Program-made: the position numbers and the translations under genes
Source: Sedimenticola hydrogenitrophicus
Lineage (GTDB): Bacteria; Pseudomonadota; Gammaproteobacteria; Chromatiales; Chromatiaceae
Assembly (NCBI RefSeq): GCF_025175675.1
Contig: NZ_JANIOA010000013.1
Coordinates: 46,026 to 110,025 of the forward strand
Direction of reading: 5' to 3'
DNA: 64,000 nt
The notes under the pieces: generated by a model
The model's input: the letters and a program-made list of their open reading frames with translations, nothing else
What the model was told of the DNA's origin: nothing
Databases searched by the model: none
Part shown: piece by piece, positions 1-64,000 of the stretch
Layout: every line of letters begins with the position of its first letter
Position numbering within the stretch: position 1 is the first letter of the stretch

Positions 1-168
1 CAGTTGCGACCGATTTCCCGCGCATAGGATACCGAACCGGGCGGGTCGGGGGAGATTCTGACTATACTCAATCTGTCGTTACGGGATTGGCGCCGTTCCG
101 ACAAGCGGGGCGGCCGGCCCCAAACCGCCGCCTCAAAACCCTCACGACGGTGTTGGGAGGTATTGATC

Positions 169-366
169 ATGTCAAGATACTATATAGATTGCCGCGACTA
201 CCCGAGCGACTCGAAATGCACGGTGGCGCTTTCCGCGGACACCAAGGAAGAACTGCTGGAGGCGGCGGTGCAACACGCCAGCCAGGTGCACGGCCACCAG
301 GACAGTCCGGAACTGCGGGACCAGATGCTCAAGATGTTCAACGAAGGGGAGACGCCGGCAAGCTGA
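169..366 (+). CDS. DUF1059-family small protein
   Basis: A 65-residue soluble protein that looks like the DUF1059 family: a short Tyr/Cys-bearing N-terminal strand (YYIDCRDYPSD), a second Cys at SKCTVAL and a C-terminal helix pair (EELLEAAVQHA, LRDQMLKMFNEG). I chose the ATG at 169 because GGGAGG lies 8 nt upstream; a TTG two codons earlier is too close to that ribosome site. The biochemical role of the family is unknown. It is followed 104 bp later by a membrane-bound transcription regulator on the same strand. It is the first complete gene in the window; bases 1-168 hold no other recognisable gene. Confidence 0.8.
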   Translation: MSRYYIDCRDYPSDSKCTVALSADTKEELLEAAVQHASQVHGHQDSPELRDQMLKMFNEGETPAS

Positions 367-470
367 CGGCGTAACCCCCGGGATGGGCCAGGGACGGCCC
401 GCCTCCTGCCGGTCCGTTGCGGACAATTCTCAGACAAACCGGATAGCGAATCACGAAACGGGACAGCTGA

Positions 471-2156
471 TTGAGTCCATCCCAACCAGAAGCGTTCAAC
501 CTGGGTGCCTGGCGGGTAGTGCCGGCAGACAATGAGCTGTGCCGTGACGGCAAACGGGTCCCGCTCGAACCGAAAGCGATGGGACTGCTGCTGTACCTGG
601 CGGAGCTTGCCGGGAATACGGTGAGCCGTGAGCAGCTGTTTGAGGCCTTGTGGCCGGGCGTCGTCGTCAGTGACGACACCCTGACCCAGGCGGTGATCAA
701 GCTGCGCAAGGCGTTGGGCGATAGTGCGAAAAATCCCCGCTATATCCAGACGGTAGCCAAGCGCGGTTATCGTCTTTGTGTCACGGTTGACCGCTCCCCG
801 CCCGCGGCGCCAGCCGCGCCGTCGAATCGCCAGCGCTCCGGTTGGGCGTTGCTGGTGGTGACACTGGTCATTCTGATTGGTGTGCTGGGTTATCGCACGC
901 TCTACATGCCGCAACCGATGAGCGGGCTGCCCGATGTCTCCGCGCTTAAGCCGGTGCCTGCCGAGGGGTTGCCGACGCTGACGGTGCAGCCTTTTCAATT
1001 ACTCGGGGAGGATGCCCCACAAGCCTACCTGGCCCAGGGTCTGACATTCGACCTGATAACCGATCTGTCGCGTCTCTCCGGTCTCTGGGTAATCGGGTCC
1101 CGCTCCATTCTGGGACAGAAGGATGACGGGAAGGGGGCGCTGCCGGTGCGCTATCGGGTCACCGGTGAGGTGCAGCGTGCCGCGGACGAACTGCGCGTGC
1201 AGGTCCATCTGCAGGACATGCAGAGCGGTCGTCAGCTCTGGTCGGAACGCTATCATCAACCGATCGACAACCTGTTCCAGATCCAGGAACAGATCAGCCG
1301 GCAAATCGCCGCGACCCTGTCGCTCAAGGTAAGTGAAGCGGAGCAGCGGCACCTGGCACACCGCTATACCCACAGCGTACCGGCCTACGAGCTTTTTCTG
1401 CGGGCCCAGTCGCTACTGCTGGTCAGATTGCGGGAGGAGAATGAGAAGGCCCGCACCCTCTACCGCCAGGCCATTGCACTGGACCCTTCGTTCGCCCGCG
1501 CCTATGCCGGTCTGGCGCTCAGCCATGCGGCGGATTACCGCAATCAGTGGATATCCAGCGGGAGCGTTGCCCTGGAAAAGGCCCGCGGCATGGCCAGGAC
1601 AGCACTGCAGATCGACCCCGACATTCCCGAAGTTTATTGGGTGCTGGCCTATGTGAGTGCCCAGCAACGGCAGCACGAGAAGGCGATCGGGTTGCTGAAA
1701 AAGGCGACCTCCCTGGATCAGTCATTCGCCGATGCCTATGCCCTGATGGGCGGGATCAATACCTATCTGGGTCGATCGGACAGGACCCCCGCGCTGATCC
1801 GCACCGCCATCCGCCTCAACCCGGATGCCGGTTATCTCTATTACCTGCTGCTCGGTCGCGCCTATTTCTATCTGGGGGATTGGGAGCAGGCACTGATCAA
1901 TCTCAACGAGGCGCTGATGCGCAATCCCGCCAATCTGGAAGGGCATATTTATCTGGCCGCCGTGCTGGAGGCGTCCGGCGATCACGCCGGGGCACTCTGG
2001 GAGGCGGATGAGATACTCGCTCTGCAGGATGACTTCAATGCCGATAGTTGGTTGCAGACCTATCCGATGACCGACAAGGGGCAGGCCCGGCAATTGCGAA
2101 CCGCACTGGCGTCATTGGGTCTGGTGGAAACGGCCGTGCGTGTGCAAAAGCCGTAA
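471..2156 (+). CDS. CadC/ToxR-like membrane transcription regulator with TPR sensor domain
   Basis: A 561-residue one-component regulator. Residues about 9-105 form an OmpR/PhoB-type winged helix (LEPKAMGLLLYLAE, then the recognition-helix region DDTLTQAVIKLRKALGD). A Pro/Ala linker leads to one membrane helix at about 124-145, and the rest is predicted periplasmic: a TolB-N-like segment (QAYLAQGLTFDLITDLSRLS) followed by TPR repeats (from about 300 to 545). This is the CadC/ToxR layout, in which a periplasmic signal acts directly on a cytoplasmic DNA-binding domain. The start is TTG at 471; no in-frame ATG precedes the DNA-binding domain. The nitrilase operon begins about 200 bp downstream on the same strand, so it is a plausible target, but that is inference. 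Confidence 0.85.
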   Translation: MSPSQPEAFNLGAWRVVPADNELCRDGKRVPLEPKAMGLLLYLAELAGNTVSREQLFEALWPGVVVSDDTLTQAVIKLRKALGDSAKNPRYIQTVAKRGYRLCVTVDRSPPAAPAAPSNRQRSGWALLVVTLVILIGVLGYRTLYMPQPMSGLPDVSALKPVPAEGLPTLTVQPFQLLGEDAPQAYLAQGLTFDLITDLSRLSGLWVIGSRSILGQKDDGKGALPVRYRVTGEVQRAADELRVQVHLQDMQSGRQLWSERYHQPIDNLFQIQEQISRQIAATLSLKVSEAEQRHLAHRYTHSVPAYELFLRAQSLLLVRLREENEKARTLYRQAIALDPSFARAYAGLALSHAADYRNQWISSGSVALEKARGMARTALQIDPDIPEVYWVLAYVSAQQRQHEKAIGLLKKATSLDQSFADAYALMGGINTYLGRSDRTPALIRTAIRLNPDAGYLYYLLLGRAYFYLGDWEQALINLNEALMRNPANLEGHIYLAAVLEASGDHAGALWEADEILALQDDFNADSWLQTYPMTDKGQARQLRTALASLGLVETAVRVQKP

Positions 2157-2357
2157 TCGGTCTCTGCAACGACGACAAGCCACGGTTCGTTTTCTTCTTT
2201 ACTCCTTGCGAAACCTATTGAAAAACAACTGAAAACTGTTTCTTCGTGATTTCTTAGGGAATCATTCGGGACTTTTCGGGCGTCTCCGTCTATACCCTGA
2301 ATTAAGGCAGCGCAGGCTCGCCCGGGTTGTCCTGAATTAACCCAGAGGAGAGACGCC
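2157..2357 (+). promoter_or_regulatory. upstream region of nitrilase operon with 10-bp direct repeat
   Basis: Gene-free region. The decamer CCTGAATTAA occurs twice, at 2296-2305 and 2331-2340, 35 bp apart, that is about 3.3 helical turns, directly upstream of the small ORF and nitrilase. Spaced direct repeats are what OmpR/CadC-type winged-helix proteins often bind, and such a regulator is encoded just upstream. The repeat could be chance; no clear -35/-10 pair was assigned. Confidence 0.3.
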
Positions 2358-2492
2358 ATGATGAATACAGCACAGCAAGCGCGGTTTGATCCCATCACTT
2401 GTAAACAGGCCCCCGTCCGGCAGTGGGACAGGACAGTGGCGGTGTGGCACCGCTGCGGACCGTGGTTATCCAACGGAGGAGAGCGGCCATGA
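2358..2492 (+). CDS. short upstream ORF coupled to nitrilase
   Basis: A 44-codon ORF beginning with tandem ATGs at 2358 and 2361, preceded by AGAGGAGAG about 7 nt upstream, a good ribosome site. It ends in TGA at 2490-2492, overlapping the nitrilase ATG (2489-2491) as ATGA, which is the classic arrangement for translational coupling. The peptide is Trp- and Arg-rich near its end (RQWDRTVAVWHRCGPW) and matches no family I recognise. It may be a leader peptide, or an open frame that merely spans the nitrilase ribosome site. The good ribosome site and exact overlap favour real translation. Confidence 0.4.
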   Translation: MMNTAQQARFDPITCKQAPVRQWDRTVAVWHRCGPWLSNGGERP

Positions 2493-3424
2493 GTAAATTG
2501 GCGATAGTACAGATACCACCGGTATTTCTGGACCGGGCCAAAACCCTGGAGCTGGCTGTCGGGCAAATCGCGCTGGCGGCCTCCCAGGGGGCGGAACTGG
2601 TGGTTTTTCCCGAGGCCTTTATCCCCGGTTATCCCGCCTGGGCCTGGCGTCTCCGACCGGGCGCCGACTGGGGAGCGTGCGAGGCATTGCACGGTCGTCT
2701 GCTGGATCAGTCGGTGGACCTGAAACGGGGCGATCTGGAACCCCTCTGCGCGGCGGCGCGCCAGCATCAGGTAACCGTGATGTGCGGGATCAATGAGCGG
2801 GACAGTGATTTCAGCCGCGCCACCCTCTTCAACAGCTACCTGGTGGTCGGCCCGGAGGGGACGGTGCTGAACCGTCATCGCAAGGTCATGCCCACCAATC
2901 CGGAACGGATGGTATGGGGCTTCGGCGACGCCGCCGGGCTGAATGTGGTGGATACCCCCTGTGGCCGGGTGGGTGCGCTGCTCTGTTGGGAGAACTATAT
3001 GCCGCTGGCGCGTTATGCCCTCTATGCCCAGGGCGTGGAGCTCTATGTGGCCCCCACCTATGACAGCGGCGACGACTGGATCGGCAGCCTGCGCCACATC
3101 GCCCGCGAGGCAGGGTGCTGGGTGGTGGGTAGCGGGACGCTGTTGCGGGGAGAGGATCTGCGGGTGGACGTGGCCGATCTGGCTGCTCTCTATCCTGATC
3201 CCGATGAGTGGGTGAATCCGGGGGACTCGGTGGTCATCGCCCCGGGTGGCGGGGTGGTGGCCGGACCGCTGCGGCGCGAGTCGGGTATCCTCTACGCCGA
3301 GGTGGATGCGGCCAAGGTGGGGCTGGCCCGTCGTACCCTGGACGTGGCCGGTCACTATGCGCGGCCGGATCTCTTTCAGCTCAAGGTCAACCGGCAGCCG
3401 CAGCGCCCGGTGGATTTCTCCTGA
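2489..3424 (+). CDS. nitrilase (carbon-nitrogen hydrolase superfamily)
   Basis: A 311-residue nitrilase-branch enzyme converting a nitrile to a carboxylic acid and ammonia in the cytoplasm. All three catalytic residues are visible: Glu in VVFPEAFIPGYP, Lys in NRHRKVMPTNPER, and the nucleophilic Cys in GALLCWENYMPLARYAL. The CWENYMPL sequence after the Cys is typical of true nitrilases rather than amidases. The ATG at 2489 follows GGAGGA with good spacing; the open frame extends farther upstream, but that part shows no conservation. It is immediately followed by the N-terminal remnant of a second carbon-nitrogen hydrolase. The exact substrate cannot be told from sequence. Confidence 0.92.
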   Translation: MSKLAIVQIPPVFLDRAKTLELAVGQIALAASQGAELVVFPEAFIPGYPAWAWRLRPGADWGACEALHGRLLDQSVDLKRGDLEPLCAAARQHQVTVMCGINERDSDFSRATLFNSYLVVGPEGTVLNRHRKVMPTNPERMVWGFGDAAGLNVVDTPCGRVGALLCWENYMPLARYALYAQGVELYVAPTYDSGDDWIGSLRHIAREAGCWVVGSGTLLRGEDLRVDVADLAALYPDPDEWVNPGDSVVIAPGGGVVAGPLRRESGILYAEVDAAKVGLARRTLDVAGHYARPDLFQLKVNRQPQRPVDFS

Positions 3425-3433
3425 GTCCGGGCC

Positions 3434-3622
3434 GTGATAAACCGGCGCCATTTCAACGGCTGGCTGGCCGCCATCCTCTGCGCTGGATGGAGCGGTGCGG
3501 TACAGCCGCAGACCACCGCCGGCACCCCGCTGCGCGTGGCCGCCCTGCAGATGGAACCCAGGTTGGCCGATCTGCAGGCCAATCTGGCCCAGGCGGAACA
3601 GTTATCTGTACAGGGGCAGTGA
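3434..3622 (+). pseudogene. truncated exported carbon-nitrogen hydrolase (N-terminal remnant)
   Basis: A 62-residue fragment starting GTG at 3434. It has a twin-Arg/hydrophobic export-like leader (RRHFNGWLAAILCAGWSGA) and then what looks like the first strand and helix of a nitrilase fold (LRVAALQMEPRLADLQANLA). That pattern normally continues for another 230 residues to the Glu, Lys and Cys catalytic positions. Here the frame stops at 3620-3622 and no continuation is seen before the next gene at 3681. It is therefore probably a decayed second hydrolase rather than a functional small protein. A stand-alone secreted peptide is the alternative. Confidence 0.6.
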
Positions 3623-3680
3623 TCGATGCTGGCGATAGTGCCGGTGTCAATTCAGTTCCTCTGGGTATGAGGAGAACATC

Positions 3681-4136
3681 ATGAATGCGACAACGACCTA
3701 TCATGCAAGCTGCTTTTGTGGCGGGGTAGCGATGACCCTGACCGGTGAGCCGGAAGTGATGGCCTACTGCCATTGTGACTCCTGCCGCCGCTGGTCCGCC
3801 GGCCGGGTCAGTGCCTTTACCTTGTGGAAACCGGAGAGCCTGGCGATTACCCGGGGTGCGGAACAGATAGCCAGTTATGAGCAAAATCCCCGTTCTGATC
3901 ATCGGCAGGTGGTCAGCAAACGCAAGTGGTGCAAAGTATGCGGCGGGCATCTCTATACCGATCACCCCACCATGGGCTTGATTGATGTCCCGTCAGCGGT
4001 GATTGATCATTTTCATTTTGAGCCGGCATTCCATGTGCACTATCAGGAGTCCGTACAACCCATTCGGGATGGGTTGCCCAAGTTCAAGGATTTACCCAAG
4101 GAGGCCGGCGGCACCGGGAATCGGCTGGCTGAGTGA
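3681..4136 (+). CDS. GFA-family (glutathione-dependent formaldehyde-activating-like) zinc protein
   Basis: A 151-residue Mss4-like beta-tent fold protein of the GFA family. Zinc-ligand cysteines are in the expected order: CFC near residue 11, CHCDSC near residue 30, and CKVC near residue 84. Members are named after glutathione-dependent formaldehyde-activating enzyme, though most have no proven activity. The start is supported by GAGGAGAA upstream of the ATG. It lies 58 bp after the nitrilase remnant on the same strand. Its C-terminus (GLPKFKDLPKEAGG) is typical of bacterial members. Confidence 0.85.
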   Translation: MNATTTYHASCFCGGVAMTLTGEPEVMAYCHCDSCRRWSAGRVSAFTLWKPESLAITRGAEQIASYEQNPRSDHRQVVSKRKWCKVCGGHLYTDHPTMGLIDVPSAVIDHFHFEPAFHVHYQESVQPIRDGLPKFKDLPKEAGGTGNRLAE

Positions 4137-4191
4137 AGTGCGGTTTCACCCCAGCGTTTTTTTCCGTGTGGGCGCGGTCGACTGACGCCGT

Positions 4192-6297
4192 TCAGCGGGT
4201 CAACCGCCGGTAGATGTCGGAGACCTTCAGCGGCAGCGCGCGCACATCGTCCACCACGCTGTAGGCGGCCGGGCCGTAGAGGTGGGGCAGGTAGTCCCGC
4301 GCCTCCTCGTCGATGGTGATGCAGTAGGGGTGGATGCCGCCGCGCCGCGCCTCGATCAGGGCGCGGCGGGTATCCTCGATACCGTATTGACCCCGGTAGC
4401 CGTCGTAGTCATCCGGCTTGCCGTCGGAGAGGGTGACGAGCAGGCGGGTCTTGGCCTCGGTCTGCTGCAATACCCGGGTGAGGTGGCGGATGGCGAAGCC
4501 CATGCGGGTATAGTCCTGGGGTTCGATGGCGCTGATGCGTGCCCGGATCAGTTCACCGTAGGACTCCTCGAAGTGCTTGATGTGGAACAGCTCGCAGCGC
4601 TTGCGGGTCATGCCGGAGAAGCCGTAGATGGCGTAGCGGTCACCCAGGCTCTGCAACGCCTCGCACAGCAGCAGCAGGGATTCGCGCTCGGCGTCGTTGA
4701 TCCAGCCCTTGGTGGAGCCGCTCATGTCCACCATGAAGACCACCGCGATGTTACGTTCGTTGCGCTGCATTTTGGTGAGCAGGCGCTCGGTCATCTCGAA
4801 TCCGAGGTGGGCATCCGCCAGCGCCTCCACCAGGGCGTCGATATCCACCTCATCCCCTTCCGGCTGGCGTTTCAGCAGCCGGTTCTCGTGGCGCATCGCC
4901 TCGAAGGTCTTACGCAGGTGCTTGATCAGGCCGTGGTGCTTGGCCAGGGTGCGGGCCGCGAAATCATCATACAGCGGGGTGATCTCGCGCTCCCGCACGG
5001 CACACCAGTTTTTCCGATAATGGCGGCGCTGGAAGTCCCACTCGTCGTAGAGGTGAGCCCCCTCCTCGTGATAGCTGCCGCGCCACACGTCATCGGCATC
5101 ACGCTTCGGATCGCGCAGCAGGGCCGGGTCATAATCACCTGGCCCGGCGGGTTGCAGGTAGTCATCCGGGATCTCCCCCAGGTCGAGCAGGATGGAGCGT
5201 TGCAGCGCCTGCACCTCATCGGGCAGCGGCGCCGGCATATCGTCCAGCAGGATCTCGACGCGGAAACCCTCCGGCACGGACGGGTCCTCCTCGCGCTGTT
5301 TGGTAAAGCGGGAGGGTCGCTGCTCCCGCTCACCGCGCGGCAGCTCCTCCAGCAGGCTGTTCAGCGCCACCTTGAAGCGGGCCCGCTCCTTCTCCATGCG
5401 GGCCGGCATGCAGGCGCGCACCGCCTCCAGGTCCAGGAGGATCGGCTGTCCGGCGGACGGGTAGGGTGTGAGTCGGCCGAGTTGCTGCCGGGCCAGCGCC
5501 AGCACATCGGTAGCCTGGGTTTCCGGTGTCTCAAGCCGCGCCAGTAGCCCTGTCCACTCGGCCGGCAGGGCCGCCTCACCGAGCGCCTGGCTGATCTGTT
5601 CCAGCTGCCGATGGAGCCCCGGCAGGGCGCGTCGCAGACACGCCTTCAGGCGCAGCAGCTCCATGGCGTGATAGAGCGCCAGGAGCCCGGGATCGGGAGC
5701 GTTGAGGGACAGCAGCGGGCGGAAGGAGCCAAAGCGGATCTGCGCCCAGAGCAGGGCGCAGGTGACCTTGTAGTGCTGGAAGTTTTGCTCCGGGGTCGGC
5801 AACCCTGCCAGCAGTGGCGGCAGGAACAGGGTCTCGCTGTCGGTATGGATGGTGTCCGCCGCGCTGAGCTTGAGCGGCCGCCCGGAGAGGCCCCGGAGAA
5901 AATGGCTTAGCACCCCCTCGTGTTCCTGCAGCAGGGCGCCGCGTGACCGGGCCTGCTGCTGCCCGGCAAATTGCCGGTACTGTTCGATCACCCGCAGGGC
6001 CGGGCGCAGTCCCTCGGCATCGTAGCGATCCATGCTGTGGAAGATCCAGGCCTCGAAGTCGTCCGGCGCCATCAGCGCCTGCGCCGCCACGCCGCGACAG
6101 GCGACCTGGTAGCCCAGCTCCACGTGGGTACTGGCGATGCGTCGGATCCAGCTGATCAGGCGGGCCTGGCGCTCTGCCGGGAGGGCTGCGATAGCGGCGG
6201 CCGGTTGCGCCGTGTCGCGGAACGAGAACTCCACCTCCAGCAGCTGGTCCAGCAGCTGGCGCACCGCGGATGCCGGGAGCGGGGCGGTGGAGGCCAT
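4192..6297 (-). CDS. cbbO: CbbO/NorD-type VWA-domain activator protein
   Basis: A 701-residue protein with an alpha-helical N-terminal half, an acidic middle and a C-terminal von Willebrand A domain whose metal-ion site is intact (VVFMVDMSGSTKGW, the DxSxS motif). This is the CbbO/NorD layout. With CbbQ it forms a MoxR-class AAA+ complex that remodels a client enzyme: CbbQO removes inhibitors from Rubisco, while NirQ/NorQ-NorD activates nitric oxide reductase. The ATG at 6297 follows the cbbQ stop by one base, so the two are one operon. Neither Rubisco nor nitric oxide reductase genes are present in this window, so the client is inferred from the CbbQ sequence only. Confidence 0.8.
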   Translation of the reverse strand: MASTAPLPASAVRQLLDQLLEVEFSFRDTAQPAAAIAALPAERQARLISWIRRIASTHVELGYQVACRGVAAQALMAPDDFEAWIFHSMDRYDAEGLRPALRVIEQYRQFAGQQQARSRGALLQEHEGVLSHFLRGLSGRPLKLSAADTIHTDSETLFLPPLLAGLPTPEQNFQHYKVTCALLWAQIRFGSFRPLLSLNAPDPGLLALYHAMELLRLKACLRRALPGLHRQLEQISQALGEAALPAEWTGLLARLETPETQATDVLALARQQLGRLTPYPSAGQPILLDLEAVRACMPARMEKERARFKVALNSLLEELPRGEREQRPSRFTKQREEDPSVPEGFRVEILLDDMPAPLPDEVQALQRSILLDLGEIPDDYLQPAGPGDYDPALLRDPKRDADDVWRGSYHEEGAHLYDEWDFQRRHYRKNWCAVREREITPLYDDFAARTLAKHHGLIKHLRKTFEAMRHENRLLKRQPEGDEVDIDALVEALADAHLGFEMTERLLTKMQRNERNIAVVFMVDMSGSTKGWINDAERESLLLLCEALQSLGDRYAIYGFSGMTRKRCELFHIKHFEESYGELIRARISAIEPQDYTRMGFAIRHLTRVLQQTEAKTRLLVTLSDGKPDDYDGYRGQYGIEDTRRALIEARRGGIHPYCITIDEEARDYLPHLYGPAAYSVVDDVRALPLKVSDIYRRLTR

Positions 6298-6298
6298 C

Positions 6299-7105
6299 TC
6301 AGAACAGGGAGGAGGAGAGTTCGTTCACCGAGGCGAGCATCTCCGGGTCGTCGGTGAGGGCCTGGGCGATCGCCCCCTGGCAGGCGGAGACCGGATTGAC
6401 CCCGGCCACCATCAATTTGGCGGCGTGTACCAGCAGGCGGGTGCTGGCCCCCTCTTCCAGACCGCTGCCCTTGAGGTTGCGGGTCATGCCGGCAAATTTC
6501 ACCAGCCGTCCGGCCAGCTCCCAGTCCAGTCCCGATTCGCGCACCACGATCTCGCTCTCCAGCGCCGCCCCGGGGTAGTTGAACTCCAGCGCCACGAAGC
6601 GCTGCCGGGTACTCTGTTTCAGGTCCTTGAGCACGCTCTGGTAGCCGGGGTTGTAGGAGATGGCGATGGCGAACTCCGGATCGGCCTCGATCAGGGTGCC
6701 GAGCTTCTCTATCGGCAGCACCCGGCGGTCATCGGCCAGGGGGTGGATCACCACCATGGTGTCCTTGCGCGCCTCGACGATCTCATCCAGGTAACAGATG
6801 CCGCCCGCCTTGACCGCCTGGGTCAGGGGGCCGTCGATCCAGTTGGTCTCGCCGCCCTTGATCAGGTAGCGCCCCACCAGGTCGGAGGCGGTCAGGTCGT
6901 CATGGCAGGAGACGGTGATCAGCGGTCGCTTGAGCCGCCACGCCATGTACTCCATGAAGCGGGTCTTGCCGCAGCCGGTCGGCCCCTTCAGCAGCAGCGG
7001 CAGCTGGTTGCGGTAGGCCGCCTCGAACAGCTCGATCTCGTCGCCGGTGGGCTGGTAATAGGGCTCATCCTCGATCCGGTACTCATCCAGTCTGAAGGTG
7101 CGCAT
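6299..7105 (-). CDS. cbbQ: CbbQ/NirQ/NorQ-type MoxR AAA+ ATPase
   Basis: A 268-residue AAA+ ATPase of the MoxR group. The Walker A motif GPTGCGKT is at residues 41-48, Walker B is [13 protein letters not shown], and the stretch [18 protein letters not shown] is characteristic of CbbQ/NirQ. The C-terminal CbbQ_C helices include [17 protein letters not shown]. The ATG at 7105 has AGGAG 9 nt upstream and gives the family's usual length; a TTG 12 codons earlier is possible but less likely. It powers client remodelling with the adjacent VWA protein. The similarity seems closest to CbbQ (Rubisco activase), but NorQ cannot be excluded without alignment. Confidence 0.85.
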
Positions 7106-7344
7106 CCGTGGGTACTCCTGGGTTACTGCGTCAGCACTCAAGTCTGCTGGGGAAAGGTGGGGATATCAACAAGCGGAAAGTAAGGATTTTCCGCCCGGGC
7201 ACCCCGTGCCATACGGTGGTCAGTGGCGTTGCCTGCCGAAGTGTGATGAACCTTTTACCGGGCCGGTGCATAATCCCGGGTTATCGACAAGCCGGATCAT
7301 GATCGACGGGCATCCAGGTGGAGGGGTGGTATGGAGCAGAAGGG

Positions 7345-9183
7345 GTGAACAGCGGTGACACAGCAGTAGAGCGCCAGGACCGGTATGTGCGCAGTCTGGC
7401 GTTTGCGGACATCGGCACCTGGGACTGGAACATCCGGACCGGCGAACTCTACTGGAGTGAACGTATCGGACCGCTGTTCGGTTATGCCCCGGGCGAGCTG
7501 GAAACCACGTACGAAAACTTCCTGGCGGCGGTGCATCCGGATGACCGGCAGGCGGTGGTCAATGCCGTCAATGCCTGTATCGAACGGCGTGACAACTACG
7601 AGATAGAACACCGCGTGGTCTGGCCCGACGGCAGCGTCCGTTGGGTACTGGAGCGGGGGGATGTGCAATGTGACGAGGCCGGTGTTCCGTCGCACATGCT
7701 GGGTGTGGTGCAGGACATCACCCGTCGCCGGGAAGCGGAACATGCCTTGCGCGAGAGCGAGGCACGTTTCCGCAGTCTGGTAGAGAGTACCAGTGACTGG
7801 ATCTGGGAAGTCGATCCTCTGGGTCGATACACCTATGTCAGCCCGCAGGTGGAGCATATTCTTGGTTATGCGCCGGACTCACTGCTAGGGAAAACGCCGT
7901 TCGATCTGATGCCGTCGTCCGAAGACCTACGCGTGCGAAGAGCGTTTTTTTCTCTGGTTGAGCGGCGGCTGCCCATCAATCGCCTGGTCAATACCAATAC
8001 CCATGTCGCCGGCTACGAGGTCATACTGGAGACCAGCGGAGTCCCTTTCTATGATGGCAACCGCCGGTTTGCGGGTTACCGTGGCATTGATCGCAATATC
8101 ACGCTGCGCGTGGCCGCGGAAAAGGCACTGAAGGAACAGACCCTGCGCAATCGCCTGATCCTGGAAAACAGCCATGACGGGTTGGTCATTTTGAATCTGG
8201 ACGGCTCCATACGAGAGGTAAACGGCGCCTATTGCCGTATGGTGGGGCACGAGCGCAATGTGCTGTTGCAGATGACGCTGAGCGATCTCGAGGTCAGCGA
8301 GACGGATACCGAAGCGGCGCGGCACATCAAGAAGATTAGCGAACACGGGCACGACCATTTTGAATCGAGCCACCGTTGTCGGGATGGCCGTGTGATCGAC
8401 CTGGACATCAGTGCCACCCTGGCAAAGGTCGGCGATGATCAGTTTATCTTCTCATTCGTCAGGGATATCACTGAACGCAGGCTGAAAGAGCAGAAACGGT
8501 TGCACGAGATACAGGCGCAGCGCGATACCCTGGTGCGGGAAGTGCATCACCGGATCAAGAATCACCTGCAGGGAATTGTTAATCTGCTGCGGAACCATAT
8601 CCGGGATAAACCGGAGTTGGCGGAAGTGATGGAGTCGGCAATCGGTCAAGTCGAATCCATCGCACTGGTGCATGGCCTGCAAAGTCGCTTGAACCAATGG
8701 CGTGTTGAATTGCCTGTGCTGTTGGAATTGATCAGCAAGGCGGTCGGTAACGTGGCATCGGCCGCGGTTCAACTGGAAATCGATGAAGTCACACCGGATA
8801 TCAGTGTCAGGCCGTCTGACGCCGTGCCGTTGGCACTGATTATTAATGAACTGTTGCTGAATGCAGTGAAGCATAGCGGATCGACGATGGCAATGCGGTC
8901 GGCAATAAAGGTGAATCTCCTGGTAGAGAGTGAACGGGTAATTCTGCGTGTGAGCAATTTCAGCGCTGTACCTCTGCCCGCGGGTTTTGATCTACAGCAG
9001 GGGATAGGTCTGGGTACCGGACTGACCTTGGCCAGGGACCTGCTACCTCATCGAGGGGCAACACTTTCCGCGGCGGCGAATGGAGATAGGGTGACTTTAC
9101 AATTGGCCCTGGAGAGTCCCGTGGTCAGGCTGGAACAGAAGCTGGATGCAAAGGACTACCCCACACCGAACCGATTGATGTAG
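7345..9183 (+). CDS. PAS-PAS-PAS HisKA_2-type sensor histidine kinase
   Basis: A soluble kinase of about 612 residues with no membrane helix. It has three PAS domains (each ending in a PAC-like motif: GVVQDITRR, GIDRNITLR, FVRDITERR). These are followed by a HisKA_2/HWE-like dimerisation segment with the phosphoacceptor His in REVHHRIKNHLQGIVNLL, and an HATPase domain (LIINELLLNAVKHS; GIGLGTGLTLARDLL). I chose GTG 7345, which has GGAG 8 nt upstream; GTG 7318 is an alternative. The gene converges on, and overlaps by 28 bp, an ANTAR response regulator. Kinases of this class are the usual partners of ANTAR regulators (PdtaS/PdtaR type), so the two probably form one pathway despite opposite strands. 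Confidence 0.88.
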   Translation: MNSGDTAVERQDRYVRSLAFADIGTWDWNIRTGELYWSERIGPLFGYAPGELETTYENFLAAVHPDDRQAVVNAVNACIERRDNYEIEHRVVWPDGSVRWVLERGDVQCDEAGVPSHMLGVVQDITRRREAEHALRESEARFRSLVESTSDWIWEVDPLGRYTYVSPQVEHILGYAPDSLLGKTPFDLMPSSEDLRVRRAFFSLVERRLPINRLVNTNTHVAGYEVILETSGVPFYDGNRRFAGYRGIDRNITLRVAAEKALKEQTLRNRLILENSHDGLVILNLDGSIREVNGAYCRMVGHERNVLLQMTLSDLEVSETDTEAARHIKKISEHGHDHFESSHRCRDGRVIDLDISATLAKVGDDQFIFSFVRDITERRLKEQKRLHEIQAQRDTLVREVHHRIKNHLQGIVNLLRNHIRDKPELAEVMESAIGQVESIALVHGLQSRLNQWRVELPVLLELISKAVGNVASAAVQLEIDEVTPDISVRPSDAVPLALIINELLLNAVKHSGSTMAMRSAIKVNLLVESERVILRVSNFSAVPLPAGFDLQQGIGLGTGLTLARDLLPHRGATLSAAANGDRVTLQLALESPVVRLEQKLDAKDYPTPNRLM

Positions 9184-9743
9184 TCGGTGGCATCCAGTAT
9201 CTCACGTGCTATCTCTTTCACCTTGCGACGTTCCGACCGAGCTTGATCGCGGATCATATCAAACGCCCGGTCGCGGTCAATGCGGTGGCGTTCGGAGATG
9301 ATGCCGACGGCAAAGTTGACCACGTTGGCGGTATCCAGCGCCCGGGTCAGACGTCCCTCCGTGGCTTGCAATCTCTGCAGATCAGCGGCCCGCTTCAGAG
9401 CGGTTTCGATGGCCGGTATGGCCTTGGCCACATCGATCGGCTTCACCAGATAACCCAGGGCCCCCTGCTCCAATGCGGCATTGAGTGTCTCCTGATCGTC
9501 ATAAGCGGAGAGGTGGATAACCGGGATGTCCTGATCATGCAGATGCCGTGATACATCGATGCCGGAGATGCCCGGCATGCGGATGTCCAGGATGGCAAGA
9601 TCCGGAGAATCGCTGGCGGCCGTCTCCAAGGCTTCCTCCCCGGTTGCCGCGACCAGTACGGTATAACCGGCATCTCGCAGGCCACGACTGAATGTGGCCA
9701 GTACCAGTGCATCATCATCAACCAGAAGAAGTTTTATTGTCAT
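9156..9743 (-). CDS. response regulator with ANTAR RNA-binding output
   Basis: A 195-residue regulator. The CheY-like receiver is residues 1-120, with acidic pocket DDD at 9-11, phosphoacceptor Asp53 (LAILDIRMPG) and the conserved Lys in LVKPID. A coiled linker leads to a C-terminal ANTAR domain at about 128-190 (FAVGIISERHRIDRDRAFDM, then the basic helix RSERRKVKEIA). ANTAR domains bind paired RNA hairpins and prevent premature termination of transcription (AmiR, NasT, EutV, PdtaR). The likely phosphodonor is the convergent HisKA_2 kinase next door. No paired-hairpin ANTAR target was recognised inside this window. Confidence 0.9.
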   Translation of the reverse strand: MTIKLLLVDDDALVLATFSRGLRDAGYTVLVAATGEEALETAASDSPDLAILDIRMPGISGIDVSRHLHDQDIPVIHLSAYDDQETLNAALEQGALGYLVKPIDVAKAIPAIETALKRAADLQRLQATEGRLTRALDTANVVNFAVGIISERHRIDRDRAFDMIRDQARSERRKVKEIAREILDATDYINRFGVG

Positions 9744-10550
9744 TGGGCATCCCCTGAACTGCTTGCGACTTGTTTTGCCACGTTGTTATTCCATGGTTCC
9801 TGTCAGGCATTGGATCACCTTTGATATGTAGGATGCGTTCCTCTGTTCTCTACATTACATACAGTTGGGAGACCTATATCTCCAGCGCTTGCCAGGTTGG
9901 GAAAAAAGATCACATGGGACTTGCAGCGCTTCCCTACAGCCAGTTCAAGGTTGCAGTGAGGAGCGCGGAAAAACCTTGCTCTAGATCAATTTCCAAAATA
10001 GTCATTAATATCCCTGGGCATCTCAAGCCCATGCTCCTCTCACACTAAAACGGTAATTAGCGGGTTTATATTCGTTCTATATGATGGTATAAAATAGCGC
10101 GTTTGTATTTCATTGTTCCTGAAATATAAATTTATAAAGCTTTCAGTGTTGAGCCGCTCTTCGCGTAGCGTTGAACATAATAATAGAAAGCCAGGCCTTT
10201 CCCCCGCCTTTAAAATCATTCGAATTACCAAAACGGTCAGCCATTGATTGCTGTTGCCGACGAGTTTCTGGCGTTCTCATCGTGCCGTCAGCAGCGCGGT
10301 CTTTGGGCTGTATGCGTTATGAATTCAGGTTGGAATATAGAAATGTCCATCAATATTCGCGGATTTCATTTAAATGAGAGGGCTGAATTGGCCGAAAATG
10401 ATCCCGAGAGGTTCGACAATCTGTTCGGAGGGGCACCCTCGGTGGGAGAAGTGCTGCTCGCAAGGGAAGCACGGCCATCTCGCGCTGAGATAATCACCGC
10501 CAACATTCCTGTGGATCACGGTCGAACCCGCATTTGTCGCAGAGGTGGCG
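9744..10550. other. long gene-poor, AT-rich intergenic region
   Basis: About 800 bp between the divergent ANTAR regulator and a GGDEF-EAL gene. Bases 10040-10240 are clearly AT-rich against the high-GC surroundings (runs such as TATGATGGTATAAAATAG). An open frame at 10343-10561 (MSINIRGFHLNERAEL...) overlaps the start of the next gene by 11 bp and has mixed polar composition but no family resemblance. I do not call it a gene. The region must hold promoters for both flanking genes, and the AT-rich block may be a remnant of transferred DNA. Confidence 0.4.
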
Positions 10551-12845
10551 GTGAAAACTGATGATGTGCTGACACAGATGCCGCACAATCCGGCGCACGT
10601 TGTACCTGGGGAACTTCAGGAAATTCGGCCTGAATCACCGAGGGAACACTACCTGGAGAGCATCCTCAATGGTTCAGGGATGATTGCAATCATCGCCCTG
10701 GACACCGATTTTGTCGTCCGATACCACAATCCATCAGCCCGGAAGCTGCTTGGCTACGAAGCGTCTGAGCTGGATGGCAGGCGGCTCAGCCAGGTTTCTG
10801 TCCTGGGACTTGACGATGTCGAGCGGTTCGGGGCTATGCACCAGGGTCTTGATAGTGACGGCGAGTACCACTACTCGCTGGGATATCAGTTACATGGAAA
10901 AAACCGGCAGATCGAGTGTGCTATATCCGCTCTTTATGATCATCGGCAGGAGTTGCATGGTTTTATCCTGAACGCACGGGATATCACTCGCCGCGCGAAA
11001 CAGCAGGAGCGGATTACCCGCAAGGCGGCGGAGGAGCAGTGTTTGGGGGTTTTGCTGCGGCTCTCCCTGGAAGACAGGGATGTTGAGTCATTTCTTCAGC
11101 AATCTCTGGAATCCCTGCTGCAGTCGATTCCCTGGCTCAATTTGCTGCCAAAAGGGGCTGTCTTCCTGGGCGAATCCCATCGGCAGCAGAAGACCCTTCG
11201 CCTGGTGGCCAGCTACCACCTGACCGATGCCGTGACCCAAACCTGTGAGCGGATCTCTTTCGGTTGGTGTATCTGCGGGCGTGCAGCGGCCCGGAAGGAA
11301 CTGCTCTACATCCCCGATACCGATGATGCCAGGCATGATGTACGCTATCCCGGCATGGAACCGCATGGACACTACGCGGTTCCTATCCTGTCAAACCGGG
11401 ACATCCTGGGCGTGCTGACCCTCTACCTGCCGCCCGGACATGGGGAGAAGGAAGGCGACAAGACCTTCCTGAGACGGGTAGCCGATGTGTTGAGCATGGG
11501 CATCTCCAAGCGGCGTGCGGAGCAGACCCTGGCATTCCAGGCGCAATTCGATGATCTTACGGCGCTGCCGAACCGCAGCCAGATGATTTGCCACATCGAC
11601 CAGGCTCTGGTCCGGTCCCGCCGACACGGCCATGTCGGCGCGGTGTTGTTCATCGACCTGGATCATTTCAAGAATATCAATGACTCCCTGGGCCATACGG
11701 TGGGTGATGAGGTATTGCGGCAGGTCTCCAGTCGCCTGACAAACACCTTGCGCAAAGAAGATATGGTGGCCCGATGGGGGGGTGATGAATTTGTAGTCCT
11801 GCTGACCGAGTCCGGCCGCCAACCGAGAGATGTGGCCCGGCAGGCCCAACTGGTGGCGGAAAAGATACGTGACGCACTTTCTATTGCCTTTGTCGTCGGC
11901 GGCTATCCTCTGAATGTTTCAACAAGTATCGGCGTGGCCCTGTTTCCGGATAACAACGAAACGACCACCGAGATACTGCAGCAGGCCGATACCGCAATGT
12001 ACCGAGCCAAGGCGGAAGGACGGAACTGTGTCAGATTCTTTCTTCCGGTGATGCAGATGCTGGCCAACGAGCGCCTTGTGGTTGAGCAGGATCTGCGCTG
12101 GGCGCTGGCGCAGGGAGAATTGCAACTCCACTATCAACCCCAGGTGGACGCATCGGGATGCCTGGTCGGCGCCGAGGTGCTGTTACGATGCCCGGATCGG
12201 AAAGGGGGCTTTCATCGTGTTGATCTGTGTATCGATGTGGCGGAAACCACCGGCCTGATTCTGCCTGTCGGCGAGTGGGTATTCCGCGAGGCGTGTCAAA
12301 AGCTTAAGGCCTGGACGGATAGCGGGGTTGCGGGCGGATTGCGGCATCTGTGCATAAATATCAGCCCAAAGCAGTTTCTGCAAAGGGATTTCGTCTCCCT
12401 GATCCAGCGCATAATCGACGAAGCCGAAGTGGCTCCCGGATGTCTGGTATTGGAGATCACTGAGAACATCCTGATAGATGCGAAAACGGATGCCGTCGAG
12501 ACCATGGATGCGCTGAAAGGGATCGGCATCCGTATTGCCATGGATGATTTCGGCACCGGTTACTCATCGCTTGCCTATCTGACCCGGCTACCGCTGGATA
12601 TCCTGAAGATTGATCGCTCCTTTGTCACCGGTATCAGCCTTGATGAGAGAAACGCCGCCGTGGTGGAAGCGTTGATGGCCATGGCGCGCCAGCTCCGTTT
12701 GCAGGTCATTGCCGAAGGCGTCGAAAATGATGATGACCTGGGCTTTCTGATCCTTAAGGGCTGCGAATATTTTCAGGGATTCTATTTCAGTCCGCCGCGG
12801 CCGACTAGCGAGTTCAATGCTTACCTGGAGCAGCGGTCCTTATGA
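10551..12845 (+). CDS. PAS-GAF-GGDEF-EAL c-di-GMP signalling protein
   Basis: A protein of about 764 residues that makes and/or degrades cyclic di-GMP. It has a PAS domain (VRYHNPSARKLLGYEASELD), a GAF domain (SFGWCICGRAAARKELLYIP), a GGDEF domain with intact active site (RWGGDEFVVLL) and an inhibitory RxxD site five residues before it (RKED). An EAL domain follows. The EAL motif reads EVL (GAEVLLRC), keeping the catalytic Glu, and the metal-site loop MDDFGTGYSSLAYL is intact, so phosphodiesterase activity is likely. There are no membrane helices. GTG 10551 is preferred because AGAGG lies 5 nt upstream; GTG 10545 is the alternative. The GAF motif with WCICGRA resembles GAFs of sensor kinases; its ligand is unknown. 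Confidence 0.9.
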   Translation: MKTDDVLTQMPHNPAHVVPGELQEIRPESPREHYLESILNGSGMIAIIALDTDFVVRYHNPSARKLLGYEASELDGRRLSQVSVLGLDDVERFGAMHQGLDSDGEYHYSLGYQLHGKNRQIECAISALYDHRQELHGFILNARDITRRAKQQERITRKAAEEQCLGVLLRLSLEDRDVESFLQQSLESLLQSIPWLNLLPKGAVFLGESHRQQKTLRLVASYHLTDAVTQTCERISFGWCICGRAAARKELLYIPDTDDARHDVRYPGMEPHGHYAVPILSNRDILGVLTLYLPPGHGEKEGDKTFLRRVADVLSMGISKRRAEQTLAFQAQFDDLTALPNRSQMICHIDQALVRSRRHGHVGAVLFIDLDHFKNINDSLGHTVGDEVLRQVSSRLTNTLRKEDMVARWGGDEFVVLLTESGRQPRDVARQAQLVAEKIRDALSIAFVVGGYPLNVSTSIGVALFPDNNETTTEILQQADTAMYRAKAEGRNCVRFFLPVMQMLANERLVVEQDLRWALAQGELQLHYQPQVDASGCLVGAEVLLRCPDRKGGFHRVDLCIDVAETTGLILPVGEWVFREACQKLKAWTDSGVAGGLRHLCINISPKQFLQRDFVSLIQRIIDEAEVAPGCLVLEITENILIDAKTDAVETMDALKGIGIRIAMDDFGTGYSSLAYLTRLPLDILKIDRSFVTGISLDERNAAVVEALMAMARQLRLQVIAEGVENDDDLGFLILKGCEYFQGFYFSPPRPTSEFNAYLEQRSL

Positions 12846-13316
12846 CACCCAAAGCCAGCGGTTGCCTTGGCTGATGTTGACGTCAAAACAGCTGTGGAAG
12901 AAAAACTGGAATCCGTTAAAGGAACGCTGCCACAGGCCGATATAGTGGAACCATAAATGGAAGTGACCCCAGCGGTTGCTGTCAGTTTCCGTCGCCAGTG
13001 TCACCCTTCCCTTCGTGATGCGGCGGTGTATTGCTGAGTTGGCGGATCAATCCGTATTCAGCCACGGGTAATGTTTCACATCGCCAGATTTTCAAGGCCG
13101 TTCCCCCGCCTTGCGATAGCGCAAACCGACATGCTGTCGTTATCGTCTCTGTTTCCCATGGTTCCACGGGTACGGGCAGTTCTCCGTATGCCGTCAGCTC
13201 CTGGCGAAACACCCCGTTGGTCCTGTGATAACGTTCTCAAAGCTGCTTGAGCGAACCAGGGGCTAACGACAAAATAATTACATGACGTTCGATGATCCAA
13301 AAATGGAGAGTGTGAG
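12846..13316. other. gene-free stretch upstream of chemoreceptor
   Basis: No gene is supported here. The first 110 bases contain a short open stretch ending at about 12955 (VDVKTAVEEKLESVKG in one frame) with no start or ribosome site, possibly a gene remnant. The last 60 bases before the chemoreceptor are relatively AT-rich (ACGACAAAATAATTACATG) and are the likely promoter area. Confidence 0.3.
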
Positions 13317-15341
13317 ATGAAGGCTATTCTACTTCCGGCCATGGTTCTGATGGAGCGGTTGCGATACCCGTTCAAATTCGGTTTGATCTTCCTGGTGGTC
13401 CTGGTCCCGCTGGTGTTGTTGTCGATCAATCTGATCACCCAAATCAATGAAGGGGTTGAAGTGGTCAGGCATGAGCGTCAGGGATTGGCGTATATAAGAG
13501 CCATTCGCCAGCCAATAGAACACATCCAGCAGCATCGCGGGATGACCAGCGCATTTCTCAACGGGGCGGACAGCTTTCGTGACCGCATCCTGAGTAAACG
13601 CAGCGAAATCGACCGTCTCATGGCGGATCTGGCGGCGCTGGACAGGGAGTTGGGAAGTGCGCTGGAGACGGCCGGAAAGGTGAGTCTGCTGCTGCAGAAG
13701 TGGGAGGCGATCAAGGCTACCTCGATGCAGCAGGAGTCCGCACTGGCGATCAACGCACACACCGGACTGCTGACCGACATGATTGATCTGATGAGCCGGG
13801 TGGCCGACGTTTCCGAGATTACCCTGGACTCGAGGCTGGACACCTATTATCTGGGTGACGCGGTGGTCAATAATCTGATTAACCTGACCGAAAATATGGG
13901 ACAGGCGCGGGCGGTCGGTTCCGGCGCGGCTGCCAGGGGCAGCCATAGCCGGCAATCTTTCGTCCGGCTGTCGGTACTGGCGAATAACATCAATGCCTAC
14001 GCCAAGCGCTCGGCGGCGGGGCTGGATGCCGCCATCAAGGCAAACAGGGGGATCGGCGTGACATTGAGCGACGCGGTCGCCGCCAACAATCGGGCGATCG
14101 CGGAGATGCAGACGCTGCTGGATAAGGTACTGCAGGATCAGGAACGGATCGACGTCGACGACAAGACCGTATTTGATACGGCCACGGTTGCCATCTCCGG
14201 GAGTTACCGGCTGTATGATGCCATTGCCGCTGAGCTGGACCGCCTGTTTGTCGAGCGCATCGAGTCTGAAATCGCGGTAAAGAACGCCACCGCGCTGACC
14301 GTGATCTCGGTATTGGCACTGGTCATCTACCTGTTTGCCGGACTCTATTATTCGGTAGTCGGCAGTATCAACCTGATTGGCGCTGCCACGCGTCAGATGG
14401 CCCGGGGCGATCTGAATACGCGGTTGAGTCTGGATACCCGGGATGAGCTGCAACGGGTGGCCACGGATTTCAATGACATGGGGGCGGCGTTTAAAGGGGT
14501 GGTATTGCAGATTGCCGATGCAACCACCCAGTTGGCAACCATGGCGGAACAGACCTCGGTGATCACCGAGCAGACCCATCAGGCGCTGCAGACCCAGCTG
14601 AGCGAAACCACCCAGGTGGCCACGGCGATGAACGAGATGAGTGCCACGGTGCAGGAGGTGGCCTCCAGTACCGGCCGCACCTCTCAGGCGGCCAGCGAGG
14701 TGAACCGCCAGGCGGTGGAAGGGCAGCAGGCGATGCATGAAACCATCGCCCGGATTCAGGAACTCTCCGAAAAGGTGGAGGGCGCCGGGGCGGTCATCCA
14801 GCAGCTGGAACAGCACAGCGTGGAGATCGGCGGCATCCTGGATGTGATCAAGGGTATCGCCGAACAGACCAACCTGCTGGCCCTGAACGCGGCCATCGAG
14901 GCGGCCCGGGCCGGCGAGCAGGGGCGTGGTTTTGCGGTGGTGGCGGACGAGGTACGCAACCTGGCGAGCAAGACCCAGGTCTCCACGGAGGAGATCAACC
15001 GGATGATTGAAAAGCTGCAGGCCGGTTCCGCGCAGGCGGTGGCGGCGGTTGACAGCAGCCGGCAGCTGGCCCGCTTTGCCGTGGAACAGGCCTCCCGGAC
15101 GGGGGAGGCGCTGACCAACATCAGCGGCTCTATCGAGCGGGTGAATGACATGAGCACCCAGATCGCGAGTGCCGCGGAGGAGCAGAGCGCAGTGACCGAA
15201 GAGATCAACCGGAATATCGTACAGATCAACGAGATGACCGAACAGACGGCGGTGGGAGCCCAGCAGACCTCGTCCGCCAACAGCGATCAGACGCGACTGG
15301 CCGCGGAGCTGCAGGGCCTGGTGGGTCGCTTCAGGGTGTAG
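13317..15341 (+). CDS. methyl-accepting chemotaxis protein with NIT-like sensor domain
   Basis: A 674-residue transmembrane chemoreceptor. It has an N-terminal membrane helix at about 17-41, then a large all-helical periplasmic domain (roughly 55-310) with the [12 protein letters not shown] motif seen in nitrate/nitrite-sensing NIT domains. A second membrane helix ([17 protein letters not shown]), a HAMP domain and a long signalling coiled coil follow. The hairpin tip ([20 protein letters not shown]) that contacts CheA/CheW is intact. The C-terminus ends LVGRFRV without a CheR/CheB docking pentapeptide. The ATG at 13317 has GGAGAG about 9 nt upstream. No chemotaxis kinase genes are nearby. 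Nitrate or nitrite as ligand is inferred from the family. Confidence 0.9.
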
Positions 15342-15352
15342 GTGATGCCGGT

Positions 15353-15416
15353 GTGAGGAACGAACCCCAACTGTCTGGCGCACACGCAGAGAACCCGTTG
15401 GGGTTCGCAGGCTCAC
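15353..15416. repeat. family A palindrome, between convergent genes
   Basis: Imperfect inverted repeat: GTGAGGAACGAACCCCAAC at 15353-15371 pairs with 15397-15416 (GTTGGGGTTCGCAGGCTCAC). It lies between the chemoreceptor stop and the convergent hspQ stop, where it could act as a bidirectional transcription end. The same arms recur near 40.7 and 41.5 kb. Confidence 0.8.
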
Positions 15417-15443
15417 CCCAACGGGTTGAAAGCATAATCGGCG

Positions 15444-15752
15444 CTAGTTCGGTTGTTCGGACAGGTAACGGTCACCGGTAAAGGCGGTAAAAACTCTTTT
15501 GATATCCGGGTGTTGGATCGGTTCGTGGCGGCCGTCCGGCTCCAGGTTGCACTGGGCGACGTAGGTCTCGAAGTCGGAACCGTCCACCAGTACCCGATAC
15601 CAGGGCTCGTTCTTGGGTGGGCGGCTTTTGGCCATCTGCTCATACCACGCGTCGGTCAGCATGAATTCGGCATCCACATCGTAGATTACCCCACGATAAC
15701 CAAACAGTTTGTGGTGAACCAGTTGTCCGACGTTCAATTTTGCATATTTCAT
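15444..15752 (-). CDS. hspQ: HspQ / YccV-like hemimethylated-DNA-binding protein
   Basis: A 102-residue small protein of the HspQ (YccV) family. Conserved features are the N-terminal strand (AKLNVGQLVHHKLFGYRGVI) and the central PWYRVLVDG and TYVAQCNLEPD. In enterobacteria HspQ is a heat-shock protein that binds hemimethylated oriC DNA and acts as a specificity-enhancing factor for Lon protease. I chose the ATG at 15752 because GGGGAG lies just upstream and this matches the family N-terminus; an in-frame start 14 codons earlier adds a His-rich unconserved leader. It is convergent with the chemoreceptor and lies downstream of fumC on the same strand. Confidence 0.88.
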   Translation of the reverse strand: MKYAKLNVGQLVHHKLFGYRGVIYDVDAEFMLTDAWYEQMAKSRPPKNEPWYRVLVDGSDFETYVAQCNLEPDGRHEPIQHPDIKRVFTAFTGDRYLSEQPN

Positions 15753-15838
15753 CTCATTCTCCCCGGCATGGGTCGCATGCGGATGATGCTTCATTATCTC
15801 TAAGACCCCGCTGTCGGGCGTTCCGTTTCATCGCCTTG

Positions 15839-17242
15839 TCATTTCTTTTTCGCTGCCACTCCCTGGATTCCACCCAGGGTGAGCAGCACCGGGTCGAGGA
15901 GTTTTTCCAGTTCGCCGCGACTGAGGGAGGTCTGCTCCTCCGCCACATCCACTACCGCGCGTCCCTCCCGATAGGCCTGTTTACAGATGGCGGCCGCCTT
16001 TTCATAACCGACCAGCGGATTGAGCGCGGCCACCAGAATCGGGTTCATGGAGAGGCGCTGTTTCAGGTTCTCCTCCTGGACCTTGAAGTCGGCAACCGCC
16101 TTTTCCGCCAGCAGTTTCGCAGCATTGGCGAGCAATTCGATGCTCTGCAGCAGGTTGTAGGCGATCAGCGGCAGCATGGTATTGAGTTGAAAATTGCCGG
16201 ACTGGCCCGCCATGGCGATGCTGGCGTCATTGCCGATCACCTGGGCCGAGACCATCATCACCGCCTCGGGTATCACCGGGTTGACCTTCCCCGGCATGAT
16301 ACTGGAGCCCGGTTGCAGGGCGGTCAGTTCGATCTCGCCCAGTCCGGCAAGGGGACCGCTGTTCATCCAGCGCAGGTCGTTGGCGATCTTGTGCAGGCTG
16401 ATGGCGGTGACCCGCAGCTGTCCCGACAGCTCCACGGCGCTGTCCTGGCTGCTGAGTCCCTCCATCAGCGAGGGCTTGGCGGTCAGCGCCAGGCCGGTGT
16501 CCTGGCTCAACCGCTGCAGGATGCGCCGGGAAAACTCCGGATGGGCGTTGATCCCGGTGCCGACCGCGGTACCCCCCAGGGGCAGTTGCCACACCCGCCG
16601 CCGGCACTCCTGGATACGTTCGATGCCCTGGTCCACCTGGCTGGCCCAGGCGTTCAGTTCCTGATCCATCCTGATCGGCATGGCATCCATCAGATGGGTA
16701 CGTCCGGTCTTGCAGACGCCGTCCAGGGTTTCGGCGCGCTGTTTTATCCGGTCCGAGAGTTGCTTCAGGGACGGCAGCAGCTGCTGCTCCAGGGCGAGGG
16801 CGGCACTCAGGTGGATGGCGCCGGGGATCACATCATTACTGCTCTGGCACATGTTCACATGATCGTTCGGGTGCACCGGCGTGCCGCCGCGGCTGGCCAG
16901 CGCGGCAATCACTTCGTTGAGGTTCATGTTGCTGCTGGTGCCGGAACCGGTCTGGAATACGTCGACCGGGAACTGTTCCATGGGCAGCTCTTCGAGCAGC
17001 CGGTCGCAGGCCTTGACGATGGCATCCGCGAGAGCCGGATCGAGCAGGCCCAGTTCCCGGTTGGTCGCGGCGGCGGCCCGTTTGATCAGCACCCCCGCCT
17101 GGATAAAACGCTGCGGCAGGCGGATGCCGCTGACCGGGAAATTGTCCACGGCACGCTGGGTCTGGGCCCCATAGAGGGCATCGCTCGGCACCCGCAGTTC
17201 GCCCATGCTGTCTCTTTCGATGCGATAGTCTGATTGCGTCAT
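15839..17242 (-). CDS. fumC: fumarate hydratase class II
   Basis: A 467-residue class II fumarase interconverting fumarate and L-malate in the TCA cycle; a homotetramer without iron-sulfur cluster. The superfamily signature GSSIMPGKVNPVIPE is intact, as are the substrate-binding segments TGSGTSSNMNLNEV, VHPNDHVNMCQSSND and GRTHLMDAMP. Length matches E. coli FumC (467). The N-terminus MTQSDYRIERDSMGE is standard for the family. The oxygen-stable, iron-free isozyme fits a cell exposed to oxidative or nitrosative stress. It is divergent from the DUF4863 gene. Confidence 0.96.
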   Translation of the reverse strand: MTQSDYRIERDSMGELRVPSDALYGAQTQRAVDNFPVSGIRLPQRFIQAGVLIKRAAAATNRELGLLDPALADAIVKACDRLLEELPMEQFPVDVFQTGSGTSSNMNLNEVIAALASRGGTPVHPNDHVNMCQSSNDVIPGAIHLSAALALEQQLLPSLKQLSDRIKQRAETLDGVCKTGRTHLMDAMPIRMDQELNAWASQVDQGIERIQECRRRVWQLPLGGTAVGTGINAHPEFSRRILQRLSQDTGLALTAKPSLMEGLSSQDSAVELSGQLRVTAISLHKIANDLRWMNSGPLAGLGEIELTALQPGSSIMPGKVNPVIPEAVMMVSAQVIGNDASIAMAGQSGNFQLNTMLPLIAYNLLQSIELLANAAKLLAEKAVADFKVQEENLKQRLSMNPILVAALNPLVGYEKAAAICKQAYREGRAVVDVAEEQTSLSRGELEKLLDPVLLTLGGIQGVAAKKK

Positions 17243-17416
17243 CCTGCGGCTCCTCGCTGAAATGGTGCGTGTCTACCACTAGTATGAACCCGATTTCTGA
17301 AAATGCCGCGACGAACCGGTGGTACCACGCCCAGGGCAATCAGCGACCGGCTTTCACATTCAACCCAAACCGTCTATCCTCAGGACGTTTCGACCTTCGC
17401 AAAACAGGATAGCCAG

Positions 17417-17884
17417 ATGAATGTAGAACAGTTTCAACAGTTGTTAAAACCGATCACCAGCCTGGTTGACGGGATGCCGGTCGATCAGGGGCTGGAGGCC
17501 GCCCTGGAGGCCAAGTTCCCCGCCGGGAGTGAACTGTTCAATGCCATCGACCGGGCCTGTCATGAGGCGATTGCCGCCGGCTGGATGTGCGCGCAGGGCG
17601 GTGAGGGGAGGCGTTTCGGCCGGGTGATCGAGCCGTCCGACGAGACTGCGCGCCTGAGTGTCGATGTGGTGGATCTGGTCGATATCGCCGGACCTCATCA
17701 CCGCCATCCGTTGGGCGAAATCTGCATGGTACTGCCGGTGACGGAGGGGGCGCTGTTCGACGGCAAACCGCGCGGCTGGTGTGTTTATGAGCCGAATTCC
17801 CAGCATCGGCCCACCGTGACCCAGGGCCGGGCGCTGGTGCTCTATCTGCTGCCCGAGGGGCAGATCGAGTTCACACGCGGTTGA
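17417..17884 (+). CDS. DUF4863 / PnbB-like protein (4-hydroxylaminobenzoate lyase-like)
   Basis: A 155-residue cupin-like protein. The block FGRVIEPSD...VDVVDLVDIAGPHHRHPLGE carries a probable metal-binding His cluster (HHRH). It ends with WCVYEPNSQHRPTVTQGRAL and LYLLPEGQIEFTRG, the pattern of DUF4863, whose described member PnbB is a 4-hydroxylaminobenzoate lyase of nitrobenzoate degradation. The ATG at 17417 has AGGAT about 7 nt upstream; the open frame upstream of it is not conserved. No other aromatic-degradation genes are adjacent, so the role here may differ. Confidence 0.7.
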   Translation: MNVEQFQQLLKPITSLVDGMPVDQGLEAALEAKFPAGSELFNAIDRACHEAIAAGWMCAQGGEGRRFGRVIEPSDETARLSVDVVDLVDIAGPHHRHPLGEICMVLPVTEGALFDGKPRGWCVYEPNSQHRPTVTQGRALVLYLLPEGQIEFTRG

Positions 17885-17888
17885 ACCC

Positions 17889-17971
17889 AGGAGTCTGCTG
17901 GGCTTGACCGATCGTAGCGAGGGAAAGCCGGTTTATTCCTGGAAGAACAACGTTAAGTCCGACAGACTCCT
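17889..17971. repeat. 83-bp imperfect inverted repeat (MITE-like)
   Basis: 20-bp arms: AGGAGTCTGCTGGGCTTGAC at 17889-17908 and, inverted, GTTAAGTCCGACAGACTCCT at 17952-17971 (16 of 20 positions complementary), with a 43-bp interior. It starts 5 bp after the DUF4863 stop codon. The arms resemble transposon termini, but there is no coding content. Confidence 0.7.
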
Positions 17972-17997
17972 AGAGATAGTGCAGTCACTCTGGCGCC

Positions 17998-18401
17998 AAA
18001 CCACGGATACACACAGATGGGCACGGATGGGGTAGATCACGCTACGTGTGACCCTGCGCGTTCATGACCTCCGGTGTACGGTAGCCCGCCTGTTGCGATG
18101 TTTCAGTGTAACTGCTCACTCGGGGGGCATCAAACTTCCTCCCTTGCACCACAGAGGCACAGAGGACACAGAGGTTAACTGAACAATACATCGCCGCGGA
18201 TACCGTAGGGTGCCGGTGAGCTTGCGAACCGCATGCCGCCCCCATGCGATGCGGTTCGTTTTACTCACCGCATCCTACGATTTCGCGGGAGAATCTTGTG
18301 GATTCACTGTGCTCTCTGTGTCTCCGTGGTGCGGACAGGAGCGAGTAGTTACGTTTCAGTAACTAAAAATCCGTGTTTATCCGTGTCCATCCGTGGTTCA
18401 T
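17998..18401. repeat. concentric nest of inverted repeats (four layers)
   Basis: A gene-free block made of palindromes nested one in another. Outer layer: ACCACGGAT-type arms at 17998-18030 and inverted at 18369-18401. Second: GTAACTGCTCACTCG at 18108-18122 against GAGCGAGTAGTTAC at 18339-18352. Third: ACCACAGAGGCACAGAGG-type arms at 18148-18178 against 18307-18331. Core: a family A palindrome at 18204-18279 (GTAGGGTGCCGGTGAG... to CTCACCGCATCCTACG). The order of layers is mirror-symmetric, which suggests successive insertions into the loop of an older element. Confidence 0.75.
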
Positions 18402-18466
18402 TCCCAAGGTTGAACCCGCTCCGCTATCCCTGTCGTGAGCGGCAGGGATGGTGAACACGGTGGCCC

Positions 18467-18973
18467 TCAGGCGGTTTCGCGGGGAATATCGTAAAGCGGG
18501 TACAGCGCCTCTTCCTCGGTCTGGATCCGGGCGACCAGGGCGCTGCCGATCTGCTCCAGGTCGCCGATGAATTGTGCCTCCATCCCAGCATTCCAGGGCC
18601 AGACATCGTAGCGCTCGATGAACTGGTTCACCGCCTTGCCGATGTGGCGCATTTCCCGGCGCATCCCGCTGACCAGCCGGCACTGTTCGCTATCCGCGGG
18701 CAGGCTGCGGGTCAGGTAGACGTAGAGCTTCACGTTCTCCAGCAGGATATGTTGGTGGAACAGGCTCTTGAACTGGTTGAGTTCCGCGCGCACCTCTTTG
18801 AAGTGTTGCGCCCGCGCGCTTTTTTCCACCCGCTGGTAGTGTTCCAGCAGGATCTGGTGATCCTCAATCAGGGTTTCGATCAGATCGGCATCATAAGTTA
18901 TGGTGGTATTGGGTGCGGTAACGGTCGAGGACGCGGCTTGCGGACTCCTCTTCTTCTTGAAAAAGCTGAACAT
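18467..18973 (-). CDS. hemerythrin-like HHE-domain protein
   Basis: A 168-residue helical protein. After a Lys-rich N-terminus it has hemerythrin-type helices with candidate di-iron ligands in LIEDHQILLEHYQ, LFHQHILLENVKLYVYL and IQTEEEALYPLYD. Such proteins bind O2 or NO or help repair iron-sulfur clusters. The gene lies 128 bp downstream of nsrR on the same strand, which suggests a link to nitric oxide defence (compare YtfE, an NsrR target). It is shorter than YtfE and lacks its N-terminal ScdA-type domain. Function beyond iron or NO handling is inference. Confidence 0.75.
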   Translation of the reverse strand: MFSFFKKKRSPQAASSTVTAPNTTITYDADLIETLIEDHQILLEHYQRVEKSARAQHFKEVRAELNQFKSLFHQHILLENVKLYVYLTRSLPADSEQCRLVSGMRREMRHIGKAVNQFIERYDVWPWNAGMEAQFIGDLEQIGSALVARIQTEEEALYPLYDIPRETA

Positions 18974-19101
18974 GTATCCACCTGGCTATACGCGCTGATG
19001 TGATCGAGCCGCCATCTCTGACGCTATGTCATCGGAGTTTATACCATTGGATGCCGCTCCAGGGTGATGAACGGGGCAAAACGGTATTTGTGTGACCAGT
19101 G

Positions 19102-19563
19102 TCAGGTCGGTGGTCCCCGGCCGGCAAGGGTCTGGTCCGGCAGCAGCCGTTCGAGTTGCCGCTTGTTGCTGATCAGGTCAGCCAGGGTGTATTGATCGAG
19201 CACGGCATAAAAGGCGTTCAGGGCTTCGTTCAGCATCCCCTTCATCCGGCAGGCCGGACTGATGCGGCAGTCACAGTCGCTATCCGTGAAGCATTCGACC
19301 AGCGTGGTGCGCTGTTCGGTATCGCGTATCAGGGCGCCGATATTGATCTTCTCGGGAGCCCGCGCAAGCAGAAAACCACCCCCCTTGCCACGCAGGGTCT
19401 CGATATAGCCGGCCTGTCCCAGATGGTGTACCACCTTCATCAGGTGATTGCGCGAGATTTGGTAGACATCGGCCAGTTCAGCAATGGTCGCCCGTTGTCC
19501 CGGCCGCAGACCGATGTAGATGAGTACCCGAAGTGTATAATCGGTGAACGTGGTTAGCCGCAT
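19102..19563 (-). CDS. nsrR: NsrR, nitric-oxide-sensing Rrf2-family repressor
   Basis: A 153-residue Rrf2-family repressor. It has a winged helix (MRLTTFTDYTLRVLIYIGLR; YQISRNHLMKVVHHLGQAGY) followed by the Cys-rich cluster loop CFTDSDCDCRISPAC; NsrR holds an NO-sensitive [Fe-S] cluster there. DNA-binding residues RGKGGGFLLAR are typical of NsrR. I chose ATG 19563 because the protein then starts exactly at the family N-terminus; sequence farther upstream is the operator region. Two NsrR-like sites lie between it and the divergent oxidoreductase, suggesting autoregulation and control of that gene. Confidence 0.88.
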   Translation of the reverse strand: MRLTTFTDYTLRVLIYIGLRPGQRATIAELADVYQISRNHLMKVVHHLGQAGYIETLRGKGGGFLLARAPEKINIGALIRDTEQRTTLVECFTDSDCDCRISPACRMKGMLNEALNAFYAVLDQYTLADLISNKRQLERLLPDQTLAGRGPPT

Positions 19564-19580
19564 ATCCGGATTGGGTCCAT

Positions 19581-19603
19581 AAGATGTATTTAATATATTG
19601 ATT
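19581..19603. promoter_or_regulatory. putative NsrR operator 1
   Basis: AAGATGTATTT followed by AATATATTGATT, 18 bp upstream of the nsrR start codon. The left half-site is a close match to the NsrR 11-1-11 consensus (AAGATGCATTT type); the right half is degenerate. It would place NsrR over its own promoter. Confidence 0.6.
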
Positions 19604-19627
19604 ATCGACCAGTGGCGTGATATATAA

Positions 19628-19650
19628 AAGATGTATTTGATATATTTTTT
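19628..19650. promoter_or_regulatory. putative NsrR operator 2
   Basis: AAGATGTATTT, one G spacer, then ATATATTTTTT: an 11-1-11 arrangement with a strong left half and a partly matching inverted right half. It is 64 bp upstream of the FAD-oxidoreductase start. The left half-site is identical to that of operator 1, 47 bp away. Confidence 0.65.
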
Positions 19651-19713
19651 ATGGAGCAGATTGTCGGCACCCGATTGTTGTAGGCAACGGGTGGCGGCCG
19701 GAGGAGTTTTGTC

Positions 19714-20463
19714 ATGGTCAGTCCCCGCTACCCGGTGATTCTGAAAGAGAAGAGAGTGCTGGCGCCCAATACGCTCGAGCTGACCTATATACGCGAGGAC
19801 GAGGAGGCCATCCGCTATCTTCCAGGGCAGTTTTTCTCTATCGATTTCTTGCATCAGGGTGAAGAGAAGACCCGCAGCTACAGCGCCGCGGGTCGGGTGG
19901 CCGATCTGAAGAACAACCGGGAGTTCCGCTTCGCCATCTCAGCGGTGCCGGACGGTGCCGCTTCTCACTATTTCTTTAATGCCAGTCCCGGTGAGCGGGC
20001 GAAAATGAGCGGCCCGTTCGGCGCCCTGGTGCTGCCGCGTAGCGACCCCGCCCGCTATCTCCTGATCGGCACCGGCACCGGTGTGGCGCCCTATCGGGCG
20101 ATGCTGCCGGAACTGGAACAACGCATGGCGCAGAATCCGGAGCTGAACGTGGAGCTGGTGATGGGGGTCCGCCGTCCGCAGGAACTGATCTATGGCGAGG
20201 AGTTCGAGGCGGTGGCGGAACGCTACCCCGGGTTCCGTTTTCACGCCTGCTACAGCCGGCACATGCCGGAGACACCCAGGCCCCATGAGCGGACCGGCCG
20301 GGTGCAGGTGCTGTTCGAGCCGCTGGCTCCCGAGCCGCAGCGGGACCTGGTCTATATCTGCGGCAATCCCGACATGGTCGACGAGGCCGGCTCCTGGTTC
20401 CTGGCGCGCGATTTTTCACCGCGCAGCGTGAAGCGTGAGAAGTACAAGTTTTCCACCTTCTAA
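19714..20463 (+). CDS. FAD/NAD(P)-binding oxidoreductase (ferredoxin-reductase-like)
   Basis: A 249-residue flavoprotein of the ferredoxin-NADP reductase fold. The FAD-binding beta-barrel carries RSYS (KTRSYSAAGR), the nucleotide-binding domain begins LLIGTGTGVAPYRAMLPEL, and the NAD(P)-domain motif VYICGNPDMVDEA is present. The C-terminus ends in aromatic residues (KYKFSTF), as in reductases where it stacks on FAD. There is no globin or [2Fe-2S] domain, so a separate acceptor is needed. ATG 19714 has GGAGG about 11 nt upstream. It is divergent from nsrR with NsrR-like sites between, so it is probably NO-induced; the electron acceptor is unknown. Confidence 0.85.
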   Translation: MVSPRYPVILKEKRVLAPNTLELTYIREDEEAIRYLPGQFFSIDFLHQGEEKTRSYSAAGRVADLKNNREFRFAISAVPDGAASHYFFNASPGERAKMSGPFGALVLPRSDPARYLLIGTGTGVAPYRAMLPELEQRMAQNPELNVELVMGVRRPQELIYGEEFEAVAERYPGFRFHACYSRHMPETPRPHERTGRVQVLFEPLAPEPQRDLVYICGNPDMVDEAGSWFLARDFSPRSVKREKYKFSTF

Positions 20464-20484
20464 GAGATACCTTCCTCAGGAATC

Positions 20485-20562
20485 GTAGGATGCTGGTGAG
20501 CTTGCGAACCGCATCGTTTGCGGAAAGACTCGATGCGGTTCGTGTTACTCACCGCATCCTAC
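20485..20562. repeat. family A palindrome
   Basis: GTAGGATGCTGGTGAGCTTG... at 20485 pairs with ...TTACTCACCGCATCCTAC ending at 20562; the inner arms are GCGAACCGCATC and GATGCGGTTCG. It fills the gap between the convergent oxidoreductase gene and the V-ATPase operon end, so it may serve as a two-way transcription barrier. Confidence 0.85.
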
Positions 20563-20566
20563 CTTG

Positions 20567-21208
20567 CTACCAACTGCCGCTGTTCTGCTCCTCCTTTTCA
20601 CGCAGCCGCTTGATCTGAAACAGCACGTTGCGCTCCTCCTCCTCCAGTACCGATTCGATATAACGGATGGTCTCCCGGTAACGCGGGATGATGTTGTACT
20701 TCAGGGCATTGACCCGTTTCTGCGCCTTGCGCTGTTCCGCCATCAGGCGGCTCAGGGCCATCTCCGATTCCCCCAGGCGGGTCAGCAGCAGGGCGGTCTC
20801 CGTCAGCTCCTTGCGGGTCTCGTCAAAGCTGGTGTCGGTGCCGAGCAGCCCGACCGGTTCCATCGGCAGGCGCTCGCTGGAGATGGCGGGGTACTCCACC
20901 CCCATGCTGCGTTTGGGGATGATGTTGATCCGCAGCGTCGGGGCGATTCCCAGCCCCGCCTGCTGCAGGGCGCGGCTGCCCATGCGCAGATGGGCCATAC
21001 CCAACCAGTGGTAGGCGGATTTGATGGCGGCATGGGTCTCCCGGCGCAGCTGCTGGTACTCACCCACCCGCTCGTAGACCAGCCGGGTCAGCAGCTCCCG
21101 TTTCCGTTCCAGCAGCGCGTGACCGTCCTCCAGGAAGCGCACCTGCTTCTTCAGCTCCAGCAGGGTGTTCTTGGTCGGCGGGACCTTGATCAGCTGGTGT
21201 CGACTCAT
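20567..21208 (-). CDS. atpD: V/A-type ATPase subunit D
   Basis: A 213-residue central-stalk subunit that rotates inside the A3B3 head. It shows the subunit D pattern: a long N-terminal helix (PPTKNTLLELKKQVRFLEDG, then ALLERKRELLTRLV) and a C-terminal helix rich in Arg and Asn (QRKAQKRVNALKYNIIPRYR), which form the antiparallel coiled coil of the shaft. It is the last gene of the ATPase operon, 17 bp after subunit B. Confidence 0.92.
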   Translation of the reverse strand: MSRHQLIKVPPTKNTLLELKKQVRFLEDGHALLERKRELLTRLVYERVGEYQQLRRETHAAIKSAYHWLGMAHLRMGSRALQQAGLGIAPTLRINIIPKRSMGVEYPAISSERLPMEPVGLLGTDTSFDETRKELTETALLLTRLGESEMALSRLMAEQRKAQKRVNALKYNIIPRYRETIRYIESVLEEEERNVLFQIKRLREKEEQNSGSW

Positions 21209-21225
21209 CTGCTTCGCTCGTCTCC

Positions 21226-22605
21226 CTACTTGTCGGAGCGGTGGTACCTGGCCAGGTCGGTCTCGCTGACCCGGGTGAGCATGTCCTTGGGAAACATGCT
21301 CAGCAGCTCCCAGGCAAGGTTGAGCGTCTCGATGATAGAGCGGTCCTCATCCTCGCCCTGGCCGATGAACTGGCTGTCGAACGCCTCTGCAAAGCGCAGA
21401 TAGCGGCGGTCCCGTTCCGACAGCTCCTCGGCGCCGATGATGGCCGCCAGGTTGCGTGTCTCCAGCGCCTTGGCATACAGGGCGTAGAGCTGGTTGGCCA
21501 CCCGCGGATGGTCTTCCCGGGTATCCCCCTTGCCGATGCCGTCCTTCATCAGGCGCGACAGCGAAGGGGAGATGAAGACCGGCGGATAGACCCCCTGGTT
21601 GTGCAGCTCCCGACTCAACACGATCTGCCCCTCGGTGATGTAGCCGGTCAGATCGGGGATCGGGTGGGTGATATCGTCCGAGGGCATGGTGACCACCGGC
21701 ACCAGGGTGACGGAGCCGTGGCGGTCCTTGATCCGGCCCGAGCGCTCGTAGAGCTCCGCCAGGTCGGAGTAGAGGTAGCCGGGGTAGCCCTTGCGCGACG
21801 GTACATCGCCCTTGGCGGTGGCCACCTCGCGCAGTGCCTCGGCATAGTTGGTCATGTCGGTCAGCACCACCAGCACGTGCCGGTCCAGGTCGAAGGCCAG
21901 GTATTCGGCGGCGGTCAGCGCCACCCGCGGCAGCGCCAGGCGTTCCACCGGCGGGTCGTCGGCCAGGTTGATGTACATCACCACGTTGCCCAGCACCCCG
22001 GAGTCGGCAAACTCCTCCTGAAAGAAGCGGGCATCCGCGTAGGAGACCCCCATAGCGGCAAACACCACTGAGAAGCTGCTCTCCTCATCCACCAGCCTGG
22101 CCTGGCGCACGATCTGCGCGGCGAGCCGGTTGTGCGGCAGGCCGGAGGCGGAGAAGATCGGCAGCTTCTGGCCCCGCACCAGCGAGTTGAGGCCGTCGAT
22201 GGAGGAGATGCCGGTCTGGATGAATTCCCGGGGATAGGTGCGCGCCGCCGGGTTGATGGCGGAACCGTTCACGTTGCGCCGGACATTGGAGAGGATCGGC
22301 GGCCGGTTATCCTTCGGTTTACCCAGGCCGTTGAAAATGCGGCCGAGGATCTCCGGTGCCAGGTTGATCTCCAGCGGCTGGTCGAGAAAGCGCACCCAGG
22401 TGTTCTCCAGGTCCAGGTCGCCGGTACCTTCGAACACCTGGATCAGCGCCTCCGCCTCGCTGCAGCGGATCACCTGGCCGTGGCGCAACTGGTTGCGGTG
22501 ATCGCGGATCAGCACCTGGTCGCCGAAGGCGACGGCGGGCGCCTGGCGCACCACCAGCAGACTGCCCTGGGCGGATGAAACGGTACGGTACTCTCGGGCA
22601 CTCAT
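21226..22605 (-). CDS. atpB: V/A-type ATPase subunit B (non-catalytic)
   Basis: A 459-residue regulatory nucleotide-binding-fold subunit of the A3B3 hexamer. The usual P-loop is replaced by a sequence without GKT (GQKLPIFSASGLPHNRLAAQ), as expected for B. Conserved segments include VVFAAMGVSYADARFFQEEF, LVVLTDMTNYAEALREV and GYPGYLYSDLAELYERSGR. It begins 10 bp after subunit A, and the length is normal for the family. Confidence 0.95.
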   Translation of the reverse strand: MSAREYRTVSSAQGSLLVVRQAPAVAFGDQVLIRDHRNQLRHGQVIRCSEAEALIQVFEGTGDLDLENTWVRFLDQPLEINLAPEILGRIFNGLGKPKDNRPPILSNVRRNVNGSAINPAARTYPREFIQTGISSIDGLNSLVRGQKLPIFSASGLPHNRLAAQIVRQARLVDEESSFSVVFAAMGVSYADARFFQEEFADSGVLGNVVMYINLADDPPVERLALPRVALTAAEYLAFDLDRHVLVVLTDMTNYAEALREVATAKGDVPSRKGYPGYLYSDLAELYERSGRIKDRHGSVTLVPVVTMPSDDITHPIPDLTGYITEGQIVLSRELHNQGVYPPVFISPSLSRLMKDGIGKGDTREDHPRVANQLYALYAKALETRNLAAIIGAEELSERDRRYLRFAEAFDSQFIGQGEDEDRSIIETLNLAWELLSMFPKDMLTRVSETDLARYHRSDK

Positions 22606-22615
22606 TGGCGGGCAC

Positions 22616-24411
<1,796 letters not shown>

Positions 24412-24415
<4 letters not shown>

Positions 24416-25056
24416 CGCCTGCCGCCCAGGTTGTCGTGCAGGGTGCCGGCGGGAAAGAGGCGCTCCAGGATGAGCTGGTGCAGGCGGTCGGCCAGCCGCT
24501 CCTCCCGTCCCTCGAAACTGTTGTCGAAGCGGATCAACCCATCCTCGCTGCTGACGATCACGCCACCGATACAGCTGACGGGTGTGGGATCGAGGGCGAG
24601 CTGTTTATCGGCGGCGGCAGCCCCGGCAAACTGTTCCCAGACCGGCCGCAGCCGGCCCAGGTCGCGGGCATTAAAACTGGCCACCAGCTGGCGCCGCTCG
24701 AAGGCGCCGGCGGCACGGGCCAGGAGTGCCTGCAGCAGCGGCAGATAACGTGCCTCATCTTCCACCAGGGCGAGTATCCGGTCGCGCAGCTGGTTTTTCA
24801 CCGCCACCACCAGATTCCAGCGCAGATGGTCCATCTCCTTCTGCAGTCGCAGCTCGTTCGCCTGCACCTGGCGCCGGAAGGTGCGCTCGGCGCGCGATTT
24901 GGCCAGCAGCACTTCGCGTTCTTCCCGCAGATGCAGGCGCTTGTGCGCCTCCTGCAGGATATTGTCGCGACTGCGCCCGGCCCGTTCGCGGTACTCCACG
25001 GCGAGCCGGTTGGCACGTTCGAATATGGCCGATTCAAGTTCCTTTACCTGTTCCAT
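24412..25056 (-). CDS. atpE: V/A-type ATPase subunit E (peripheral stalk)
   Basis: A 214-residue peripheral-stalk subunit. The first 110 residues are a charged coiled coil (ILQEAHKRLHLREEREVLLA); the C-terminal globular part carries the family motif CIGGVIVSSEDGLIRFDNSF. It pairs with the small stalk subunit encoded first in the operon to hold the head static. It starts 2 bp after subunit F and overlaps subunit A. Confidence 0.88.
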
Positions 25057-25058
25057 GA

Positions 25059-25409
25059 CTACTCCTGAGAGAACTGCGCCGCGCCGCCGAGCAGCAGCTG
25101 CAGCCGGTCGTCTATCTCACACTGGAAGTTATCCGCGGCGGCCAGCGAGGGGATCTGGGTGACGACGATGTGCCCCCCCTCCGCGCGGACCCGTTTCAGC
25201 AGCGGGCTGTCGCATCCGGCCAGGGCCGGGCCGAGAATGATGAACGCCTTCTGGCGGTTGTCGAGCAGTGTCTCCAGCAACTCGTCGAGTATCCGCTGGG
25301 TCGGGTCGGCCCAGGTCTCGAAACCGATCAGCCGGAAGCCCTCGGTCACTGCCGCCTCCCCCATGAACAGCATGCGGGTGGGCGTCGCTTCGTCGCCATG
25401 CGGATCCAT
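25059..25409 (-). CDS. atpF: V/A-type ATPase subunit F
   Basis: A 116-residue Rossmann-like subunit F, which binds subunit D on the central rotor. Typical strands are MLFMGEAAVTEGFRLIGFE, KAFIILGPALAG and GHIVVTQIPSLAA. The N-terminus has a short unconserved leader, so an internal ATG (MLFMGEAAV) could be the true start. It sits between the proteolipid and subunit E genes. Confidence 0.85.
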   Translation of the reverse strand: MDPHGDEATPTRMLFMGEAAVTEGFRLIGFETWADPTQRILDELLETLLDNRQKAFIILGPALAGCDSPLLKRVRAEGGHIVVTQIPSLAAADNFQCEIDDRLQLLLGGAAQFSQE

Positions 25410-25418
25410 TGTGCGCCT

Positions 25419-25862
25419 CTACAGCTTGTCCAGCAGCAGGATACTCACCACCAGACCGTAGATGGCGATACCCTCGGCCAGACCGAGATAGATCAGGGTG
25501 CGGCCGAAGATCTCCGGCTTCTCGGCCAGTACCGCCAGCGAGGCGGCGCCGATCGGCCCCACCGCAATACCTGCCGCGATGGTGCTGAAGGCGGTAGGTA
25601 TGCCGACCCCGATAATGCCGAGGCCCATGCCGAGGGAGATCTCGCCCGCCGCATCGGCCAGCGCCGGGGCGGCCGCCACCTCCTGGATGCCGAAGAAGAC
25701 CAGCAGTGCCTGGGCGCCGACGAACAGCAGCAGGTTGCCGCCGAGGGCCGGCTTGAACCAGCGCCGGGCGCCGAGCGCCTTGTCCGGGTGCAGCTCGATG
25801 AGTACCCCGGTGATGATGAGACCGAGGATGCCCAGGGTCATCAGTGTAATCAGCCAATACAT
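25419..25862 (-). CDS. atpK: V/A-type ATPase proteolipid subunit K (c-ring)
   Basis: A 147-residue membrane protein with four helices (about 3-23, 42-60, 76-105 and 118-145), that is a duplicated c-subunit hairpin. Only the last helix keeps a membrane carboxylate, Glu130 in LAEGIAIYGL, so each subunit carries one ion-binding site, as in other V-type K subunits. Helix 3 is Gly/Ala-rich (GIGVGIPTAFSTIAAGIAVG region). Proton or sodium specificity cannot be decided by eye. There is a 103-bp gap to the upstream subunit I gene, the largest in the operon. Confidence 0.92.
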   Translation of the reverse strand: MYWLITLMTLGILGLIITGVLIELHPDKALGARRWFKPALGGNLLLFVGAQALLVFFGIQEVAAAPALADAAGEISLGMGLGIIGVGIPTAFSTIAAGIAVGPIGAASLAVLAEKPEIFGRTLIYLGLAEGIAIYGLVVSILLLDKL

Positions 25863-25965
25863 CTTCTACTCCTTGTCGGTAACGTTTGATCGGTGGGTGT
25901 TGGGTGACGGGTTTGCTGGGCACGCCACGCTCTGCTCATGCCACGGGTACTATCCAGTGGTCGGT

Positions 25966-27861
25966 TCATTTCACCCCCTGCAGGGAGAGCGTCAGCGGCT
26001 TGAACTCCTGCCCGTCTCCGGAGAAGAAGCGGGAGAACCCCTCGTAATACTCCAGTCGCAACGCCTGGATGGTGACGATGGCCCCCTCCAGGATCAGGAT
26101 GAACAGGTTGCCGCCGATCACCATCAGCCAGTGTCCCGTCCCCTCCATCATGTCGGCGAGGGTGAAGACGGCGATGGCCAGTGCCACATGGTTCAGGCTG
26201 AAGGCCGCCACACGCAGGAACGACAGGGTGTTGGAGATATATCCGGTGAGGGTCTCGAAGGTCTCGATACCGGCCACCAGCATGCGCTCTCCCGGCGGGG
26301 CCTGGGTCTCGATCAGTTTGAAGGCCAGCAGCGCCAGCAGCGCCGCCAGGCTGAGGCCGGCCGGCAGCAGACCGAACTGCCCGGTGTTGACGAAACGGTA
26401 GATGCCCGTCAGTACGCTGAGATACAAGGTGACGCTGACCACCCCGTTGGTCGCGAACAGGGCGTGACTGATCTCGCCGGAGACCAACTGGTTATGGATA
26501 TACAGCAGGCTCATGAGCACCATGAAGCCGATGCCCCAGAAGAGGGCCATGCGCAGCATATACAGCGGATCGGACAGGGGCGGGATCCAGACCGCCTGAA
26601 ACAGGTGTTCGTAGCCGAACAGGCTGCCGTAGAGCAGACCGAACAGGCTGGTCGAGAGGCCGGCGCAGATGGCAAACGGGGTGAAGCTCTTGAGTCTCTT
26701 TCGGCCCAGCCAGGCCGCCAGGATGATCACCCCGCCGTGCCCCGCGTCACCGAACATCATGCCGAACATGGCGATGAACGAGACGGCGAAGATCGGCGTG
26801 GGGTTGATCTCGCCATAACGCGGCACGCCATACTGTTTGACCAGGGTGGAGAAGGCGCGGGTGAGCCAGTTGACCGGCAGGTAGGTGGGTACGTCCCGGT
26901 GATTTGTCCGCGGCGGGGTGGTGGCGGTGATCCGGAACGGGCCGTCTAGCCGGCGGTGCAGGGCCGACTCGGTCCGTTTCAGTTCACGTTCGGGTATCCA
27001 GCCGGAGATGATGCCCAGCTGGCCCCGGTTGCGTGCGGCATCCCCCATCGCCACGAAGGGTTCGGCCATGATCAGCCGATCGCGTGACTGCTCCAGTTGT
27101 GCGCGCAGCTCGTCGCCGCAGGTCTGCATCGCCTGGCGGCGCGCCGCGCGTTCGCTGGCGAGCGCCTCTCGGCGCTGCCGCAGATCGCCCTGTATGCGCT
27201 GCGGTTCGTCATCCAGTTCCGGGGGAATCTCCAGGGCGTGGAAGCCGGCGGTATCCAGCACCGACCTGAGCTCCTGTTCCCGGGCGCCCTTGGGGCCCAG
27301 GATGATGACATGGGTGTGGTCGGTGTTCTCCATGTAATTGAACAGCAGGTAGTCGGCCAGGGCGATGGCCTCGCGCAGTTTCGGCACGTTGACGCTGGGC
27401 AGCATGCCGATGTGGAGATCGAGAAATAGCCGCTCGCCGCGCAGCCGCGAAAGGTCGAAATTCAGCGCGGCGAAGTTATCCAGGGTCTGTTCCAGCTGCT
27501 CGAGCATGTGCTCCTCGTCGGTGAGGCGCCGGAAATGCTCTTCAAACGAGGAGCAGCGCTCCCAGACTTCGCCCAGCCAGGCATTGGTGGTGGCCAGCTC
27601 CTGTTCACCGATGACACGGGTGTGGGCCAGCGGCCGCAGCGGTCCGAGGGTGATATGGGATTCGATCTTCTGCAGCCGGGTGCGGGCCTGGTGATAGAGT
27701 TCCCGGTAGCGTGTGCCGGGGACGTCGGGAAACTGTTCGCTGAAGTTGTCACCGCCGCCGGGACTGAACATGCCCAGCTCCGCCAGGGTGAGCGCGGCCA
27801 GCGGCAGGTCATCCGCCAGCAGCTGGATCAGTACCTGTTTCATCGGCAGGGGCCTAAACAC
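25966..27861 (-). CDS. atpI: V/A-type ATPase subunit I (a-subunit, stator)
   Basis: A 631-residue stator subunit: a cytoplasmic N-terminal half with coiled coils, then about eight membrane helices from about residue 360 (for example AVSFIAMFGMMFGDAGHGGV). The C-terminal membrane domain carries the conserved RVAAFSLNHVALAIAVF, whose Arg faces the c-ring Glu. I keep GTG 27861: GAGGTG lies 4-5 nt upstream and family members usually have a few residues before the MKKV-like motif (here MKQVLIQLL). It overlaps the end of subunit C by 8 bp. Confidence 0.93.
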   Translation of the reverse strand: MFRPLPMKQVLIQLLADDLPLAALTLAELGMFSPGGGDNFSEQFPDVPGTRYRELYHQARTRLQKIESHITLGPLRPLAHTRVIGEQELATTNAWLGEVWERCSSFEEHFRRLTDEEHMLEQLEQTLDNFAALNFDLSRLRGERLFLDLHIGMLPSVNVPKLREAIALADYLLFNYMENTDHTHVIILGPKGAREQELRSVLDTAGFHALEIPPELDDEPQRIQGDLRQRREALASERAARRQAMQTCGDELRAQLEQSRDRLIMAEPFVAMGDAARNRGQLGIISGWIPERELKRTESALHRRLDGPFRITATTPPRTNHRDVPTYLPVNWLTRAFSTLVKQYGVPRYGEINPTPIFAVSFIAMFGMMFGDAGHGGVIILAAWLGRKRLKSFTPFAICAGLSTSLFGLLYGSLFGYEHLFQAVWIPPLSDPLYMLRMALFWGIGFMVLMSLLYIHNQLVSGEISHALFATNGVVSVTLYLSVLTGIYRFVNTGQFGLLPAGLSLAALLALLAFKLIETQAPPGERMLVAGIETFETLTGYISNTLSFLRVAAFSLNHVALAIAVFTLADMMEGTGHWLMVIGGNLFILILEGAIVTIQALRLEYYEGFSRFFSGDGQEFKPLTLSLQGVK

Positions 27862-28897
27862 CGGGCACCTCGCGGCCGAGGTCGGCGGCCTGGCGAATCA
27901 GCTGCGGGTCCAGGGCCAGCACCCGCCCCTGGATGATGGCGAACACCCGCCGCAGGTCCATCTCCCGCAGCATCATGTAGGCCAGGGATCGGGTGACGGC
28001 CGAGGGGCTGAACTGAAGGCATTTTCGCGCCTGCCGGTTCAGGTCGTCGGTCAGCGCCTGCTCCACCTCCATGATCTGCCTGAGGCCGGAGAGCCGGCTG
28101 TTCAGTGGCTCGGGCAGTGCCTCCAGGATCCGCGCCATCTCCTGCAGATTGACCAGTTGTTTCAGCAGGTCGGTGTGGAGATGGCGTCCCGAGGGGATCA
28201 GCAGATAATAGGTTTCGCTGGGGGAGAGCGCATAGTTGAGGCGGTAGCGCAGCAGCCACGGCAGGTTCTGTCGGTCGATCAGCGAGCCGATCAGTTTCAG
28301 CAGCGGGGCCTGATCCGCGGCGTCGCAGCGCCGCGCGTGCCTGAGCAGGCCGGTATAGTAACGGTGATCGATCGTGGCATCGAGGGAGAAGGACTCGTTC
28401 TTCTCTTCGTAGACCCGGCGCGCCTGGCGGGCGATGGCCTCGTAGGGGGTCTGCTCCAGCTGGCGCAGCAGCTCCGGCACATTTTCCGTACGCAACAGGG
28501 TCTCATGGGGCAGGCTGATCAGCGGCGGCAGGCTGTGCAGGCTCTCGCGTATCTGATCATAGGGGAGATGGTTCAGCTTGCCCCGGATCAGTGCCTTCAG
28601 GTTAAGGAGTTCAAACTTGCGTGACCAGTAGACCAGGATATCCCGGGCGGTGCCGCCGAGCGGCCGCAGCAGGATCGACAGCTCCTGCATCAGGCTGTGG
28701 ATCAGGCCCCGTTCAATATGGCGGTTGAGCTCCGCCTCACTCAATCCACGCTCGCTGATCCCGGCCAGACCGAATTCACCCTCCAGCCGCGGCAACGGCT
28801 CCTGCAACATGGCCTCAAGCGTCGCGTCATCGATCAGCCGTCTCGCCATGACGCTGGTGCGGGTCTTCAGATAGGTCTGGCCGGCGCTCGTATTCAT
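27854..28897 (-). CDS. atpC: V/A-type ATPase subunit C
   Basis: A 347-residue all-helical funnel subunit that sits between rotor subunits D/F and the c-ring. Helical repeats include FELLNLKALIRGKLNH, YYTGLLRHARRCDAADQAPL and a related C-terminal segment FAIIQGRVLALD. The tripartite pattern matches archaeal/Thermus subunit C. It is second in the operon, 18 bp after the small stalk subunit. Confidence 0.88.
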   Translation of the reverse strand: MNTSAGQTYLKTRTSVMARRLIDDATLEAMLQEPLPRLEGEFGLAGISERGLSEAELNRHIERGLIHSLMQELSILLRPLGGTARDILVYWSRKFELLNLKALIRGKLNHLPYDQIRESLHSLPPLISLPHETLLRTENVPELLRQLEQTPYEAIARQARRVYEEKNESFSLDATIDHRYYTGLLRHARRCDAADQAPLLKLIGSLIDRQNLPWLLRYRLNYALSPSETYYLLIPSGRHLHTDLLKQLVNLQEMARILEALPEPLNSRLSGLRQIMEVEQALTDDLNRQARKCLQFSPSAVTRSLAYMMLREMDLRRVFAIIQGRVLALDPQLIRQAADLGREVPGV

Positions 28898-28915
28898 GAG
28901 TTTTCCTGCCTTCTC

Positions 28916-29239
28916 CTAGCCGTCGGCCAGTGGATCGGTGAGCAGTTGAAAGGCGGCCTCCAGCGCCTCGTCCTCCCGTGCTTCCGCCAGATTGCGCAGC
29001 TCGACATGGTGCTCGTCGAAGCGTTTCTTCAGTTCGTTATTGGTCTGGCCGGCCCGCTGTTCCGCCTTTTCGATGAAGGACCTGTGCAGTTGCGGTATGC
29101 GCGCCTCGAACCGCTCCTCTTCGGCGTGCGCCTCCTGCAGCGCGCCCTGGATGATCCGGTCGCGCTCCTCATCCGCTTCGCGCACGATGGTCTCAGCCCT
29201 CCGTTCGGCGTCCAGCAGGCGTTGTAGTGTCTGGTCCAT
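28916..29239 (-). CDS. V/A-type ATPase small peripheral-stalk subunit (G/H-like)
   Basis: A 107-residue, highly charged single coiled coil (LLDAERRAETIVREADEERD; AEERFEARIPQLHRSFIEKA). This is the size, composition and operon position of the subunit (AhaH/NtpF type) that pairs with subunit E in the peripheral stalk. Sequence in this family is poorly conserved, so the call rests largely on context: first gene of the nine-gene ATPase operon. The upstream 200 bp should contain the operon promoter. Confidence 0.75.
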   Translation of the reverse strand: MDQTLQRLLDAERRAETIVREADEERDRIIQGALQEAHAEEERFEARIPQLHRSFIEKAEQRAGQTNNELKKRFDEHHVELRNLAEAREDEALEAAFQLLTDPLADG

Positions 29240-29441
29240 GAGGTTCCCCGTTTTATTCTGATTAACAGTTTAGCAACTACCGATGTAGTTGATATTGCGG
29301 CAGATCAGATGGCGGGCCGGTTTTCAATCCCTCAAATGACAGGGCGGGAAACTTACGATGGGATTAATGGTCATATAACTGGTCGCTGTGGTAGCCGCAC
29401 CGCCTTGACAGTCAGGATGAAAAAGGGGATTGTTCCGCGTC

Positions 29442-29813
29442 ATGAATCATCTGCTGAAAAAACGGTTTGTCCTTGTGCTGGCACTGTTTGTCAGCCTGTT
29501 GCCGTTCAGATTCAGCTATGGGCTGACGGCCACCGTGCCCGATCTCCAGCAGAAGATGCATCAGCACATCATGCAGGTCGATTGCGCACAGCCCGGTGAC
29601 AATACCCATTGTCTCGATATGACACTCGTCTCAGCGGCCGATGGGAATTGTTGCGGCGACCAGTGTGACAGCTCGTTCGGGGCGCAACCCGGCGTCGCTG
29701 TCGAATATGGCCTGCTGATTTTCTCGGACCGGCAGTTCCAGGCTGCCAGCAATGTCTGGACAACCGGCCCCATCCCGCCCACGCTGCTACGACCCCCTCC
29801 AGCACGCTCCTGA
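29442..29813 (+). CDS. small secreted Cys/His-bearing protein (CopL-like)
   Basis: A protein of about 123 residues with a signal peptide (LLKKRFVLVLALFVSLLPF). The mature part is short and has possible metal ligands: MHQHIMQVDCAQPGDNTHCL and NCCGDQCDSS. The layout resembles small CopL/DUF2946-type proteins found beside metal or cytochrome genes, but I do not recognise a family with certainty. ATG 29442 is chosen (AAGGGG about 13 nt upstream, weak); TTG 29430 is an alternative. Three co-oriented genes follow: cytochrome, HMA-like protein and cytochrome. Confidence 0.6.
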   Translation: MNHLLKKRFVLVLALFVSLLPFRFSYGLTATVPDLQQKMHQHIMQVDCAQPGDNTHCLDMTLVSAADGNCCGDQCDSSFGAQPGVAVEYGLLIFSDRQFQAASNVWTTGPIPPTLLRPPPARS

Positions 29814-29893
29814 ACCCGGCTTTGCAATCCCTGGCGCTGAACGCCGGGGTATCGTTTCATACGGCCCACGGGCCATGCTCTGGAGAGCGTGTT

Positions 29894-30364
29894 TTGAAAA
29901 TCCGAATTATTGTTGCGGGGCTTCTGTCCCTGTTGCTTGTCGCCTGTTCCGAGGAACCCGCCACCAATGCCGCTAGCGATCAGCAGGCTTCGGCGGCAGT
30001 GAAATCCTGGTACCGATTCGATCAGGTCAGTGCCGGCGCCCGGGTGTTCCAGGAGAACTGCGCGGCGTGTCACGGGAAGCTGGCCGAAGGGGCTGACAAC
30101 TGGCGCAAGACCGGTCCGGACGGCAAGTATCCGGCACCGCCGCTGAATGGCAGCGGACATGCCTGGCATCATCCCCTGAAAATCCTGTTCCACACGATCA
30201 AGAACGGCTCCCCCGGCGGCCAGGGCAATATGCCGGCCTGGGCGGGCAAACTGACCGACGAAGAGATTATCGCGGCTATCGCCTGGTTCCAGTCCAAGTG
30301 GCCGCAGGAGATCTATCAGAGCTGGGTGCAGCGTGATGCGGCGGCACAGGCCAACCGGGGATAA
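29894..30364 (+). CDS. monoheme cytochrome c lipoprotein
   Basis: A 156-residue lipoprotein: lipobox LLLVACSEEP after a hydrophobic leader, so it is anchored to a membrane facing the periplasm. One heme-binding motif CAACH (ENCAACHGKLAEGAD) and a probable Met ligand in GNMPAWAGKLTDEE. A GHAWHH segment before the Met ligand is shared with the second cytochrome nearby. The start is TTG 29894, with GGAGAG 6 nt upstream, placing the leader correctly. It is separated from the next gene by 3 bp and is probably part of an electron-transfer cassette. Confidence 0.85.
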   Translation: MKIRIIVAGLLSLLLVACSEEPATNAASDQQASAAVKSWYRFDQVSAGARVFQENCAACHGKLAEGADNWRKTGPDGKYPAPPLNGSGHAWHHPLKILFHTIKNGSPGGQGNMPAWAGKLTDEEIIAAIAWFQSKWPQEIYQSWVQRDAAAQANRG

Positions 30365-30367
30365 GTC

Positions 30368-30748
30368 ATGAGCAGAGATCAATTCATCAAAATGCGCGGT
30401 GCCTGGGATACCCGGCACTGGATCACCGTTCCCGGACTCTCCCACGAGGCCGATGGCCTGCAGTTGGAGCAATCCCTGGTGGCACTGGAGGGGGTGCAGG
30501 GGGTGCAGCTCGTTGCCGGCAAGCGGCGTATCCGGGTCACCTATGACCAGACCCGGGTCGATTTTCAGCAGATACTGGAGCGCATGGAGTCGATCGGCTT
30601 TCCGGCCTCCGACAGCTGGTGGTCACTCAGAAAGGCGGCGTGGTTTCAGTACCTGGATCGCAATGCCCGGGAGAACGCCAATGCGCCGGAGCCTCCCTGC
30701 TGCAGTAATCCAAAAGGGATCTCCACGGGGCGGAAACAGAAAAAGTAG
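30368..30748 (+). CDS. degenerate HMA-domain protein lacking CxxC
   Basis: A 126-residue protein whose first 80 residues look like the ferredoxin-like HMA fold (HWITVPGLSHEADGLQLEQS; GVQLVAGKRRIRVTYDQTRV; QQILERMESIGFPA). The usual GMTCxxC metal loop is replaced by GLSHEADGL, so canonical copper binding is lost. A C-terminal tail carries a Cys pair (EPPCCSNPKG). There is no signal peptide, so it is cytoplasmic, unlike the two cytochromes around it. It follows the first cytochrome by 3 bp. It may be an assembly or sensor protein; the function is unknown. Confidence 0.7.
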   Translation: MSRDQFIKMRGAWDTRHWITVPGLSHEADGLQLEQSLVALEGVQGVQLVAGKRRIRVTYDQTRVDFQQILERMESIGFPASDSWWSLRKAAWFQYLDRNARENANAPEPPCCSNPKGISTGRKQKK

Positions 30749-30852
30749 GACGGGCCATTCAATCCACCGCACCGCGAACCTGCCGGTAGGCCTAAACCCG
30801 TTTGTATCTAGCCGGGCCGCGACTTTTCCGGCCTATAACGAAGGTATTTGGT

Positions 30853-31266
30853 ATGTTCAAGAAGCTATGCATTGTTTCACTACTGACGGTCAGCCAGTGG
30901 GTATTTGCGGAAACCGGTCAGCCGCCGTCAGCGGATCAGGTGGCGGCGGGCAAGGCGCTCTATGGGCGATACTGCCTGGCGTGTCATGGGGAGAATGGGG
31001 TGGGTGAGCCACCCATACCAAGCACCATCCGGGCGCCGGGCTTTTTTACCGCCATGCCGCTCAATGAGGCTTCCCATGCCTGGCACCACACGGACGAACA
31101 GTTGGTGGAGACCATTCTGCAGGGGTTGCAGCGCACCCAGCGGATGCCGGCCTGGAAGGGAGTTATCTCAGTGGATCAGGCCACGCAGCTGGTCGCCTAC
31201 CTGAAGAGTCTGTGGAGTCCCCGCATCGTCGCCTGCCAGGGGCCGAAACACATGAGTTGCATGTAG
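30853..31266 (+). CDS. periplasmic monoheme cytochrome c
   Basis: A 137-residue cytochrome with a cleavable signal peptide (MFKKLCIVSLLTVSQWVFAE) and one heme motif CLACH (YGRYCLACHGENGVGE). A candidate Met ligand is in RMPAWKGVISVDQ. Like the lipoprotein cytochrome 0.5 kb upstream it has an HAWHH segment (ASHAWHHTDEQLVETI), so the two are paralogous. ATG 30853 fits the signal peptide; the open frame upstream is unconserved. The redox partner is unknown. Confidence 0.85.
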   Translation: MFKKLCIVSLLTVSQWVFAETGQPPSADQVAAGKALYGRYCLACHGENGVGEPPIPSTIRAPGFFTAMPLNEASHAWHHTDEQLVETILQGLQRTQRMPAWKGVISVDQATQLVAYLKSLWSPRIVACQGPKHMSCM

Positions 31267-31405
31267 CCGGCGCCTCGTCGAGACATGAGCCCCGTGGAAA
31301 CCCGCTTGCCAGGGCGGCTTCCGCTCCTCTAGAGTAGTCGGGTGCGACCGGTCAGTGGGTGCGCCGATCGTCGCCGGGAGATAGATTACGGGTAACTACT
31401 TGCGG

Positions 31406-31576
31406 GGTGATTGGCCTGCCTTGCCGACCTCACGTGATGGCTTGCCTCCTCGAATCCGGCCCCATTTTCAGCGCCTGCCCAAACTCGCTTCGCTCAAACA
31501 AGGGCAGGCTTGAATCTGAAAAAGGGGCCGGATTCGAGGCGCCATCAAGATCGGCCAACAAGGCAGGCCAATCACC
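31406..31576. repeat. 171-bp imperfect palindrome upstream of thiolase
   Basis: Arms of about 75 bp. The ends are GGTGATTGGCCTGCCTTG at 31406-31423 and its inverse CAAGGCAGGCCAATCACC at 31559-31576; an inner block TCGAATCCGGCCCC pairs with GGGGCCGGATTCGA; the tip pairs CCTGCCC with GGGCAGG. It lies in the 370-bp gap between the cytochrome cassette and the thiolase gene and shows no coding potential. Confidence 0.8.
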
Positions 31577-31636
31577 TGCAGACAGGGTGAGTAGCTACGA
31601 TTACGGTTTGTTACCCACCGGACTATTGAAAGGACT

Positions 31637-32830
31637 ATGGATATGGGCACGATGAAAGAGATTGTGATACTGAGCGCGGTGCGCACCGCGGTGGGTAGTT
31701 ATGGCGGTGGCCTGAGGGATGTGCCGGTGGTGGACCTGGCCGCCAGCGTGGTGCGTGCCGCGGTGGAGCGCGCCGGGGTAGCCCCGGCCGATGTCGGGCA
31801 TACGGTGCTGGGGCATGTGATCCATACCGAACCGCGGGATATGTATATCTCGCGTTACGCCTCGGTTCGCGGCGGCCTGCCGGTGGAGACGCCCGCCTTC
31901 ACCCTGAACCGGCTCTGCGGCAGTGGGCTGCAGGCGATCGTGTCGGCGGCCCAACAGATCGAAACCGGTCACTGCGAGGTGGCCGTGGCCGGCGGGGCGG
32001 AGAACATGAGCCGGGCCGGTTATATGACGCCCAGCCTGCGCTGGGGCGCGCGCATGAGCGATGCCCAGATCGTCGATATGATGGTGGGGGCGCTGACCGA
32101 CCCGTTTGAAGGGGTGCACATGGGCATGACCGCGGAGAATATCGCTGAAAAATGGGGTATCAGCCGCGAGGAGCAGGATATGCTGGCGGTGGAGTCCCAT
32201 CGGCGTGCCGCCCAGGCGTGGGAGAAGGGCTATTTCAACGACCAGATAGTGCCGATCGAGTTGAAGAGTCGCAAGGGCACCACCCTGTTTGAGCGGGATG
32301 AGCATTTTCGTGCCGACGCCAGCCTGGATGGGATGGCGAAACTGCACCCGGTATTCAAGAAGGATGGCAGCGTCACGGCGGGCAATGCCTCCGGCCTGAA
32401 CGATGCGGCCTCGGCCGTGGTGCTGGCCAGTGCGGAGTATGCCGAGTCCAAAGGGCTCAAGCCGCTGGCCCGGTTGGTGGGGTACGCCCATGCCGGTTGT
32501 GAGCCGGCCTATATGGGCATCGGACCGGTACCCGCGGTAAAGCGCCTGCTGGAGCGGACCGGTCTCAGCGTGGCGGACTTCGATGTACTGGAGGTGAACG
32601 AGGCGTTTGCCGCCCAGGCGATCGCCGTGTGTCGCGATCTCGGTCTGCCGATGGATCTGACCAACCCCAATGGCAGCGGCATCTCACTGGGTCATCCGAT
32701 CGGCGCCACCGGCAGTATCGTGACCACCAAGGCGGTCCATGAGCTGCAACGCAGCGGCGGCCATTACGCCCTGGTGACCATGTGCATCGGTGGTGGGCAG
32801 GGGATCGCCGCTGCCTTCGAGCGGATCTGA
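31637..32830 (+). CDS. acetyl-CoA C-acetyltransferase (thiolase)
   Basis: A 397-residue biosynthetic-type thiolase condensing two acetyl-CoA to acetoacetyl-CoA, or the reverse. Catalytic residues are visible: the nucleophilic Cys in [19 protein letters not shown], the His in [13 protein letters not shown] and the second Cys in [15 protein letters not shown]. Length matches PhaA/AtoB. ATG 31637 follows AAAGG; two more in-frame ATGs lie within five codons. No other polyhydroxyalkanoate or fatty-acid genes are next to it. Its TGA is directly followed in the same frame by the next gene. Confidence 0.94.
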
Positions 32831-32833
32831 CTC

Positions 32834-33457
32834 CTGAACCTGGGCAACATCATCAACTGGATCGGCCTGTTCGGTATTGCCGTATTTGCCGTATCCGGTT
32901 CGTTGGAGGCAGCCCGAAAGGAGATGGATATACTCGGGTTCCTGCTCATTGGCAGCGTCACCGGACTGGGGGGCGGGACGCTACGCGACTTGCTGCTGGG
33001 GGCCACTCCGGTGTACTGGGTCCAGCAGCCGGAGATGGTGATGATCTGCCTGGGCGCCTCGGTGGTCACCTACTTTGCGGCACCCTACCTGGCCTCCCGC
33101 TACCGGGTACTGATCTGGATGGATGCGATCGGCCTGGCCACCTTCTGCATCACCGGCACGGCCATTGCGCTCAATCAGGGGGCATCGCCGCTGATCGCCG
33201 TCTGTATGGGGGTGATGAGCGCCACCTTCGGCGGCATCATTCGCGACGTACTCTGTGCCGAGTCCCTGGTGCTCTCGTCGCGCGAGCTCTATGTCACGGC
33301 GGCGGTTGCCGGTGCCTCGGCCTACCTGCTGCTGCGCGTGGCCGAGGCGGGGGAGACGGTCGCCACCCTGGGCGCCTTCGCGGTCGGCTTCGGCCTGCGC
33401 TCGGCGGCTATCCTGTTCGGACTCAAACTGCCGCGGTACCGCTGTCCCGACGCCTGA
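32834..33457 (+). CDS. TRIC/YadS-like (UPF0126) membrane protein, probable CTG start
   Basis: A polytopic membrane protein of about 207 residues made of two UPF0126 repeats; each has the glycine-rich signature (SVTGLGGGTLRDLLLG and GVMSATFGGIIRDVLC). Bacterial TRIC relatives are trimeric cation channels. The first membrane helix (NIINWIGLFGIAVFAVSGSL) is only encoded if translation starts upstream of the first TTG (32903). No ATG, GTG or TTG exists between the thiolase TGA (32828-32830) and that point; CTG codons at 32834 and 32840 are the only reasonable starts, presumably by coupling. Starting at 32903 would remove helix 1. Confidence 0.75.
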   Translation: MNLGNIINWIGLFGIAVFAVSGSLEAARKEMDILGFLLIGSVTGLGGGTLRDLLLGATPVYWVQQPEMVMICLGASVVTYFAAPYLASRYRVLIWMDAIGLATFCITGTAIALNQGASPLIAVCMGVMSATFGGIIRDVLCAESLVLSSRELYVTAAVAGASAYLLLRVAEAGETVATLGAFAVGFGLRSAAILFGLKLPRYRCPDA

Positions 33458-33471
33458 GAAGCGGCTAACCG

Positions 33472-33639
33472 CTTAGGGTTCGCGCAAGAATAATTTCGCA
33501 GTACCGAGGGCGTAGCCGGGCCACGCTGGCATGGCACGCTTTGCAGGCAATGGCCGTTCCCCTGGCAAAAAGCGTAATGCCGCCAGCGGGGTCCAGTGGC
33601 GACCGGATAGCGAAACTTAATTTTTGCGCGAGCCCTTAG
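33472..33639. repeat. 168-bp MITE-like element (family B)
   Basis: Inverted arms CTTAGGGTTCGCGCAAGAAT (from 33472) and GCGAAACTTAATTTTTGCGC followed by GAGCCCTTAG (to 33639). The right tip supplies the TAA stop codon of the minus-strand gene that ends at 33636. The same terminal sequence recurs, inverted, at about 50222-50243 beside the MoaD-like gene, so this is a dispersed family. Confidence 0.75.
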
Positions 33640-33989
33640 GCCAGCCGCCGCGGCTCCTCGTCGCTCAACTGATACAGTTTTGCGGCGATACCCATGCTGA
33701 AGATGGCGAAGTTTTCGATATCGCCCCACTCATCGGCCGAGCCCATCTCTTTTTCCTGAGCATCCAGCACCACGCGGATGCGGTAATGCCCCTGCCGGCG
33801 CGCGGTCGGCGGGTTCACCTCGGCGGTAACGTAGAGACAGGGCTGTTCTTCGCCCTCGTCAATCAGTGCCATGATGTAGCGGTATTCCGTGGGATCATCG
33901 GTTTTGATATCGCTTAGGATATTGACCAGAAAGGAACCGAGTTGGTAGCGTCGCTGGGGAATGGCGGTCAGGATGTGGGGTGTAGTCAT
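33636..33989 (-). CDS. conserved hypothetical protein
   Basis: A 117-residue soluble protein of unknown function. It shows alternating strands (RYQLGSFLVNILSDIKTDD; EYRYIMALIDEGEEQPCLYV; GHYRIRVVLDAQEKEMGSA) and a C-terminal helix (FAIFSMGIAAKLYQLSDEE). There is no signal peptide, membrane helix or recognised motif. ATG 33989 is taken as start (MTTPHILTAIPQRRY); an ATG 12 codons upstream is possible. Its stop codon lies within the tip of a mobile-type repeat, so the present C-terminus may have been altered by that insertion. Confidence 0.65.
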   Translation of the reverse strand: MTTPHILTAIPQRRYQLGSFLVNILSDIKTDDPTEYRYIMALIDEGEEQPCLYVTAEVNPPTARRQGHYRIRVVLDAQEKEMGSADEWGDIENFAIFSMGIAAKLYQLSDEEPRRLA

Positions 33990-34204
33990 ACGGCGACTCG
34001 CTTGGCCGGTGGAAGAAACTGCCATCCATTATGGCGGATAAAAATCGTTGTTGCTTGTGTGGCCGGAAAGGCTCCCGGTATGATAATCAGCAATTGATGA
34101 AATAATAACCATGAATTTCTGGTCCTTATAAGACAGATGCGGAAAAAAAATGCAAATCACGGTTGCTGCCCACCCGGCGCGGCCGCTCAAGCGGGCAATC
34201 GACT

Positions 34205-34642
34205 ATGCGATTATTGAAACGTTCGCTTTGGATATGGCCAATATTGCTGATGCTGGTCCCGGTTGCCGGTTTGGCCGATCGGATCGAGGGGCGTCTGAAC
34301 GGTCTGGCCTGTGCGTCGAAGGGGGAAATGTGCCCGACGGACAAGGATGATCCCCACGTGCTGCTGGAAAGGGACTTTGTGATCCAGACCGAGGATGGGA
34401 AAATCTTCTACATCACCAACATGGACTGGAAAACCAAGCTCCGCTACGTGCTGCGCATGGTGCGCGTCGTGGGGGAGTTCAGTGACCGGTCGTCGGCCAT
34501 TACCGCGGATGAGTTCTGGGTCAAACATGAGGACGGATACCGGCTGGAATGGAGCCTGGAGCGGATGAGGGAGAAACAGCGCAGGGCTCAACAACTCCAG
34601 CAACAGCGAGAGCCGGGGCTGGAACAATGGCAGTTGCGGTAG
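34205..34642 (+). CDS. exported protein of unknown function
   Basis: A 145-residue protein with a signal peptide (MRLLKRSLWIWPILLMLVPV, then AGLA cleavage). The mature N-terminus is a small beta-type domain with two Cys (GLACASKGEMCPTDKDDPH) that could form a disulfide. It is followed by FVIQTEDGKIFYITNMDW and an Arg/Gln-rich coiled C-terminus. I recognise no family. It ends 5 bp before a TlpA-like thioredoxin gene, so the two are co-transcribed and the thioredoxin may act on its disulfide. Confidence 0.65.
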   Translation: MRLLKRSLWIWPILLMLVPVAGLADRIEGRLNGLACASKGEMCPTDKDDPHVLLERDFVIQTEDGKIFYITNMDWKTKLRYVLRMVRVVGEFSDRSSAITADEFWVKHEDGYRLEWSLERMREKQRRAQQLQQQREPGLEQWQLR

Positions 34643-34647
34643 CGACT

Positions 34648-35250
34648 ATGAAAACGCCGGCAGAACCCCGTCGCGCCTGTACCCCCTCCACCCGGAAAGC
34701 GACCCCGTGGCCGGGATTTTATGGTCTGGGTCTGTTGTTGCTGCTGCTGATTCAGGGTGTGGCGCCGCAGACTGGTCACGCCTCCAGCGATCCGCTGCGT
34801 TTCTTTCAGCTGACACCGATAGCCCCCGTCACACCCGCACCCCCATTGGTGTTGTCGGCGCTTGACGGAGTGACGCATCGACTGAGTGACTATCAGGGCC
34901 AGGTGGTTGTGATTAATTTCTGGTCCAGCTGGTGTACCCCCTGCCGCCGGGAGATGCCGTCACTGGAACAGGCCTGGCAGCGGCTGCGGCCGTTTGGCGT
35001 GACGGTGCTGGGGGTAGCGATGCAGGACGATCCGGAGGTGGTCGGGCGGTTTCTGCGGAAGAGCGGGGTAACCTTTACTATCCTGATGGATCCGGATGGA
35101 AAGGCGTCGCAGCGGTGGCCGTTCTCCGGCATACCGGCTACCTTTGTGCTGGATCGGCAGGGGCGGATCGTCTACCGTGCCATGGGGCTGCGCGAGTGGG
35201 ATAGCGACGAGATCATTGACCGGCTAATCGAGCTGGCGGAGACGGAATAG
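34648..35250 (+). CDS. TlpA-like thioredoxin-family protein
   Basis: A 200-residue envelope thioredoxin. An N-terminal hydrophobic segment (FYGLGLLLLLLIQGVAP) acts as anchor or signal, followed by an AhpC/TSA-TlpA fold with active site WCTPC (VVINFWSSWCTPCRREMP) and cis-Pro region GIPATFVLDRQGRIVYRAMG. Such proteins reduce periplasmic disulfides, for example in cytochrome c maturation; two cytochrome genes lie 4 kb upstream. ATG 34648 is used; ATG 34627, overlapping the previous gene, is possible. Confidence 0.85.
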   Translation: MKTPAEPRRACTPSTRKATPWPGFYGLGLLLLLLIQGVAPQTGHASSDPLRFFQLTPIAPVTPAPPLVLSALDGVTHRLSDYQGQVVVINFWSSWCTPCRREMPSLEQAWQRLRPFGVTVLGVAMQDDPEVVGRFLRKSGVTFTILMDPDGKASQRWPFSGIPATFVLDRQGRIVYRAMGLREWDSDEIIDRLIELAETE

Positions 35251-35323
35251 TCAGGCTGAAAGGGGTTTGTGGTCGCTCTGCGCACCCGCCCCGACCGGGT
35301 GCGAACCGGAGGGGCAATACCCG

Positions 35324-35707
35324 TTATTGGGCGTCGGGGGCAGGTTGCAGGTATTGCTGCTCCAGGTAACCTATGATCTCGGATGACTCATACAGCCAGC
35401 GGCTGCCGCCCTGTTCATCTTCGATGCGCAAGCAAGGAACCTTGATCCTTCCTCCGCCCGCCAGCAGCGCCTCCCGGTGCTGTGCATCGCCCTTGGCGTC
35501 ACGGGTCTCTATGTTCAGGGTGTGTTTTCTCAGAAAACGGCGCACCTTGACGCAGAAGGGACAGGCCTTGAACTGGTAGAGGGCGAGTTGTGCGGTGTGC
35601 CGGTCGAGCGACTCCTGCAACTCCGGCGGGCGCTTGACGCCGCGCGGTGCCGTGAGGGCGTCGATCAACAGGATCAGTCGTCCAAGGATCCAGCGAATAA
35701 CTGCCAT
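35324..35707 (-). CDS. glutaredoxin-like protein with N-terminal hydrophobic segment
   Basis: A 127-residue protein. The first 20 residues are hydrophobic (MAVIRWILGRLILLIDALTA), then a linker and a glutaredoxin/GST-N fold with active site CPFC (LYQFKACPFCVKVRRFLRK), cis-Pro region GGRIKVPCLRIED and the glutathione-binding YESSEIIGYLEQQY. It probably reduces glutathione mixed disulfides at the membrane. It is convergent with the TlpA-like gene. Confidence 0.88.
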   Translation of the reverse strand: MAVIRWILGRLILLIDALTAPRGVKRPPELQESLDRHTAQLALYQFKACPFCVKVRRFLRKHTLNIETRDAKGDAQHREALLAGGGRIKVPCLRIEDEQGGSRWLYESSEIIGYLEQQYLQPAPDAQ

Positions 35708-36129
35708 TCATTTCTCCGGTCACTGTTGATCAGGGCGGCATCCTATCATGGGGTGCCGCCGATTCAACCATGGAATAAACGGGATTTTCCCCGTGCCGGG
35801 CCTGCGCCGATACCGGGGGAGAGGGAGCCGCGGCAGATAGTCGCGGAACCGGTCTTCCCGCGTGACGTTCGGTCACGTCCGACAGACGGCCAGCCCATCG
35901 GGATGTCGGGAGAATCCCCGCATATATGGAGGCGATCATGCGGCGTTCATGCTAGGCTCTTGCCAGTTGTTGATGACGGGTAAAAGCGTGTTCAAAAAAA
36001 CACGGGGCAACCTGGATGAAATTCTAACCTGACTCCTATAACATCCGAATGAAGTTTTTGCCAGGGAGGTATGGAATAGCCAACGGGTTTGTCGCTGAGT
36101 TTTTATGATACTTTGTTTACCGCACCCCT
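35708..36129. other. gene-free region upstream of the sensor gene
   Basis: 422 bp between the divergent glutaredoxin gene and the large sensor gene. I see no convincing coding frame, no repeat of the dispersed families and no recognised riboswitch. It should hold both promoters. Confidence 0.3.
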
Positions 36130-37989
36130 ATGCATCTTGAGAAAGTGACCGTTTTGCCAAGGTCGGATTTGTCCAGCCTGAAATGGATGGTTCTGATCGG
36201 CGGTGTGGTTGCCATACTCACTGTGCTGGTTGTCTCCGTCTATCTGCACCATGTACTGGAGAGAGAAGCGGTCCAGAACTGGAGGGAACAGAGTCTGCCT
36301 CTGGCTGCGACCCTGGCGGGGAGGGTGGAGCAGCAGATAGACAGCGCCGCCTCGGCACTACGGCTGGTGGCGGGGTTACCGCAGTTCCGGCAACTGCTCG
36401 ATCCCGGCGGGATTCAACGCGCCATTGGCGGGGTGGCAGAATCCGCCGAGCCGGAGAAGCGCCGCATCCTGCAGCGCCTGCTGAAGGAGAATGCTGATTT
36501 CTCGGTCCTCTTCATGCTGGCGTCCAACGGGGATCACTACCTGGCCGAGCCGTTCGAGGTGCAGCGCGGCATCACCAAATTCAACATGCGAGACCGGGAC
36601 TATTTCCAGGAAACGCAGCGGCGCGGCGAAACGGTGCTCTCCAGCAGTTTTGTTGGCGCCGATGGCAAGCTTGCGGTGGCGATCAACACCCCGATAAGGG
36701 ATGCACAGGCCGGAATCGCAGCCCACCTGGGAGGGGTGTTTCACCTGGATCATCTATCCCGCTTGATCCGCAGTATCGACAGCGATGCGTTCGACGAGCT
36801 GTTCTTGCTCGATCGGAACGGTAGTCTGGTGGGGCACGACAGCCAGCAGTGGCTGGAACCCGACCGGCGGGAGCTGTTTCTGCAGCGGCCGGAAATAGGC
36901 CGGTTGCTGAAGGCCGCCCGGGCCGAGGGTGCCGGGGCGATTGGCTATCAGGAACTGAAGGATCCCGACCTGGGTAGGGTACTGCACGCCTTCACGGTAC
37001 CGCTGGCCTCGGGTTGGCGCATGGTTGCCCTGCGTGACCGGGAATCCCTGTTGCGCGAGGTGCAACCCCGCTCCAATGTCATCACCGCGACCACGGCGCT
37101 GATCCTGCTCGGGATTGCCGGTTTCGGGCTGGTGTTTGCCAATAGTGTCGGCAGGCGCTGGGAGCTGGCCGCAACGGCGCTAAGACTGTCCAAGAGTGAA
37201 CTGGAAGAGGAGGTGGCGGCACGCACCTACGAGCTGGTCGCCTCGCACGAGCATATCGAGCTGCTGCTGGCCTCCACTGGTGCCGGAATTTTCGGAATCG
37301 ATCTGCAGGGGCGCTGTACCTTCTGCAACATGGCCTGTGTCGAGACGCTCAACTATCGGAGCGAACAGGATCTGCTGGGGAAACCGCTGAACGACATCGT
37401 GCATCACTGCCAGTGTGACGGCACCCCCTACGGCGCGGATGGTTCGCCGATACTGAGCGCAATCCACAGCGACAAGCGCGTGCATCGGGAGCACGAGGTC
37501 TTCTGCACCTTTGAGGGCGAATGCCTGCCGGTGGAGTATCGCGCCTATCCCATGCGTCGACAGGGCGAGGTGGTCGGGGCGGTGGTCACCTTTAATGACA
37601 TCAGCACCCGCATCAATGCCCAGGAGGCGCAGGCGGACAGTGATGCCCGTTTTCACTCGCTGTTCGCCCAGTCCAACGATGCCATCTTCCTGATGAATCC
37701 CGAGACCGGACACTACCTGGATGCTAACCGCGCCGCCGAGCGGCTTACCGGGCGCCGGGTCGAGGAACTGCTTACCCTCACCACCGCCGATGTCTGTCCG
37801 GCGGGTGCCGATCAGCGCCGTAGCGAGGCGATGACCCTCCACGAGACCCGTGACATGGGCGAGGTAGTGTATGTGCGGCCGGACGGAATTGAACGCACCG
37901 CTCGGTTGAGCGTGGTGCCGACCTCCGGCGGGCTGGTGTTCGGCATCGCCCACGATATCACCGACCAGCGTGCCTCCAGCGGGCGCTGA
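36130..37989 (+). CDS. N-terminal part of split sensor protein (dCache-like + PAS domains)
   Basis: 619 residues, membrane-bound. Membrane helix at about 19-41, then a periplasmic double-Cache-like domain to about residue 310 (with FNMRDRDYFQETQRRGETVL typical of dCache), a second membrane helix (ITATTALILLGIAGFGLVFA), and two cytoplasmic PAS domains (IFGIDLQGRCTFCNMACVET; DAIFLMNPETGHYLDANRAA). It stops at 37987-37989 just after HDITDQRAS. From there a PAS linker continues in the -1 frame (ALKQNEAHLRAL), joining directly to the GGDEF-EAL gene downstream. This and the next entry are therefore most likely one gene of about 1430 codons broken by a single-base change, or a sequencing error. Confidence 0.8.
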   Translation: MHLEKVTVLPRSDLSSLKWMVLIGGVVAILTVLVVSVYLHHVLEREAVQNWREQSLPLAATLAGRVEQQIDSAASALRLVAGLPQFRQLLDPGGIQRAIGGVAESAEPEKRRILQRLLKENADFSVLFMLASNGDHYLAEPFEVQRGITKFNMRDRDYFQETQRRGETVLSSSFVGADGKLAVAINTPIRDAQAGIAAHLGGVFHLDHLSRLIRSIDSDAFDELFLLDRNGSLVGHDSQQWLEPDRRELFLQRPEIGRLLKAARAEGAGAIGYQELKDPDLGRVLHAFTVPLASGWRMVALRDRESLLREVQPRSNVITATTALILLGIAGFGLVFANSVGRRWELAATALRLSKSELEEEVAARTYELVASHEHIELLLASTGAGIFGIDLQGRCTFCNMACVETLNYRSEQDLLGKPLNDIVHHCQCDGTPYGADGSPILSAIHSDKRVHREHEVFCTFEGECLPVEYRAYPMRRQGEVVGAVVTFNDISTRINAQEAQADSDARFHSLFAQSNDAIFLMNPETGHYLDANRAAERLTGRRVEELLTLTTADVCPAGADQRRSEAMTLHETRDMGEVVYVRPDGIERTARLSVVPTSGGLVFGIAHDITDQRASSGR

Positions 37990-38168
37990 AGCAGAACGAG
38001 GCACATCTTCGAGCCCTCTCCGAGGCGGCGTTCGAGGCGATCTTCATCTCCGAGGAGGGGATCTGCCTGGGGCAGAACCTGGCGGCGGAAAAGCACTTCG
38101 GCTATACCCTGAACGAGGCCCTGGGTCGTTCCGGCCTGGAGTGGATCGCCCCGGAATCACGGGCGCTG

Positions 38169-40430
38169 GTGAAACAGCATATGCTGGGCGGTTATTGCGA
38201 GCCCTACGAAGTGCTGGCACTGCGCAAGGATGGCTCGACGTTCCCGGCGGAGATCCGTGGCCGCGCCATGCCCTATCAGGATCGCATGGTCCGGGTCACC
38301 GCGCTGCGCGACATCACCGACCGTCGTGATGCCGAACAGCGACTGCAGCGCAGCAACACCCTGCTGCACGCGGTGATCGACCAGGCCCCCTTTGCCATCA
38401 CCCTGGGCGAGGGTACGAAAGAGGACTGGTCCCTGACCCTGGCCAATCGGGAGGCGCAGCGGATTACCGGTGCGCTGGTGGAGCAGCAGCGCAAGATTCA
38501 CTTTGTTCACGGCGGGCTGGTTGATAGGGAGGTCCGTACCTGGAACATGCTGCACGCCGACGGTAGCGCCATCGAGGTGCAGGATACCCCGTTGGTGCGG
38601 GCGATGGAGGAGCAGCGGGTCACCCGCAACAAGGAGATGATTATCCGCCGGGCCGATGGGCTGGAAACCGTCGTGCTAGCCAACGCCTCCCCCATCTATG
38701 GCGACGACGGCAGCCACATCGCCGCTATCTTCACTTATCCCGATATCACCGAGCACAAGCGCACCGAGGAGACCATACGTACCCTCTCCCAGGCGATGGA
38801 GCAGAGTCCGGTATCGGTGGTGATTACCGGCCTGGACGGGGTGATCGAATATACCAACCGGGGCTTTGAACGCTCCTCCGGATATACCACGGAGGAGATG
38901 CGGGGGCAGCATACCCGATTGCTGGGTTCGGGCCACACCGCGCCGGAACTCTATCAGGAGCTCTGGGCCACCATCGCCAGTGGCAAGTCGTGGCAGGGCG
39001 AGTTCCAGAACCGGCGCAAGGATGGCTCGCTGTTCTGGGAGTATGCGCATATCTCACCCATCTTCGACAGCCAGGGGCGGATTCGCCACTACCTGGCGGT
39101 GAAGGAGGATATCACCCTGCGCAAGGTGCAGGAGGAGAAGATCCTGCACCAGGCCCATTATGACAGCCTGACCGGCTTGCCCAACCGCTTCCTGGCCCTG
39201 GACCGTCTCTCCCAGATCGTGCGCGGCGCCCAGCGCGAGGATCATCAGGCGGCGGTGCTGTTTCTGGATCTGGATGATTTCAAGAAAGTGAACGACACCC
39301 TCGGGCATGAGGTGGGCGATCAGGTGATCGAGGAGGCGGCGCGCCGGGTGCGCTGGGTCATACGGGAAGAGGATACCGTGGGACGCCTGGGCGGAGATGA
39401 ATTCATCGTGCTGCTCTCCCATCTGCATGAAAAGCGCGATGCCCAGCGGGTGGCGGAGAAAATCCTGGCCGCGTTCAGGACCGTATTCTCCCTGAACGAC
39501 CGGGAGATTCTGCTGACCACCAGTATCGGGATATCGATCTACCCGGAAAATGGCGACACGGCCAAGATACTGCTGCGCAATGCGGACACGGCCATGTATT
39601 ACTCCAAGGCCGTGGGTGGGAATGCCGCCAACTTCTATACCGATGCGATGAACCTGGATGTGTCGCGCCGGGTGGAACTCGAGGAGCAGATGCATACGGC
39701 ACTGGAGAATGATGAGTTCTACCTGCTGTTCCAGCCGATCGTGAACATCTACACCCAGGGCATCGTTGGCGCCGAGGCGTTGCTGCGCTGGAACAACCCG
39801 AAACTGGGCCAGGTGGAGCCGACCGAGTTCATCGAGATAGCGGAACGCACCGGACGCATCGTACAGATCGGCGAATTTGTGTTGCGCCAGGCGGTACAGC
39901 AGGCACGTCGCTGGCGCGACCGCAATGAACAGGGTTTCAGGGTGGCGGTGAATGTCTCACCGATGCAGTTCAAGGAGGGGGACTTCCTGCCCATGGTGGA
40001 GGCGATCCTCAAGGAGTACGCATTGCCGGGCAGTTTTCTCGAGATTGAAGTGACCGAAAATGTGCTGTTGAGCGAGAAGATCAACTCGGTGGAGATACTC
40101 AATGGCCTGCGGGACATGGGCATCGCCATCTCCATGGATGATTTCGGTACCGGCTATTCCTCCCTCAGTTATCTGCGCCATTACCACTTCGACACCCTGA
40201 AGATCGATCGCAGTTTTGTCCGCGACATCACCACCGACCCGGATGACCGGGAGCTGGTGGTGGCGACCATCTCCATGGCGCGCAGCCTCGGCCTCAAGGT
40301 GATCGCCGAGGGGGTTGAGACGGCCGAACAGTTGGCCATACTGCAGACCGAGAAGTGTGACTTTGCCCAGGGCTACTATTTCAGCAAGCCGATTAGCGGC
40401 CTGGCACTGGAGCGGTTTTTCCTGCGTTGA
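38169..40430 (+). CDS. C-terminal part of split sensor: PAS-PAS-PAS-GGDEF-EAL
   Basis: At least 753 residues. Three PAS domains, then a GGDEF domain with intact site (GRLGGDEFIVLL) and RxxD inhibitory site (REED) five residues before it. The EAL domain has EAL intact (GAEALLRWNNPKLG) and metal loop MDDFGTGYSSLSYL. It is potentially bifunctional in c-di-GMP turnover. The GTG at 38169 lies inside the first PAS domain: the same frame is open upstream and encodes the missing PAS N-terminus (AFEAIFISEEGICLGQNLAA at about 38024-38083). If translated alone from 38169 the protein would have a truncated PAS and no sensor input. Confidence 0.85.
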   Translation: MKQHMLGGYCEPYEVLALRKDGSTFPAEIRGRAMPYQDRMVRVTALRDITDRRDAEQRLQRSNTLLHAVIDQAPFAITLGEGTKEDWSLTLANREAQRITGALVEQQRKIHFVHGGLVDREVRTWNMLHADGSAIEVQDTPLVRAMEEQRVTRNKEMIIRRADGLETVVLANASPIYGDDGSHIAAIFTYPDITEHKRTEETIRTLSQAMEQSPVSVVITGLDGVIEYTNRGFERSSGYTTEEMRGQHTRLLGSGHTAPELYQELWATIASGKSWQGEFQNRRKDGSLFWEYAHISPIFDSQGRIRHYLAVKEDITLRKVQEEKILHQAHYDSLTGLPNRFLALDRLSQIVRGAQREDHQAAVLFLDLDDFKKVNDTLGHEVGDQVIEEAARRVRWVIREEDTVGRLGGDEFIVLLSHLHEKRDAQRVAEKILAAFRTVFSLNDREILLTTSIGISIYPENGDTAKILLRNADTAMYYSKAVGGNAANFYTDAMNLDVSRRVELEEQMHTALENDEFYLLFQPIVNIYTQGIVGAEALLRWNNPKLGQVEPTEFIEIAERTGRIVQIGEFVLRQAVQQARRWRDRNEQGFRVAVNVSPMQFKEGDFLPMVEAILKEYALPGSFLEIEVTENVLLSEKINSVEILNGLRDMGIAISMDDFGTGYSSLSYLRHYHFDTLKIDRSFVRDITTDPDDRELVVATISMARSLGLKVIAEGVETAEQLAILQTEKCDFAQGYYFSKPISGLALERFFLR

Positions 40431-40768
40431 GTATTGGAGGGGTCGGAGTTAGTCCGTCGTACTAACTCTGGGCAGGGCGAGGATCTGCCTGCTTGCTTGC
40501 CGGGACGCCGTAACCCCATCCCTGGGGGCTTGGCGCGGCCATCCATGGCCGCGGGCACCCGTCAATGACGTGAATGGATTCACTAATGCCGCGAGGGCAG
40601 GGATGCCCAGGAGCGGCCAAGCAGTCAAATCCTCTCTTTCAAGACCGGTTGGGGTGAGCCTGCGAACCCCAATGGGGTTTCATGCGTGTGCGCCATGATG
40701 TTGGGGTTCGTCCCTCACCCCGACCTGGGCGGCAGCGCATCCACCACTGAGTACATTGGGTGATGATC
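40431..40768. repeat. gene-free stretch with family A palindrome and partial family C repeat
   Basis: A degenerate family C arm (GGGGTCGGAGTTAGT) lies at about 40439-40453. A complete family A palindrome spans 40647-40725 (GGTTGGGGTGAGCCTGCG... to ...CCTCACCCCGACC). The rest shows nothing recognisable. Confidence 0.7.
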
Positions 40769-41251
40769 ATGATTGAAATCGTACAGGCCGACCTGTTGCA
40801 ACCCCGCCACGCCGCCGCGCTGGTGACGCTGCTGGATGCCTACGCCCGCGACCCGATGGGTGGCGGCCAGCCGCTGCCCGAGGCGGTGTGCCGCGATCTG
40901 CCCGCGGCATTGGCCGAACGGTGGGATGCGGTGGTGTTTCTGGCCCTTGACGGAGAGCGCCCGGTGGGGCTGGTGAACTGTTTCGAAGGCTTCTCCACCT
41001 TCAACTGCAAGCCGCTGCTCAACATCCATGACGTGGTGGTGCTGGAGGATTACCGGGGCCAGGGCATCGCCCGGCGGCTGCTACAGCAGGTGGAAACCGA
41101 GGCGCGGGCGCGCGGCTGCTGCAAACTGACCCTGGAGGTGCTGGAGGGCAACCGGACCGCCCAGGCGGTGTACCGTAACGCCGGCTTCGCCGGCTATGAA
41201 CTGGACCCGGACAAGGGGCGGGCGCTGTTCTGGGAGAAACGGCTGGGTTGA
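40769..41251 (+). CDS. GNAT-family N-acetyltransferase
   Basis: A 160-residue GNAT enzyme. The acetyl-CoA pyrophosphate-binding loop is visible in VVVLEDYRGQGIARRLLQQV, followed by LTLEVLEGNRTAQAVYRNAG and GYELDPDKGRALFWEK. The first segment (ADLLQPRHAAALVTLLDAYA, then RDPMGGG) resembles members acting on small molecules. ATG 40769 has GGGTG 7 nt upstream; two in-frame starts lie within three codons. It is flanked on both sides by palindromic repeats and stands alone. The substrate is unknown. Confidence 0.87.
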   Translation: MIEIVQADLLQPRHAAALVTLLDAYARDPMGGGQPLPEAVCRDLPAALAERWDAVVFLALDGERPVGLVNCFEGFSTFNCKPLLNIHDVVVLEDYRGQGIARRLLQQVETEARARGCCKLTLEVLEGNRTAQAVYRNAGFAGYELDPDKGRALFWEKRLG

Positions 41252-41611
41252 TGGTGAGCCCGTTTGGGTTGGTTACTCGTACCAACCTTGGGCTACAAAC
41301 CATGCCGCTTGGGATAGGATGCCGGTGAGGCACGAACCGCATCAAGCCTTACCGCAAATGATGCGGTTCGCAAGCTCACCGGCATCCTACGTCGCCGACA
41401 CGTACCCTTGGCACCGTAGCCCGTAGGTTGGGGTGAGCCTGCGAACCCCAACGAGGTTTCATGCGTGTGTGTCGAGATGTTGGGGTTCGTTCCTCACCCC
41501 AACCTACGGGACTGCGAAGGAACGAGTAGGATGGGTGGAGGAGGTACGACGTAACCCATCATTCATTCGCCGAATAGCCCCCGCGATTTCCCTCGCTTCC
41601 CGCGTACCCGG
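41252..41611. repeat. cluster of three family A repeats
   Basis: Two complete palindromes at 41315-41390 (TAGGATGCCGGTGAGGCACG to GGCATCCTAC) and 41422-41508 (CGTAGGTTGGGGTGAG to CTCACCCCAACCTACG), and a half-unit at 41526-41560 (GTAGGATGGGTGGAGG with CGTAACCCATC). No gene is present. Confidence 0.8.
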
Positions 41612-42877
41612 TCAATACCGCAGCAGGTCGAACGGCTGCACCTCCACCAGGTCGCCCGGCTGGATATTGCCGGTCTCGTCGGACAACCGGATCAGGCAGT
41701 TGCCGTCGCTCATCGAGCTGAGCACGCCCGAACCCTGGCGCCCGGAGCTGCGCACCACCAGTTCACCCTGTTCATCCAGCGACAGGATGCCGCGCTGAAA
41801 TTCGGTACGCCCCGGCAGTTTGCGCAGCGGCGAGCCGGCCTTTACCCGGAGCGTCGGCGCCAACTGTTCCCGTTTGCCCTGCAGGCGCTGGATCGCCGGC
41901 CGGACAAACTGCAGGAAGGTGATCATCACCGCGACCGGATTGCCCGGCAGGCCGAAGAAAGCGGCGTTGCCGATATGGGCAAAGGTGAGCGGGCGGCCCG
42001 GTTTGATCGCCACCTTGGCGAAATGCACTTCCCCCAGCTGCGGGATCGCCTCGGCGATAAAGTCCGCCTCACCCACCGAGATACCGCCGGAGGTGAGCAC
42101 CAGATCCGCCTCGCGGGCGGCCTGGGTCATGGCCGCCTGGATGGCGGCCGCCTCGTCCGCGATCACCCCCATGTCGATCACATCGGCCCCCAGTTCGCTG
42201 AGCATGCCGAACAGGGTGTAGCGGTTGCTGTCATAGATCTGCCCCTCTTCCAGGGGCTGGCCGATACTGCGGATCTCATCCCCGCTGGAGAAGAAGGCGA
42301 CGCGCAGGCGGCGGTACACGGCGACTTCCGGGATACCGAGCGAGGCCAGCAGGCCCAGCTGTGCCGGGCCGATTTCGTCTCCCGGCTGCAGGATCACGGC
42401 GCCGGCCTGGATATCCTCTCCCGCCTGGCGCACGTTGGCGCCGGGTTTGCCGCGGGCGTCGATGACCGCCTCGTCGCCATCCCGCTCCACCCACTCCTGC
42501 ATGATCACGGTATCGGCCGTCTCCGGGACCTTGGCCCCGGTCATGATGCGGATACACTCTCCCCGGTTCAGTTCCCCCCGATAGGGTTGGCCGGCAAACG
42601 CACTGCCCACCACCCTTAGCCGGCGCTGCCCATCCAGGGGTATATCCTTGCCGTACAGGGCATAACCGTCCATGGCGGAGTTGCGATAGGCCGGCACATT
42701 GATTGGGGAGGCGATGGGGCGAGCCAGTATGCGCCCCAGGGCACTGCGCAACGGGGCCGCCTCGATCCCCTCGACCGGGCGGAGCCTGGCCGCGATCATC
42801 CGCAGGGCGCCGCTGGCGCTGATTGAGCTGTCGGTGGCGTCCATGCAGCAGTCGCTGGGTTTGTTAATATCGGTCAT
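41612..42877 (-). CDS. moeA: MoeA-type molybdopterin molybdenumtransferase
   Basis: A 421-residue MoeA, which inserts molybdate (or tungstate) into adenylylated pyranopterin. Conserved segments: NVPAYRNSAMDGYAL, GECIRIMTGAKVPETADTV, SSGDEIRSIGQPLEEGQIYD, TSGGISVGEADFI and FGLPGNPVAVMITF. It lies 0.5 kb downstream of tupC on the same strand, near tungstate uptake and a tungsten enzyme, so it may be the tungsten-dedicated paralogue that W-using bacteria often carry. That specialisation is inference; general Moco synthesis is equally possible. Confidence 0.93.
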   Translation of the reverse strand: MTDINKPSDCCMDATDSSISASGALRMIAARLRPVEGIEAAPLRSALGRILARPIASPINVPAYRNSAMDGYALYGKDIPLDGQRRLRVVGSAFAGQPYRGELNRGECIRIMTGAKVPETADTVIMQEWVERDGDEAVIDARGKPGANVRQAGEDIQAGAVILQPGDEIGPAQLGLLASLGIPEVAVYRRLRVAFFSSGDEIRSIGQPLEEGQIYDSNRYTLFGMLSELGADVIDMGVIADEAAAIQAAMTQAAREADLVLTSGGISVGEADFIAEAIPQLGEVHFAKVAIKPGRPLTFAHIGNAAFFGLPGNPVAVMITFLQFVRPAIQRLQGKREQLAPTLRVKAGSPLRKLPGRTEFQRGILSLDEQGELVVRSSGRQGSGVLSSMSDGNCLIRLSDETGNIQPGDLVEVQPFDLLRY

Positions 42878-43012
42878 GATCGGTATCTGCGGTCTGGTGT
42901 GTAAAACGGTTGTGATGGGTAGGCTAAATTACCGGATAACGAAGCTGAAAACCAATCTATTCTGAAACAGACCGGCAATTCCATATATGGTGTTAAGCCG
43001 TCATTTAATTAT

Positions 43013-43410
43013 TCTGGGCTGACTAGAATGGTACTTAACTTAAGCCAAGAACCACCGTCATCCCGGCGCAGGCCGGAGGAGTGGTGCAGGGATGCACCGT
43101 TTACGGACCTAAGGATGGCATCCAGACTGCTTAATGGTGGCGGTGTTCCTGGATTATTTGCTTCGCTCACCCTTCGGGCCGACTTTCAGTCGTTCAACGC
43201 GCTTCGCGCTTTTGTCCGGCCTGCGCCGGAGAAGTGGTGCAGGGACGCACCGGTTACGGACCTAAGGATGGAATGACGAAAACTCTGCAATTCACCTTAC
43301 GATAAGTGCCATTCGGGTCTGACTAGAAGGAACCACGGATAAACACGGATTCACACGGATAGGAGACCAGATCTCTGAATCTGTGTTTATCTGTGTGAAT
43401 CCGTGGTTCT
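43013..43410. repeat. composite of nested repeats (families E, D and G)
   Basis: Outer family E: CTGACTAGAATGGTACTTAA near 43019 against AAGTGCCATTCGGGTCTGAC near 43304-43323. Inside, family D: CGTCATCCCGGCGCAGGCCG from 43056 against CCGGCCTGCGCCGGA near 43217. A 44-bp block (GGAGTGGTGCAGGGATGCAC...) is directly repeated at about 43077-43118 and 43231-43272. Next to it a family G hairpin pairs GGAACCACGGATAAACACGG (from 43330) with GTGAATCCGTGGTTC (to 43409), ending 15 bp from the tupC stop. Confidence 0.75.
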
Positions 43411-43424
43411 CCAGAGTTGATGGC

Positions 43425-44150
43425 TCATAACCCGGTAGTCCCCTTGTGCAGCTCCACCACGGTCGGTTTTTCCGGCTGCAGCGGTTTCATGGTCAACTCG
43501 CCGCCATAGAGGTGGATATGGCGACTCAGATTGAGCCACCCGACCTGGGGTTCGTGGCTGGTATAGATCACCCCAATCTGCTGTTGCTGCAGCCGGTTGA
43601 TCAGGTCGTAACAGATGCCGCGCGAGCGTTTGTCCAAATTGGAGACCGGTTCGTCCAGCAGCATCAGGCGCGGGGAGAGCACCCAGGCGCGGGCGATGGC
43701 GACCCGCTGCTTCTCGCCACCGGAAAGTTCGTGGCAATTGCGCTGCGCCAGATGTTCCAGGGAGATCAGTTCCAGCGCTTCGCCAACCCGGGTGGTGATC
43801 ACCTGGCGGCTCAGCTTCTTGCGCTTCAGGCCGTAGGCGATATTGTCGTACACCGAACAGTCGAACAGATAGGGGTGCTGGTGCAGGTAGCAAATCTGCT
43901 CGCGCAGAAAGCGGTAGCTTTGCCGCCATTTCCGGCGGTTGCCGGCAAACTGAAATCCCGCCTGGTGGGGTTTCAGCAGTCCGGCGAGAATGCGCAGCAG
44001 CGTGGTCTTTCCCGACCCGTTCTGGCCGGTCAGCAGGGTCAGTTCGCCAGCCCGCAGATCCAGCGATATATCCTTGAGAATGGTGCGCTCACCACGGCTG
44101 AAGGAGAGCCGTTCGAGCTTCAGCCAGGGCTGGGGGGTATCAGGTATCAT
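43425..44150 (-). CDS. tupC: tungstate ABC transporter ATP-binding protein
   Basis: A 241-residue ABC ATPase: Walker A GQNGSGKTTLLRILAG, Q-loop YLHQHPYLFD, ABC signature ELSGGEKQRVAIARA, Walker B RLMLLDEP and switch His in YTSHEP. It lacks the C-terminal TOBE/MOP domain that ModC carries, in keeping with TupC. It overlaps tupB by 4 bp (ATGA). Substrate assignment rests on TupA and on the adjacent tungsten enzyme. Confidence 0.9.
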   Translation of the reverse strand: MIPDTPQPWLKLERLSFSRGERTILKDISLDLRAGELTLLTGQNGSGKTTLLRILAGLLKPHQAGFQFAGNRRKWRQSYRFLREQICYLHQHPYLFDCSVYDNIAYGLKRKKLSRQVITTRVGEALELISLEHLAQRNCHELSGGEKQRVAIARAWVLSPRLMLLDEPVSNLDKRSRGICYDLINRLQQQQIGVIYTSHEPQVGWLNLSRHIHLYGGELTMKPLQPEKPTVVELHKGTTGL

Positions 44151-44848
44151 TGGATCACCTCACCCTTGCCCTGCACCTGGCCGAGCAGGATGTTCAGAAA
44201 CAGCGCCAGGGAGAGCAGCACCAGGCCGAGCGCGATACCCTCCGCGAAGCTCCCCTTGCTGGTCTCCAGCGCAATGGCGGTGGGGATGTTGCGGGTGTAG
44301 TTGAGGATGTTGCCGCCCAGCATCATGGAGCTGCCCACTTCGGCGATGATGCGGCCGAAACTCGCCACCAGTGCGCCGATCAGGCCAAAACGCGTCTCGT
44401 GCAGGATGGTCAACAGTGCCCGCAAGGGACTGGCGCCCAGGGTCAGGGCCGTCTCCCAGGCGCGGCGGTCCGAGGCCTGCAGGGCGGAGTGGGCCATGGC
44501 CACCAGCAGCGGAAAGCAGAGAAAGATCTGGCCCAGGATCATGGCGTCCTGGGTGAACAGCAGCCGCCAATCGCCCAGTGGTCCCGCCTTGGAGAGCAGG
44601 ATGTAGAGCGTCAGCCCGACCACCACCGCGGGGATGGAGAGGGCGGTATTGAATACCGACACCAGCAGGCGTCGGCCGGGGAATGAGAAGTAGGCCAACA
44701 GGAAGGCGGTCAGGATGCCGAACGGGGCGGCATAGAGCAGGGCACGCACCGAGACGCTGAAAGAGATGCCGATAATGGTCCAGAGCGCGCTATCGCCGGT
44801 GAACAGCAGATAGAGGGCCTGGTAACTTGCAGCGCTCAGTGATTCCAT
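44147..44848 (-). CDS. tupB: tungstate ABC transporter permease
   Basis: A 233-residue permease with about five membrane helices and the conserved EAA-type cytoplasmic loop WETALTLGASPLRALLTILH. Typical TupB/ModB-like segments are PAVVVGLTLYILLSKAGPLG and IIAEVGSSMMLGGNI. It starts 6 bp downstream of tupA and overlaps tupC. Confidence 0.9.
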   Translation of the reverse strand: MESLSAASYQALYLLFTGDSALWTIIGISFSVSVRALLYAAPFGILTAFLLAYFSFPGRRLLVSVFNTALSIPAVVVGLTLYILLSKAGPLGDWRLLFTQDAMILGQIFLCFPLLVAMAHSALQASDRRAWETALTLGASPLRALLTILHETRFGLIGALVASFGRIIAEVGSSMMLGGNILNYTRNIPTAIALETSKGSFAEGIALGLVLLSLALFLNILLGQVQGKGEVIQ

Positions 44849-44854
44849 TGGTGC

Positions 44855-45661
44855 CTATTTCAACAGCAGGGGGATAAACAGTGGTTCACCGTGCAGGCGG
44901 TAGTCGCGGATCAGTTCCTGGCCGGTCGGTGAACCGATCCAGTCGATCAGTTTCATGGCATCGGCATAGTTGGTTTCCGGGTGCTTGGCCGGATTGACCG
45001 CAATAACGCCATAGGGATTGCTCAATTTGTTATCACCTTCGTTGAGCAGGGACAATTCCACCTTGCCCTTATAGGCCAGCCAGGTACCGCGGTCGGTCAG
45101 CGAGTAGCCGTCCAGTTCGCTGGCCATCTGCAGGACCTTGCCCATGCCCTGTCCGGCCTCGATATACCAGCTTCCTTCGGGCTGGATATTGGCGGCCTTC
45201 CACAGCTCCTGCTCTTTTTTGTGGGTGCCGGAGTCGTCGCCGCGGGAGATGAATCTGGCCTGGGAAGTGCTGATCTTCTGCAATGCCTCGGCCACCGATT
45301 GAGCGCCCTTGATAGCGGCCGGATCGCTGTTCGGGCCGACGATGACGAAATCATTGTACATGAACTGGATGCGGTCGGTGCCGAAACCATCCGCGACGAA
45401 TTTCTCCTCCGCGGCCACGGCGTGGACCATTACCACGTCCACATCGCCGTCGCGCCCCATCTTCAGCGCTTTGCCGGTGCCCACGGCGATCACGTGAACC
45501 TCGATTCCGGTCTGTTTTTGGAAGGCGGGCAGCAGGATATCCAGCAGGCCGGAGTTCTGGGTACTGGTGGTGGTGGCCATCCGCAACGGGGCGGCCAGGG
45601 CGGCCAGGGCAAGGGACCAGAGCAGACAGAGGCTGATCAGCAGGCGCAATTTTTTATACAT
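44855..45661 (-). CDS. tupA: tungstate-binding periplasmic protein
   Basis: A 268-residue solute-binding protein with signal peptide (KLRLLISLCLLWSLALAALA). The mature N-terminus has the oxyanion-binding motif TTTSTQNSGLLDILLP, the hallmark of TupA as opposed to ModA or WtpA. Further conserved segments are VDVVMVHAVAAEEKFVADGF and FISRGDDSGTHKKEQELW. ATG 45661 has AAGGA about 9 nt upstream; the frame is open far upstream but that part is leader RNA. The 160-nt leader contains a stable foldable element and a ModE-like operator beyond it. Confidence 0.95.
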   Translation of the reverse strand: MYKKLRLLISLCLLWSLALAALAAPLRMATTTSTQNSGLLDILLPAFQKQTGIEVHVIAVGTGKALKMGRDGDVDVVMVHAVAAEEKFVADGFGTDRIQFMYNDFVIVGPNSDPAAIKGAQSVAEALQKISTSQARFISRGDDSGTHKKEQELWKAANIQPEGSWYIEAGQGMGKVLQMASELDGYSLTDRGTWLAYKGKVELSLLNEGDNKLSNPYGVIAVNPAKHPETNYADAMKLIDWIGSPTGQELIRDYRLHGEPLFIPLLLK

Positions 45662-45705
45662 GGTCGTTTTTCCTTTTGGTGTCGTTGGGTGTGTCATGGA
45701 GCGAT

Positions 45706-45787
45706 CGCACGGCGGCGACGCCGCTCGGTTCCACCGGTGAGTGACGTGCAACGGATCTCCGGGGGTGCGCGAATCACCCGCCGTGCG
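45706..45787 (-). other. candidate structured RNA in tupA leader
   Basis: On the minus strand the leader contains CGCACGGCGG (45778-45787) and its perfect complement CCGCCGTGCG (45706-45715), closing a 62-nt interior with small hairpins (GGGTG...CACCC; CGGAGATCCG). The 3' strand also takes part in an alternative hairpin GCGGC-GTC-GCCGC, so two exclusive folds are possible. The element ends 44 nt before the tupA ATG. It does not match the Moco riboswitch consensus as I know it. Confidence 0.45.
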
Positions 45788-45822
45788 GTTACAGGTGTAA
45801 TCATTCTGAACGCAACTCACAG

Positions 45823-45846
45823 CGCTATGTTTTATAGCACATAGCG
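45823..45846. promoter_or_regulatory. ModE-like operator 1 (tupA side)
   Basis: Perfect 8-bp inverted half-sites CGCTATGT and ACATAGCG separated by 8 bp (TTTATAGC). This is the layout of the E. coli modA operator bound by ModE. It lies 162 bp upstream of the tupA start, and on the tupA strand it contains a TATAAA that could be a -10 box, so binding should repress tupABC. Confidence 0.75.
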
Positions 45847-45954
45847 CACGGCTCCAACAATATTCGTCTGACCGAGCTGCCGGGCCTCTCCGCTCCCGGC
45901 GTGGAGAACACCGGGGCCGGGGATTCGCGCATTGGTCTGGCGTCATCGCGTATG

Positions 45955-45978
45955 CGTTATGTACTAAAAAACATAACG
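45955..45978. promoter_or_regulatory. ModE-like operator 2 (aor side)
   Basis: Half-sites CGTTATGT and ACATAACG, again perfect inverted repeats with an 8-bp spacer (ACTAAAAA). It has the same architecture as operator 1, 109 bp away, with one symmetric base change. It is about 320 bp upstream of aorA and likely controls the aor operon. No modE gene is in the window. Confidence 0.75.
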
Positions 45979-46298
45979 AAATAAACGGCTTAGGACTCCC
46001 ATCCCATACTCGCTAATTTGGGTTGCTTCTTCTATATTCACTAGACCACCAAGAAAGAATCGGCAGGGATTAGGAGAATAAGGAGGATCACCACCCAAAC
46101 AATAAGACTAAAGTATGAGAACGGATTGATTGGTACTGGTTTTTCGTCGTGTGTTGTGGGTTTTTAAATGCAATCAACAGTGACAACCGAAGTGAACGAG
46201 ACGCCTCCCGGCAATCGGGTTCAATCGGGCCCGGCAATTCGGCGACGCCAGACAGACTCGCTTTTTAGCACCAAGCATAAAACTATTCAGAGGAGGCA
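45979..46298 (+). other. long leader of the aor operon
   Basis: About 320 bp between operator 2 and aorA. It holds an isolated ribosome-site-like AAGGAGGATCACC (from about 46080) without a canonical start codon at usable spacing, and the short ORF listed separately. I recognise no riboswitch, but the length suggests post-initiation control. Confidence 0.35.
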
Positions 46299-46302
46299 AT
46301 GA
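46168..46302 (+). CDS. short ORF overlapping aorA start
   Basis: A 44-codon ORF (MQSTVTTEVNETPPGN...) ending TGA at 46300-46302, so it overlaps the tandem ATGs of aorA. Its last codons are the aorA ribosome site itself. GTGGG lies 7 nt before its ATG, a mediocre ribosome site. It has no family resemblance. It could be a coupled leader peptide, or chance. Confidence 0.3.
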   Translation: MQSTVTTEVNETPPGNRVQSGPAIRRRQTDSLFSTKHKTIQRRQ

Positions 46303-46781
46303 TGCAGAGGTCACTCTATATCTCGCCGGACAAATGCACAGGCTGTCTACAGTGTGAAATGGCCTGCTCCTTCGAGCATGAAGGCACGTTCAACCCCGCA
46401 AAATCCCGTATCAAGGTATTTACTTTTCACTCCGAGGGCCGTTTCGTCCCCTACACCTGCACCCAGTGTGATGAGGCCTGGTGCAAGAGCGCCTGTCCGA
46501 CAGAGGCGATCAGTCTGGATGCCGCAACCGGCGCCAAGATGGTGAATGACGCACTCTGTGTCGGCTGCAAGGTCTGCACCATCGCCTGTCCCTTCGGCAC
46601 CATCAATTACAATTCCGTCACCGGAAAGGTTATCAAGTGCGATCTGTGTGGCGGTGATCCCGCCTGTGCCAAGGCCTGCCCGACCCAGGCCATCACCTAC
46701 ATCGATGCGGAGGGTACCGGCTACGACAGGATGCGCGCCTGGGCCTCCCGCACCGATAACCAATCCGCGGCACGAGCATAG
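46302..46781 (+). CDS. aorA: AorA, iron-sulfur subunit of tungsten aldehyde oxidoreductase
   Basis: A 159-residue polyferredoxin with four Cys groups: CTGCLQCEMAC, CTQCDEAWCKSACP, CVGCKVCTIACP and CDLCGGDPACAKACP, enough for four [4Fe-4S] clusters. It is the HycB/DmsB-like electron-transfer subunit that links the tungsten site to the flavin subunit. Of tandem ATGs at 46299 and 46302 the second has better spacing (5 nt) from AGGAGG. It is followed by aorB after 15 bp. The layout matches the aor operon described in Aromatoleum aromaticum. Confidence 0.92.
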   Translation: MQRSLYISPDKCTGCLQCEMACSFEHEGTFNPAKSRIKVFTFHSEGRFVPYTCTQCDEAWCKSACPTEAISLDAATGAKMVNDALCVGCKVCTIACPFGTINYNSVTGKVIKCDLCGGDPACAKACPTQAITYIDAEGTGYDRMRAWASRTDNQSAARA

Positions 46782-46796
46782 ACAAGGGAGCAGATC

Positions 46797-48647
46797 ATGA
46801 GCTGGCAGAAAAAAATCCTGCGTGTAAACCTGACCGAAGGCACCTGTACGCCTGAGCCGCTGAACATGGAGTGGGCAGCGGATTACCTGGGGCAGCGGGG
46901 CTTGGGTACAAAATATCTGGTGGAGGAGGTCGACCCGAAAGTCGATCCCGTATCGCCGGACAATAAACTGATCTTCGCCACCGGTCCGCTGACCGGCACG
47001 GCCGCTTCGACCGGTGCGCGTTACTCGGTGGTTACCAAGGGCGCCCTCACCGGGGCCATCGCCTGTTCCAACTCGGGAGGCTACTTCGGCGCGGAACTGA
47101 AGTTCGCCGGTTGGGACATGATCATTTTCGAAGGCAAGGCGCCGAAACCGGTCTACCTCTATATCAACGATGATCAGGCCGAGCTGATCCCGGCGGACGA
47201 GATCTGGGGCAAGAGCGTCTGGGAGACGGACAAGATCCTCCATGACCGGCATCAGGACCCGCAACTGAAGATCTCCGCCATCGGCCGGTCCGGAGAAGAG
47301 GGCGTGATGTACGCCTGCATCGTCAATGACCTGCACCGCGCCGCCGGACGTTCCGGAGTCGGCACCGTGATGGGGTCAAAAAACCTCAAGGCGGTCGCCG
47401 TGCGCGGTACCATTGGGGTCTCGGTCAAGGATCCGCAGCGCTTCATGCAGACCGTCACCGAGAAGAAAAAGATCCTGGCGGGGAATCCGGTGACCGGACA
47501 GGGCCTGCCCACCTACGGTACCCAGGTGTTGATGAACGTGATCAACGAGGTGGGTGCATTGCCCACCCGGAACTCCTCGGCGGTGCAGTTCGACGGCGCC
47601 TCCAAGATCTCCGGCGAGGCGATGCATGAGCCGCGTGCCAGTGACGGCAAAACCAATCTGGTGACCAACCAGGCCTGCTTCGGCTGTACCATCGCCTGTG
47701 GCCGTATCTCACGGATCGACAAGGAGCACTACACGGTGAAGAACCGCCCCGAGTACTGGGGGGCCTCGGGTGGCCTGGAGTATGAGAATGCCTGGTCGCT
47801 GGGTGCCGATTGCGGGGTGGATGACCTGGATGCCCTCACCTTCGCCAACTACATCTGCAACGAACAGGGGTTCGATCCGATCACCTTCGGCGCCACCCTG
47901 GCAGCCGCCATGGAGCTCTACGAGAAGGGGGTGATCACCGACGCGGATACCGGCGGCGTGAAGCTGAACTTCGGTTCCGCCGAGGCGCTCACCACCATGG
48001 CGGAGCAGGTGGGTAAAAATGAAGGTTTCGGCAAGATCCTCGGTCTGGGTTCCAAGCGGCTGTGCGAGAAATACGGCCACCCGGAGCTCTCCATGAGCGT
48101 CAAGGGCCAGGAGTTCCCGGCCTACGATCCGCGCGGCATCCAGGGCATGGGGCTCACCTATGCCACCAGTAACCGGGGCGCCTGCCACTTGCGCAGCTAC
48201 ACCGTGGCGTCGGAGATCCTCGGCATCCCGGAGAAGACCGATCCACTGGTCACGGGAGGCAAGGCGGGACTGGTGAAGGCGTTCCAGGATGCCACCGCGG
48301 CGGTGGATTCCAGCGGACTCTGTCTGTTCACCACCTTCGCCTGGACCCTGGAGGACTTCTATCCCCAGATCGATGCCGCCTGTGAGGGGGAATGGACCCT
48401 GGAACGTCTGGCACAGACCGGCGAACGGATCTGGAACCTGGAGCGCCAGTTCAACCTGGCGGCCGGTTTTACCGCCCAGGATGACACCCTGCCGAAGCGG
48501 ATGCTGACCGAACCGGCCACCAGCGGACCGGCGAAGGGAAAGGTGAATGGGCTGGACCAGATGCTCCCCGAGTACTACGAGCTGCGTGGCTGGAGCAAGG
48601 AGGGCGTGCCGACTTCGGACACCCTGCAGAATCTCGGTCTTTCATAA
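46797..48647 (+). CDS. aorB: AorB, tungsten aldehyde:ferredoxin oxidoreductase catalytic subunit
   Basis: A 616-residue AOR-family enzyme holding a tungsto-bispyranopterin cofactor and one [4Fe-4S] cluster; it oxidises aldehydes to acids (and can reduce acids at low potential). The N-terminal domain reads AADYLGQRGLGTKYLVEEVD and GARYSVVTKGALTGAIACSN. The cluster Cys are in ACFGCTIACGRIS with the distal one in SSGLCLFTTF. The pterin-binding region includes SWSLGADC-like AWSLGADCGVDDLDAL and YDPRGIQGMGLTYATSNRGA. It has no signal peptide, so it is cytoplasmic. A terminator-like hairpin follows before aorC. Confidence 0.95.
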   Translation: MSWQKKILRVNLTEGTCTPEPLNMEWAADYLGQRGLGTKYLVEEVDPKVDPVSPDNKLIFATGPLTGTAASTGARYSVVTKGALTGAIACSNSGGYFGAELKFAGWDMIIFEGKAPKPVYLYINDDQAELIPADEIWGKSVWETDKILHDRHQDPQLKISAIGRSGEEGVMYACIVNDLHRAAGRSGVGTVMGSKNLKAVAVRGTIGVSVKDPQRFMQTVTEKKKILAGNPVTGQGLPTYGTQVLMNVINEVGALPTRNSSAVQFDGASKISGEAMHEPRASDGKTNLVTNQACFGCTIACGRISRIDKEHYTVKNRPEYWGASGGLEYENAWSLGADCGVDDLDALTFANYICNEQGFDPITFGATLAAAMELYEKGVITDADTGGVKLNFGSAEALTTMAEQVGKNEGFGKILGLGSKRLCEKYGHPELSMSVKGQEFPAYDPRGIQGMGLTYATSNRGACHLRSYTVASEILGIPEKTDPLVTGGKAGLVKAFQDATAAVDSSGLCLFTTFAWTLEDFYPQIDAACEGEWTLERLAQTGERIWNLERQFNLAAGFTAQDDTLPKRMLTEPATSGPAKGKVNGLDQMLPEYYELRGWSKEGVPTSDTLQNLGLS

Positions 48648-48665
48648 ACCATCAGGGGTGAAATA

Positions 48666-48700
48666 GGGGAGAGTAGCCCGCCGCTGCTCTCCTCTGTTTT
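48666..48700 (+). terminator. intercistronic terminator-like hairpin between aorB and aorC
   Basis: GGAGAGTAGC pairs with GCTGCTCTCC around a CCGCC loop (10-bp stem with one G-U), followed by TCTGTTTT. It begins 19 bp after the aorB stop. A partially efficient terminator here would lower aorC relative to aorAB. Confidence 0.65.
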
Positions 48701-48765
48701 GTCCAGGGATGGACTTATCCAGCGATATGCGGGAGCGGCGCTTACCAGCCAAGGAGTATTGATTC

Positions 48766-50022
48766 ATGCGACATGTCATTATCGGTGCAGGCCCGGCAGG
48801 CGTAACCGCTGCCGAAACCCTGCGAAAACAGGACCCGGCCGCGGAGGTGGTGCTGATCGGCGACGAGCCGGAACCCGCCTATTCGCGAATGGCCATACCC
48901 TACTACCTGTCGAACAAGATCGGAGAGCGGGGCACTTACCTGCGTCACGATCCGGATCACCTGGATAAACTGGGCATCGGCCAGATACAGAGTCGGGTGA
49001 CCCGGGTGGACAGCGCGGCAAAACAGCTGCAACTGGCCGGAGCGGACCCGGTCGGTTTTGACCGGCTGCTGCTGGCCACCGGCTCGAATCCGATCAAACC
49101 GCCGATTCAGGGGCTGGATCAGCCCGGAGTGCACCACTGCTGGACCCTGGAGGACGCCCGCAACATCGTCAAGTATGCCGCGCCGGGATCGCGCGTCGTG
49201 CTGATGGGTGCCGGTTTCATCGGTTGCATCATCATGGAGGCGCTGGTCGCCCGCGGCGTCAAACTGACGGTGGTGGAGATGGGCGACCGCATGGTGCCGC
49301 GGATGATGGACCAGGCCTCCGGAAACCTGATCAAGCAATGGTGCCTAAACAAGGGGGTGGACGTACACACCTCCACCCGGGTGCTGGGTATCGAGGCGGG
49401 ACGCAACGGCGGCACCCGCTTCCGTCTCGCCTGCGAGCCGGTGGATGACATCGATGCCGACCTGGTGGTGGTGGCCGCCGGGGTCAAGCCGGCAACCGGT
49501 TACCTGGAAGGCAGCGGTATCGAGATCGGCCAGGGCGTGGTGGTCAACGACTTCCTCGAATCCTCGGTGCCCGGCATCTATGCCGCCGGGGACACCTGCG
49601 AGGGCATGGATTGGGGCACCGGCCAGCGCGCTGTCCATGCCATCCAGCCGGTGGCTGCTGAAACCGGTCGTACCGCGGCGCTCAACATGTGTGGCCAGCC
49701 CACCCGCCATCACGGCAGCATGGCGATGAATGTGCTGGATACCCTGGGTCTGATCTCGGTATCCTATGGCCAGTGGATGGGGGTCGATGGGGGGGATGAG
49801 GTGCACCGGCTCGATGAGTCGGCCTACCGCTACATCAAGCTGCAGTTCCAGGAGGACCGGCTGGTGGGGGCCATTACCCTCGGGATGACGGAACATGTCG
49901 GCGTGCTGCGTGGTCTGATACAGACCCGGCTGCCCCTGGGCAGATGGAAGCAGCACCTGATGGAGGACCCGACCCGGATCATGGAGGCATACCTCGGCGC
50001 CACCCAGATGACGGTGGGCTGA
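48766..50022 (+). CDS. aorC: AorC, FAD/NAD(H)-binding subunit
   Basis: A 418-residue flavoprotein of the pyridine-nucleotide-disulfide-reductase-like group. It has an N-terminal FAD motif (IIGAGPAGVTAAETLRKQD), a second dinucleotide fold (VVLMGAGFIGCIIMEALVAR) and the FAD-closing motif PGIYAAGDTCEG. It couples aldehyde oxidation to NAD+ or benzyl viologen in the characterised AorABC enzyme. It lies 118 bp after aorB, behind the hairpin. ATG 48766 has AAGGAG upstream. Confidence 0.92.
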   Translation: MRHVIIGAGPAGVTAAETLRKQDPAAEVVLIGDEPEPAYSRMAIPYYLSNKIGERGTYLRHDPDHLDKLGIGQIQSRVTRVDSAAKQLQLAGADPVGFDRLLLATGSNPIKPPIQGLDQPGVHHCWTLEDARNIVKYAAPGSRVVLMGAGFIGCIIMEALVARGVKLTVVEMGDRMVPRMMDQASGNLIKQWCLNKGVDVHTSTRVLGIEAGRNGGTRFRLACEPVDDIDADLVVVAAGVKPATGYLEGSGIEIGQGVVVNDFLESSVPGIYAAGDTCEGMDWGTGQRAVHAIQPVAAETGRTAALNMCGQPTRHHGSMAMNVLDTLGLISVSYGQWMGVDGGDEVHRLDESAYRYIKLQFQEDRLVGAITLGMTEHVGVLRGLIQTRLPLGRWKQHLMEDPTRIMEAYLGATQMTVG

Positions 50023-50149
50023 GTCCGGCGGTCGACCGGTAAATTTTGTGGCAGCGGTAGGGTGGCTAAGCCAGCGGGACGCATCCACCAAAAGTTGTAG
50101 GGTGGATAGGGTGCAGTTTGGATATGTTGTAGGGCGGATAATACTCGGA

Positions 50150-50243
50150 GGGGTCGGAGTCAAGCTGAGCAGCTTGGCGAGCCCGCTGCGCCGTTTCGTG
50201 CAGCTTGACTCCGACCCCGGGTATTCTTGCGCGAACCCTAAGT
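50150..50243. repeat. family C palindrome fused to a family B tip
   Basis: GGGGTCGGAGTCAAGCTG (50150-50167) pairs with CAGCTTGACTCCGACCCC (50201-50218), an 18-bp perfect arm. Immediately after, GTATTCTTGCGCGAACCCTA is the inverse of the family B end seen at 33472. It interrupts the aor operon between aorC and the MoaD-like gene. Half-units of GTAGGGTGG type lie just before it (50058-50140). Confidence 0.85.
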
Positions 50244-50292
50244 GACGGCCACGGCCGGTATCAAATCTATGGCAGAGACAATACAAGCGACT

Positions 50293-50541
50293 ATGAAGGT
50301 TAATTTCAAGCTATACGCCTCCCTGGGGCAGTACCTGCCTCCCGGCGCCGAGGACCACCAGATTGCCCTGGACGTGGATGTGGGAATTAGCCCCGCCCGA
50401 CTGCTGGACCAGCAGGGCGTGCCGCAGGCGGAGGTTCACCTGGTGCTGGTCAACGGCGTATTCATCCCGCCCGGTCAACGGGACAATCCCCTCACGGACG
50501 GCGACGAACTGGCGGTCTGGCCGGCGGTGGCCGGCGGGTGA
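50293..50541 (+). CDS. MoaD/ThiS-like sulfur-carrier protein
   Basis: An 82-residue beta-grasp protein ending in the essential Gly-Gly (AVWPAVAGG), where sulfur is carried as a thiocarboxylate for dithiolene formation. Conserved: FKLYASLGQYLPPGAED and VHLVLVNGVFIPPGQRDNPL, then DGDELAVWP. A MoaD-like gene is a regular member of aor operons (called aorD in some), suggesting cofactor synthesis dedicated to tungsten. ATG 50293 gives the typical family N-terminus; ATG 50269 and GTG 50242 are in frame upstream. Its stop overlaps the next start (GTGA). Confidence 0.85.
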   Translation: MKVNFKLYASLGQYLPPGAEDHQIALDVDVGISPARLLDQQGVPQAEVHLVLVNGVFIPPGQRDNPLTDGDELAVWPAVAGG

Positions 50542-50873
50542 CGGGCAGCGTTGCCAAGACGGCGGAGGGGGCGACAAACAGGCCGGTCTCCAGCCGATTG
50601 CAGCGTGACATGGGACTCACCCTGAGCGACTTTGTCCGTTCACTCCCGCCCGCCATCGCGCCCCTGACCCACCGGCAGGAAGGACGTGTCTTCACCATCA
50701 CCCATCCGCACGGTTCGATCATCATCACCCTGGGAGCGACCGGGCAGCGACGTATCGCCTCCCTGAGCCTGCCGGTGACCCCGGTGGGGTTCGAGTTCGT
50801 CGGGCTGGATGCCTCCGACTGTGATCAATTTCTGCAGCGCTTCGATCGCTATTTTCATCGCGGCGGCGGTTGA
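50538..50873 (+). CDS. unknown protein at end of aor operon
   Basis: A 111-residue soluble protein beginning GTG 50538, overlapping the MoaD-like stop by 4 bp. Middle and C-terminal parts look folded: LSDFVRSLPPAIAPLTHRQE, FTITHPHGSIIITLGATGQR, RIASLSLPVTPVGFEFVGLD and FLQRFDRYFHRGGG. I recognise no family. Coupled translation with a sulfur carrier suggests a role in tungsten cofactor handling or enzyme maturation, but nothing in the sequence proves it. The terminal CATCGCGGCGGCGGTTGATTG is echoed at 51208-51228, a duplicated tail. Confidence 0.65.
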   Translation: MTGSVAKTAEGATNRPVSSRLQRDMGLTLSDFVRSLPPAIAPLTHRQEGRVFTITHPHGSIIITLGATGQRRIASLSLPVTPVGFEFVGLDASDCDQFLQRFDRYFHRGGG

Positions 50874-51412
50874 TTGTCGCCGCCGGGACGTCGTTCTAAG
50901 CCGCAGGTGACCAGTCTGTAGGATGCGGTGAGTGAAACGAACCGCATCGTATGGGGTTCCGGCATTGGTGCGGTTCGCAAGCTCACCGGCACCCTACGGG
51001 TCGACGTCGGCGGTTGGGGTTATGAGTTTCGTAGGGTGGGTTAGCGGCGCACAGGCACCACACTTCCAGACCTCGACAACACCCTGGCGCCGCGTAACCC
51101 ACCGATCCCCCGACCGCCAAACGATGGGTTGCGGCGCGCGCACAGTGCAACGCAAACGGCCATCCCCTGCGCAGGGCGCGCCTGACCCACCCTACAAAAC
51201 CTATTTTCATCGTGGCGGCGGTTGATCGTCGCCACCGGGACGCTGTTTGCAAGGGCAGATGACCACCGATTCAATTTGAATGGGGCGCTTGTACAGCTGG
51301 CGTACCGGTTCGTGGCAAAGAAAGGCGACATCGAGGTTGACCCCCGCCGGGCAGACCCGGATAATCCCCAGCTCGATTCCCCATCCAGGCGGTGGTGGAA
51401 TCACCCAGGTAA
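50874..51412. repeat. repeat-rich gap before ffs
   Basis: Family A palindrome at 50918-50998 (GTAGGATGCGGTGAGTG to CTCACCGGCACCCTACG). A longer related element spans 51031-51195 (GTAGGGTGGGTTAGCGGCGC to GCGCGCCTGACCCACCCTAC) with internal CGTAACCCACCGAT and GATGGGTTGCGGCG arms. The remaining 200 bp before the RNA gene shows no gene. Confidence 0.75.
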
Positions 51413-51526
51413 TGGCGGCCTGTATCGGTCCCCTCGCAACGAAAAACTGTTAACCCGGTCAGGCCCGGAAGGGAGCAGCCGCAGCAGTGGACTCGTGTGC
51501 CGGGGTGTGGCTGGTGCGGGCTGCCA
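51413..51526 (+). ncRNA. ffs: 4.5S / signal recognition particle RNA
   Basis: A 114-nt small-type bacterial SRP RNA. The Ffh-binding region is intact: GGTCAGGCCCGGAAGGGAGC with the GGAA tetraloop, then AGCCGCAGCAGTGG and GTGTGCCGGG. The ends TGGCGGCC and GGCTGCCA close the terminal stem. The length equals E. coli 4.5S RNA (114 nt). It lies 186 bp upstream of dnaX, a common gammaproteobacterial neighbourhood. The ends are judged by pairing, so they are accurate to a few bases. Confidence 0.93.
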
Positions 51527-51711
51527 CCATTTACCGCATCGCCTGGATACGCCGGCACCTCCCAAACCGAAATCATCCCCCGAGCCAGCCACCATCCTAA
51601 TCCAGGAAGCACCCGTCATCCCAAAACCACTTCCGGGTGTGAATACCGCCTGCCATTGAGGTACACTTCCCGCTCTGGTCAAATCCAACAAGTAGAGCTC
51701 GCAGGGAATCC

Positions 51712-53427
51712 ATGTCATATCAGGTGCTAGCCCGCAAGTGGCGTCCGCGGATATTCAGTGAACTGGTGGGGCAGGCGCATGTGGTGCGCGCACTCAGCAA
51801 TGCCCTGGACAACGACCGGCTGCATCACGCCTACCTGTTCACCGGCACCCGGGGCGTCGGCAAGACCACCCTGGCGCGGATCTTTGCCAAATCGCTCAAT
51901 TGCGAACACGGCGTCGGTTCCACCCCCTGCGGACAATGCAGTATCTGCCGCGAGATCGACGAGGGGCGCTTTGTCGATCTGCTGGAAGTGGACGCCGCCT
52001 CGCGCACCAAGGTCGATCAAACCCGGGAGCTGCTGGAGAACGTCCCCTATGCGCCGGTCCGGGGCCGCTACAAGGTCTATCTGATCGACGAGGTCCACAT
52101 GTTCTCCGACAGCAGCTTCAATGCCCTGTTGAAGACCCTGGAGGAACCGCCGCCGCATGTGAAATTCCTCCTCGCCACCACCGATCCCCAGAAGGTGCCG
52201 GTCACGGTCCTATCGCGCTGTCTGCAGTTCAACCTGAAACGGCTGCCGCTGGATCAGATCCAGGCATATCTGAAGGAGTTGTTGAATCGCGAGGGCATTC
52301 AGCACGAGGATCGGGCCCTGCTGCTGCTGGCCAAGGGGGCGGACGGCAGCATGCGTGACGCCCTCAGCCTGCTGGATCAGGCGATCGGCTTCGGCGGCGG
52401 CAAGGTGCTGGAGAATGATGTGCAGGCGATGCTCGGCAGCATCGCCCAGGACCGGGTGCATGACCTGCTGGACGCCCTGGCCGACCTGGATGCCAACCGG
52501 GTGATCGCGCTGGTGGGCGAACTGGCGGAGATGGCCCCGGACTTTGCCGGCGTGCTGCAGGACCTGCTCTCGCTGCTGCACCGAATCGCCCTGGTGCAGG
52601 CGGTGCCGGACGCCATGGACAACAGCGCCGGCGATGAGGCCCAGGTGCGCACCCTGGCGGAGAAATTGTCGCCCGGGGATGTGCAGCTGTTTTACCAGAT
52701 CGGGCTGATCGGGCAACGCGATCTGCCGCTGGCGCCGGACCCCCGGGCCGGGTTTGAAATGGTGCTGCTGCGTATGCTGGCCTTCCGCCCGCAGGGGGAT
52801 GGGGAACGCCCGGCCAAGGGTCCGGAACGCGACGGGTCGGATAAAAAAAAACGCTCTGAAACGGCTCCGCCAGTCGCTGTAACCGCTGCCGCAAGGGCCG
52901 CGATCAGGCCGGACGCCCAGGCGCCCGGCAACAGCGCCGCCGCCCCGGAGCGCGTGGCACCCGCCCCGGAGCGCGTGGCACCCGCCCCGGAGCGCGTAGC
53001 CGTGGCGGCCGCGGCCATCCCGGAGCGTGCCGGGAATCCGGTTGAATTTCGCCACTGGCATCAGGTGGTTGATCTGCTCTCTCTGGGGGGCATCGCCAAA
53101 CAGTTGGCCAACAATTGTGTCTATGATTACTGGGACGGCGTGACCCTCAGCTTGAAACTGGATCAGGCGCACCAGCACATGCTGGTGGGCAGTACCGAAC
53201 AGCGGCTGCATGCGGCGCTGCAAGCCCATCTCGGGCGCGAGCTCAAGCTGAAGATCACTCCGGAGAGCGTACAGGCGGCGACCCCGGCCAAGATCCAGGC
53301 CCAGGCCGTGGCCGACCGGCAGCAGGCGGCCGAGGTGACGATACGCGAAGACCCCATGGTGCTGGCCCTGGAGGCCGGGTTCGGTGCGGCCGTGATCCCG
53401 GGTTCGGTACGCCCGGTGGATGAATAA
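51712..53427 (+). CDS. dnaX: DNA polymerase III subunits tau/gamma
   Basis: A 571-residue clamp-loader ATPase. Walker A GTRGVGKTTLARIFAKSLNC, zinc Cys cluster (CGQCSICRE), Walker B VYLIDEVHMF and the sensor segment LLATTDPQKVPVTVLSRCLQ are present. A run of nine A at 52843-52851 (codons for Lys378-380) lies just after the ATPase/collar part; a -1 shift there adds two codons and then TGA, giving a gamma-like product of about 382 residues. A 21-bp tandem repeat encodes PERVAPA three times in the tau linker. The C-terminal tau domain continues to 571. Confidence 0.96.
   Translation: MSYQVLARKWRPRIFSELVGQAHVVRALSNALDNDRLHHAYLFTGTRGVGKTTLARIFAKSLNCEHGVGSTPCGQCSICREIDEGRFVDLLEVDAASRTKVDQTRELLENVPYAPVRGRYKVYLIDEVHMFSDSSFNALLKTLEEPPPHVKFLLATTDPQKVPVTVLSRCLQFNLKRLPLDQIQAYLKELLNREGIQHEDRALLLLAKGADGSMRDALSLLDQAIGFGGGKVLENDVQAMLGSIAQDRVHDLLDALADLDANRVIALVGELAEMAPDFAGVLQDLLSLLHRIALVQAVPDAMDNSAGDEAQVRTLAEKLSPGDVQLFYQIGLIGQRDLPLAPDPRAGFEMVLLRMLAFRPQGDGERPAKGPERDGSDKKKRSETAPPVAVTAAARAAIRPDAQAPGNSAAAPERVAPAPERVAPAPERVAVAAAAIPERAGNPVEFRHWHQVVDLLSLGGIAKQLANNCVYDYWDGVTLSLKLDQAHQHMLVGSTEQRLHAALQAHLGRELKLKITPESVQAATPAKIQAQAVADRQQAAEVTIREDPMVLALEAGFGAAVIPGSVRPVDE
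52843..52859 (+). promoter_or_regulatory. dnaX slippage site (A9) with -1 stop
   Basis: Nine consecutive A followed by CGCTCTGA. In the -1 frame the stretch reads AAA-ACG-CTC-TGA, so slippage ends translation after Thr-Leu. An A9 run is also the transcriptional slippage site of Thermus thermophilus dnaX, while E. coli uses ribosomal slippage on A-AAA-AAG. Confidence 0.7.
52943..53000 (+). repeat. 21-bp tandem repeat in dnaX
   Basis: CCCCGGAGCGCGTGGCACCCG repeated from 52943, 52964 and 52985 (last copy partial), encoding Pro-Glu-Arg-Val-Ala-Pro-Ala units in the flexible linker of tau. The copy number may vary between strains. Confidence 0.85.
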
Positions 53428-53439
53428 ACTGAACGTCGG

Positions 53440-53480
53440 TTTTCCTGATTACCCACTTGGCTCAGCCATAGTCAGGAAAA
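53440..53480 (+). terminator. hairpin downstream of dnaX
   Basis: TTTTCCTGA at 53440-53448 pairs with TCAGGAAAA at 53472-53480, with a 23-nt loop, starting 13 bp after the dnaX stop. It is a weak terminator candidate because no T-run follows. Confidence 0.35.
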
Positions 53481-53482
53481 TA

Positions 53483-53810
53483 TTAGCCGCGAATGAACGC
53501 GAACGCTGTGAATTTCCAAGTGCCTCTTCCCCTTGCCGGGAGGGGATGGTTCATTCTCAGTTAGAGACCTGTTCTGTTATTCATGGGTCAGACAAGAATG
53601 GCACTTACTTAGGCAGTCTATTCCCGTGAAAGTAAGTGAATCGTCATTCCGGCGCAGGCCGGAATCCAGAGAAGCGACCACCATTGGTGGATATGGATCC
53701 CGGCCTGCGCCGGGATGACGGGAGTTTTAAGCTTAAGTAAGTAGCATTCGGGTCAGACAACTTATTTTGTTATTATTAGCGTCTATTCGCGTTCATTCGC
53801 GGCCTTATTA
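53483..53810. repeat. three-layer nest of inverted repeats between dnaX and ybaB
   Basis: Outer family F: TTAGCCGCGAATGAACGCGA at 53483-53502 against TCGCGTTCATTCGCGGCC at about 53787-53804. Middle family E: GGGTCAGACAAGAATGGCAC near 53585 against GTAGCATTCGGGTCAGAC near 53741-53758. Inner family D: CGTCATTCCGGCGCAGGCCG from 53642 against CGGCCTGCGCCGGGATGACG to 53720. The D-inside-E order also occurs at 43.0-43.3 kb, so that pair moves or arises together. Confidence 0.8.
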
Positions 53811-53815
53811 ACTAA

Positions 53816-53856
53816 TTCCGAACCTGACTGACATTAGGTGTAATCAGGTCGGTTTT
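53816..53856 (+). terminator. Rho-independent terminator-like hairpin just before ybaB
   Basis: CCGAACCTGA pairs with TCAGGTCGG around an AT-rich loop and is followed by TTTTTT. It ends 24 bp before the ybaB ATG, so it would separate dnaX and the repeat nest from ybaB-recR, or act as an attenuator of these genes. Confidence 0.6.
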
Positions 53857-53879
53857 TTACTTTATCGAGGAATATCGGA

Positions 53880-54203
53880 ATGAAAGGCGGTTTAGGCAAC
53901 ATCATGAAGCAGGCCCAGAAGATGCAGGCCGATCTGCAGAAGGCGCAGGAGCGCTTGGCCAAAGAGGAGGTGACCGGTGAGTCCGGCGGCGGCCTGGTCA
54001 AGGTCACCCTGAACGGCAAGCACGAGGTGCGCCGGGTCGAGATCGACGAGTCGCTGCTGGGTGATGACAAGGAGATGCTGGAGGATCTGGTGGCCGCGGC
54101 GATGAACGATGCCGTGCACAAGGTGGCCGAGAAGACCCAGAACAGCATGAGCGACGTCACCTCCGGCATGGGTCTGCCGCCCGGTTTCAAGCTGCCGTTC
54201 TAG
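53880..54203 (+). CDS. ybaB: YbaB/EbfC nucleoid-associated protein
   Basis: A 107-residue DNA-binding protein of the YbaB/EbfC family. Typical N-terminus [20 protein letters not shown], then [19 protein letters not shown] and the C-terminal [12 protein letters not shown]. It forms a tweezer-like dimer. It lies between dnaX and recR as in many proteobacteria, 13 bp before recR. Confidence 0.95.
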
Positions 54204-54216
54204 GCTGGCTCTGACC

Positions 54217-54813
54217 ATGTCCAATCGTCCGCTGCTGGAACAGTTGATGGAGGCCCTGCGTTGCCTGCCCGGGGTGGGGCCGAAATCCGCCCAGCGGATG
54301 GCGTTCTATCTGCTGGAGCGTGACCGGGAGGGCGGCCGGCTGCTGTCGAGGGTGCTGGGCGATTCGATGGAGCGCATCGGCCACTGCAGCCGCTGCCGCA
54401 CCCTCAGCGAGACCGATATCTGCAGCCTCTGCGGCAACCCGCGGCGGGACGACAGTCAGCTCTGTGTGGTGGAGACCCCGGCCGAGGTGGTGGCGATCGA
54501 ACAGGCTACCGATTTTCGCGGGCGCTATTTCGTGCTGGGCGGACACCTGTCGCCGCTGGACGGGATCGGCCCCCGGGAGATCGGTCTGGACCTGTTTGAC
54601 CGGCGGCTGGCCGAGGGCCACATCCAGGAGCTGATCCTGGCCACCAATCCCACCGTCGAGGGCGAGGCCACCGCCCACTATATCGGTGAGATGGCGCGGG
54701 CGCGGGGGGTGCGGGTGACGCGGATCGCCCACGGCGTCCCCCTGGGGGGGGATCTGGAGTACGTGGACGGGGGCACCCTCTCGCACGCCTTCAGCGGGCG
54801 CCGGGAGTTTTGA
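54217..54813 (+). CDS. recR: recombination mediator RecR
   Basis: A 198-residue RecR of the RecFOR gap-repair pathway. N-terminal helix-hairpin-helix [20 protein letters not shown], zinc finger with Cys in [16 protein letters not shown], Toprim domain beginning [17 protein letters not shown], and a Walker-like C-terminal motif with [17 protein letters not shown]. Length is normal. Confidence 0.97.
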
Positions 54814-54890
54814 ACTATGCGGGTGGTGTTCCTGTCTATCCATCCAATGGGCGGCCTCCAGGCTGATCACTCCCACTGTTCGGTATCCGC

Positions 54891-55202
54891 ATGATCAACG
54901 CCATCGGCAGCGCCTCTTATGATCCCGCCATCGCCCGCTCGCTGGTCCCTGTCCAGCCGGCTGCTCGGGGCGATGACCCGTCGCGCCGCGCCGCTCCGCC
55001 GTTGCCACCCCGGGCCGTCGTCCCGACCGGCGAACTGCGCACCGGACTGGAGGGCCGGGCCGGCCTGATCTACCAGCAGAACCTCATGGACGACGGCATC
55101 AATGGCAAGAACCGCCAGGCCATCCGCGCCTATCGCACCCTCGAAGACGCCGAAGAGCGGGAGAAGGTGAGCCGTATGCTGGGGGTGGATGAGTACGCCT
55201 GA
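54891..55202 (+). CDS. small hypothetical protein
   Basis: A 103-residue protein with a Pro/Arg-rich disordered N-terminal half and an ordered C-terminus: LIYQQNLMDDGINGKNRQAI followed by RTLEDAEEREKVSRMLGVDE. There is no signal peptide or membrane helix. The C-terminal helix pair ending in LGVDEYA looks conserved-type, but I do not recognise a family. It lies 77 bp after recR on the same strand. Confidence 0.6.
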   Translation: MINAIGSASYDPAIARSLVPVQPAARGDDPSRRAAPPLPPRAVVPTGELRTGLEGRAGLIYQQNLMDDGINGKNRQAIRAYRTLEDAEEREKVSRMLGVDEYA

Positions 55203-55812
55203 TGCGGTGCCGTTCGGGCGGGCCGGGCCATTCTGCCGGCATGCGTTACTATCCCGCAGGGGTCGGAGTCAAGCCGCCCGGACCTGCAAGCATTTCCCAC
55301 CACCGGTATGCGGCTTGACTCCGACCCCTTCATGTCCGGTATTAAAGCGGCACCTCTCCTTTTGCCTGTAAACCACCAATACTATCTCAAATTGATAAAG
55401 TACTTTTGCAGGGTGGATAAGCGACAGCGCATGCCATCCTCCGGTCCGTAAACGGTACATCAATCGTAGGGTGCCGGTGAGCTTGCGAACCGCACCAAAA
55501 AAGGGACGGATTATCCCGCAGGGGTCGGAGTCAAGCCGCCCGGACCTGCAAACATTTCCCACCGCCGGTATGCGGCTTGACTCCGACCCCTTCATATCCT
55601 CACCCGATAAACCCTTTAAAGTCAGGGTAGTTGACGTTGCACTTCCCCTTTCGACTGTAAATTACGAGCAGGCCATATCTTTTTCGGATAATTGTCTGGA
55701 TAAAGTTCCATGCCTGCGCTACGTTTAGTATCAGTTGTGACGAAACAAAAATAATTCATCGCCGACATCAGCTTCGACATAAACAACTCGCCAATCGCAC
55801 TGGAACCAAGAC
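55203..55812. repeat. gap with two near-identical family C palindromes and a half family A unit
   Basis: Copies at 55258-55329 and 55520-55591 (AGGGGTCGGAGTCAAGCCGC to GCGGCTTGACTCCGACCCCT) differ at only a few positions including the loop and share flanks (ATCCCGC before, TTCAT after). Between them is half a family A repeat (GTAGGGTGCCGGTGAGCTTG from about 55467). The last 200 bp are more AT-rich and hold the likely promoter of the GDH gene. Confidence 0.85.
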
Positions 55813-58800
55813 ATGATGAAACACAAGGGGAATCCCCTGCTGCAGCAATTGCTGGATAACCTGGCCGGATATCCCGATTCCGGATTCACCCCGGAGGAGC
55901 GCACCCAGATCGAGCAGATGCTGGGTTTTTATTATCGTCACATCTCGGCGGTGGACCTGGAGTCCTCCACGATCGCTGACCTGGTGGGGGCGGTTATCGC
56001 CCACTGGCAGTTGCTGAAGGCGCGCAAGGGAGATGAACCCTCGGTGCGGGTCTATAACCCCAACTTTCAAGAGCACGGCTGGCAAAGCCCCCACACCATC
56101 ATTGAGGTCGTCGCCACCGACCGGGTGTTCCTGGTGGATTCGCTCTCCATGGGTCTCAATCGGGAAGGCCTGACGATTCACCTGACTATCCATCCCCTGG
56201 TACGCACTGTGCGGGACAGCGCGGGACGCCTGCAGGAGATCAGGGCGCCAGGAGAGAAGGGGGGCGAGAAGGAGGGCGTGGTGGAGTCCCTGATCCACTT
56301 CGAAGTGGAGCGGCAGCTCTCCGCCGATGTGCTGCATGGGCTGGAAACGATGATTCGCGATGTGATCCGTGACGTCACCCACGCCAATACCGACTGGCAG
56401 GAGATAAAACAGCGGGTCAACGCGATCAGCGAAATCCTCGACCGGGATAAACTGCCGATCGATGCCACGAAGCAGTTTGAAGCCGGTGAGTTTCTCAAAT
56501 GGATCAATAACGAGCATTTCACCTTCCTGGCCTATTGCGAATTCGATCTGGTCGGTGCGGGGGAGGCCCCGGCGCTGCAGCTCAACAGCACCTCGCAGTT
56601 GGGGCTTTTTCGCGAATCCTGCCTCAATGACCAGCAGGCGGGGGCGGTCATACCGGTGGCCGGTGAATCCGCTATCGCCAGCCAGGAATTCCTGGTGGTG
56701 ACCAAGTCCAATGCCAAGTCCACGGTGCACCGCCCGGCCTACATGGATTTTATCGGCATCAAGCGTTTCAACCGGCAGGGCGAGGTGGATGGGCTCTATT
56801 GCCTGCTGGGCCTGTTTACCTCCGTGGCCTACAACAGCCCGCCGAAGGACATACCGCTGCTGCGGCAGAAGACCCGCGAGGTGATTAGACGCGCCGGTCT
56901 CTCCGCTTCCAGCCACTCGGGCAAGGCGCTGGACAACATCCTTGCCACCTTCCCGCGCGATGCACTGTTCCAAACCCCGGTGGATGAGCTGGAACGGCTG
57001 GCGATGGGCATCCTCGGTCTGCAGGAACGGCAGCGCACCCGCCTGTTCGTCACCCGGGACCTGTTCAAGCGCTTCTACTCCTGTCTGATCTACCTGCCCC
57101 GGGAACGCTACTCAAGGCGGTTGCGGCTGGCGGTCCAGAAGGTGCTGGTGAACGCACTGAACGGGACCGAGGTCGAATTCAGCACCCAGTTCACCGAATC
57201 GACTCTGGCGCGTATCCATCTGATCATCCACACGCCGGTCGGCGAGGAGATGGCGTGCACCCCGGCGGAGTTGGAGTCGCTGGTCATCGGCGCCACCACC
57301 ACCTGGCGCGATGAACTGCATACCGCGCTCATCGAACAGTACGGCGAGGCGCAGGGTTCGGAGTATTACAAGATCTATGAGAACGCCTTCCCGAGCGGTT
57401 TTCGCGAAGACTTCTACCCGCGCACCGCGGCGGCCGATGTGGCGCGGATCGAACAGGCACGGCAGAGCGGGCATCTGGGTCTCCACTTCTACCGCCCGAT
57501 ACTCGAATCCTCCGAGTATGTTCATTGCCGGCTCTACTTTGCGGACAATCCGGTACCGCTCTCGGATGTGATACCGATCCTGGAGAATATGGGCCTGACG
57601 GTATTCGGCGAACGGCCCTATCGGGTTCGCCATCGGGGTGGACACGTCTGGATACACGACTTCTCCATGCGCTACGCCGGCGGTCACGAACACCTGACCG
57701 ACGAGATCAGCCGGCTGTTCCAGGAAGCATTCCTCAAGGTCTGGGAGGGCGATGTCGACAATGACGGCTTCAATCAGCTGGTGCTGGATGCCGGGCTGAT
57801 GTGGAAGGAGGTGGTGTTGCTGCGCGCCTATTCGCGCTATTTGAAGCAGATCCATTTCCCCTTCAGCCGCTCATATATCATCGAGAGTCTGACCCGCAAT
57901 GCCGATATCACCCGCTTGCTGGTGGACCTGTTCAATCTCAAGTTCAACCCGGCGCGCAAGGCGAGGACGTCGCAGATCGACGCCCTCCTGCAGAAGATCG
58001 ACAGCCAGCTCGAAGCGGTGGCCAGCCTGGATCAGGACCGCATCCTGCGCAGCTATGTCAACATCATCCAGTCCACCCTGCGCAGCAACTTCTTCCAGCC
58101 GGATGCCGAGGGGCGGCTCAAGTCCTACATCTCGTTCAAGGTTGACCCGCGCCAGGTGAGCGGCATGCCCCTGCCGATGCCGATGTTCGAGATCTTTGTC
58201 TTCTCCTCGCGTATGGAGGGGGTGCATCTGCGCGGCGGTAGGGTGGCCCGTGGCGGGCTGCGCTGGTCCGACCGGATGGAGGATTTCCGTACCGAGGTGC
58301 TGGGCCTGATGAAGGCGCAGATGGTGAAGAACACGGTGATCGTGCCGGTCGGTTCCAAGGGCGGCTTTATCGTCAAACGCCCCCTGGATGGCCTGGAGCG
58401 CGAACAGATGATGGAAGAGGTGGTGTACTGTTATCGCACCCTGCTCAAGGGGATGCTGGATATCACCGACAACCTGACGGACGGCAAGGTGCTGCCGCCG
58501 GTCGACGTGGCGCGCTACGACGAGGATGACCCCTATCTGGTGGTGGCGGCGGACAAGGGGACCGCCACCTTCTCCGACATCGCCAACGGCGTGGCCGCCG
58601 AGTACGGCTACTGGCTGGGGGATGCCTTCGCCTCCGGCGGCTCGGTCGGCTATGACCACAAAAAGATGGGCATCACCGCGCGTGGCGCCTGGGAATCGGT
58701 CAAACGCAATTTCCGCGAGCTGGGGGTCGACATCCAGAGCAGCGATTTCCGCGTGCTGGGGATTGGTGACATGTCGGGTGACGTGTTCGGCAACGGCATG

Positions 58801-60651
58801 CTGCTGTCCCGGCATATCAAACTGGTGGCGGCGTTCAACCACCAGCACATCTTCCTCGATCCGGATCCCGATCCGGAGCGCTCGTACAAGGAGCGCAAAC
58901 GGCTGTTCAAGCTGCCACGCTCCAGCTGGACCGACTACGACAAGAACCTGCTGTCGGCGGGTGGCGGCATCTTCCCGCGCAGTGCCAAGTCCATCACCCT
59001 GAGCGATGAGGTGAAGGCGATGACCAGTGCCAAGGTGGACCGGATGACGCCCACCGAACTGATCAACCTGCTGCTCAAGTCCCCGGTCGATCTGATCTGG
59101 AACGGCGGCATCGGCACCTATATCAAATCCGAACAGGAGAGCCACGAGGACGTCGGCGACAAGGCCAACGACGCACTGCGGGTAAACGGCAGCGAGCTGC
59201 GCTGCAAGGTGGTGGGCGAGGGCGGCAATTTGGGCGTCACCCAGCTGGGGCGGATCGAGTTTGCCAACAAGGGCGGGCTGATCTATACCGACGCCATCGA
59301 CAACTCGGCCGGCGTCGACTGCTCCGACCATGAGGTCAATATCAAGATCCTCCTGGGCCAGGTGGTGGCCAATGGCGACATGACCGAAAAACAGCGCAAC
59401 AGACTGCTGGTGGAGATGACCGACGAGGTGTCCGAACTGGTACTGGCGGACAACTACGCCCAGACCCAGTCGATCAGCATGGTGTTCTCCGAGGCGCCCG
59501 AGCGTCTCAACGAACATGCCCGCTTCATCGACTTCCTGGAAAATGAGGGACGGCTCAATCGCGCACTGGAGTATTTGCCCAGCAAAAAGGTGATCGCCGA
59601 ACGCCAGGCGGAGAAGCGCGGCCTGACCAAGCCGGAAGTGGCGGTCCTGCTTGCCTACAGCAAAATGACCTACTTCGATGCCCTGATCCACTCCGATATC
59701 CCGGATGATGAATTCCTCGAAATCGAGCTGATGGACTACTTCCCCAAGGCCCTGGGCGAGCGCTTCAGCAAGGAGATGCGCTCGCATCAGCTGAAGCGGG
59801 AGATCATTTCCACCCACCTGACCAACAGCATCGTGGATCACATCGGCCCCGGTTTCGGCTTCCGCGTGCGCGAGGAGGTGGGGACCAATATTGCCGGGGT
59901 CACCCGCGCCTATCTGTCGGCCAGCAAGATCTTCTCCACCGATCAGCTGTGGCGCGAGATCGAGGCATTGGATAACCAGGTGGCCGCCTCGGTGCAACTG
60001 GAGATGATGCGCATGATGGCCCGCCTGCTGGAGCAGAGCGTGCTGTGGATACTGCGGTCGCGTCAGAAGATCGTGGTACGCGACCTGGTGGATTACTTCC
60101 AGGAGGGGGTCCAGGAGCTGCTGGAACAGATGCCGAAACCCCTCGCCTCCAAAGATCGGCTGACCCTGAACCGGCAGATCAAATATTATCTGAATGCCGG
60201 CGTGCCCCGCGAGGTGGCGCAACAGGTGAGCCGCACCGTGATGCTGGCATCGGCCATGGATCTGGTGGAGGTCGCCAGGCAGCGAAAGCGGCAGATCCAG
60301 GTGGTCGCATCCCTCTATTACAACCTCGGTTCCACCCTGGAATTTCACTGGGTGCGTGACCAGATCGCCAAGCTGGCGGAGCAGAGCCACTGGCACAGCA
60401 TGGCCAAGACACGCCTGATCAATACCCTGAACCGGCACCAGCGGGAGCTCACCGCGCAGATACTGGCCACCACCGTGAAGAAACAGAAAAACGCCAGGAA
60501 GATGATCGAGCAGTGGGCCGAAGAGTACCGCTTCGCCTACGACCGGCATCAGCGAACCATAACCGACCTGAAGGCCCGCACCTCGGTCGACTTCGCCATG
60601 ATGTCCGTGGTGGTGGCGGGGGTCGGTGCTCTGCTGAAATCGGACCTGTAA
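55813..60651 (+). CDS. NAD-specific glutamate dehydrogenase, 180-kDa class
   Basis: A 1612-residue enzyme of the large bacterial NAD-GDH class (about 1600 residues in Pseudomonas and Streptomyces), which deaminates glutamate to 2-oxoglutarate and ammonia and feeds the TCA cycle. The long N-terminal half has ACT-like regulatory segments (FLVDSLSMGLNREGLTIHLT; VTENVLL is absent, as expected). The catalytic core includes GGLRWSDRMEDFRTEVLGLM, VPVGSKGGFIVKRPL, and the nucleotide-binding part LGIGDMSGDVFGNGMLLSR. The C-terminal helical domain is complete. ATG 55813 is used. It is monocistronic. Confidence 0.96.
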   Translation: MMKHKGNPLLQQLLDNLAGYPDSGFTPEERTQIEQMLGFYYRHISAVDLESSTIADLVGAVIAHWQLLKARKGDEPSVRVYNPNFQEHGWQSPHTIIEVVATDRVFLVDSLSMGLNREGLTIHLTIHPLVRTVRDSAGRLQEIRAPGEKGGEKEGVVESLIHFEVERQLSADVLHGLETMIRDVIRDVTHANTDWQEIKQRVNAISEILDRDKLPIDATKQFEAGEFLKWINNEHFTFLAYCEFDLVGAGEAPALQLNSTSQLGLFRESCLNDQQAGAVIPVAGESAIASQEFLVVTKSNAKSTVHRPAYMDFIGIKRFNRQGEVDGLYCLLGLFTSVAYNSPPKDIPLLRQKTREVIRRAGLSASSHSGKALDNILATFPRDALFQTPVDELERLAMGILGLQERQRTRLFVTRDLFKRFYSCLIYLPRERYSRRLRLAVQKVLVNALNGTEVEFSTQFTESTLARIHLIIHTPVGEEMACTPAELESLVIGATTTWRDELHTALIEQYGEAQGSEYYKIYENAFPSGFREDFYPRTAAADVARIEQARQSGHLGLHFYRPILESSEYVHCRLYFADNPVPLSDVIPILENMGLTVFGERPYRVRHRGGHVWIHDFSMRYAGGHEHLTDEISRLFQEAFLKVWEGDVDNDGFNQLVLDAGLMWKEVVLLRAYSRYLKQIHFPFSRSYIIESLTRNADITRLLVDLFNLKFNPARKARTSQIDALLQKIDSQLEAVASLDQDRILRSYVNIIQSTLRSNFFQPDAEGRLKSYISFKVDPRQVSGMPLPMPMFEIFVFSSRMEGVHLRGGRVARGGLRWSDRMEDFRTEVLGLMKAQMVKNTVIVPVGSKGGFIVKRPLDGLEREQMMEEVVYCYRTLLKGMLDITDNLTDGKVLPPVDVARYDEDDPYLVVAADKGTATFSDIANGVAAEYGYWLGDAFASGGSVGYDHKKMGITARGAWESVKRNFRELGVDIQSSDFRVLGIGDMSGDVFGNGMLLSRHIKLVAAFNHQHIFLDPDPDPERSYKERKRLFKLPRSSWTDYDKNLLSAGGGIFPRSAKSITLSDEVKAMTSAKVDRMTPTELINLLLKSPVDLIWNGGIGTYIKSEQESHEDVGDKANDALRVNGSELRCKVVGEGGNLGVTQLGRIEFANKGGLIYTDAIDNSAGVDCSDHEVNIKILLGQVVANGDMTEKQRNRLLVEMTDEVSELVLADNYAQTQSISMVFSEAPERLNEHARFIDFLENEGRLNRALEYLPSKKVIAERQAEKRGLTKPEVAVLLAYSKMTYFDALIHSDIPDDEFLEIELMDYFPKALGERFSKEMRSHQLKREIISTHLTNSIVDHIGPGFGFRVREEVGTNIAGVTRAYLSASKIFSTDQLWREIEALDNQVAASVQLEMMRMMARLLEQSVLWILRSRQKIVVRDLVDYFQEGVQELLEQMPKPLASKDRLTLNRQIKYYLNAGVPREVAQQVSRTVMLASAMDLVEVARQRKRQIQVVASLYYNLGSTLEFHWVRDQIAKLAEQSHWHSMAKTRLINTLNRHQRELTAQILATTVKKQKNARKMIEQWAEEYRFAYDRHQRTITDLKARTSVDFAMMSVVVAGVGALLKSDL

Positions 60652-60962
60652 ACACACAACGGCGATGGAGGACCGCCCCGGCGCGCAATCGCGGCGGGGC
60701 GCCACTCCTACAAGTCGGTCGTCCACCAGGAATGTGGGCCGGTCAGTAGGAGGCCCGCCCCCGGGCCGATCGGTCGGCGCACCACGGTCGATCACGGCCA
60801 TCCCCGACCCACCGGCCCAACCGTTATCAAATCGTGAACTTTCCGTGATCCAAGCCGGATCTCCCTCCTGTTTAATTACCTCAAGCCAGCCGCCGGGAGC
60901 GAATCCGCGTCGCTGCTGGCAATCGTGCCGAAGGGCGAACAACACCTCTCAGGGAGAAGATC
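60652..60962. repeat. REP-type repeat pair downstream of GDH
   Basis: CCGCCCCGGCGCGCAATCGC (from 60673) with CGGGGCGCCACTCCTACA (to 60712) is a REP-type palindrome with a GTAGGAG end. It is followed by an oppositely oriented GTAGGAGGCCCGCCCCCGGG at about 60746-60765, forming a BIME-like pair. The last 100 bp hold the promoter and AGGGAGAAG ribosome site of the next gene. Confidence 0.75.
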
Positions 60963-61235
60963 ATGTCAAACAAAACCACCGCACTAAAAATCTGTACCAT
61001 GGCCATCATGTTGTCCGCCGCCGGTATCGCCACCGCGGCTGAAATGGTCAAGGACGGCTCCGGGCAGCCGGTCATGGGTGTCACCCAGCCCATGATGGCC
61101 GACAAGATGGACAAGATGGACAAGATGGACAAGATGGAAAAGAAACCGATGATGGACGACAAGATGGACAAGAAAACCATGATGGATGACAAAATGGAAA
61201 AGAAGCCCATGATGGATGACAAGATGAAGAAGTAG
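60963..61235 (+). CDS. secreted Met-Asp-Lys-repeat protein
   Basis: A 90-residue protein with a signal peptide (ALKICTMAIMLSAAGIATAA) and a mature part of about 65 residues dominated by repeats of KMDKMDK and the longer unit KKPMMDDKMDKK. Asp, Lys and Met make up most of it. AGGGAGAAG precedes the ATG. Periplasmic Met-rich repeats bind copper or silver or are sites of Met oxidation in other systems, but nothing here proves metal binding. The DNA repeat (ATGGACAAG units near 61106-61135) could change length by slippage. Confidence 0.75.
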   Translation: MSNKTTALKICTMAIMLSAAGIATAAEMVKDGSGQPVMGVTQPMMADKMDKMDKMDKMEKKPMMDDKMDKKTMMDDKMEKKPMMDDKMKK

Positions 61236-61704
61236 GGGGTAACCGCTTGGTAGGGTGGGTACGTTGTTTGTGCCCACGCTGACAGGTTTGAATGTGCTAT
61301 CACCAGTGCCAACCCGTTCTCACCGCCCGGAACAATCGGGTAGGTTGGGTTAGCCCTACCCTTTACCCATAAGTGGGCCGGAACCGCATCCGGGCGTAGG
61401 ATGGGTGGAGCGCCCCTATGAACTCTCCGCCGGCTCCCTCTCCGGCGCGCAACCCATCGCGCACCTGCATCCGCATCCGAAGATGGGTTACGGCGCGCCC
61501 AGCCGCCACGGACAGCCTCCAGCAACGGTGGCGCGCGCCTCCACCCATCACGCGTGTTCATCGGCATTTGTGGGTTAAGGGCAGGGTTCTCCCGAAGGGC
61601 GTGACTCAACACAGGGGTATTGGGACACTTCTTTCAGCCATTAGCCACCCCTCGGCAGGCCATGTATCATGTATCCAGCGTCAGCGGCAGAGCGAACATC
61701 ACCC
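61236..61704. repeat. gap with several family A-type repeats
   Basis: GTAGGGTGGGTACGTTGT near 61250, GGTAGGTTGGGTTAGCCC near 61340, and a long element 61396-61550 (GTAGGATGGGTGGAGCGCC to GGCGCGCGCCTCCACCCATC) with internal AACCCATCGCGC and AAGATGGGTTACGGCG arms. No gene is seen; the response-regulator promoter should lie after 61560. Confidence 0.7.
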
Positions 61705-62412
61705 ATGACCCATCGCGTACTGATCATCGAAGATGACCCGGACATCGCCCGGCTGGTTCGCATGCACCTGGATGACATCGACTGCCAGGCGGATATCATC
61801 GGCGATGGCAGGGAAGGGGTCAGCCGATTCAACCACGGCCACTACGACCTGGTGGTGCTGGACCTGATGCTGCCGGGCATGGACGGGCTGGCCGTCTGCC
61901 GCGAGATCCGCAAGAGCGAGGGTTACGTACCCATCTTGATGCTTACCGCCAAATCCTCCGAGCTGGACCGCGTGCTGGGCCTGGAGATGGGGGCCGACGA
62001 CTACCTCACCAAGCCGTTCAGCGTGCTGGAGCTGCAGGCCCGCATCAAGGCACTGTTTCGCCGCACCGAGGCGCTGACCAGCCAGCGGGCGAGCCAACCG
62101 GAACAGGCGGTCATCGACCGCGGCGATATCGTCATCGATGTCACCCGTCACCAGGTACAGGTACGCGGCGAGCCGGTGGAGCTGACCGCCCGCGAGTTCG
62201 ATCTGCTGCTGCACTTCGCCAGCCATCCCGGCTCGGTTTACTCGCGCATCCAGCTGCTGGACTCGGTGTGGGGCTACAACCACGAAGGCTACGAACACAC
62301 CGTCAACACCCACATCAACCGGCTGCGCACCAAGATCGAGCCCGATCCGGCCAACCCCCGGTACATCCTCACGGTCTGGGGTGTCGGCTACAAGTTCGCC
62401 GAGACATGCTGA
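61705..62412 (+). CDS. OmpR/PhoB-family response regulator
   Basis: A 235-residue regulator with a receiver domain (acidic pocket EDD at 9-11, phosphoacceptor Asp53 in LVVLDLMLPGMDG, Lys in YLTKPFSVLEL) and a C-terminal winged helix (LTAREFDLLLHFASHPGSVY; GYEHTVNTHINRLRTKIEPD). ATG 61705 starts at the family N-terminus. The stop overlaps the kinase start (ATGCTGA), so the two are coupled. The regulon is unknown. Confidence 0.93.
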   Translation: MTHRVLIIEDDPDIARLVRMHLDDIDCQADIIGDGREGVSRFNHGHYDLVVLDLMLPGMDGLAVCREIRKSEGYVPILMLTAKSSELDRVLGLEMGADDYLTKPFSVLELQARIKALFRRTEALTSQRASQPEQAVIDRGDIVIDVTRHQVQVRGEPVELTAREFDLLLHFASHPGSVYSRIQLLDSVWGYNHEGYEHTVNTHINRLRTKIEPDPANPRYILTVWGVGYKFAETC

Positions 62413-63893
62413 GGACGCTCTACGCCAAACTGGCGGCCGGACTGGTGGTGCTGTTCATCACCATCGGGCTGCTGTATGCCGTCATCAGCACCACCGCCAC
62501 CAAGTACTACCTGCAGGAGGTGAACCAGTCCTTCAACAAGGAGCTGGCGCGCAACCTGGTCATGGACCGCAACCTGGTGGCCGAAGGGCGGATCAACCAG
62601 GAGGCGCTGAAGGAGACCTTCCATCAATACATGGTGATCAACCCCAGTATCGAGATCTACCTGCTGGATCTCGACGGCAAGATCCTCGCCTACTCGGCCG
62701 ATCCCGGTAAGGTGAAGCGCAACCATGTCTCCCTGGCGCCGCTGAAGGCGTTTCTCGAAGGATCGGAAGCCTACCCCCTGCTGGGTGACGACCCGCGCAG
62801 CCATGACGGCCAGAAGGCGTTCTCCGTCACCCCGGTGCCCACCACCGCCCACCCGGAGGGCTACCTCTACGTGGTGCTGCGCGGCGAGGAGTTCGACTCG
62901 GTGGACAAGACAATCCGCGAGAGCTACTTTCTGCAACTCAGCGGCTGGGCCGTGGTGGTCAGCCTCGGTCTGGGCCTGCTGGTCGGCCTGATCGTGCTGC
63001 GGCTGCTGACCCGCCGGCTGCACCGCCTCTCCAGCCTGATGGCGGCCTTCCACCAGAGCAACTTCATCTCCCACCAACCCTACCTGCTGGAACAGAAACG
63101 ACCGAGTGACGAGGTCGACCGGCTCGGCCTCACCTTCGACCAGATGGCCACCCACATCCAGAACCAGCTGGAACAGCTCAAGGAGCAGGACAGCCTGCGG
63201 CGCAAACTGGTGGCCCAGGTCTCGCATGATCTCCGAACCCCGCTCGCCTCCATGCTCGGCTACCTGGAGTCCCTGGAGCTGAAGGGGAGCGACATGGCCG
63301 AGGCCGAGCGCCGGGAGTACACCGCCATCGCCCTGCGCCAGGCGCGGCGCCTCTCCCGGCAGGTCGACGAACTGTTTGAACTGGCCAGCCTGGATGCCCG
63401 CGAAACCCAGCCCCATTGCGAACCCTTTGCCGCCGCCGAACTGGTGCAGGACGTGGTGCAGAAATATCGCCTGCGCGCCGAACAACAGCGGATCGAACTC
63501 GTCATGAACCCACCCCCGGCGCTCCCCTTCGTCTACGCCGATATCGGCCTGACCGAGCGGGTGCTGGAAAACCTGATCGAAAACGCCTTCACCCACACCG
63601 ACAGCAGCGGCGCCATCTCCCTCACCCTGGCGGCGGAACAGCAGGGCGTCGCCGTCACCGTCCAGGACACCGGCTGCGGCATCAACCCGGAAGACCTGCC
63701 GCACATCTTCGACCCCTTCTACCAGTCCGCGAAAAAACGCACCTCCGGCGAACACGCCGGCCTGGGCCTGGCCATCGCCAAGCGCATCATGACCCTGCAG
63801 CAAGGGGAGATCCGGGTGGAGTCCACACCCGGCAGCGGCAGCATATTTACCTTCATTCTGCCGCTGGCGGTGGAGTTGATGCCGGGGGAGTGA
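62406..63893 (+). CDS. membrane sensor histidine kinase
   Basis: A 495-residue EnvZ/BaeS-type kinase. First membrane helix (AAGLVVLFITIGLLYAVIS), periplasmic domain to about residue 170, second helix (GWAVVVSLGLGLLVGLIVL), HAMP, HisKA with phosphoacceptor His in VSHDLRTPLASMLGYLE, and HATPase with ENLIENAFTHTDSSG and GLGLAIAKRIMTLQQGEI. It pairs with the response regulator whose gene it overlaps. The periplasmic domain (QSFNKELARNLVMDRNLVA) has no recognised ligand motif. Confidence 0.93.
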   Translation: MLRTLYAKLAAGLVVLFITIGLLYAVISTTATKYYLQEVNQSFNKELARNLVMDRNLVAEGRINQEALKETFHQYMVINPSIEIYLLDLDGKILAYSADPGKVKRNHVSLAPLKAFLEGSEAYPLLGDDPRSHDGQKAFSVTPVPTTAHPEGYLYVVLRGEEFDSVDKTIRESYFLQLSGWAVVVSLGLGLLVGLIVLRLLTRRLHRLSSLMAAFHQSNFISHQPYLLEQKRPSDEVDRLGLTFDQMATHIQNQLEQLKEQDSLRRKLVAQVSHDLRTPLASMLGYLESLELKGSDMAEAERREYTAIALRQARRLSRQVDELFELASLDARETQPHCEPFAAAELVQDVVQKYRLRAEQQRIELVMNPPPALPFVYADIGLTERVLENLIENAFTHTDSSGAISLTLAAEQQGVAVTVQDTGCGINPEDLPHIFDPFYQSAKKRTSGEHAGLGLAIAKRIMTLQQGEIRVESTPGSGSIFTFILPLAVELMPGE

Positions 63894-63952
63894 TGAATGG
63901 GCAACGGGTGCGACTTCTCGACTGGATAAACCCGATAGTTGCAAAAATCAAC

Positions 63953-64000
63953 CTGTAGGAGCGGCGCCTCGCCGCGAAATCGGCCCGGGGGCGGACCTCC
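63953..64000. repeat. REP-type half palindrome at window edge
   Basis: TGTAGGAGCGGCGCCTCGCC then GCGAAATCGGCCCGGGGGCG, running into the end of the window (GGACCTCC). The GTAGGAG start matches the REP pair at 60.7 kb; the other end lies outside. Confidence 0.65.

Follow-up and report, generated by a model that had tools for sequence, protein, structure and literature searches.

Two conserved palindromes occupy the gap between the divergent tungstate importer (tupABC) and tungsten aldehyde oxidoreductase (aorABC) genes of Sedimenticola hydrogenitrophicus. They are interpreted here, at a probability of roughly 0.7, as the operators of a single unlinked short ModE protein that would repress tupABC through its predicted -10 element and activate aorABC from ~77 bp upstream. 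That the short ModE binds at this locus, which promoters operate, in which direction each site acts and what the signal would be are all inferred from the sequences. The genes and operators in the window, i.e. the whole 64-kb stretch of DNA that was analysed, are as follows.

41612..42877, minus strand: moeA, molybdopterin molybdotransferase (NF007960, 554 bits, above the cut-off)
43425..44150, minus strand: tupC, ATPase (PF00005; named from its position after tupAB)
44147..44848, minus strand: tupB, permease (NF041773, 188.5 bits, below the cut-off of 320; PF00528)
44855..45661, minus strand: tupA, tungstate-binding protein (NF041772, 274.9 bits, below the cut-off of 400; PF12849)
45823..45846, no strand: operator 1 (importer side), perfect 8-8-8 inverted repeat CGCTATGT-TTTATAGC-ACATAGCG, as a whole CGCTATGTTTTATAGCACATAGCG
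45955..45978, no strand: operator 2 (enzyme side), perfect 8-8-8 inverted repeat CGTTATGT-ACTAAAAA-ACATAACG, as a whole CGTTATGTACTAAAAAACATAACG
46299..46781, plus strand: aorA, ferredoxin-like iron-sulfur subunit (PF12837/PF13247)
46797..48647, plus strand: aorB, tungsten aldehyde oxidoreductase large subunit (PF02730, PF01314)
48766..50022, plus strand: aorC, FAD/NAD subunit (PF07992)

The aorABC names follow the purified Aromatoleum enzyme as described in PMC6365974. Because tupA and tupB score below the curated cut-offs of the NCBI tungstate models, tungstate rather than molybdate is the likely, not the proven, substrate of tupABC. The moeA gene lies downstream of tupC on the same strand, across a gap of about 550 bp in which no gene was seen and which holds a 59-nt direct repeat (86%; 43063-43121 and 43216-43274) and a 31-nt imperfect inverted repeat (43330-43360 with 43379-43409). 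Elsewhere the window carries a bacterial small SRP RNA (RF00169, 51423-51519), upstream of the DNA polymerase III gamma/tau gene (51712-53427), and an NAD-glutamate dehydrogenase of the large bacterial type (55813-60651, 1612 aa).

Candidate operators 1 and 2 and the predicted promoters

The gap from tupA (start 45661, minus strand) to aorA (start 46299, plus strand) measures about 640 bp. The earlier note had reported in it two perfect 8-bp inverted repeats with 8-bp spacers, at 45823-45846 and 45955-45978, and both are present as claimed. The arms of the two operators display 0 mismatches to the Mo-box inverted repeat CGYTATRT. The likeness to an E. coli-type operator that had been claimed also holds, the E. 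coli ModE consensus ATCGCTATATA-N6-TATATAACGAT having the same 8-8-8 layout according to PMC2700814. At up to 3 mismatches the pattern CGYTATGT-N8-ACATARCG matches the window three times against a shuffle mean of 0.41, a count of 3 being reached in 0/100 shuffles; the third match, at position 8254, carries 3 mismatches. When any sequence is allowed, perfect 8-8-8 inverted repeats number five in the window; the three besides operators 1 and 2 are GC-rich and unrelated to them. For the complete 4.71-Mb genome, base composition predicts 0.0019 perfect sites, and two were observed, both inside this one 640-bp gap. The genome-wide scan at up to 3 mismatches returned 26 forward matches, comprising the two operators at 0 mismatches and 24 further matches at exactly 3, with no other site at 2 mismatches or fewer; the reversed pattern, scanned as a control over the same genome, gave 31. 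Shuffles, genome scan and base-composition expectation together rule out a chance palindrome. Many scattered sites are likewise ruled out, since the 24 extra matches carry 3 mismatches and do not exceed the reversed-pattern control; the pattern put forward in the earlier note thus brings no flood of random sites. When A or G was allowed at position 7, no third site appeared at 0 or 1 mismatch, and two of the 24 matches (C42:85916 and C68:16100) dropped to 2 mismatches. The frames surrounding C42:85916, read without a family search, are sugar transferase-like, helix-hairpin-helix and methyltransferase frames, with no Mo/W gene recognised. Given the lack of a third site at 0-1 mismatch, and of a recognised Mo/W gene in this 2-mismatch neighbourhood, the recognisable regulon consists of the tupA-aorA gap alone.

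Conservation was followed in six Sedimenticola genomes, including the window's own (G000), which form one lineage within a family sample of 146 genomes. Both operators were found in the tupA-aorA gap of all six. Operator 1 is kept at 0-1 mismatches in 6/6 genomes and its spacer is also conserved, while operator 2 is kept at 0-1 mismatches in five and at 3 mismatches in the sixth (G095). Outside the operators the aligned gaps are mostly poorly conserved, except for a few promoter-like blocks. A simple sigma-70 consensus scan of the tupA-aorA gap found no promoter, so the following elements were assigned from conservation alone.

45831..45836, minus strand: predicted tupA -10, TATAAA preceded by TGC, inside operator 1
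45855..45860, minus strand: predicted tupA -35, TTGTTG, 18 bp from the -10
46033..46038, plus strand: predicted aor -10, TATATT in the block TTCTTCTATATTC, identical in 6/6 genomes

The predicted tupA -10 begins at operator base 11 (minus strand) in all six genomes and reads TATAAA in five of them and TATAAC in G095, and the predicted -35 reads TTGTTG in five and TTGTGG in G061. The tupA transcript is predicted to start at 45824 (minus strand), and the aor transcript at about 46045 (plus strand), from a promoter with a poor -35 (TCGCNA). Operator 2 lies 75-79 bp upstream of this predicted start in 6/6 genomes, within a surrounding gap that is variable. Activators are often located about 77 bp upstream of a transcription start. 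Operator 1, which covers the predicted tupA -10, is therefore predicted to occupy a repressor position and operator 2 an activator position. The two sites had been described as alike, and they do share one architecture, but they would not be equivalent, as one is placed on a predicted -10 and the other at about -77 with opposite effects predicted. The distance between the operators varies from 113 to 140 bp across the six genomes, which argues against a rigid DNA loop of fixed helical phase. That a Moco/Tuco riboswitch or other leader RNA, and not the palindromes, governs the locus is very improbable: the predicted aor leader is long enough to raise the question (46045-46298, about 255 nt in G000; 228-258 nt in the six genomes), but it is poorly conserved and no Rfam family other than the SRP RNA reached its gathering score in the window.

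The unlinked short ModE protein

A ModE-domain search of the G000 genome gave eight matches, one of which is strong (E 8.6e-24, C24:65595-65864); the other seven are weak (E 0.0035-1.1) and belong to longer frames of 283-461 aa. None of the eight lies on the window's contig. The remark in the earlier note that no regulator gene is nearby thus holds for ModE-type genes, and the ModE-like protein that it expected elsewhere in the genome was found.

G000:C24:65568-65909: short ModE, 114 aa, PF00126 only, unlinked to tup-aor

The domain search detected no TOBE domain in this protein. Its match to TIGR00637 (E 1.5e-24; 85.9 bits) stands under the curated cut-off of 98.5. Among solved structures, phmmer places it nearest to 2ijl (2.4e-19), a 135-aa protein which we take to be from Agrobacterium, with E. 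coli ModE 1b9m (1.7e-12) and 1o7l also matched. The short ModE is present in 6/6 genus genomes at 82-100% identity and is the sole ModE match at E≤1e-10 in four of them. G003 contains two more ModE-domain genes and G135 one more, and their products could also bind the operators. In G003 the short ModE gene adjoins glyoxalase-family and MFS genes, and the frames beside it in G000 read as the same two. The proposal that a ModE-like protein regulates both units is hence retained as regards ModE-type sites, one per unit, and a protein encoded elsewhere, but that protein consists of a DNA-binding domain only, unlike the metal-binding E. coli ModE.

Three further roles or partners were considered and rejected. 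For autoregulation of the short ModE gene in G000 no site was found, the best match in the 300 bp upstream having 7 mismatches. For control of the G000 modB-modC-mobB cluster (PF00528, PF00005 plus TOBE, and PF03205) there is likewise no site at 3 mismatches or fewer in 10.5 kb; no modA was seen immediately before modB in this cluster. A conserved molbindin acting as sensor partner is rejected since a stand-alone TOBE protein occurs in only two of the six genus genomes (G000 and G117). The only TOBE frames of similar size common to all six are those of 401-415 aa, and in G000 this frame is a ModC-type ATPase with TOBE located between the permease gene and mobB. The stand-alone TOBE protein of G000 (L080:1480-1740; G000:C69:30301-30486) is Mop-like, has 86 aa and adjoins a frame that reads as a sulfate-type binding protein. 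In G003 a LysR/ModE-type HTH (PF00126) joined to a PBP_like domain (L208:1396-2466, around G003:C1:1526931-1527476, minus strand) is next to a frame that reads as a NuoE/formate dehydrogenase-type subunit and is possibly another type of Mo/W regulator.

A short ModE without a TOBE domain, whose only conserved TOBE partner would be the ModC-type ATPase (the stand-alone TOBE protein being found in 2/6 genomes), might bind both operators only as a repressor or constitutive roadblock, with no metal or cofactor response and no activation from operator 2. This is quite unlikely, given that operator 2 is held at -75.5 to -78.5 from the predicted aor start in 6/6 genomes, next to a conserved -10 block and a poor -35, where activators are often found.

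Operators and regulators in other genomes

The association of the palindrome with ModE genes extends beyond Sedimenticola. Three short ModE proteins were aligned and used to scan named genomes, and the best 80 of 487 confirmed loci (1.41 Mb) were searched with CGYTATRT-N8-AYATARCG at up to 1 mismatch. This gave 56 matches in 37 of these 80 loci, many of which are close relatives (Methylobacterium, Bradyrhizobium) and some of which have the domain in long open frames, not all being short proteins. Spacers of 4-7, 9, 11 and 12 gave 0 matches and a spacer of 10 gave one, against 56 for a spacer of 8; four scrambled or reversed pattern controls gave 0. ModE-operator pairs of one kind stand at mod genes in some genomes and at tup genes in others, serving molybdate genes in the former and tungstate genes in the latter. 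The operator adjoins a modE gene in G050, G278, G385, G219 and G266, with modB nearby in the first four and a ModE frame of 281 aa in G266. At tup genes, G358 and G238 (family f94) encode a short ModE, of 52% and 48% identity to the Sedimenticola protein, respectively, in divergent orientation to tupA, and an operator with 0 mismatches lies between the two genes. G205 (family f61) also has a short ModE divergent from tupA, and the roughly 70 bp between these two genes hold a 2-mismatch operator, CGATATGC-N8-ACATAACG. Two of the best 80 of the 487 loci, L146 and L164, carry a short ModE gene no more than a few kb from tupABC. Two operators lie between modE and modB in L164, where a 2-mismatch site (3849) is also located upstream of tupA, whose match begins at 3934; no operator at 2 mismatches or fewer was seen in L146. 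Wiring of the short ModE and operator to tupA is uncommon: 93 of 369 class genomes have tupA (E≤1e-40), 27 of these also have at least one site at up to 1 mismatch, and when the sites of all 27 were placed by eye they lay at tupA in three (G000, G238 and G358) and elsewhere in 24, so that only 3/93 tupA genomes have such an operator at tupA.

Within the family, 49 of the 146 genomes have tupA, 43 of them outside the genus. At tupA, none of these 43 has the G-form operator (up to 1 mismatch), and a ModE match at E≤1e-10 is missing from 42 of them, all but G050. The 24 of the 43 tupA loci that were read, up to 1.5 kb on each side, contain no site at 2 mismatches or fewer with A or G at position 7. 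In three of the 24 (G050, G043 and G041) aorA lies upstream of tupA on the opposite strand, and the tupA-aorA gaps of G050 and G043 contain no operator site. G050 combines tup-aor with a short ModE, and its operator is found by the mod genes and not at tup-aor. This distribution suggests that the operators were gained in the Sedimenticola line or lost elsewhere. Six loci from other family genera (L070, L071, L072, L074, L075 and L076) carry a longer palindrome, CGCTATGTGAAGCTTCACATAGCG with variants, in up to four copies per genome; it fits the ModE pattern, but its spacer is itself palindromic and it is probably the site of another regulator.

The operators at tup genes carry a distinctive base. 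Half-site position 7 is A in 106 of 112 half-sites and G in 6 of 112 in the best 80 of the 487 ModE loci, and G in 30/30 half-sites of 15 tup operators, of which twelve come from one genus and two are weak (3 mismatches in G095, 2 in G205). These counts derive from aligned gaps and from searches allowing A or G, the family-wide pattern having had G fixed. The weak site at L164:3849 upstream of tupA was left out; with one half carrying A at this position and the other G, it would bring the count to 31/32. In the recognition region of the protein, the residue following RRAW is Q in Sedimenticola and H in G358, G238 and G205, and D, L and M prevail among 116 proteins. Q after RRAW occurs also at loci with mostly A-type sites, and the pairing of this residue with the position-7 G gives a lead to follow rather than a test. 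The tree built from the 116 ModE domains (89 columns; fork 85/47) did not yield one clade joining the Sedimenticola proteins with those of G358, G238 and G205. Both a common origin and convergence of the tup-linked short ModE proteins are compatible with this tree.

The expectation of one ModE-like regulator stands insofar as such a protein is encoded elsewhere, but a further candidate for the regulator is encoded in this genome, on another contig: a TaoR-family protein (excisionase-type HTH_17 plus PBP_like), of which the palindromes might be the sites. A TaoR-like protein is present in 6/6 genus genomes and in 30 of the 146 family genomes, every one of these 30 having tupA as well. In G000 it is encoded at G000:C61:16526-17458 (L209:1414-2349), on the minus strand, with PF12728 and PF12727, and a neighbouring frame reads as a histidine kinase. 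The TaoR-like gene of several other genera is located no more than a few kb from tupA on one contig, and the neighbourhood in G113 is moaA-fdhD-tupA-mobA-mobB. TaoR of Desulfovibrio is an activator of aor and a repressor of tupABC. However, the palindrome (up to 2 mismatches) is found in none of the 15 TaoR-bearing loci among the 24 tupA loci read outside the genus, two of which (G082 and G141) have one stop in the TaoR frame, and it accompanies ModE genes even in genomes chosen regardless of TaoR. As none of the 15 loci has them, TaoR does not explain the palindromes, and their assignment to this family is unlikely. The TaoR-type protein is probably an older tungsten/molybdenum regulator in the family and may act on tup-aor as well.

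Proposed switch and comparison with known systems

With the two palindromes taken as operators of the short ModE, a tungsten-replete cell would have a short ModE dimer on operator 1 that keeps RNA polymerase off the tupA -10, and short ModE on operator 2 would help the polymerase at the weak aor promoter. Plentiful tungsten cofactor would thus turn tungsten import down and the aldehyde oxidoreductase up. Lacking a metal-binding domain, the short ModE most likely responds to the pterin cofactor state, which is the first choice, or to a partner protein, rather than to regulator-bound tungstate. A broader reading is offered tentatively, at a little short of even odds: a tungsten-dedicated short ModE, with neither metal domain nor molybdate targets, would read a G-form operator (Q/H after RRAW), act as a two-way switch set by tungsten-cofactor supply, with the importer shut and the tungstoenzyme driven, and have taken over a tup-aor pair that relatives run without such sites.

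Short ModE regulators are known; a short ModE whose only recognisable sites sit at a tungstate importer and a tungstoenzyme is new. Among open-licence papers, no mention of ModE-type sites paired with tup-aor was noticed. How tungsten and molybdenum are discriminated in gene control is poorly understood, and in the present case a single regulator lacking a metal-binding domain seems to act on tungsten genes alone, through a two-site regulon with a marked operator change. What a sensorless ModE senses, and whether it tells a tungsten cofactor from a molybdenum cofactor, becomes tractable with one protein and two DNA sites.

The Agrobacterium tumefaciens ModE(S) (Atu2564), reportedly the subject of Hoffmann et al. 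2016, is said to control modABC from two boxes at one promoter region, with an activity that reportedly follows cofactor status. The Sedimenticola protein resembles it in being a DNA-binding domain only, with 2ijl as nearest solved structure, and in the two boxes that it is predicted to bind. In contrast to that modABC regulator, its recognisable sites are found only at tupABC and aorABC, and their half-sites carry TATG, not TATA.

Campylobacter jejuni Cj1507c (Taveirne et al. 2009) is a ModE without a metal-binding domain that represses modABC and the tungstate importer, and a role as the DNA-binding component within a larger complex has been proposed for the Campylobacter short ModE, as stated in PMC7011364. 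The Sedimenticola short ModE shares with it the missing metal-binding domain and the repression, here predicted, of a tungstate importer, a likeness by description and not by sequence. In contrast, Cj1507c also represses modABC, and no tungsten enzyme operon figures among its targets in the passage of PMC7011364 that describes it.

TaoR of Desulfovibrio vulgaris regulates a tungsten aldehyde oxidoreductase and combines HTH and PBP-like domains, according to PMC11980592. Unlike the short ModE, it has an unrelated DNA-binding domain (HTH_17), fused to the PBP-like domain. Reportedly (Rajeev et al. 2019), it represses tupABC and activates aor. The Sedimenticola short ModE would share with it the same two target units and the same direction, importer down and aldehyde oxidoreductase up, the Sedimenticola signs being predicted.

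The full-length E. coli ModE represses its transporter and activates a cofactor operon (the moa genes), as described in PMC11980592. The Sedimenticola system resembles it in operator layout and, with signs that are predicted, in combining a transporter repressor with an operon activator. In contrast to the short ModE, the E. coli protein has two molybdate-binding TOBE domains and molybdenum gene targets.
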